Below, one piece after another: positions 1-23,042 of a DNA stretch of 23,042 bases (position 1 is the first letter of the stretch; the number at the start of each line of letters is the position of its first letter). A program made the translations under genes and the position numbers. The stretch covers positions 1 to 23,042 of the IMG/VR virus record IMGVR_UViG_3300022745_000709. One strand, given 5' to 3'. The notes beneath the pieces were generated by a model that made no database searches, was not told where the DNA came from, and saw nothing but the letters and a program-made list of their open reading frames with translations. Source of the stretch: a virus.

Positions 1-71
1 CCGCGGGCCGGTCGGCTACTTCGGGGGGCAAGCCGCCCTGGCGTGCACGACGATACCCCGAGGAGGGGCCC
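1..71. other. Leader upstream of first gene; no gene end visible
   Basis: No stop codon occurs in any of the three + frames in these bases, so no upstream gene ends here unless it overlaps the first gene. The frame of the first gene is also open to the window edge, so an upstream start cannot be fully excluded. A GAGGAGGGG Shine-Dalgarno-like run lies just before the GTG at 72. Confidence 0.5.
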
Positions 72-260
72 GTGTCCTGGTTCCAGCTCATCTCGATCAT
101 GGTGGAGGCCCGGGAGACCCGGGCCCAGTTCGATCTCCTCGGCCCCCTCTCGTGCCCGAACGACGGCGAGCCCCTGACGATGGGCCCCGACGGCGTCCGC
201 TACTGCCCGTTCGACGGCTGGCGAGAGGGCGCCGACCCATCCAAGCCCACCGGCCTGTGA
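72..260 (+). CDS. Small conserved phage protein with CPND...YCPFDGW motif
   Basis: A 62-aa protein of unknown function. The C-terminal half carries two matching knuckles, CPNDG (about residues 28-32) and YCPFDGW (about 44-50), each with one cysteine, which would fit half of a metal site or a dimeric zinc knuckle. From memory, short proteins with this C-P-x-D-G / CP(F/Y)DGW pattern recur in actinophages close to the major capsid gene, which suits its place just before the head-tail connector genes. The GTG start at 72 is chosen because a strong GAGGAGG lies a few bases upstream. No catalytic function should be inferred. Confidence 0.75.
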   Translation: MSWFQLISIMVEARETRAQFDLLGPLSCPNDGEPLTMGPDGVRYCPFDGWREGADPSKPTGL

Positions 261-315
261 CCCCGGTACACTCCGAGCAGACCCATCCCGCCCGCGCCCC
301 TGGAGGAGGCCCCCG

Positions 316-1365
316 GTGGAACCCGCGTACACCACCCGCGAGGCCGTCAAGACGGCGCTCGACGCCCCCGACGCAGCCCGAGCCGACTCCCAGGTAGACC
401 GCGCCCTGCAGGCCGCCTCACGGGCCGTCTACGGCGTCTGCAAGCGCAAGTTCTACCCCGAGATCACCACCAAGCGGTTCGACTGGCCGAACCGGCAGAC
501 CCAGGAGCCCTGGCGCCTGCGGCTGGACGCCTCCGACCTCTGGTCGCTGACCTCGATCACCGCCGGCGGCGTCACGATCCCGCCGTCGGCCATCATCCTC
601 GAGCCGCAGTGGGACGGCCCCCCGTACACGAACATCCAGGTCTCGCTGGCCTCGGGGTCCGCGTTCCAAGCCGGTGCCACGTTCCAGCAGTCGATCGCGA
701 TCACGGGGATATGGGGCACCGCCGGCGCCGGCGCTCAGGCCGCGACCACGACCGTGGGCACCACCGGCGCCAGCGCGACGTCGATGACCGTGGCCGGCAC
801 CCCGGGGATCGGCGTCGGCTCGATCCTGCAGGTCGACTCCGAGCTCGTCATCGTCTCCGAGCGCTCGTACACGAGCGGCGGGACGATCACCGCGGACGTC
901 GCCGCGTCGTCCGCGGCCACGCTCCTGCCGATGGCCTCGACCGCCGGCTGGTCGCGCGGGGACTGGGCCCTGGTCGACGCCGAGCGCGTCCTCGTGGTCG
1001 ACGTCTCGCCGGGCGGCCTGATCGTGCGCCGGGCCTGGGACGGGACCGTGCTGGCCGCGCACACGTCCGGCGCGTCCGTGTACGCGCCGTGGGTGCTGAC
1101 GGTCCAGCGTGGCCAGCTGGGCACGGCCGCGGCCTCGCACACGGCGGGCTCGACCGTGTCGACGTGGAGAGCCCCGTCCCTCGTCGAGGAGTACACGATC
1201 GCGCACGCGCTGACCGCGCTCCTCGACGAGCGCGCCGGGTACGCGCGCGCGTACGAGGGCCAGCAGGGCGGCCAGACGACCCCGGTCTCGCGCCGCTCCC
1301 TCAAGGCGCTCGCGGAGGACCTGTACGGCACGTACGGCCGCCAGGCCCGCACGAGGGTCGTCTGA
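316..1365 (+). CDS. Head-to-tail connector/adaptor protein with inserted repeat domain
   Basis: A 349-aa protein that probably joins the portal to the tail. The N-terminal part (about 1-130) is helical then beta-rich, as in gp6/gp15-like head completion proteins: YTTREAVKTAL helix, a SRAVYGVCKRKFYP segment, then an aromatic/beta stretch. The C-terminal part (about 286-349) is helical again. Between them lies an Ala/Thr/Gly-rich insertion (about 135-285) with repeated beta units ending in LIVRRAWDGTVLAAHTSG (235-252) and LTVQRGQLGTAAASHTAG (261-278). The insertion makes it longer than a typical adaptor of roughly 100-200 aa. The GTG start at 316 follows a GGAGGAGG run. The next gene overlaps its stop by one base. 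Family assignment rests on position and general resemblance. Confidence 0.72.
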   Translation: MEPAYTTREAVKTALDAPDAARADSQVDRALQAASRAVYGVCKRKFYPEITTKRFDWPNRQTQEPWRLRLDASDLWSLTSITAGGVTIPPSAIILEPQWDGPPYTNIQVSLASGSAFQAGATFQQSIAITGIWGTAGAGAQAATTTVGTTGASATSMTVAGTPGIGVGSILQVDSELVIVSERSYTSGGTITADVAASSAATLLPMASTAGWSRGDWALVDAERVLVVDVSPGGLIVRRAWDGTVLAAHTSGASVYAPWVLTVQRGQLGTAAASHTAGSTVSTWRAPSLVEEYTIAHALTALLDERAGYARAYEGQQGGQTTPVSRRSLKALAEDLYGTYGRQARTRVV

Positions 1366-1730
1366 TGCGGGTCCGGGTCGAGGGGCCCGTGTTCGAGCTG
1401 GGGCCGCGCATCGATGCCGCGCTCGAGGAGGCCGCCGAACGGCTGGCCGACGACGCGTCCGAGCGTTGGCATGCGTTCCTCAACGCGTCGCTGCGCACGC
1501 AGACCCCGTACTACGTGCCGAACCTGACCCGCGAGCGCCGCGGGCCCCTGGTCGAGGCCGTCCACGACCGCGGCGTGGTCTACGGGCCCTGGCTGGAAGG
1601 CGTGGGCTCGCGCAACAAGACGAGCCGGTTCAAGGGGTACTGGGCTGCGCGCCGGGCCGGCCAGGCCGTGGAGGCCACGGTGCCCGTCGTCGTCGGCGAG
1701 ATCCTCGACCGGGCGCTGGGAGGCGCGTGA
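1365..1730 (+). CDS. HK97 gp10-like head-tail / tail component
   Basis: A 121-aa protein starting at an ATG that shares its A with the preceding TGA (TGATG), which implies coupled translation. It begins with an amphipathic helix rich in Ala/Glu/Arg (about 10-45), followed by LRTQTPYYVPNL and a GVVYGPWLEG segment. The distribution of 'T.tGrL..s' style residues and the C-terminal helix resemble HK97 gp10-type proteins, which sit at the head-tail joint or assist tail completion. The position between connector and tail terminator fits that family. No enzyme motif is visible. Confidence 0.62.
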   Translation: MRVRVEGPVFELGPRIDAALEEAAERLADDASERWHAFLNASLRTQTPYYVPNLTRERRGPLVEAVHDRGVVYGPWLEGVGSRNKTSRFKGYWAARRAGQAVEATVPVVVGEILDRALGGA

Positions 1731-2221
1731 TGGCGGACATGGGCGTCCTGGTCGCCGCGGTGCAGACCGCGCTCGTCGACCATGCCGCGGCCCTGGGCGT
1801 CTTCGGGTCGGTGAACGGGCACGAGCCGCGCAACGCGCCCTCGGACGCGCCCGCGCTGTCGCTGTACGCGGTCGGGGCCCGGCCCCTGCCGCGGGGCTCC
1901 GGGCTCGCCGTGGTGTCGGTCGCCCTGGACTGGGCCGCGCGCGTGAGCGTGCCGGCGGCCGTGGGCGACCTCGACGCGGTCGAGCGCCTGGTGTCGGCGG
2001 CCGGTCTGGCGTACTGGGCTGCCGTGGTCTCCGATCTCGACCTGGCCCTCGGGGCGGCGCAGCTGCCCGCGGGCATGTCGATGTGGGGCCTGGACGTCCT
2101 CGGGGTCCACGGGCAGGGCACGCGCATGGAGCTGGGCTACCTGGTGCCGGACGCGACGCCGCTGCGCGTGGCCACGGTCTCGCTGCCCATCATCGTCAAC
2201 GACGTCCTCACGGAGGCATGA
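1730..2221 (+). CDS. Tail terminator protein
   Basis: A 163-aa protein whose ATG overlaps the preceding stop by one base. The order adaptor - gp10-like - this gene - tail tube is the standard place of the tail terminator, the ring protein that caps the tail tube and docks it to the head. The sequence has an N-terminal helix (DMGVLVAAVQTALVDHAAAL) typical of terminators, then alternating beta strands (RPLPRGSGLAVVSVALDWAA) and the hydrophobic end PLRVATVSLPIIV. No cysteine or catalytic motif is present. Assignment is mainly by synteny and the helix-plus-sheet pattern. Confidence 0.6.
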   Translation: MADMGVLVAAVQTALVDHAAALGVFGSVNGHEPRNAPSDAPALSLYAVGARPLPRGSGLAVVSVALDWAARVSVPAAVGDLDAVERLVSAAGLAYWAAVVSDLDLALGAAQLPAGMSMWGLDVLGVHGQGTRMELGYLVPDATPLRVATVSLPIIVNDVLTEA

Positions 2222-2224
2222 GAA

Positions 2225-2956
2225 ATGGCCAAGACCGGCGGCCTGGGCGGCCAGCTGTGGGTGGACGGCATCGCCGTCGGCACGGGCGTCCAGGCGTTCC
2301 AGGCGGCGTCGCCGATCGCGCAGATCGACGTCACGGACATCACGCAGGGCGCCCACGAGCGCCTCAACGGGATCCGCGACGGGCAGCTGTCGGTGACCGC
2401 GTACCTCGACCCGGCGGGCATCCACGTGCCCCTGAAGGGGTTGTCGACCGCGGACAGCATCGTGACCGCGGCCCCGGTCGCCCCGGCCCTGGGCTCGCCC
2501 GTGGCGTGCCTGGTGGCCAAGCGGACCGACTACGCGCCCAGCAGGGCGCAGGACGGCGCGGTCACCTTCAGCGTGCCGCACACCGCGAACGGCTTCCCGC
2601 TCGAGTGGCAGGTGCTCGCGACCGCGGGCGCGCGCACCGACACCACGGCGACGGCGGGCGCCTCGATCAACGACACGGCCGCGTCGACGTTCGGCGCGCA
2701 GGCCTACCTGCAGCTGACCGCGTTCACGGGGACGTCGATCACGGTGTCGATCCAGGACTCGTCCACGGGGTCGTCGGGGTGGGCCGATGTTCCCGGCCTG
2801 GTGTTCTCGGCGGCGTCGGCCGTCGGGGCGCAGCGGGTCGCGACGACCGCGGCGCAGGCCGTCAAGCAGTACGTGCGCGTGAACACGTCGGGGACGTTCA
2901 CGTCGGCGACGTTCGTCGTCTCGTACGCGCGCAACCTGGTCGCGAGGGCCATCTGA
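2225..2956 (+). CDS. Major tail (tube) protein, two-domain
   Basis: A 243-aa protein, likely the polymerised tail tube subunit. The first ~145 residues have the usual tail-tube features: a short N-terminal strand, VDVTDITQG-like start (IDVTDITQGAHERL), a D-G-x-x-S-V-T-x-Y-L-D strand and FSVPHTANGFPLEWQVLA. Residues ~155-243 form a second, Thr/Ser/Val-rich beta domain (AYLQLTAFTGTSITVSIQDS...KQYVRVNTSGTF) resembling the jelly-roll or Ig-like decoration domains appended to tail-tube proteins. Its last base is shared with the next ATG. A second tail-tube candidate lies at 3374-3790, so which one forms the tube is open. Confidence 0.7.
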   Translation: MAKTGGLGGQLWVDGIAVGTGVQAFQAASPIAQIDVTDITQGAHERLNGIRDGQLSVTAYLDPAGIHVPLKGLSTADSIVTAAPVAPALGSPVACLVAKRTDYAPSRAQDGAVTFSVPHTANGFPLEWQVLATAGARTDTTATAGASINDTAASTFGAQAYLQLTAFTGTSITVSIQDSSTGSSGWADVPGLVFSAASAVGAQRVATTAAQAVKQYVRVNTSGTFTSATFVVSYARNLVARAI

Positions 2957-3381
2957 TGGCCGGCCTGGCGCCGATGGTCTACCGGGTGGACCGGCTGCAC
3001 CCGGACCGCTCCCGGTGGGTGCAGGCGTCGTGCGCGGACGTGGGGTGCCCCGAGCACCTGCACGGGTGGGCGACCGTCCTGGACGAGTCGACGCCGGACG
3101 GCGCGAGGATGGCCGCGGTCGTGCGCTCGCTGCGCGACCGGCAGCACGTCGAGACCCGCGACCCGTCCGGCCTGACCCGGTTCACGTTCGCCCCGGGGCA
3201 GAAGTGCTTCCGCGCGAGCGAGCACGTGGTCGCGCCGGCGCTCTACCGCATCGGCGCCCAGGGCGCGGGCGGGCGGCCGGTCGGCGTCGTCGAGGTCGAC
3301 GGCCCGCAGTGGGTCGATCGGTTCGCGGAGCACTCGGCCCGGGTCTCCCAGATCACAGAAGAGAGGTACGGAAATGTCTAA
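2956..3381 (+). CDS. Conserved actinophage tail-region protein, unknown function
   Basis: A 141-aa protein starting at an ATG that overlaps the previous TGA. It has three cysteines and several histidines in clusters: ASCADVGCPEHLHGW (about 24-38) and FAPGQKCFRASEH (about 82-94). These spacings could bind a metal ion, but no standard zinc-finger pattern is complete. Proteins with a 'F.PGQ.CF...H' element occur in other actinophage tail regions as far as I recall, always without known role. Lying between the two candidate tail-tube genes, it is probably a minor tail or tail assembly factor. Its 3' end overlaps the next gene by 8 bases. Confidence 0.65.
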   Translation: MAGLAPMVYRVDRLHPDRSRWVQASCADVGCPEHLHGWATVLDESTPDGARMAAVVRSLRDRQHVETRDPSGLTRFTFAPGQKCFRASEHVVAPALYRIGAQGAGGRPVGVVEVDGPQWVDRFAEHSARVSQITEERYGNV

Positions 3382-3790
3382 GTCCAGTGGTCTGGCAATG
3401 ACCACCCTGTCGGTCCAGGATGCCGCGGCGACCGCCCGCGATATCAAGAACGACATCACGAACTTCCAGTTCTCCACCCCGCGCGCGGTGCAGGACATCA
3501 CCGGCGTCGACAAATCCGCGAAGGAAACCTTGCTCCTCCTCGCGGACTTCAGCGTCACGCTGAACGGGGTCTTCAACCCCACCACGAACCAGTCGCACAC
3601 CGTGTTCTCGACGGTCCCGACCACGACCGTGCCCCGGCAGACCATCATCACGTTCGGCACGTCGCCGGCCGCGACGATGACCGCCACGTGCAACTTCACC
3701 GACTACCAGATCAGCCGCGGCAACGACGGGGCCCTGACCTGGACCGCACCGGGCGTGCTGCAGAACGGCACCGCCCCCGCCTGGACCTGA
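3374..3790 (+). CDS. Second major-tail-like protein
   Basis: A 138-aa protein starting inside the previous gene (ATG overlap of 8 bases; GAGAGG upstream). The sequence SGLAMTTLSVQDAAATARDIKNDITNFQFSTP is cut here into a 'T.L.VDD..G..RDI.NDIT' pattern followed by RAVQDITGVDKSAKE, LLLADFSVTLNGVF and a C-terminal FTDYQISRGNDGALTW strand set. That pattern is typical of small TP901-1/tail-tube-like proteins of actinophages, in which a loop and four or more strands form the tube ring. A large hairpin directly follows the gene, as is common after highly expressed structural genes. It may be the true tube protein, with 2225-2956 as a paralogous or accessory tail protein. Confidence 0.65.
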   Translation: MSKSSGLAMTTLSVQDAAATARDIKNDITNFQFSTPRAVQDITGVDKSAKETLLLLADFSVTLNGVFNPTTNQSHTVFSTVPTTTVPRQTIITFGTSPAATMTATCNFTDYQISRGNDGALTWTAPGVLQNGTAPAWT

Positions 3791-3796
3791 CCCCCT

Positions 3797-3825
3797 GCGG
3801 CGCCCGGCTCCCCGCCGGGCGCCGC
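3797..3825 (+). terminator. GC-rich hairpin after tail protein gene
   Basis: A perfect 12-bp inverted repeat (arm GCGGCGCCCGGC) with a 5-base TCCCC loop begins seven bases after the stop of the upstream tail gene. There is no T-tract, so it may act as a partial terminator or mRNA 3' stabiliser rather than a full intrinsic terminator. Confidence 0.6.
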
Positions 3826-3848
3826 CCTGGCCCGCCTGGAGGCGCACC

Positions 3849-4241
3849 ATGGGCTTCATCCTCCCCACCTACAACCTGCGGTTCACCGGCGCGTACGAGG
3901 GCCTCGAGGTCCACATGCGCGGCCTGTCCGCCGGCCGGCTTCTCGACCTGTCCGAGCTGATGGGCCGGTTCGCGTCGGCCCGCGAGACCGAGACGCTCGC
4001 CGCGGTCGGCCCGATGATCGACATGGTCGCGTCGGCCCTGATCGGCTGGAACGTCCAACAGGGCCAGGCCGATGGCGAGGTCGACGTGCCGGCGGACCGG
4101 GACGGCGTGGCCTCGCTGAACGTGGACGTCCTGATGGCCATCGTGCAGCGGTGGGCCGAGGCCGCCAAGGGGGTGGACGCCCCTTTAGGGGCCGAGCCGC
4201 CGGGGCTGTCCCAGGTGCCGATGGAGCCCCTGCCGAGCTGA
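3849..4241 (+). CDS. Tail assembly chaperone, short (gpG-like) product
   Basis: A 130-aa protein directly upstream of the tape measure gene, the fixed position of the lambda gpG-type tail assembly chaperone in siphoviruses. These chaperones bind the tape measure protein during tail assembly. The sequence is acidic and helical in the middle (LSAGRLLDLSELMGRFASA, TLAAVGPMIDMVASALIGW) with a Pro/Glu-rich end, as usual. Codons 112-113 (CCT TTA) form the slippery site that moves some ribosomes into the -1 frame to make a longer protein. The ATG at 3849 is preceded by CTGGAGGC. The frameshift makes the assignment strong. Confidence 0.85.
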   Translation: MGFILPTYNLRFTGAYEGLEVHMRGLSAGRLLDLSELMGRFASARETETLAAVGPMIDMVASALIGWNVQQGQADGEVDVPADRDGVASLNVDVLMAIVQRWAEAAKGVDAPLGAEPPGLSQVPMEPLPS

Positions 4242-4384
4242 ACCGCGCGGTGCAGGTCCTGCGGATCTGCGAGCGGTTCGGGTGCCTGCCGTCGGCCCTC
4301 TACGAGGAGCCCGCCGGCCTGATCGGGATGCTGGAGCTGGAGTCCCTGGCCGCCCGCCCGGGTGGCGATCTAGAGGAGCTGTGA
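3849..4384 (+). CDS. Tail assembly chaperone, -1 frameshift (gpGT-like) fusion
   Basis: A predicted 178-aa fusion made by reading residues 1-113 in the first frame, slipping back one base at CCCTTTA (4181-4187) and then reading 65 codons of the overlapping frame to the TGA at 4382-4384. The downstream part is real protein-like sequence, with VQVLRICERFGCLPSALYE and AGLIGMLELESLA. It matches the usual T-domain pattern ('...WE..FG.LP..i.e.....l..ml...'), which recruits the tail tube subunit. The downstream frame has no good start of its own (the only ATG, at 4151, precedes the slip), which supports expression by frameshift. Coordinates span a -1 shift and are not one continuous reading frame. 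Confidence 0.85.
4181..4187 (+). promoter_or_regulatory. Programmed -1 frameshift slippery heptamer CCCTTTA
   Basis: The heptamer fits X XXY YYZ in the correct frame (C CCT TTA), so both tRNAs can re-pair on CCC and TTT. An SD-like AAGGGGG lies at 4167-4173, and a 6-bp stem (GGGGCT at 4202-4207 with AGCCCC at 4225-4230) lies 14 bases downstream; both are known kinds of stimulator. The site also lies in a mini-palindrome CCCCTTTAGGGG. Confidence 0.82.
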
Positions 4385-4385
4385 C

Positions 4386-6872
4386 GTGGCCTACAACCAG
4401 ATCGACCTCGAGGTCACCGCGCGCGCCTCGACGGGCGAGGCCGAGTCGAAGCTCGACCGGCTCCGCCGCGATGCCGAGCGGACCGCGAAGGACATCGAGG
4501 CCCGCAAGCCGAAGATCAGCGCGGACATCACGCAGGCCGAGCTCAGGATCGGGCGCCTGGAGAAGGCCCTCAAGGAGACCACGGACAAGGACCGCCGGGT
4601 CCAGATCCAGGCCGACATCGATTCGGCGAAGGCGAAGCTCATCGGGCTGCGCCGGGAGGCCGAGCGCCTCGATGAGAAGCGCGTCAAGATCGACGTCGAC
4701 GCGGACAACAAGACGATCGTGCCGCAGGTGAACGCGGGCCCGGCGCTCGCGGCGTTGCGGGCGATCGGGATCGCGATGGCCGCGGTGGCCGCGGGCGCGG
4801 CCGGCGGGATGCTGCTGGGCGCGGGGGCGGCGCTCGGCGGCGGGCTGGCGGCGGCCGCGGCCGGGATGACGGGGATCGGGGCCGCGGTGTCCGCGGCGGG
4901 CAAGTCGGCGGCGGGATCGACCGGGGCGACGCGGGACTACGCGGCGGCCCTGCACCAGGTGTCGGCGGCGCAGTGGGACCTGAAGCGGGCCCAGCGCGAC
5001 GAGAAGGACGCCGCTCAGGCGGTCCATGACGCGCGCGTGCAGGCGAGGCGCGACCTGCAGGATCTGGCCCGGCAGACGGCCGATATGGCGCTCTCGCAGG
5101 AGCAGGCGACCTTGGACGTGCAGCAGGCGTGGGAGGACTACCAGTACTCGCTGGCGGACCCGCGCGGCACCACGTTGCAGCGCCAGCAGGCGGAGCTGGC
5201 GTACCGGGAGGCGAAGCAGCGCCAGGCCGACCTCGCGCAGGATGCGAAGCGCCTCGCGGAGGATAAGGCGGCCGCGGACCGCAAGGGCGTGGACGGGGCC
5301 GACGAGGTCCGCCAGGCCGAGGAGCGCCTGCAGGACGCGCACCACCAGGTGGCCGATGCGGTGTACCAGGTCGCGCAGGCCCAGAAGGCCCTGACGGCCG
5401 GGTCCGGGGCCGCGGCCGGGGGCGTGGACGCGCTCGCGAAGGCGATGGCGAACCTCGGCCCGCACGGGCGCGAGTTCGTGACGTTCATGCGGGGGTTCAT
5501 CGACGGCCCGCTCAAGCAGCTGCGCCTGGCCGGGCAGGAGAGCTTCCTGCCCGGGGTGCAGGCCGGCCTGGTCGCTATCGAGCCCGCGATGCGCCGGCTG
5601 CGCGGTCCGTTCGCGGACATGTCTAAATTGGCCGGGGAGGCGGTCGGGCACCTGATCGAGCTGGGCGGGAAGGCCGCGGGCCCCCTCTTGCGTTTCGCGA
5701 CCGAGGCGATGCGCGACCTGAAGCCGCTGGGGCCGGTCCTGGACGATATGGTCGGCGCGCTGGGCCGGGTGCTCGACAAGGCGGTCAAGTCCGGGGACGT
5801 CAAGGACCTGATGGACGGGTTCGTGGACGTGGTGCGCGCGCTGGGCAAGCACCTGCCGGACCTGGTCGACGGGATGCTTCACCTGGGCAAGGCTCTCGGG
5901 CCGCCGCTGGCGAAGGCGCTGGACACGCTGGTGCCGCTGGTGGTGCAGATGGCGGTGGCGCTCGGGCCGGCGCTCGCGCAGGCGCTGACCGCCGTGCAGC
6001 CGCTCCTGGACGACTTCGCGCAGTGGGTGAAGGATCACCCGAAGGACTTCCGGGACATGGTCCTCGTGGTGGCCGGGCTCGCGGGGGCGATCGCGGGTAT
6101 CGCGGCGGTGCTGCCGGGGGTGGCGACGGCGGTCGCGGTGCTGGCGGACCCGGTGGGGCAGGTGGCGGTGGCGGTGGCCGCCGTCGGGTTGGCGGTCGGG
6201 GTCGCCTACGATAAGTTCAAGCCGTTCCGCGATATGGTGAATCACGTCGGCGTTGCTTTCCATAAAGAGCTGGAGCCCCGGCTGAAGGATGCGAAGAAGA
6301 TACTTCACGATGAGCTGGCCCCGGCAATCGACCGGCTCAAGAAAACTCTGCATGACAACAAGCCCGAGCTGGACAAGATGGCCCGGGCATTCAAGAAGAT
6401 CACCGACCTCGGGGAGGACTTCTCCGCGATGCTCGACGGCGAGCTGGCCAAGGGCCTCGCGCACTTCGCCGCGATCATCGGCGGCCACTTCCTGGACGAC
6501 CTGTCGACGTTCGTCTGGCTCCTGAGCCGGGCGGTCGACCTCGCCGGCAAACTGGGCGACATGACCGGCCTGTCGTCCGTCCTGGGCGGGGGCGCCCCGT
6601 CCCATCACGCCGCCGGTGGCGTGGCCGGCGGCCTGTCGTGGGTCGGCGAGGCCGGGCCTGAGCTGGTGCGGCTACCCTACGGGTCGCAGGTCATGTCGGC
6701 CGGGGACTCGCGGCGGGCGGTGGCTGGCGGCGGCAAGGGCGGTGGAGGGCACATGATGCAGCTGTCGGTCTCGGACTCCGAGGCCGGGCGCCTCCTGGTC
6801 ACCCTGCTGCAGCGGGCCGTGAAGGCCCGTGGCGGGGACGTCCTGGTCACGCTCGGGCAGAGGCACGCGTGA
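4386..6872 (+). CDS. Tail tape measure protein
   Basis: An 828-aa protein that sets tail length and is ejected with DNA. It opens with a charged coiled coil (about 10-110; Lys/Arg/Glu/Asp heptads). A long Ala/Gly hydrophobic stretch follows (about 118-185), then a second coiled coil rich in Gln/Ala (about 195-345). A helical region and another hydrophobic segment (about 558-615, MVLVVAGLAGAIAGIAAVLP) come next. The C-terminal motif GGVAGGLSWVGEAGPELVRLPYGSQV, split here as SWVGEAGPELVRLPYGS, is a hallmark of phage tape measures. GTG at 4386 follows a GAGGAG run and the chaperone stop. At about 1.5 angstroms per residue the tail would be near 120 nm. The gene overlaps the next by four bases (GTGA). 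Confidence 0.93.
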   Translation: MAYNQIDLEVTARASTGEAESKLDRLRRDAERTAKDIEARKPKISADITQAELRIGRLEKALKETTDKDRRVQIQADIDSAKAKLIGLRREAERLDEKRVKIDVDADNKTIVPQVNAGPALAALRAIGIAMAAVAAGAAGGMLLGAGAALGGGLAAAAAGMTGIGAAVSAAGKSAAGSTGATRDYAAALHQVSAAQWDLKRAQRDEKDAAQAVHDARVQARRDLQDLARQTADMALSQEQATLDVQQAWEDYQYSLADPRGTTLQRQQAELAYREAKQRQADLAQDAKRLAEDKAAADRKGVDGADEVRQAEERLQDAHHQVADAVYQVAQAQKALTAGSGAAAGGVDALAKAMANLGPHGREFVTFMRGFIDGPLKQLRLAGQESFLPGVQAGLVAIEPAMRRLRGPFADMSKLAGEAVGHLIELGGKAAGPLLRFATEAMRDLKPLGPVLDDMVGALGRVLDKAVKSGDVKDLMDGFVDVVRALGKHLPDLVDGMLHLGKALGPPLAKALDTLVPLVVQMAVALGPALAQALTAVQPLLDDFAQWVKDHPKDFRDMVLVVAGLAGAIAGIAAVLPGVATAVAVLADPVGQVAVAVAAVGLAVGVAYDKFKPFRDMVNHVGVAFHKELEPRLKDAKKILHDELAPAIDRLKKTLHDNKPELDKMARAFKKITDLGEDFSAMLDGELAKGLAHFAAIIGGHFLDDLSTFVWLLSRAVDLAGKLGDMTGLSSVLGGGAPSHHAAGGVAGGLSWVGEAGPELVRLPYGSQVMSAGDSRRAVAGGGKGGGGHMMQLSVSDSEAGRLLVTLLQRAVKARGGDVLVTLGQRHA

Positions 6873-9634
6873 GCACGGGGCTGCGGGTCGAGGCGTGGCC
6901 GGGCGGGGTCCGCACGGACATCTCCGCGCTGGTGCGCTACGCGTCCGGGGTCCACATCGAGCGGGGGCGCTCGACGGTGAACCGCACGGCCGGCCCGTCG
7001 ACCGCCGCGCTCACGGTGGACAACGCCGACGGCCGGTTCACGGTGACGTCGCCGCGCGGGCCCTGGTACGGCCTGCACGGGATCGGAACGCAGTATTCGG
7101 TGTCGGTGGACGGCCCGGGCTACCTGTGGTGCGAGCGGTCCGTCGGGGCCCCGCAGTACGCGTCGTGCCCGGACTCGGCCGCGCTGTCGTTCGCCGGCGA
7201 TCTCGACGTCGCGGTCGATGTGGACTGCGCGAAGTGGCAGTACACGCAGCTCGCGGGCAAGTACGTGCGCACGGGCAACCAGCGCTCGTGGGGCCTGTGG
7301 GTCTCGCAGATCGGGTCGGGGCCGGACGTCCTGGTGCTCTCGTGGTCGGCCGACGGGACGACCATCCTGAACGCGGTATCGACGGTCGGCCTGCCGCAGG
7401 TCACCGGGCGCATGGCCGTGCGCGCCACCCTGGACGTCAACAACGGCGCCTCGGGGAACACGGCCACGTTCTACACGGCCGCGACGATCGCGGGCCCGTG
7501 GACGCAGCTGGGCGCCGCGGTGACGGCGGCCGGGGTGACGTCCCTGTTCGACTCCACGGCGCCCCTCGTGATCGGCGACCAGGTCGACGGCCCGAACGTG
7601 ATCGGCGCCCGCAACGGCTACACGCGCAAGCGCTACTACGCGGCCGTCGTCCGCTCGGGCATCGCCGGGACCGTGGTCGCGTCGCCGACGTTCACCGCGG
7701 CCTCGGACCGCGCGGCGAGCCTGACCGACGCCCAGGGCAACGTGTGGACCCCCGGCGGCGGCGCCGAGCTGCGCGCCCGCTCGTACCGGCACACCGGCGA
7801 GCTGGCCGCGTCCGCCCCCGACCAGGACCAATCCGGGGCCGACGCCTGGGCCGACCTCACGATCGGCGGCGCGCTGCGCCGGCTGCAGAAGGACACCCTG
7901 GTCGAGTCCGCGTACACCCGGGCGCTGTCCGGCGGGGCGCTGCCGTCCCTGGCTGAGTGGTGGCCCATGGAGGACCCGTCCGGCTCGACGCAGTTCGGCT
8001 CCGGGCTCGCCGGGGGCGCCCCGGCCGTCCAGGGTGCCGGCGGCGGCATGAGCGCGGCGGCGAACTCGTCGGCCATCCTGTGCTCGACGGCGCTGCCCAC
8101 GGTCTCGACGGCGTCGGTGAAGTTCTCGATGCGCCCGATGGCCTCCGGGGCGTCGACCGTCCTGTGGTTCTCGCAGATCGACCCGAACGCGGTCATCGTG
8201 GCCGACACCCCGCTCCTGCGCATAAACTACGTCGGGGGCACCGTGCGCTCGATCGAGATGCGCTACGTCCTGGGCAACGACATCTACATCCTGGTCACCA
8301 GGGAGGACGGCGGGACGAACTCGTTCGCGACGTCGGCCGTCGGTTGGGCCCGCACCGCGGCCCGCTGGGCGCTCGTCGCCGCGAACTCGGGCTCCGACAT
8401 CGCGCTGCGCGTCGGCAACACGAACCTGACCACCGGCACCACCCTGTTCGTCCCCTGGACGATGACCGGCCAGCAGATCGGCCGGCCGACGTCGATGACG
8501 TACAACCCGTCCCGGGTCGACATGCAGTCCACTGTGCTCGGCCAGGTCAGCGTGCACCCGGTCTCCCTGTCCCTGACCGCGGCCTCCGACCCGGCGACCG
8601 CGTACGCGGGCGAGACCGCCCTCGACCGGTTCGAGCGGCTGGCGGACGAGGTCGGGATCATCCCGGTCGCCATGGGGACCTCGACGACGTCGACGACCAT
8701 GGGGCCGATGTCGCCCGGCACCCGGTGGGATCAGCTTGCCGAGTGCGAGACCGCCAGCCATGGGGTCCTGGCCGACGACCGCGAGGCCGTGGCGATCGTC
8801 CTGGCCGAGGGCACGGCGCTCGGGCGCGCAACGGGCCCGGTGGGCCTGTCGTTCACCGGGGGCGACCTGGTCGGCGGCCGCCCGGTCATGGACGACTCCC
8901 TGATCGAGAACACGATCACGGTCGAGGGCGTCCCCGGCGTCGGCGGCACGGCGATCTACCAGGCCACGGACGGCATCAGCGGGTCGACTCTCGCCGGCGA
9001 GCGCGAGGTCGACTACACGGTCTCCACGGCCACCACGGCGGCCCTGCGCGACCATGCCGCGTGGATGGCCCACGAGGGCACCCCGGCGGAGCCGGTGTGG
9101 GACGGGGCCGCTGTCCACCTGGCCCGCGCGCAGACCGCGGCGCGGGCCGACGCCCTGCGGGCGCTCGACATCGGCGACACCTGGCGGCTGACCGGCGCCC
9201 CGGCTTGGTCCGGGGCCGACGACGCCGATCAGGTCGTCGTCGGCCTGGCGGAGGACGTCGACCAGCTGCAGCACCGGGTGTCCCTGATCTCGCGCCCGGG
9301 CGCCCCGTACCGGGCCGGGCGGTGGTCGGACTCCGACTCCGGGATGCCGGGCCTGACCCGGTGGGCGCCCGGCCCGTGCACGCTCGCGTCGGCGGCGACC
9401 GCCGGGGCGACCACGCTCTCGGTCGCGGTCTCCGGCTGGCAATGGGGGCACGGGGACGGCGACTACACGATCACGGTCGGCGGCGAGCGCTGCACGGTCA
9501 CCGCGGTCGGGGCCCCGTCCGCGGGCGTCCAGGCCCTGACCGTGGTCCGGGGCGGCGGCGGGTGGGCGGCGGCCCACCCTGCGGGCACGGCCGTAGACTT
9601 GGCCGACGGCACCGTATGGCTCTGGAGGGCCTGA
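6869..9634 (+). CDS. Large tail-tip protein (distal tail / tail-associated type)
   Basis: A 921-aa protein translated from a GTG overlapping the tape measure stop. The N-terminal ~90 residues (VEAWPGGVRTDISALVRY...ALTVDNADGRF) look like the beta-rich entry domain of distal-tail proteins. Two regions (about 85-270 and 355-575) have the beta-strand and Gly/Ser/Thr-rich character of LamG/concanavalin-like carbohydrate-binding modules. Residues ~580-800 contain ETALDRFERLADEVGI and DQLAECETASHGVLADDREAVA, which resemble the gp27/Tal-like baseplate hub region of actinophage minor tail proteins. The C-terminus (889-921) carries a LTVVRGGGGWAAAHPAG unit that recurs in the connector protein at 316-1365. 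It probably forms the tail tip and contacts the host surface. No separate Dit and Tal genes are seen, so this may combine both roles. Confidence 0.75.
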   Translation: MSTGLRVEAWPGGVRTDISALVRYASGVHIERGRSTVNRTAGPSTAALTVDNADGRFTVTSPRGPWYGLHGIGTQYSVSVDGPGYLWCERSVGAPQYASCPDSAALSFAGDLDVAVDVDCAKWQYTQLAGKYVRTGNQRSWGLWVSQIGSGPDVLVLSWSADGTTILNAVSTVGLPQVTGRMAVRATLDVNNGASGNTATFYTAATIAGPWTQLGAAVTAAGVTSLFDSTAPLVIGDQVDGPNVIGARNGYTRKRYYAAVVRSGIAGTVVASPTFTAASDRAASLTDAQGNVWTPGGGAELRARSYRHTGELAASAPDQDQSGADAWADLTIGGALRRLQKDTLVESAYTRALSGGALPSLAEWWPMEDPSGSTQFGSGLAGGAPAVQGAGGGMSAAANSSAILCSTALPTVSTASVKFSMRPMASGASTVLWFSQIDPNAVIVADTPLLRINYVGGTVRSIEMRYVLGNDIYILVTREDGGTNSFATSAVGWARTAARWALVAANSGSDIALRVGNTNLTTGTTLFVPWTMTGQQIGRPTSMTYNPSRVDMQSTVLGQVSVHPVSLSLTAASDPATAYAGETALDRFERLADEVGIIPVAMGTSTTSTTMGPMSPGTRWDQLAECETASHGVLADDREAVAIVLAEGTALGRATGPVGLSFTGGDLVGGRPVMDDSLIENTITVEGVPGVGGTAIYQATDGISGSTLAGEREVDYTVSTATTAALRDHAAWMAHEGTPAEPVWDGAAVHLARAQTAARADALRALDIGDTWRLTGAPAWSGADDADQVVVGLAEDVDQLQHRVSLISRPGAPYRAGRWSDSDSGMPGLTRWAPGPCTLASAATAGATTLSVAVSGWQWGHGDGDYTITVGGERCTVTAVGAPSAGVQALTVVRGGGGWAAAHPAGTAVDLADGTVWLWRA

Positions 9635-9635
9635 G

Positions 9636-10046
9636 ATGGCTAATGCGCAGGCGGGGAACTTCACCCGCGTCACCGACATCATCGACACCGCGGTCGTGGG
9701 CATCGTCGAGGACACCACGATCGGCACCGCGGCGACCGGGTTCTCGACGTCGTCGATGGTCGCCCGGACCGCCCTCGGCGGCCGGCTCGTCTACCTCGAG
9801 CTGTTCCTGAACCGCACCGGGGCGGACATCACGCAGACGAACTCGAACGTCACCGACACGCTGATGTTCACCCTGGATGTCGGCTACCGCCCTTCGGAGA
9901 CCATCAACGCGGTCGTGGGCAACGGGTCGATCGTCGGCGAGGCTGCGATCAACGCTGACGGCACCGTGACCCTGCGCGCGGCCTCGTACACCATCACGTC
10001 GGGCACGAACGTTCGCCTGACCGCGTTCTTCATCACCTCATCGTGA
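9636..10046 (+). CDS. Small tail-tip / minor tail protein
   Basis: A 136-aa protein beginning one base after the tail-tip stop. It is rich in Thr, Ser and Val, with alternating strands (VVGIVEDTTIG, LVYLELFLNRTGADIT, TLMFTLDVGYRP, VTLRAASYTITSGTNVRLTAFFI), so an all-beta fold such as a jelly roll is likely. There are no cysteines, signal peptide or membrane segments. Its place between the tail-tip gene and the endolysin gene is where actinophages usually encode receptor-binding or fibre-tip proteins. The role is inferred from place and composition only. Confidence 0.6.
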   Translation: MANAQAGNFTRVTDIIDTAVVGIVEDTTIGTAATGFSTSSMVARTALGGRLVYLELFLNRTGADITQTNSNVTDTLMFTLDVGYRPSETINAVVGNGSIVGEAAINADGTVTLRAASYTITSGTNVRLTAFFITSS

Positions 10047-10062
10047 CGGCCTGGAGGACCCC

Positions 10063-10890
10063 ATGATGCTCACCGGACTTGCCGACGCCCTGCGCGCCGG
10101 CGGACTCGACGTCGTCGAGGTCGACGGCTGGCGCGAGCGCGGCCACGGCCCCATGGCCGATGTGCTCGGCGTCACCTGCCACCACACCGGGGGCCTGAAC
10201 GACCTCGGCACGATCGTCCATGGGCGATCGGATCTCGCGGGCCCGCTGGCCCACCTGTTCCTCGACCGCGAGGGCGTCTTCCACGTCGTCGCGGCCGGGC
10301 TCTGCTGGCACGCCGGCGTCTCGCGCAAGCCCGCCTACACCAACAGCCACCGCATCGGGATCGAGGCGGAGGCGCTCGGCACCGGCGCCGCGGGCGACTG
10401 GCCGGACGCCCAGATGGACGCCTACCGGCTCGGCTGCAAGGTGCTGGCCGGGCACTACGGGTTCGGCATCGACCAGGTGCTGGGCCACAAGGAGACCTGC
10501 GCCCCGCCAGGGCGCAAGACCGACCCCTCGTTCGACATGGCGGCATTCCGCCGCCAGATCACCGCCCTGGAGGACGACATGCCCCTGACCGACAAGGACC
10601 TCGACGCGATCGCCCGGCGCGTGCTGACGATCGACGTGATCGCCGCGCCGTCCGACGTCGCGACCCGGGACAACGCGACCTGGCAGCTGCAGTCCTACAT
10701 CAAGCGGATCGAGTCCCAGTCCCGCGCGGCCCAGGCCTCCGCCCTCGCGCTGCGAGCCCAGGTGACCGCGCTCGCAGCCGCCGTCGAGGGCCAGAGCGCC
10801 GACGGCGTGCGCCAGGCCATCGCCGACGGCATCCGCGACCTTGAGGCCCTGCGGCTCACGCTGGCCCCGGCGCCGGACGCCGCCCAGTGA
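10063..10890 (+). CDS. Endolysin, N-acetylmuramoyl-L-alanine amidase (Amidase_2/PGRP type)
   Basis: A 275-aa endolysin that should cut the bond between muramic acid and the stem peptide of host peptidoglycan. The catalytic domain spans about 30-165. VTCHHTGG (37-44) supplies the first zinc ligand (H40 or H41), CWHAG is at 81-85, RIGIEAE (97-103) contains the conserved Glu region, LGHKE (140-144) gives H142, and GRKTDPSF (150-157) gives the K-x-D/C-P end in which D154 replaces the Cys of T7 lysozyme. From ~170 on there is no known wall-binding repeat; instead a predicted helical/coiled region (about 172-265, Ala/Gln/Arg-rich) may mediate oligomerisation or wall binding. No signal peptide is seen, so release should need the holin downstream. 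GGAGG precedes the first ATG. Confidence 0.9.
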   Translation: MMLTGLADALRAGGLDVVEVDGWRERGHGPMADVLGVTCHHTGGLNDLGTIVHGRSDLAGPLAHLFLDREGVFHVVAAGLCWHAGVSRKPAYTNSHRIGIEAEALGTGAAGDWPDAQMDAYRLGCKVLAGHYGFGIDQVLGHKETCAPPGRKTDPSFDMAAFRRQITALEDDMPLTDKDLDAIARRVLTIDVIAAPSDVATRDNATWQLQSYIKRIESQSRAAQASALALRAQVTALAAAVEGQSADGVRQAIADGIRDLEALRLTLAPAPDAAQ

Positions 10891-10893
10891 GCG

Positions 10894-10924
10894 CGGGCCG
10901 GCCCGAGACCAGGGCGCGCCCTGG
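10894..10924. repeat. Two adjacent perfect palindromes
   Basis: CGGGCCGGCCCG (10894-10905) is a 12-bp perfect palindrome, followed four bases... at 10909-10924 by the 16-bp perfect palindrome CCAGGGCGCGCCCTGG. They lie in the ~85-base gap after the endolysin stop. They may be hairpin elements in the lysis mRNA or protein-binding sites; chance is possible in such GC-rich DNA. Confidence 0.5.
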
Positions 10925-10975
10925 ATGCGAGGTGGCCGACGTCACCGCGAGTCGGAGCCTCGCGTGGACGGGGCG

Positions 10976-11308
10976 GTGACGTCGGACATGGCCGTACCGG
11001 GGGACGACTCCACGCAGGTGGTCGCGACGATGACGAGGATCGACGAGCGCACGCAGCGACTCCTGGACGGCCTGGAGCGCGTCCAGGACGCCGTGGACCG
11101 CATGACGGGGCAGATCGGCGCCCTGTCGCAGGATCAGGCCCTGATCAAGCGCGATCTCGCGTCGCTCGACGGGCGCGTGAGCACGCTTGAGGCGGGCCAG
11201 AGGGCCGCGGTCGATGGCCGGTCGTGGCGCTCGTGGGCGCCGCCGGCCGCGGCCGCCGTCGGCGCGGTTCTAGCCGTGCAGCAGCTGGCCGACCATTTCA
11301 CGCACTGA
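10976..11308 (+). CDS. XhlA-like lysis accessory protein (coiled coil plus C-terminal TM)
   Basis: A 110-aa protein between endolysin and holin. Most of it is a heptad-rich helix (MTRIDERTQRLLDGLERVQD... IGALSQDQALIKRDLASLDGRVSTLEAGQ). A short basic/aromatic link (RSWRSW) and one hydrophobic segment (PAAAAVGAVLAVQQLADHF) end the protein. This helix-then-TM layout is that of XhlA-type proteins, which help holins make membrane lesions, and of similar actinophage lysis-cassette proteins. The start is uncertain: in-frame GTG codons at 10964 and 10976 and ATG codons at 10925 and 10988 are all possible, and none has a strong SD. The function is inferred from architecture and context. Confidence 0.62.
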   Translation: MTSDMAVPGDDSTQVVATMTRIDERTQRLLDGLERVQDAVDRMTGQIGALSQDQALIKRDLASLDGRVSTLEAGQRAAVDGRSWRSWAPPAAAAVGAVLAVQQLADHFTH

Positions 11309-11318
11309 GGAGGCACTG

Positions 11319-11531
11319 ATGATCATCCTGTCGAAGGACTGGCGGCTCCTCGTCGCAGCCGCGATCGCGGCGCTGACGGCGTACATCCTGTCCGGCGAGG
11401 TCCACGGCCAGCTCCTGGCCATCCTGAACGCTGCGCTCGCGGGCCTGTCCGCCCTGGTGGCGGTGCCCGGTGCGCGCTCTCTCCCGGCCAGCGGCGGTGC
11501 GCATGCCGTCGAGCCCGGGGACGGCGCCTGA
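11319..11531 (+). CDS. Holin (two transmembrane segments)
   Basis: A 70-aa membrane protein following the XhlA-like gene with a GAGGAGG SD. Two hydrophobic helices are evident: WRLLVAAAIAALTAYILSG (about 8-26) and LLAILNAALAGLSALVAVPGA (about 32-52), joined by a short turn EVHGQ, with a polar C-terminal tail. Size, topology and position next to the endolysin match class II holins, which permeabilise the membrane at the programmed time to release the endolysin. It is the last + strand gene of the left arm and is followed at once by a strong hairpin. Confidence 0.8.
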   Translation: MIILSKDWRLLVAAAIAALTAYILSGEVHGQLLAILNAALAGLSALVAVPGARSLPASGGAHAVEPGDGA

Positions 11532-11547
11532 CCTCCAGCAGGCGCCG

Positions 11548-11592
11548 CAGCGGGGGCGCGCCGGGCCTTGAGGGCCGGGCGCGCCCCCGCTG
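11548..11592 (+). terminator. Strong (possibly bidirectional) terminator after the lysis cassette
   Basis: A 15-bp perfect outer stem (CAGCGGGGGCGCGCC at 11548-11562 with its complement at 11578-11592) closes a 15-base segment that has its own GGCC/GGCC inner pairing around TTGA. It lies between the convergent holin and WhiB genes, so it can stop transcripts arriving from either side. There is no T-tract on the + strand. Confidence 0.72.
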
Positions 11593-11625
11593 GTATCGTG
11601 TGCCGCGGCATCGGCCAGGACCGGG

Positions 11626-11659
11626 CGCCCCGCGCTCTGGTGAGAACCGCCGCGGGGCG
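11626..11659 (-). terminator. Inverted repeat downstream of WhiB-like gene
   Basis: CGCCCCGCG (11626-11634) pairs with CGCGGGGCG (11651-11659) over a 16-base loop. It lies 31 bases past the stop of the - strand WhiB-like gene and may contribute to termination of that operon. The long loop and lack of T-run make this weak. Confidence 0.4.
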
Positions 11660-11689
11660 TGCCGCTGGCGGCGACGCGGGGGCGAGCTG

Positions 11690-12373
11690 TCACCGGTCTG
11701 CCGATGCCTCGGCCCTCCCGCCCCCACCGGCGGGGGGGCCGTTCCGGTGGAGGCCGGCGAGCGCCTCGGCCGCGCGTCGGCGGGCGGGGGCGGGCAGGCC
11801 CCCGCGGATGGTCGTCCACCAGTCCCGGCGCTCGGGTTCGCCAAGGGCGGACGACAGGCACGCGATGCGCACGTGGCACCTGGCGCACACGTCGAGGGCC
11901 CGGGCCCTGCTGGGCGACCGGTCGTGCCAGATGGCGGGGTCGTCGCCGGCGCAGGCGGCCCGCGAGCGCCAGTCGGGGTCCGGGTCGAGGCGGTAGGCGG
12001 CCACGGCGCGGGCCGCGGCGAGCGCGCGGGCCCGGGTGCCGGCCGCCTGCTGGCGCAGACGTCGGGCCTGGGGGGGCTCGGCGACGCGCAGGACGGCGTC
12101 GTGCGGGGCCTGCGGGGGCCACCCGGCCAGGAACGAGAGCGGGGCCGCGGCCAGGGTGCCGCGGTCGCAGACGATGGCCAGGGTCGGCTCCCCGGGGCGC
12201 GGCCTGCCGAGGACGGCCGGGACGTCGCCGCTGCCCCAGTTGCTCTCGTAGCGGGTCGGTGGCCCGGCGATCAGGACCCGGTCGTCGACCACGATGACCC
12301 GGCGCATGTTGTCGTGCTCGCCGCCGGAGCGCAGGCCGACGGCCATGCCGCGCGAGAGCTGGCGGCGCCTCAC
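11690..12373 (-). CDS. WhiB-like (Wbl) iron-sulfur transcription regulator with N-terminal extension
   Basis: A 227-aa protein with a Wbl domain in residues ~130-195. Four cysteines fit the [4Fe-4S] ligand set: C141 (ACAGDDPAIW), C163 and C166 (DVCARC, CxxC) and C172 (five residues on). The family's turn and basic tail are represented by RRDWWTTIRGGL (182-193), where the usual G-[VI]-W-G-G reads W-W-T-T-I-R-G-G. Wbl proteins bind the primary sigma factor in actinomycetes and change transcription. About 130 residues precede the domain (IVVDDRVLIAGPPTRYES..., then Arg/Ala helix 101-125), whereas usual Wbl proteins are ~80-140 aa in total. The GTG start overlaps the upstream stop (GTGA); shorter starts at M10 or M23 would not remove the extension. 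Confidence 0.85.
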   Translation of the reverse strand: MRRRQLSRGMAVGLRSGGEHDNMRRVIVVDDRVLIAGPPTRYESNWGSGDVPAVLGRPRPGEPTLAIVCDRGTLAAAPLSFLAGWPPQAPHDAVLRVAEPPQARRLRQQAAGTRARALAAARAVAAYRLDPDPDWRSRAACAGDDPAIWHDRSPSRARALDVCARCHVRIACLSSALGEPERRDWWTTIRGGLPAPARRRAAEALAGLHRNGPPAGGGGRAEASADR

Positions 12374-12567
12374 GCGCCGGCGGCGGCCGGGGCCGAGATG
12401 GCCGGGATGAGCAGGGTGGGGGGCTCGAGGGCGGTCAGGGCGGCGTAGTAGATCGGGGGGGCGGTGGTGCCGTCGCCGAGGTCGATCTCGCCGAACGGCG
12501 CGATGAGGATGGGGTCGGTGAGCGGGTTGGCGGGGGTGCGGGGGGCGAACCAGTCCAGGGCGGGCAT
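12370..12567 (-). CDS. Small hypothetical protein before the WhiB-like gene
   Basis: A 65-aa protein with ATG at 12567 preceded on the - strand by CTGGAG. It is rich in Pro, Ala and Leu (FAPRTPANPLTDPILIAPFGE, then PPIYYAALTALEPPTLLIPA) and has no cysteine, charge cluster or clear membrane helix. Its stop overlaps the WhiB-like GTG by four bases, so the two are very probably translated together. The strict coupling, SD and sensible codon use support a real gene. No family is recognised. Confidence 0.62.
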   Translation of the reverse strand: MPALDWFAPRTPANPLTDPILIAPFGEIDLGDGTTAPPIYYAALTALEPPTLLIPAISAPAAAGA

Positions 12568-12596
12568 GGCGGGTCTCCAGGGGGTGCGGGGCCGGG

Positions 12597-13115
12597 TCAG
12601 TCGGTGCAGTAGCCGGCGGAGAACTTGCGGGTCTTCACGACGCGGTCGGCGCCGTCGGACGGGTAGATGTAGATGCGGGTGGCCGCGGCCTTGGTGTAGG
12701 TGCGCTTCTTGCCGCCGTCGCCAAGGGGCATGTCGACGCCGTAGAACGCGCACGGCTTGTCGCTGATGCACTGGGCGGTGGCGGCCGTGAAGCCCTTGTG
12801 CGCGGTGCCCTTGGGGTAGACTCTCACGACGACCTTGCGGGCGCCGGTGGGCACGTCGAGCTGGAAGCGGCGCAGCTTCACGGCCGTGTACCGGTTGCCC
12901 TTCGAGGCCCAGTCGAAGAAGAACACGGCGTCGTGGCCTTCGACGTGGGCGACGCCGTCGAGGCGCCAGGTGTGCTTGGCGGCGGTGGGCTCGGCGCTCG
13001 CGGTGGGGGCGCTCGCCGGGGCGGGCCGGGCGGGGGCCGCGGTGGCGGCGGCCGGGGCGGCGGCGAGGCTGAGGGCGAGGGCGAGGGCCGCGAGGATGCG
13101 GGTGGTGCGGTTCAT
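12597..13115 (-). CDS. Secreted protein with signal peptide, unknown function
   Basis: A 172-aa protein with a classic Sec signal: basic MNRTTR, a hydrophobic core LAALALALSLAAAPAA and an Ala-rich cleavage region (AAATAAPA, likely cut near residue 27). A Pro/Ala/Ser linker (28-46) leads to a beta-rich mature domain of ~125 aa with ARKVVVRVYPKG and TRIYIYPSD strands and three cysteines (C116, C122, C170), two of which could form a disulfide. There is no lipobox or wall-sorting motif. CTGGAGG precedes the ATG, and the gene is first in a - strand unit behind the promoter-like motif at 13197-13211. An outer-surface role such as superinfection exclusion or altered host properties is possible but not shown by any motif. 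Confidence 0.8.
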   Translation of the reverse strand: MNRTTRILAALALALSLAAAPAAATAAPARPAPASAPTASAEPTAAKHTWRLDGVAHVEGHDAVFFFDWASKGNRYTAVKLRRFQLDVPTGARKVVVRVYPKGTAHKGFTAATAQCISDKPCAFYGVDMPLGDGGKKRTYTKAAATRIYIYPSDGADRVVKTRKFSAGYCTD

Positions 13116-13196
13116 GGTGCCTCCAGGGCTACCTAGGGGGTGGGTGGTGCGGCCCCCCGGCCGCTGGGTTCAGGATGCGGGCGCCCCGCGTCTGGT

Positions 13197-13211
13197 GTCA
13201 AGTTTAGACAC
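13197..13211 (-). promoter_or_regulatory. Promoter/operator motif copy A
   Basis: On the - strand this reads GTGTCTAAACTTGAC, with a -10-like TAAACT at 13201-13206. It matches 14 of 15 bases of copy B and lies ~80 bases upstream of the secreted-protein ATG. No good -35 is seen 17 bases upstream; the overlapping TTGACA (13196-13201) could instead be a -35, but its -10 would be poor. GTGTC/GACAC arms flank the core. Confidence 0.6.
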
Positions 13212-13261
13212 TAGTTTCCCCCGGGTGGGGGATGCACCCCGCCCGGGGCCCGCAAAACAGG

Positions 13262-13295
13262 GCGGCGGCCCGGGGGTGAAGCCCCGGGCCGCCGC
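13262..13295 (-). terminator. Intrinsic-type terminator for the right - strand unit
   Basis: A perfect 14-bp stem (arm GCGGCGGCCCGGGG) with a 6-base GTGAAG loop lies ~45 bases past the end of the 13342-13671 gene. On the - strand it is followed by CCTGTTTTG, a short T-run, which makes it the best intrinsic terminator in the window. It separates the two - strand units just before promoter-like copy A. Confidence 0.75.
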
Positions 13296-13341
13296 AGGTC
13301 ACCGCGGACTGCCCCACGTAACAACCTGTACCCCGGCCACA

Positions 13342-13671
13342 CTACCCGACCGGCGGGGCCGTGGCGGCGCCGTGGCTCAGCTCCGCGCCCGGGTATGGCC
13401 CGAGGCGCTCGGCCGGCACCGGCCAGTACCCGACCCCGGTGTCCCACTCGGCGCCCGGGCGCAGCCGGTAGCGCACGACGCCCAGGCCATAGCCATCCTC
13501 GCCGTACGCGATGACCCCGGGCTCGGCCGTGCGCACGCCCGCGGCCGAGCCCGTCATGAGCGCGGTGAACGCCTCCCGGGTGATGTCGATCCACGCCGGC
13601 GCGGTGACGACGGCGATGTGCTCGGCGCCATCACCGTCGACCATGGTGCGCACGGTGGGCCGCCGGGTCAT
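13342..13671 (-). CDS. Hypothetical protein, last gene of right - strand unit
   Basis: A 109-aa protein whose ATG overlaps the stop of the preceding HTH gene (ATGA), so translation is likely coupled. It is mixed alpha/beta, with VTAPAWIDITREAFTALM and a Gly/Tyr-rich part (EDGYGLGVVRYRLRPGAEWDT, VGYWPVPAERLGPYPG). No cysteine, signal peptide or membrane helix is present. The family is not recognised. The terminator at 13262-13295 shows it is the last gene of its transcript. Confidence 0.62.
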   Translation of the reverse strand: MTRRPTVRTMVDGDGAEHIAVVTAPAWIDITREAFTALMTGSAAGVRTAEPGVIAYGEDGYGLGVVRYRLRPGAEWDTGVGYWPVPAERLGPYPGAELSHGAATAPPVG

Positions 13672-14222
13672 GGCCGGCCTCCCGCGGCCGTGCGGCGGCG
13701 CGCATCGGCGAGGCCTGCGAGCTGGCGAGCCCAGACGGCGCGCGCCACGGTCAGCTCGGCCTCAAGCGCCAGATCGCGGGCGTCGACGGCTTCGCGGACC
13801 GCGGCCTCCAAGACTCGGAGATGGCCACCCGGGGTCACCGTGGAGGCGATGCGGCCCTCGGCCGCCCACCGCCGGATCGTGCTGGAGTCCACGCCGAGCC
13901 GCCGTCCGGCCTGCCCGGTGGTCAGGTAGGCGACGCCGCGGCCCGGGATGTGCGGCTTCGGGGCGGATGGCCGGGCGGGCGCCGGCGGGCGTCCTGGGGC
14001 GGTCACGGGGCCTCCTCGGGGGCGGGGCGCGGGCGGGCGGAGCAGGGCGGAGGCGCGGGCCTCGACGTCGCCGAGGCGCTCGCGCATCTCGTCCATGCGC
14101 TCGGCGTGGTGGGCGAGCCAGGCCCGGGCGTCGCGGCGCTCAAGCCGCGTCCGGACGAAGCTGGCGCCGATGTGGATCAGGATCGCGACGTCCATGGCCA
14201 GGCTCAGGATGGTCAGTGCCAC
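13668..14222 (-). CDS. Membrane-anchored MerR/excisionase-like HTH protein
   Basis: A 184-aa protein combining two parts not usually joined. Residues 2-22 (ALTILSLAMDVAILIHIGASF) form a membrane helix, followed by a charged helix (26-60) and a Pro/Arg/Ala linker (62-92). Residues ~97-150 form a BldC/MerR-type winged HTH: YLTTGQAGRRLGVDSSTIRRWAAEGRI, followed by a GGHLRV wing, cut here at motif level. The GTG at 14222 has a GAGGAG SD. In frame, GTG codon 73 (14004-14006) is preceded by a strong GAGGAGG (14011-14017), so a soluble 112-aa HTH form could also be made. Its target is unknown; DNA binding, excision control or membrane-localised repression are possibilities. Confidence 0.72.
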   Translation of the reverse strand: MALTILSLAMDVAILIHIGASFVRTRLERRDARAWLAHHAERMDEMRERLGDVEARASALLRPPAPRPRGGPVTAPGRPPAPARPSAPKPHIPGRGVAYLTTGQAGRRLGVDSSTIRRWAAEGRIASTVTPGGHLRVLEAAVREAVDARDLALEAELTVARAVWARQLAGLADARRRTAAGGRP

Positions 14223-14231
14223 GGTGGCTCC

Positions 14232-14570
14232 TCAGGAAGCGGGGCGGATGACGGGCTGGGTGGGGCCGGCCCACAGGCCGCGGGTCGAGCGGCCCGGGCG
14301 CACGATGGCGGCCTGCCTGGGGCGGATGGGCAGGTAGCGCATGGTGCCGCCGGGGCCGATGGCCAGGGTTCCATCGGCCCGGCGCGCGTTCGCCCAGATC
14401 TCGATGTCCGCAAGCCGGTACGCGACGTGCGCGCCCCTGCCGTGCGAGCGCGGGCCCAGGTTCCGGCCGCCGCGGTTCTTGCGCCAGGCCCGCAGGAGGT
14501 CGGTGGAGACCCCGATGAGGTCGGCCACGGTGTGGGCCGGCACGGACTCCGGGCCGTCGAGGCGGATCAC
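14232..14570 (-). CDS. Excisionase/AlpA-like helix-turn-helix protein
   Basis: A 112-aa protein with an HTH_17-like DNA-binding region: HTVADLIGVSTDLLRAWRKN (about 13-32), then a basic wing and YRLADIEIWANARRADG (about 51-67). The 'YR..DIE.W...R' ending is characteristic of phage excisionase and AlpA-type regulators. The C-terminal 40 residues are Arg/Pro/Gly-rich and probably disordered. GTG at 14570 overlaps the TGA of the 35-aa gene upstream, with AGGAT as a weak SD. It may regulate excision or transcription, but no integrase is visible here to pair with it. Confidence 0.68.
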   Translation of the reverse strand: MIRLDGPESVPAHTVADLIGVSTDLLRAWRKNRGGRNLGPRSHGRGAHVAYRLADIEIWANARRADGTLAIGPGGTMRYLPIRPRQAAIVRPGRSTRGLWAGPTQPVIRPAS

Positions 14571-14674
14571 GGGCGATCCTGGGTGATGCGGTCCCAGGCG
14601 TAGGCGGCCAGGGCCGTGGCGACGCCGAGGGCGATCAGGGTGCGGGCGGCGAAAACGGTCAGGGCGACGGTCAT
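14567..14674 (-). CDS. Tiny single-pass membrane protein (35 aa)
   Basis: An ORF of 35 codons reading MTVALTVFAARTLIAL, a further hydrophobic GVATALAAYAW and a charged tail DRITQDRP. It forms one membrane helix with a cytoplasmic or periplasmic end of eight residues. The ATG has a good AGGAGCCACC leader, identical over ten bases (14675-14684) to that of the HTH gene at 14222. Its TGA overlaps the next GTG by four bases. These signals make it a credible gene despite its size. No family is recognised. Confidence 0.62.
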   Translation of the reverse strand: MTVALTVFAARTLIALGVATALAAYAWDRITQDRP

Positions 14675-14682
14675 GGTGGCTC

Positions 14683-14835
14683 CTAGAGGATGGTGGCGGT
14701 GACGGCGTGGGCGGTGATCGCGTCGGCCTGGGCCGCGCGGGCGGCGGCTTCGGCGTGCAGGGCGTCGGCGGCGACCGCGGCGATGATCGCGGCCGCGGCG
14801 GCGGCGAGCGTGATCCAGACGGCGACGGCGATCAT
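14683..14835 (-). CDS. Small membrane protein (50 aa)
   Basis: A 50-aa protein with an N-terminal hydrophobic helix (VAVWITLAAAAAAIIAAVAAD, about 3-23) and an Ala-rich amphipathic tail (LHAEAAARAAQADAITAHAV). Its ATG overlaps the upstream TGA (ATGA), and its TAG lies inside the SD of the 35-aa gene. It has the layout of a bitopic membrane peptide. It belongs to a run of six membrane proteins in this operon. Function unknown. Confidence 0.62.
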   Translation of the reverse strand: MIAVAVWITLAAAAAAIIAAVAADALHAEAAARAAQADAITAHAVTATIL

Positions 14836-15338
14836 CGGGCGCTCCCGGCGGGGGCCTGGATGCGGGCGCCGGCGTCCGCGAGGTGGCGCAGGTCGTCCGG
14901 GTTCGGGGGGGTGCCGGTCAGGGCGGCCCGGGAGACGATGTCGATGCGCGCGGCCGTGAGGCAGCGCTCGCAGCGGGGGCGGCCGGCGCAGGCGTGGGGC
15001 TCGCGCAGGCCGAGGACGTCGAGGAGGGCGGGGCCGACGCGGTGCGCGGGCACGGCGATGGCCTGGCCGGAGTCGTCGATGGCGATCGTCCAGTGCGGGC
15101 CGGGGCCGCGCAGGGCGCTGTTCTCGCGCTCCAGGCGGGTTACGGTGGCCGAGATCAGGGCGAGCTGGCGGCGCAGCGGGGACAGGTCGACGATGCGGGC
15201 GGCGCGGGGGTCGGCGTCCAGCTCGAACTGGCGGGGCCGGGCGATGAGGCGGATCTGGGGCGGGTGGATACGGCGCACGATGGACAGGCCGAGGGTCCAG
15301 GCCAGCGCGATGGCCAGGGACGCGGTGAGGGCGGGCAC
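14832..15338 (-). CDS. Membrane-anchored protein with Cys cluster, unknown
   Basis: A 168-aa protein. Residues 3-22 form a likely membrane anchor (ALTASLAIALAWTLGLSIV). A basic/amphipathic part follows, with a heptad stretch (LRRQLALISATVTRLERENSAL, about 55-76) that could be a coiled coil. A compact domain follows, with HACAGRPRCERC (115-126): H115, C117, C123 and C126 could bind a metal. The GTG start at 15338 is preceded by TAGGAG, part of the upstream stop region. The domain after the coil is not recognised. It could be a membrane-tethered regulator or an exclusion protein. Confidence 0.62.
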   Translation of the reverse strand: MPALTASLAIALAWTLGLSIVRRIHPPQIRLIARPRQFELDADPRAARIVDLSPLRRQLALISATVTRLERENSALRGPGPHWTIAIDDSGQAIAVPAHRVGPALLDVLGLREPHACAGRPRCERCLTAARIDIVSRAALTGTPPNPDDLRHLADAGARIQAPAGSAR

Positions 15339-15347
15339 GGGGGGCTC

Positions 15348-15668
15348 CTAGCGGGTGATGGCGGGCAGGGTGGCGAGGCAGAGGGCGAGGGCCCAGAGGG
15401 CGCCGTCGCGCACCGTGGTGGCGGTGGTCTCGGTGCGCCCGGGGCGCGGGCCGACCCAGGGCGCCGGGGGGCGGGCGTGCCGCGGGCGGGCGGGGCGTGC
15501 GGTCAGGGCGAGGAACGTGCCGGTGGTGCCGGCGGCCACGAGGGCCCATCCGGCGAGGGCGGCGATCGCGGACACGGCGCCGGGGTAGGGGTCCACGAGC
15601 AGGATCATCGCCCATCCGGCGGCGGCGGCCGCGAGGCCGGCGGCGAGGGCGGCGAGGCGGGCGATCAT
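15348..15668 (-). CDS. Membrane protein with about three TM segments
   Basis: A 106-aa protein with hydrophobic helices at about 3-26 (ARLAALAAGLAAAAAGWAMILL), 31-55 (AVSAIAALAGWALVAAGTTGTFLAL) and a third near the C-terminus (about 88-104, ALWALALCLATLPAIT). A basic, Pro-rich loop lies between the second and third. The ATG overlaps the TGA of the 26-aa gene (ATGA). Nothing resembles a holin, since the lysis cassette is elsewhere and on the other strand. Exclusion or a membrane-stress role is speculation. Confidence 0.65.
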   Translation of the reverse strand: MIARLAALAAGLAAAAAGWAMILLVDPYPGAVSAIAALAGWALVAAGTTGTFLALTARPARPRHARPPAPWVGPRPGRTETTATTVRDGALWALALCLATLPAITR

Positions 15669-15745
15669 CGGCCTCGACCGCCGACCAGGAGGGCCGCGAT
15701 GGCGATGGCGATGATGATCAGGGTCGCGGTGTCGCCGGCGCTCAC
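15665..15745 (-). CDS. Tiny membrane peptide (26 aa)
   Basis: The ORF reads MSAGDTATLIIIAIAIAALL and ends VGGRGR, with one hydrophobic helix and a basic end. The GTG overlaps the upstream TGA and its own TGA overlaps the downstream ATG, so it is locked on both sides into the operon with no free bases. A GAGG lies upstream. Such peptides often assist membrane complexes, but no function is known here. Being an inter-gene spacer ORF by chance is possible but unlikely, given both overlaps and the clean TM. Confidence 0.52.
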   Translation of the reverse strand: MSAGDTATLIIIAIAIAALLVGGRGR

Positions 15746-16086
15746 GGGGCGACCTCGGCGGCCTTGATGGTGGCCGTGATGGCGTCGGCGTAGAGGTGGA
15801 CGGTGGCGTCGAACTCGGGGTCTGGCAGGGCGCAGTGGTTGGCGAGGTGGTGGGTGAACGCGTCGAGCAGCTCGTCGACGATCCGGTAGTTCGCCATGTC
15901 GAGGCGGATGAGGGTGGCGACGTCGCCGGCGAGGGTGCCGAGGGCGCGGCCGAGGGTGGTGATGGCCTCGGCGCCGAGGTCGGCTTCGTCGAGGACCTCG
16001 AGGGGCGGGGTCCAGGGCAGGGCGGGGCCGAGCGCCGCCTTGAGGAGGCGGTGGCGGGTGAGGGCGGGGTCCGGGCGGTCGCTCAT
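15742..16086 (-). CDS. Hypothetical helical protein, second gene of repressor operon
   Basis: A 114-aa acidic, helical protein (LTRHRLLKAALGPALPW, EAITTLGRALGTLAGDVATLIRLDMANYRIVDELLDAF cut here to show its heptad-like spacing). The C-terminus TVHLYADAITATIKAAEVAP is also helical. Its ATG overlaps the stop of the XRE-like gene, and AAAGG lies upstream. No DNA-binding, membrane or metal motif is seen. As partner of the first gene it could be a co-regulator or antirepressor, but nothing in the sequence proves that. Confidence 0.66.
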   Translation of the reverse strand: MSDRPDPALTRHRLLKAALGPALPWTPPLEVLDEADLGAEAITTLGRALGTLAGDVATLIRLDMANYRIVDELLDAFTHHLANHCALPDPEFDATVHLYADAITATIKAAEVAP

Positions 16087-16421
16087 GAGGAGTGCCTTTC
16101 GCTGGGCATGGCGCGGATGGCCTCGATGCTGGAGACGGGCGGGGAGGTGTAGGCGATGGATCGGCGCATGTCTCGGATGATCATGGGCTTGAAGGCGGTC
16201 AGGGGGATGCCGGTGATGCGGGACATCGCCTCGGCTTCGAGCGGATGCCATCGGCGCACGCCGGAGCATTTGCGCGAGAACGCGATCTCGGTGAGGGGCT
16301 CGGTGCGGGTGAGGGACCATGCGGCGACGATCTGGCGCTGGTTGATGCCGAGGTCGGCCAGGGCGTGCCGGATGCGCCAGCGCAGGGGGCGCTCGGGCTG
16401 ACCCGGGAACGGTTGGTTCAT
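16083..16421 (-). CDS. Probable XRE/Cro-type repressor
   Basis: A 112-aa protein, first gene of the - strand unit and divergent from the recombination genes. Residues ~16-70 fit a Cro/C1 HTH: a helix (IRHALADLGINQRQIVAAW), a loop, IAFSRKCSGVRRWHPLEAEAM and SRITGIPLTAFKPM, the last echoing the usual 'i.r..nG...p....l..ia..lgvp' pattern. The loop between helices 2 and 3 is long, so the match is imperfect. The C-terminus holds no known dimerisation domain. Promoter-like copy B lies at 16453-16467, giving a leader of ~28 bases with no evident SD before the ATG. The position suggests an immunity repressor or Cro-like switch protein. Confidence 0.58.
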   Translation of the reverse strand: MNQPFPGQPERPLRWRIRHALADLGINQRQIVAAWSLTRTEPLTEIAFSRKCSGVRRWHPLEAEAMSRITGIPLTAFKPMIIRDMRRSIAYTSPPVSSIEAIRAMPSERHSS

Positions 16422-16452
16422 GCACTGATGCTAGGGGCAAGCCTTGACGTGA

Positions 16453-16467
16453 GGCAAGTTTAGACAC
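16453..16467 (-). promoter_or_regulatory. Promoter/operator motif copy B
   Basis: On the - strand it reads GTGTCTAAACTTGCC, with a -10-like TAAACT at 16457-16462. It lies about 30 bases before the XRE-like start, so it can drive the - strand operon. A direct repeat of CTTGCC follows with CACGTCAAGG between, hinting at an operator. No clear -35 is seen. Confidence 0.62.
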
Positions 16468-16484
16468 AAGGCGGCCGGAGTGTG

Positions 16485-16520
16485 CCCCCGGCGCGCAGCG
16501 GGGGCTCCGCGCGCCGGGGG
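16485..16520. repeat. 12-bp inverted repeat in the divergent control region
   Basis: CCCCCGGCGCGC (16485-16496) pairs perfectly with GCGCGCCGGGGG (16509-16520) across a 12-base spacer. A smaller hairpin CCGTGG-AAA-CCACGG lies at 16549-16563. They sit between the two divergent genes and may be operator sites or a transcription insulator. Confidence 0.55.
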
Positions 16521-16599
16521 CGGTGCCATCGTGCCACGCGCGGGGCCCCCGTGGAAACCACGGCGCTGCGGATAGGCCCTGCGCCGCCCGGCCCCGTGA

Positions 16600-16605
16600 T
16601 ACGCT
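16600..16605 (+). promoter_or_regulatory. Candidate -10 (TACGCT) for the recombination operon
   Basis: TACGCT fits TANNNT and is followed after one base by CTTGC, as in copy C of the promoter motif. It is 34 bases upstream of the exonuclease ATG. The -35 region is not convincing, so this could be an activated or weak promoter. Confidence 0.4.
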
Positions 16606-16617
16606 ACTTGCAACGCT

Positions 16618-16636
16618 AACCCCCCGCCCAGGAGGA
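16618..16636 (+). repeat. 19-base leader shared with the second early unit
   Basis: AACCCCCCGCCCAGGAGGA here is identical to bases 20470-20488. It includes the SD (AGGAGGA) and lies directly before both operon-leading start codons. The CCGCCCAG part recurs before two further genes (21634-21641, 22273-22280). Confidence 0.8.
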
Positions 16637-16639
16637 ACC

Positions 16640-17608
16640 ATGCAGCGCATCGGCACATCCGGCCACGTGCTCGGCAGCCCACCCCCCGGCAGCCCCGAAT
16701 GGCTCGCCGCCCGGCGCGGCGGCATCACCGCCACCGACATCCCCAAGATCCTCGGCCTCAACCCCTACGAGGACGCCCTGGCCGTCTGGCACGACAAGCG
16801 CGGCACCCTGCCCGACGCCCCCGCCGGCGAGGCCGCCTACTGGGGCACCGTCCTCGAGGAGCCCGTGGCCCGCGCCTGGGCCGAGCGCGCCGGCGTGCGC
16901 GTCAGGCGCGTCGGCATCGCCGCCCACGCCGGCGAGGGCTGGCGGCGCGCGTCCCTGGACCGCGTCATCATCGGCACCCGCGGCCGCCGGGCCCTGGAGG
17001 TCAAGACCAGGTCGGCGTACGTCGCCGGCCGGTGGGCCAGCGAGGTGCCCGACGACGTCCTGGCGCAGGTCGCCTGGCAGCGCGCCAGCCTCGGCCTGGA
17101 CGTCGTGCACATCGCCGTTTTGATCGGCGGACAGGAGCTGAGGGAGTTCGCCTACGAGCAGGACAGCGTGCTCGAGGACCACCTCCTCGAGCACGCGCGC
17201 CGGCTGTGGCGGTGCGTCATGGACGGCGTGCCGCCGCTGGTCGATGAGAGCGAGGCCCTGGCGCGGGTCCTGGACCGCCTGCACCCGGACCGCGCGGGCA
17301 CGGTGGATATCGACGGGCCGCGCGGCCAGATGCTGCGCGAGCGCTATGAGCAGGCCCGCGCCGACGCGAGGGCGGCCGACGCCGCCCTGGCCGAGGCGCG
17401 CGCGGCGATCCTCCTGGCGCTGCAGGGCGGCGACGTCCTGACCGCGGACGGGATGCGCGTGGCGACGTACCGGGCGCAGACCCGGCGCTCGCTCAGCGCC
17501 GGCGCGGTCGAGAAGGCGGCGCCCGAGCTGTACGCCCAGCTGATGGGGCTGGGCCTGGTGACCGAGACGACCAGCCGCGTGATGCGCCTGGTCGGGACTG
17601 GAGAGTGA
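16640..17608 (+). CDS. YqaJ-type viral recombinase (exonuclease)
   Basis: A 322-aa protein that should be the 5'-3' double-strand exonuclease of a phage homologous recombination pair, making single-strand tails for the RecT protein encoded next. The YqaJ (lambda exo) nuclease fold is visible: SPEWLAARRGGITATDI (18-34), WGTVLEEPVARAW (68-80) with E73/E74, RASLDRVI (103-110) with D107, ALEVKT (118-123) giving the E120-x-K122 pair, and AQVAWQ (142-147) with Q143. These are the expected metal and catalytic residues of this superfamily. The C-terminus (about 230-300) is a coiled-coil-like Ala/Arg/Glu helix. ATG at 16640 follows AGGAGGA. RecT overlaps its stop by four bases. Confidence 0.92.
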   Translation: MQRIGTSGHVLGSPPPGSPEWLAARRGGITATDIPKILGLNPYEDALAVWHDKRGTLPDAPAGEAAYWGTVLEEPVARAWAERAGVRVRRVGIAAHAGEGWRRASLDRVIIGTRGRRALEVKTRSAYVAGRWASEVPDDVLAQVAWQRASLGLDVVHIAVLIGGQELREFAYEQDSVLEDHLLEHARRLWRCVMDGVPPLVDESEALARVLDRLHPDRAGTVDIDGPRGQMLRERYEQARADARAADAALAEARAAILLALQGGDVLTADGMRVATYRAQTRRSLSAGAVEKAAPELYAQLMGLGLVTETTSRVMRLVGTGE

Positions 17609-18474
17609 GCACGATGTCGGAGCTTCGCAACCGCGCGTACGGCCAGCAGAACGGCACGCTCGAGGTGCGCAGGCGCGACCTGTCCGCGCAGGTGCGCGCG
17701 ATGGAGGCGCAGTTCGCGCTGGCGCTGCCGCGCGGCGCGTCGGCCGCCCAGCTCACCCGGGACGTCCTGACCCTGATCTCGCAGAACCCCAGCCTGGCCG
17801 AGTGCGAGCCGATGACGGTCCTGGGCGGCGCGATGGCGATGGCCCAGCTCGGCCTGCGCCCCGGCGTCCTGGGCCACGGCTGGCTGATCCCGTTCAAGGG
17901 CCGGGCCCAGCTCGTCATCGGGTACCAGGGCATGCTCGAGCTCGCGCACCGCTCGGGCGCCATCGCGTCGATCCAGGCGCACGTCGTCCACGAGCGCGAC
18001 GACTTCCGGTACAGCTTCGGCCTGCACGAGGTGCTCGAGCACACGCCGGCGCGCGGGGAGCGCGGGGAGGCGACGCACTACTACTGCGTGGTGAAGTCGC
18101 AGGGCGGCGGGGTGTACTGGGACGTGATCACCCACGCGGATGCCGTCGCCCATCGCGACCGGTTCGCGATGGCCAAGGACCGCTCTGGGAACGTCGCGGG
18201 CCCGTGGCGCGACCACTTCGACTCGATGGCCCTGAAGACCGTCATCAAGCGGGTCCTCAAGCTGGCGCCGCGCTCGACCGAGATCGCCATGGCGATCGAG
18301 GTCGACGAGACGTCGCAGGTCCACCGGGACGTCGTCGCGACCCTGACCGAGACCCACGTCGAGGCCGCCGCCGAGCTGGAGGCCGGCCCGGGCGAGGCCA
18401 TCGAGGACGACGTCGCCCGGGACGACGCGATCATGGACGGCGCGGAGGCGGCGGCCGAGGGGGGTGCCTGGTGA
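17605..18474 (+). CDS. recT: RecT-family single-strand annealing protein
   Basis: A 289-aa protein predicted to bind single-stranded DNA and anneal it to complementary strands, working with the exonuclease upstream. Family features are present: PMTVLGGAMAMAQLGLRPG (about 69-87, the 'l..al..aA.lGL.p' core), GHGWLIPF (90-97), QLVIGYQGMLELAHRSG (about 102-118), a central strand set with HYYCVVKSQGGGVYWDV, and SMALKTVIKRVLKLAP (about 212-227) close to the C-terminal end of the core. Beyond it, an acidic Glu/Asp/Ala tail (about 250-289) follows, common in annealing proteins. The GTG at 17605 overlaps the upstream TGA; ATG at 17614 is an alternative start. Confidence 0.93.
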   Translation: MSTMSELRNRAYGQQNGTLEVRRRDLSAQVRAMEAQFALALPRGASAAQLTRDVLTLISQNPSLAECEPMTVLGGAMAMAQLGLRPGVLGHGWLIPFKGRAQLVIGYQGMLELAHRSGAIASIQAHVVHERDDFRYSFGLHEVLEHTPARGERGEATHYYCVVKSQGGGVYWDVITHADAVAHRDRFAMAKDRSGNVAGPWRDHFDSMALKTVIKRVLKLAPRSTEIAMAIEVDETSQVHRDVVATLTETHVEAAAELEAGPGEAIEDDVARDDAIMDGAEAAAEGGAW

Positions 18475-18734
18475 TGCTGGACATCACGCTCGGGGCTCAG
18501 GTGACCGCGGAGGAGGAAGACCGCGCGCGTTTGCTCCTGGGCTCGCTCGCGGCCCGCGCGGGGGGCGTCGGGGTGGAGAAGCTCCGGCGCCCGGCGGCCG
18601 ACATGGCGCTCGGGGGCGCGCTGCGCGCGTTCCTGCGCGAGGCCGGGGCCGAGGCCTCGCAGGCGACGGGGGAATCCGTGGTGCGGTGCCTGCGCCAGCT
18701 GCTCGCGTCGGTGGAGAACGGGGCCGGGCTGTGA
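18474..18734 (+). CDS. Small early protein, unknown
   Basis: An 86-aa protein whose ATG overlaps the RecT stop. It is alpha-helical: LLLGSLAARAGGVGVEKLRRP, then ADMALGGALRAFLREAGAEA and ESVVRCLRQLLASVENG. It has one cysteine and no HTH match. Its tight coupling to recT suggests a role in the recombination or early host take-over module. No family is recognised. Confidence 0.66.
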   Translation: MLDITLGAQVTAEEEDRARLLLGSLAARAGGVGVEKLRRPAADMALGGALRAFLREAGAEASQATGESVVRCLRQLLASVENGAGL

Positions 18735-19024
18735 CCGGGGCCGCGCTGCCCGAGCCGGTCCGCGCGCGCTTCGCCGGGGAGCTGGAGGCCTCGCGGGTGG
18801 ACCTGGTGCGCTCGGCCGGGGATGCGCCCGAGGTCTACCTCGCGGCGGTCCACCGGTACTACGCGCTGCGCCGCGTCGGGGTCCTGGGCGTCGAGATGGC
18901 CCGCGACCAGGCCGTTGCGTTCCTGGCCCGGCCCCTGGCTGGCGGCGATGCCGAGCGCCTCGACCGCGGGCAGATGGCCGCGGTCCTCGAGGTCGCGGGC
19001 GAGATCGAGGGGTGGTCGGCGTGA
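18731..19024 (+). CDS. Small early protein, unknown
   Basis: A 97-aa protein from a GTG that overlaps the upstream TGA (GTGA). It is mostly helical with two Tyr-rich turns (EVYLAAVHRYYALRRVGVLG, about 34-53) and an acidic end (QMAAVLEVAGEIEGW). It lacks cysteines, membrane segments and known motifs. It is followed by another coupled gene. Function unknown; the chain of four-base overlaps supports a real gene. Confidence 0.66.
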   Translation: MTGAALPEPVRARFAGELEASRVDLVRSAGDAPEVYLAAVHRYYALRRVGVLGVEMARDQAVAFLARPLAGGDAERLDRGQMAAVLEVAGEIEGWSA

Positions 19025-19200
19025 GGCCGGACACGGTGCGCGTGGCGCGCACGGTCGTGGGCCCGGGCGGCGAGTGCTGCGAGTGCGACCAGGCCGAGTG
19101 CGACGGCATGTGCGCGCCGGCCGCCGCCGCCGAGGCGTTCCACGACGCCCTGTTCAACACGCCCGTGACGGTGATCCTCGGCGTGGAGGCCCCGTCGTGA
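19021..19200 (+). CDS. Small Cys-rich protein, possible metal binder
   Basis: A 59-aa protein from a GTG overlapping the previous TGA. It has a dense cluster GGECCECDQAECDGMC (about residues 16-31) with five cysteines in 13 residues and interleaved acids. The pattern C-C-x-C-x4-C-x3-C could bind zinc or an iron-sulfur cluster, but it does not match a common zinc finger. The rest is a hydrophobic helix/strand end (PVTVILGVEAPS). Its stop overlaps the next gene. No family is recognised. Confidence 0.6.
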   Translation: MRPDTVRVARTVVGPGGECCECDQAECDGMCAPAAAAEAFHDALFNTPVTVILGVEAPS

Positions 19201-19628
19201 GCGGGCCCGGGCTGCCGGGGCGCTGGTGGCACGGTGGCGCCCCCGGTCTGCGCGCGGGGGACATGATCGTCCCGGGCCATGAGCGGCGCGCGGTCGAGGG
19301 CTGCCCGTGGTGCGAGGCGCGGGCCCGGGGCGATCACCGCCTGGGCGATGGGCCCGTGGGCCGGCCCGACCAGGTGTACGTGACCGGGGTGCGGGAGTAC
19401 GCGCGCTACTACGCGTCGCTGTGGGGGCGCGGGGACCTGTACCGGGTGGAGCCCGAGGGCGACCTGGAGGTCTCGCACGAGGACACCGTGCCGACGTGGA
19501 CCGCGCCCGCGGCCCGCGTGGTCGCGGTGGTGGAGAGGGCGGTGCTCCTCACGATGGGGCAGAGGCGCCGGCTCTACCGGATCTGGACTGCGGCGGATGC
19601 CGTGGCCCTGGAGAGGAGCAGATCATGA
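19197..19628 (+). CDS. Arr-like ADP-ribosyltransferase candidate
   Basis: A 143-aa protein with the general layout of small rifamycin ADP-ribosyltransferase (Arr)-like enzymes: WWHGGAPGLRAGDMIVPG (10-27) resembles the 'YHG....l..GD.i.PG' start, DQVYVTGVREYARYYASL (58-75) resembles 'vYfT..l..A..ya', and GDLYRVEPEGDLEVSHED (79-96) resembles the 'iY.VeP.G....D' strand. ARVVAVVERAV ends the core. H12, Y61 and an acidic residue near D89-D96 would be the expected catalytic set. Such enzymes move ADP-ribose from NAD+ to a small molecule, protein or nucleic acid. Phage versions often modify host proteins. The target cannot be known here. A CxxC (about 36-39) is an insertion. Confidence 0.6.
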   Translation: MSGPGLPGRWWHGGAPGLRAGDMIVPGHERRAVEGCPWCEARARGDHRLGDGPVGRPDQVYVTGVREYARYYASLWGRGDLYRVEPEGDLEVSHEDTVPTWTAPAARVVAVVERAVLLTMGQRRRLYRIWTAADAVALERSRS

Positions 19629-19975
19629 TGGATTCGCAGGCCCTGTGGACGGAGATCATCCGGGGGCCCTACCAGGAGGCTGACGGCGTCTCGCCGGCGG
19701 ACCTCGCGGCGGCCCTGGTCGCGCTGGCGGCGGCCGGGGATGTGCCGAGCCTGCTGGATGAGGGCGCGTGCGTGCAGTACGGGTACGACAGCGCGGCGCA
19801 CGCCACGTTCTCGGACCCTGAGCGGCAGCTCGAGGTGCAGACGGCGGCGACGCTGGGCGCGATGGTCTCGGATGCGGGTCGGATGATCGGCCTGGCGACG
19901 GTCGGGCTGACGGACGAGCGCAAGCGCGGGCGGGCTCGGGCTGTCGCCCTGCTGATCCTGGATCAGGTGTCGTGA
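19625..19975 (+). CDS. Small early protein, unknown
   Basis: A 116-aa protein beginning ATGATG; the first ATG (19625) overlaps the upstream TGA, and the second would give a protein one residue shorter. It contains SPADLAAALVALAAAGDVPSLL, VQYGYDSAAHATFSDPER and a helical C-terminus (DERKRGRARAVALLILDQVS). No membrane helix or HTH motif is clear. It belongs to the same coupled early chain. Function not recognised. Confidence 0.62.
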   Translation: MMDSQALWTEIIRGPYQEADGVSPADLAAALVALAAAGDVPSLLDEGACVQYGYDSAAHATFSDPERQLEVQTAATLGAMVSDAGRMIGLATVGLTDERKRGRARAVALLILDQVS

Positions 19976-20391
19976 TGGCGGCCGGGGCCGGGCCGGCGCG
20001 CCCGGCCCCGGCGCTCCGCCGTGTGGTGCGGGGCGCCGGGTGGACGGTGCTGGCCGAGTGGCATGAGCTGGCGACGGGGGCGCAGCTGCGCGTGGTCGAT
20101 GGGCGCGGGGGCGAGGTGTGGCTGGAGGGGGCGGCGGCGGTGGATGTGGCGGCGTGGGCTGCGCCGGGTCCGGGGCGGCGGTGCTTGTGGTGCTCGGAGG
20201 AGTTGTCGGCGACGGCGACGTCGCGGGCGCGGTATTGCAGCGATGAGCATCGGGTGCTGGGGTGGCGGGCGGCGGCGCGGGCTCGTCGGCTGCTGGAGCA
20301 GTCGCAGATGGCGGCGGCGCAGCGGCTGGTGCGTCGGGGGCGGGCGCGGGTGACGCAGGCGCGGATCGAGGCGGGGGAGTCGCCGTATTGA
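19975..20391 (+). CDS. Zinc-finger-like protein, last gene of first early unit
   Basis: A 138-aa protein with a C-x2-C-x14-C-x3-H site: RCLWC (C70, C73), ARYCSDEH (C88, H92), followed by RVLGWRAAARARRLLEQ. This is the 'CxxC...R.yCs..(C/H)r...wR.R' pattern of small zinc-ribbon phage proteins. The basic C-terminal helix could bind nucleic acid. The N-terminal 60 residues have a beta character (GWTVLAEWHELATGAQLRVVDG). The ATG at 19975 overlaps the previous TGA (GTGATG); a GTG three bases earlier is an equal choice. The next gene is ~100 bases away, beyond a promoter. Confidence 0.68.
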   Translation: MAAGAGPARPAPALRRVVRGAGWTVLAEWHELATGAQLRVVDGRGGEVWLEGAAAVDVAAWAAPGPGRRCLWCSEELSATATSRARYCSDEHRVLGWRAAARARRLLEQSQMAAAQRLVRRGRARVTQARIEAGESPY

Positions 20392-20429
20392 GTGGGCGGG
20401 GCCTCTGGCCGGGTGGTCGGGGGTCCCGC

Positions 20430-20458
20430 TTGCGCTCACGCACCTATGTGTCTAGACT
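20430..20458 (+). promoter_or_regulatory. Sigma-70-type promoter with motif copy C
   Basis: TTGCGC (-35, 20430-20435) is spaced 17 bases from TAGACT (-10, 20453-20458), a good fit to an actinobacterial housekeeping promoter. The -10 sits within GTGTCTAGACTTGCC (20448-20462), the third copy of the 15-base motif. The downstream ATG is at 20493, leaving a leader of ~28 bases with AGGAGGA. Confidence 0.75.
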
Positions 20459-20469
20459 TGCCACATCCG

Positions 20470-20488
20470 AACCCCCCGCCCAGGAGGA
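20470..20488 (+). repeat. Second copy of 19-base leader
   Basis: AACCCCCCGCCCAGGAGGA is identical to 16618-16636 and carries the SD for the gene at 20493. The bases before it (CTTGCCACATCCG) are also partly similar to those of the first copy (CTTGCAACGCT), which suggests a common origin of the two control regions. Confidence 0.8.
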
Positions 20489-20492
20489 CACC

Positions 20493-21581
20493 ATGAGCAC
20501 CGACCGCGACCAGGCCATCGTCGACCAGTGGGCCGCCGAACTGGCCACCGGCCTCGCCTTCGACCGCGCCGCCCACGCCCGCGAGGGCTTCGTCACCGGC
20601 CTCGCCGAGCGCGGCCGCATGCCGTACTCCCCCGCCCAGATCGCCGGCATGGTCCGCGCGGTCACCGCCGGCGTCCAGCGCCTCATGGCCGAGGCCCCGG
20701 CCTGGGACCGCTGGGGCATGGTCGCCGCCATGCTGCTGCAGGCCGTGACCGCGACGACGTCCGACGGCGCGGTCGCCGCGCTGTGGCGCGCCGGGGCCGA
20801 GGCGGTGTGCGCCGGCTTCCAGGACGCGGCCCTGACCGCGATCGACCGCCCCCTCGTGCGCGACCGCGACTACGTGCGCCGCATCGGCGACGACCCGGCC
20901 CGCCTGATCGCGCTCTGGGTCGCGATCCAGGGCATCGTGGACGCGGTCGAGGCCGTGAGGGGCGGCACCCGGTCGACCGTGGGCGGCCTCGGGTGGGTGC
21001 CGGCGCGCCTCGCGGCCGCGCATGGCCTGGATGTCGACGCCCTGATGGGCGTGCGGCGCGCGCAGCCCGGGGACGCCGCGGCGTCCCGGGCCCGCGGCCA
21101 GGCCCTCCTGGCGGCGGCCGCCGCCAAGATCGAGGCGGCCGAGGCCGCCCGCGCCGCCGAGGCCACCCCGGCGCCCGCCGAGGCCCCCGCGGCGACCGGG
21201 TTCACCGGGGCCCCCGTCGACCGCGCCGACGTGCGCGTCGGCGACCTCGCCCACGGGGACGACCTGCGGGCCCCAATGGCCGTCCTGCACACCGGGCCCG
21301 CCCTGGTGCTCGTCGACGGCGACGGCGAGGAGCTGTGCACCCGCGGCCGCGGCCTGACGTTCCGGCGCCCGCTCGCGCCGGCCGGGGTCCGCGGCCCGCT
21401 GGTCGCCCGGCACCTCGTGCGGCGCGGTGACATCGCCTGGTTCCCCGGCGACCGCGTCGCGCTGGAGGTCGTCGGCGCGAGCGAGGGCCTGGGCCTGGTC
21501 CTGCGCGAGCCGGCCGGGACCGAGCTTCTGGTCCCCGGCACCGGGTGGGTCTTCGCCCGGCCGAGCGCCGACATCGACTGA
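20493..21581 (+). CDS. Hypothetical protein with helical N-half and beta C-half
   Basis: A 362-aa protein, first gene of the unit driven by promoter copy C. Residues ~5-200 are helical, with long amphipathic stretches (QIAGMVRAVTAGVQRLMAEA, MVAAMLLQAVTATTSDGAVAALWRAGAEAV and RLIALWVAIQGIVDAVEAV, each shown separately). An Ala/Glu-rich linker (203-235) connects to a beta-rich C-domain (about 240-362) with repeated strands (RADVRVGDLAHGDD, ALVLVDGDGEELCTRGRGLTF, DIAWFPGDRVALEVV). No catalytic motif is recognised. The gene ends at a 24-bp palindrome. Length and promoter suggest a major early product. Confidence 0.72.
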   Translation: MSTDRDQAIVDQWAAELATGLAFDRAAHAREGFVTGLAERGRMPYSPAQIAGMVRAVTAGVQRLMAEAPAWDRWGMVAAMLLQAVTATTSDGAVAALWRAGAEAVCAGFQDAALTAIDRPLVRDRDYVRRIGDDPARLIALWVAIQGIVDAVEAVRGGTRSTVGGLGWVPARLAAAHGLDVDALMGVRRAQPGDAAASRARGQALLAAAAAKIEAAEAARAAEATPAPAEAPAATGFTGAPVDRADVRVGDLAHGDDLRAPMAVLHTGPALVLVDGDGEELCTRGRGLTFRRPLAPAGVRGPLVARHLVRRGDIAWFPGDRVALEVVGASEGLGLVLREPAGTELLVPGTGWVFARPSADID

Positions 21582-21592
21582 CCCTGCCCCTG

Positions 21593-21616
21593 CCCCGGGC
21601 CCGCGCGGGCCCGGGG
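21593..21616. terminator. 24-bp perfect palindrome between early genes
   Basis: Each half is CCCCGGGCCCGC, forming a hairpin with at least a 10-bp stem 12 bases after the upstream stop. No T-tract follows, so it is an mRNA hairpin of uncertain termination strength, like the one at 22230-22258. Confidence 0.55.
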
Positions 21617-21656
21617 CGCCCGCCCCGATCGCACCGCCCAGACAGGAGACCCAGCC

Positions 21657-22223
21657 ATGATCCGCACCGCCCTCGAGGTCGGCGCCGCCTACCAGATGCG
21701 CGACCGCTCCCTCACCCAGCCCGAGAACGTGCTCCGGGCCGTCGTCCTGGACGCCGGCCGGTTCGCCCGCCGGCGCAGCGGCGAGCCCGTCTCGACCGTC
21801 GTGCTGCCCGACGGGACGACGGCCGAGCACGGTGGCGTGCCGTCGTCCACCGGCCGCTACATCGTGGCCCTGATCGACGGCCGCAAGGACCCCGTCCTGC
21901 TCGTGCCGGCCGACCTGATCCGCCCGTGGGCGGCCTGGGAGCCGATCCGCGATGCTCGCATCGCCCAGCGCGACGAGGACCGGGCCATGGCGGCCCGTGC
22001 GGCCGCCGGCCGCGAGATCCTGGCCCGGCGCGCCCACGACGCCGGCCTGCGCAGCGTCCACCTGGTGCACGACCAGTGGAACGGCTCCCAGGTCCGCATG
22101 AGCCCGAGCGACCTCGCCGCGATCCTGGAGCGCCTGGCGGACGCCGCGGCGTCCGACCCGGCCGCCGAGGAGGCCGGCGAGGCCGTGTGGTCCGCAGACG
22201 GCGCCGTGCCCCCCTGGATCTGA
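21657..22223 (+). CDS. Hypothetical protein
   Basis: A 188-aa protein with an SD (AGGAG) and the CCGCCCAG leader element. The N-terminus (ALEVGAAYQMRDRS, NVLRAVVLDAGRFARRRSGE, STVVLPDGTTAEH) is alpha/beta; a TGRYIVALIDGRKDPVLLVPADLIRPW strand set, split here for length, leads into a Glu/Arg/Ala coiled helix (about 100-125). The end (SDLAAILERLADAA) is helical. It holds no cysteine and no signal or membrane segment. No family is recognised; position suggests an early protein of unknown role. Confidence 0.68.
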   Translation: MIRTALEVGAAYQMRDRSLTQPENVLRAVVLDAGRFARRRSGEPVSTVVLPDGTTAEHGGVPSSTGRYIVALIDGRKDPVLLVPADLIRPWAAWEPIRDARIAQRDEDRAMAARAAAGREILARRAHDAGLRSVHLVHDQWNGSQVRMSPSDLAAILERLADAAASDPAAEEAGEAVWSADGAVPPWI

Positions 22224-22229
22224 CCCGCC

Positions 22230-22258
22230 CGCCCCGGGGCCGCTCGGGCCCCGGGGCG
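22230..22258 (+). terminator. GC-rich hairpin between early genes
   Basis: A perfect 12-bp stem (arm CGCCCCGGGGCC) with a 5-base GCTCG loop begins seven bases after the preceding stop. The layout (stop - hairpin - CCGCCCAG - SD - start) is the same as at 21593-21616. Confidence 0.58.
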
Positions 22259-22299
22259 GCACCTTCACCATCCCGCCCAGTCCTGAAAGGACGCCCCTG

Positions 22300-22527
22300 A
22301 TGCGCAAGAGAACCCCCGCCCCCGCCCCCGCCCCGGGGCTCATCGTGTTGACCGAGCTGTTCGGCTCGCCGGCCTGGATCGCCCCGGCCGACGTGCGCGC
22401 GATCGTCCCGCTGTGGCGCTCGCCTGGCGCCGGGGCGACCACCGCCCTGCACCTGGCCCGCGGCGCCGTGGTCGTCGTCCTCGGCGAGTCGGCCGAGATC
22501 GCGGCCCGGCTCGGGGCCGCGCGATGA
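22300..22527 (+). CDS. Small hypothetical protein
   Basis: A 75-aa protein that starts with a Pro/Ala repeat (RKRTPAPAPAPG) and continues with a compact alpha/beta part (LIVLTELFGSPAWIAPADVRAIVPLW, then TTALHLARGAVVVVLGESAEI). The SD is GAAAGGA with a CCGCCCAG element further up. Two strands and two helices suggest a small folded domain, but no known family is visible. Its stop overlaps the next ATG. Confidence 0.62.
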   Translation: MRKRTPAPAPAPGLIVLTELFGSPAWIAPADVRAIVPLWRSPGAGATTALHLARGAVVVVLGESAEIAARLGAAR

Positions 22528-22655
22528 GCGGCGCCGAGCCCGCGACGGCCGACCTGGATCGCCTGCTGGAGATCCTCGACCAGATGGGCATCGCGCTGGC
22601 AGCCGCGCAGGCGGCCGCCGATCGCCTTGACGAGATCCTGGGCGGTGGCCGGTGA
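22524..22655 (+). CDS. Very short helical protein (43 aa)
   Basis: A 43-aa acidic protein whose ATG overlaps the previous TGA (ATGA) and whose own stop overlaps the next GTG. Its sequence (DLDRLLEILDQMGIALA, QAAADRLDEILGG) is a single amphipathic helix with leucines at heptad spacing. It could dimerise or bind the next, also coiled-coil, protein. Function unknown. Confidence 0.55.
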   Translation: MSGAEPATADLDRLLEILDQMGIALAAAQAAADRLDEILGGGR

Positions 22656-22864
22656 GCACGATGGTCGAGACCCTGGAGGCCCGCGTCCGGGCCCTGCAGG
22701 CCCTGAACGGGTCGCTCGCGGGCCAGCTCGAGCAGGCCCGGGCGGACGCGGCCGCCGCGGCCGGGCGCCACCGGGCTCAGGTCGAGGCGCTGCAGGCGGA
22801 CGTGTGCCGGCTGCATGAGGCGCTGGCCGCGGTCCTGGGCGCGCTGCCCGGGGGCCGGTCGTGA
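22652..22864 (+). CDS. Small coiled-coil protein
   Basis: A 70-aa protein from a GTG overlapping the previous TGA. A continuous heptad-like helix covers about residues 4-55 (VETLEARVRALQALNGSLAG, QLEQARADAAAAAGRHRAQV, EALQADVCRLHEALAAV). No other domain is seen. It resembles the cytoplasmic or tether segments of small phage regulators; it may pair with the membrane protein that follows. Confidence 0.57.
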   Translation: MSTMVETLEARVRALQALNGSLAGQLEQARADAAAAAGRHRAQVEALQADVCRLHEALAAVLGALPGGRS

Positions 22865-23042
22865 CCCGGGGGCAGCGCGGGGCGCTCGCGGGCCTGACGG
22901 CCGCGGTCCTCGCGCTCGCGGTGGCCTTGGGCCTGGTGCTCGCGGTCGTGGTGCCGCGGGCCCGGGCCGCTGGGGCGGCGGCCGGGCAGGCCGAGGCGCG
23001 CATCGCGCGGGCGGCCGAGGCCCAGGCCGCGGCCGGCGCCCG
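22861..23042 (+). CDS. Partial membrane protein, cut by the window end
   Basis: The GTG overlaps the preceding TGA. A basic start (TRGQRG) is followed by a hydrophobic helix (LAGLTAAVLALAVALGLVLA VVV) and then an Ala/Arg/Glu-rich helical region at the window edge. It is a bitopic membrane protein or signal-anchored protein with a helical outer or inner domain. The 3' end is missing. Confidence 0.55.
   Translation, partial: MTRGQRGALAGLTAAVLALAVALGLVLAVVVPRARAAGAAAGQAEARIARAAEAQAAAGA

Follow-up and report, generated by a model that had tools for sequence, protein, structure and literature searches.

The minus strand of the DNA studied here carries a real, unusually dense operon of membrane-protein genes for which no relatives were found and which occupies a genomic slot of a known type. 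The window, i.e. the whole stretch analysed, is the entire IMG/VR record IMGVR_UViG_3300022745_000709 (23,042 bases, 75% GC), an incomplete record representing a fragment of a viral genome. Within it, a unit of ten genes runs on the minus strand from 16421 to 13342 in the order rep1, rep2, m26, m106, m168, m50, m35, hth112, tmhth184 and g109. We tentatively read this unit as a lysogeny-linked cassette for exclusion or defence at the membrane, a hypothetical function to which we would give somewhat less than an even chance.

The junctions between the ten genes measure, in order along the unit, -4, -4, -4, +9, -4, +8, -4, +9 and -4 nucleotides; six are overlaps of 4 bases, and the other three are gaps of 8 or 9 nt, the longest in the unit. 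In each of the three gaps the stop codon is embedded within the Shine-Dalgarno (SD) sequence of the next gene (TAGGAG, TAGGAG and TGAGGAG). This agrees with the initial annotation, which had described genes overlapping by 4 bases or sharing SD and stop. The five genes m26, m106, m168, m50 and m35 form a translationally coupled block. A GC-rich intrinsic terminator (13262..13295, minus strand; 14 G-C pairs followed by TTTT) closes the unit 47 nt past its last stop codon, the end of the unit being the sole position at which a terminator is present. Since 4-base overlaps are frequent across the whole phage, the packing of the unit is ordinary; its run of TM proteins is not.

The first gene, rep1 (16083..16421, minus strand), lacks an SD site and encodes a repressor-like HTH protein of 112 amino acids, which weakly matches a phage repressor family (PHROG 2328, transcriptional repressor, E = 3.7e-4) and gave no match in Pfam, NCBIfam or PDB. 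It is followed by rep2 (15742..16086, minus strand), which codes for a soluble protein of 114 amino acids with no recognisable domain, neither an HTH match nor a family match being obtained. Of the “repressor pair” assumed in the initial annotation, only the first member is thus retained, and with a weak match. The reading frames for membrane proteins of 26, 106, 168, 50 and 35 amino acids, said to come next, were all found in place on the minus strand. The GTG-initiated m26 (15665..15745), which overlaps its neighbours by 4 bases on both sides, encodes a predicted single-pass membrane protein of 26 residues (TM score -1.6). The 106-residue membrane protein m106 (15348..15668; TM score 0.6) exhibits about three hydrophobic helices, their number being read from the sequence, and a very basic loop. 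In the single-pass protein m168 (14832..15338; GTG start; TM score 0.1) an N-terminal TM anchor precedes a soluble part of about 145 residues with a CX5CX2C stretch; its AlphaFold model (mean pLDDT 54, helix 5-24) is too poor for a structure search. The last members of the block are the Ala-rich single-pass protein m50 (14683..14835; 50 residues; TM score -0.9) and the likewise single-pass m35 (14567..14674; 35 residues; TM score 1.7), whose SD overlaps the m50 stop. The label “very small” given to these membrane proteins suits m26, m50 and m35 but neither m106 nor m168, the latter being mostly soluble. The charges, as read from the sequence, suggest that the C-termini of m26, m168 and tmhth184 are inside, those of m35 and m50 being ambiguous.

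An independent gene caller, written in-house with a codon model trained on open reading frames of at least 250 amino acids only, recovers the same ten genes unprompted. Coding scores per codon amount to 0.48 for m26, 0.49 for m35 and 0.59 for m50, values reached by none of 123 background reading frames of 20-60 amino acids from the same DNA. In-frame coding scores are high, while the other minus-strand frames score mostly negative. TM helices were predicted from simple hydropathy and a Hessa-type scale rather than with a trained predictor. Among 3000 random peptides generated from the codon usage for each gene, an equally good TM helix occurs in none for m26 and for m50 and in 13 for m35, in line with the clean TM helices previously attributed to the 26- and 35-residue products. 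One might suppose that Ala-rich frames of GC-rich DNA simply mimic membrane genes, as the GC content of the window and the failure to find relatives would permit; yet the background frames, the mostly negative scores of the other frames and the exact coupling of stop to start codons and of stops to SD sequences speak against such an artefact so clearly that we consider it scarcely credible. By default, Prodigal applies a minimum gene length of 90 nt and would drop m26 (81 nt) and keep m35 (108 nt). At this setting, the expectation that both genes are easily missed by automatic annotation applies to m26 but not to m35.

Together with tmhth184, the five membrane proteins make up six TM genes among seven consecutive ones, the soluble hth112 being the exception. 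TM genes account for six of the ten genes in the unit versus three of 31 elsewhere in the window (Fisher p = 0.003). In a survey of 187 related phage and prophage loci (5508 genes), to which the same caller was applied, six small TM genes among seven consecutive genes occur in no locus, five in a single one, where the run is located close downstream of the tail gene, and at least four in eight. Of the 85 loci that contain RecT, none has three or more small TM genes in the 7 kb upstream of it on the other strand. TM genes of up to 40 amino acids are not rare in themselves, 18 of them being distributed over 16 of the 187 loci.

According to the initial annotation, a fusion of a TM segment with an HTH domain follows the 35-residue protein. 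This fusion exists as tmhth184, but it does not succeed m35 directly, as the soluble hth112 (14232..14570, minus strand; 112 amino acids) is inserted between the two. The latter harbours an excisionase/MerR-like HTH (PHROG 2474, E = 3.4e-4; weak MerR/HTH_17 matches) and shares 37% identity over 59 amino acids with an early HTH gene of a surveyed locus (L047), which is flanked by a Cro-like gene and RecE. In tmhth184 (13668..14222, minus strand) an N-terminal TM helix, an amphipathic helix and a disordered linker precede a BldC/excisionase-type HTH domain (BldC, E = 1.1e-10; excisionase TIGR01764, E = 5.3e-9). Its scores lie above the cut-offs of TIGR01764 (36.3 bits, cut-off 28.8) and Pfam HTH_17 (34.8, cut-off 27), whereas the score of 41.2 against the BldC model remains under that model's own cut-off of 77. 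The protein also matches BldC in the PDB (6amk, E = 7e-5) and, at 51-53% over 46 amino acids, the Xis proteins of Brujita, Babsiella and BIB phages. A structural model of low confidence predicts helices at residues 2-24 and 29-61, disorder up to about residue 101 and, behind it, the HTH and a long helix. Known BldC and phage Xis proteins are small and soluble, whereas tmhth184 carries the same type of HTH on an N-terminal TM helix; among 63 surveyed HTH proteins of this type none possesses a separate N-terminal TM helix. No other part of the unit is as odd as this BldC/excisionase-type DNA-binding domain attached to a membrane anchor. The last gene, g109 (13342..13671, minus strand; 109 amino acids), received no assignment from profile searches.

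No relatives of m26, m106, m168, m50, m35, rep1 or g109 were found in the collections searched, which differ by protein, the shortest proteins having been compared with the fetched loci only. In tblastn searches against 50,697 phage records rep1, m168 and m106 produced no match and rep2 noise only (E = 0.5). No relative of rep1 emerged from 394 actinobacterial genomes, viral contigs or phage records, and none of m168 from a pattern scan of viral and genome contigs. A class-wide genome search returned nothing but composition-biased hits at noise level (best E about 5e-4, 21 bits) and, having no positive control, constitutes a weak negative. Two groups of candidates were discarded: four viral loci matched by tmhth184 (L006-L009) have only the Pro-rich linker and no other gene in common with the unit, and m26-like peptides in two loci (L190 and L200), situated just upstream of the tail gene, look like tape-measure segments as judged by position and sequence. 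The unit is missing from loci with related tails, namely Eklok, Chymera, prophages and 80 viral loci (tail identity up to about 36% over the whole protein). Comparison of the operon proteins with defence and exclusion families yielded a generic HTH match only. Rfam and tRNA scans gave no hits, and hence no sign of a known type I antitoxin RNA.

Plus-strand genes for head-tail adaptor, major tail, tape-measure, tail, amidase and holin-like TM proteins extend up to 11531. The genes between 16421 and 11690 are on the minus strand, and from 16640 onwards the plus strand carries RecE/RecT together with early genes. RecT is 43-54% identical to the RecTs of many actinobacteria and their phages, the best identity of the large tail protein among everything found is about 36% over its whole length, and no close relative of the phage was found in the collections searched. 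The genes called in the 23-kb fragment include no terminase, portal, replication or integrase gene; the record being incomplete, an integrase may be located elsewhere. The 349-residue product of a plus-strand gene at 316-1365 matches a head-tail adaptor in its N-terminal third and, weakly, a tail protein in its middle. Another at 19197-19628 (plus strand) matches a small family annotated as ADP-ribosyltransferase from Gordonia and Arthrobacter phages (identity up to 66%; PHROG 17296, E = 8e-45). A near-perfect 20-bp inverted repeat at 11548-11592, between the convergent holin-like and WhiB genes, is probably a shared terminator. The WhiB-like protein (11690-12373, minus strand) features an N-terminal extension of about 130 residues, and its gene lacks an SD site. 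The gene sec172 (12597-13115, minus strand; 172 amino acids), whose product has a signal-peptide-like N-terminus and no family match, is possibly a secreted cargo gene.

Ahead of rep1, an operator- or promoter-like 13-mer, GTGTCTAAACTTG, is present at 16455..16467 on the minus strand. An exact copy (13199-13211) precedes sec172, and a copy with one mismatch (20448-20460, plus strand) precedes a gene of 362 amino acids. These two exact copies and the third with 1 mismatch, described by the consensus GTGTCTA(A/G)ACTTG, compare with 0.42 matches expected when up to three mismatches are allowed. All three are intergenic, intergenic DNA making up 6% of the window, and each is oriented in the same way relative to its gene. 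The 13-mer may function as an operator or belong to a phage promoter. Its absence from the RecE promoter region weakens the case for rep1 repressing early lytic genes via this element. The leaders of the RecE gene (16600-16642) and of the 362-aa gene (20448-20496) have the stretch AACCCCCCGCCCAGGAGGA before the start codon in common.

A lysogeny-linked cassette is favoured on account of the genomic slot, known from Butters and BaxterFox, and of the membrane pair cotranscribed with the repressor in CarolAnn. In this Gordonia phage (gp45-gp44-gp43) the repressor shares its transcript with a RexAB-like pair of defence genes, whose products, a membrane protein and its soluble partner, abort infection by other phages (PMC6426606). 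Pairs similar to that of CarolAnn occur in Butters and Sbash, and in Charlie a single expressed membrane protein blocks DNA entry (PMC6426606, PMC7542560, PMC6426596); gp30/gp31 of the cluster N mycobacteriophage Butters serve defence (PMC7542560). The present unit resembles that of CarolAnn in lying leftward in the presumed immunity region of an actinophage with a repressor-like gene preceding a membrane protein gene. The two differ in that CarolAnn gp43 comprises four TM helices and has a soluble partner, whereas five TM proteins of other sizes are encoded here. Instead of the four-TM channel and soluble DUF4747-like partner of the RexAB/CarolAnn layout, we find about three helices in m106, one in each of the others and no family match for rep2, and those membrane proteins of the unit that were searched against the phage collection gave no sequence match. 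A membrane gene linked to the repressor is also reminiscent of lambda cI-rexA-rexB; here, however, there is no RexA or RexB match, and about three TM helices or one are predicted rather than four.

In Butters, whose RecT is 49% identical, the slot between lysis genes and RecE/RecT likewise contains a minus-strand unit which starts with a repressor and includes a membrane protein and a DNA-binding protein. The Butters central region encodes repressor, integrase and membrane gene on the minus strand, whereas our unit is devoid of integrase and far denser in membrane genes, and no homologue of a Butters operon gene was found in it. In BaxterFox, the opposite-strand slot between lysis genes and RecE/RecT is taken by a repressor-first immunity operon, which contains an integrase. 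The unit thus shows the layout of a leftward immunity operon, adjoining RecE/RecT on the opposite strand with a repressor-like gene first, weakly matched as rep1 is, but among the genes called in the 23-kb fragment there is no integrase in or beside it. In 42 of the 85 RecT loci an integrase lies no more than 7 kb upstream of RecT. In L055 (3174-4212), a leftward repressor-like HTH gene followed by a gene for a 144-aa membrane protein adjoins RecE/RecT. Superinfection exclusion proteins such as Charlie's exclusion protein, Sie2009 and Ltp are small membrane proteins that are expressed in the lysogen and block DNA entry; the products of the unit resemble them in their predicted membrane location.

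In our preferred explanation, the phage would be an actinobacterial siphovirus and the unit the leftward operon of its immunity slot, headed by a repressor. Rep1 would control its own promoter via the 13-mer, so that the coupled membrane genes would be made together with rep1. Their small products may assemble in the cytoplasmic membrane, m106 forming a multi-span core and m26, m50 and m35 single-span partners, while the cytoplasmic part of m168 could serve as sensor. Such an assembly might protect the carrier cell from other phages, either by keeping DNA from entering or through depolarisation of the membrane on infection, in a mode likened by analogy to Charlie's exclusion protein or CarolAnn's RexAB-like pair; tmhth184 would keep its DNA-binding domain at the membrane. 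Besides the synteny, precedents and integrase frequency given above, the coding and TM statistics, the terminator, the 13-mer copies, the repressor-like gene at the head of the unit and an excisionase-type HTH domain in the operon argue for a lysogeny-linked cassette. Against it stand the lack of an integrase in the fragment, the presumptive nature of the temperate lifestyle, the lack of the 13-mer at the RecE/RecT promoter, the expected site of action of an immunity repressor, the failure to find relatives and the weakness of the rep1 match. The initial annotation had likewise proposed a repressor-linked candidate for exclusion or defence; the linkage and the genomic slot lend support to this proposal, while a matching defence or exclusion family and an integrase are missing.

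Close behind, given that the fragment lacks an integrase and lysogeny itself is presumptive, though in our view rather unlikely, comes an early lytic operon. Switched on right after infection, it would produce small membrane proteins altering or poisoning host membrane functions, with rep1 as a Cro-like early regulator; host takeover and the blocking of competing phages during infection are proposed, equally guardedly, as its effects. The want of a strong immunity-repressor match for rep1 conforms to this, as do the very small TM genes in the 16 surveyed loci and, in particular, the locus L099 (IMGVR_UViG_3300031949_000024). There, at 5681-7150, an HTH gene overlaps by 4 bases with a 27-aa TM gene, followed by TM genes of 55, 98 and 128 amino acids, most of these genes likewise overlapping by 4 bases, and the 98-aa protein combines a TM helix with a Cys-containing tail as m168 does. 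Mini-TM genes of early lytic-type operons also count against a link to lysogeny. The L099 genes are, however, unrelated in sequence, fewer in TM proteins and part of a rightward early operon ahead of RecE/RecT, whereas our unit occupies the strand opposite to RecE/RecT, as do the immunity operons of Butters and BaxterFox. Moreover, the excisionase-type domain suggests a temperate background.

It is improbable that the membrane proteins serve to position tmhth184 and hth112 and to hold phage DNA at the membrane, for instance for segregation of an unintegrated prophage or for control of excision. Such tethering would accord with the architecture of tmhth184, a TM helix joined by a long linker to the HTH and without counterpart in the survey, with its location in the same operon and with the missing integrase. 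Yet the TM helix contains D and H and scores a marginal 2.4, the model is of low confidence, and the idea, suggested by tmhth184 alone, leaves the five other membrane genes unexplained. Slightly more doubtful still is a combination in which the five co-translated small proteins would constitute a membrane complex recruiting its own DNA-binding protein, exclusion or defence being coupled to gene control via the membrane-anchored excisionase-type regulator. On Streptomyces plasmids, translationally coupled genes for small membrane Spd proteins lie beside an excisionase-type HTH. Despite this similar look, we deem a borrowed conjugation or spread module very unlikely, as m106 has no plasmid match and m168 noise only, and no FtsK-type transfer gene is among the genes called. 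A role as lysis genes (holin/antiholin) was rejected because the lysis cassette resides elsewhere: the unit is neither adjacent to nor on the strand of the Amidase_2 endolysin gene (10063-10890, plus strand), which has its own holin-like TM gene (11319-11531, plus strand).

Time and again, membrane genes beside phage repressors have proved to encode defence or exclusion systems, and the smallest of them are too short for the length limits of common annotation. The unit described here holds more small membrane genes together than any of the 187 comparable loci. If its genes act together, they would represent a new multi-part membrane system; otherwise, they are a clear case of overlooked phage mini-proteins.
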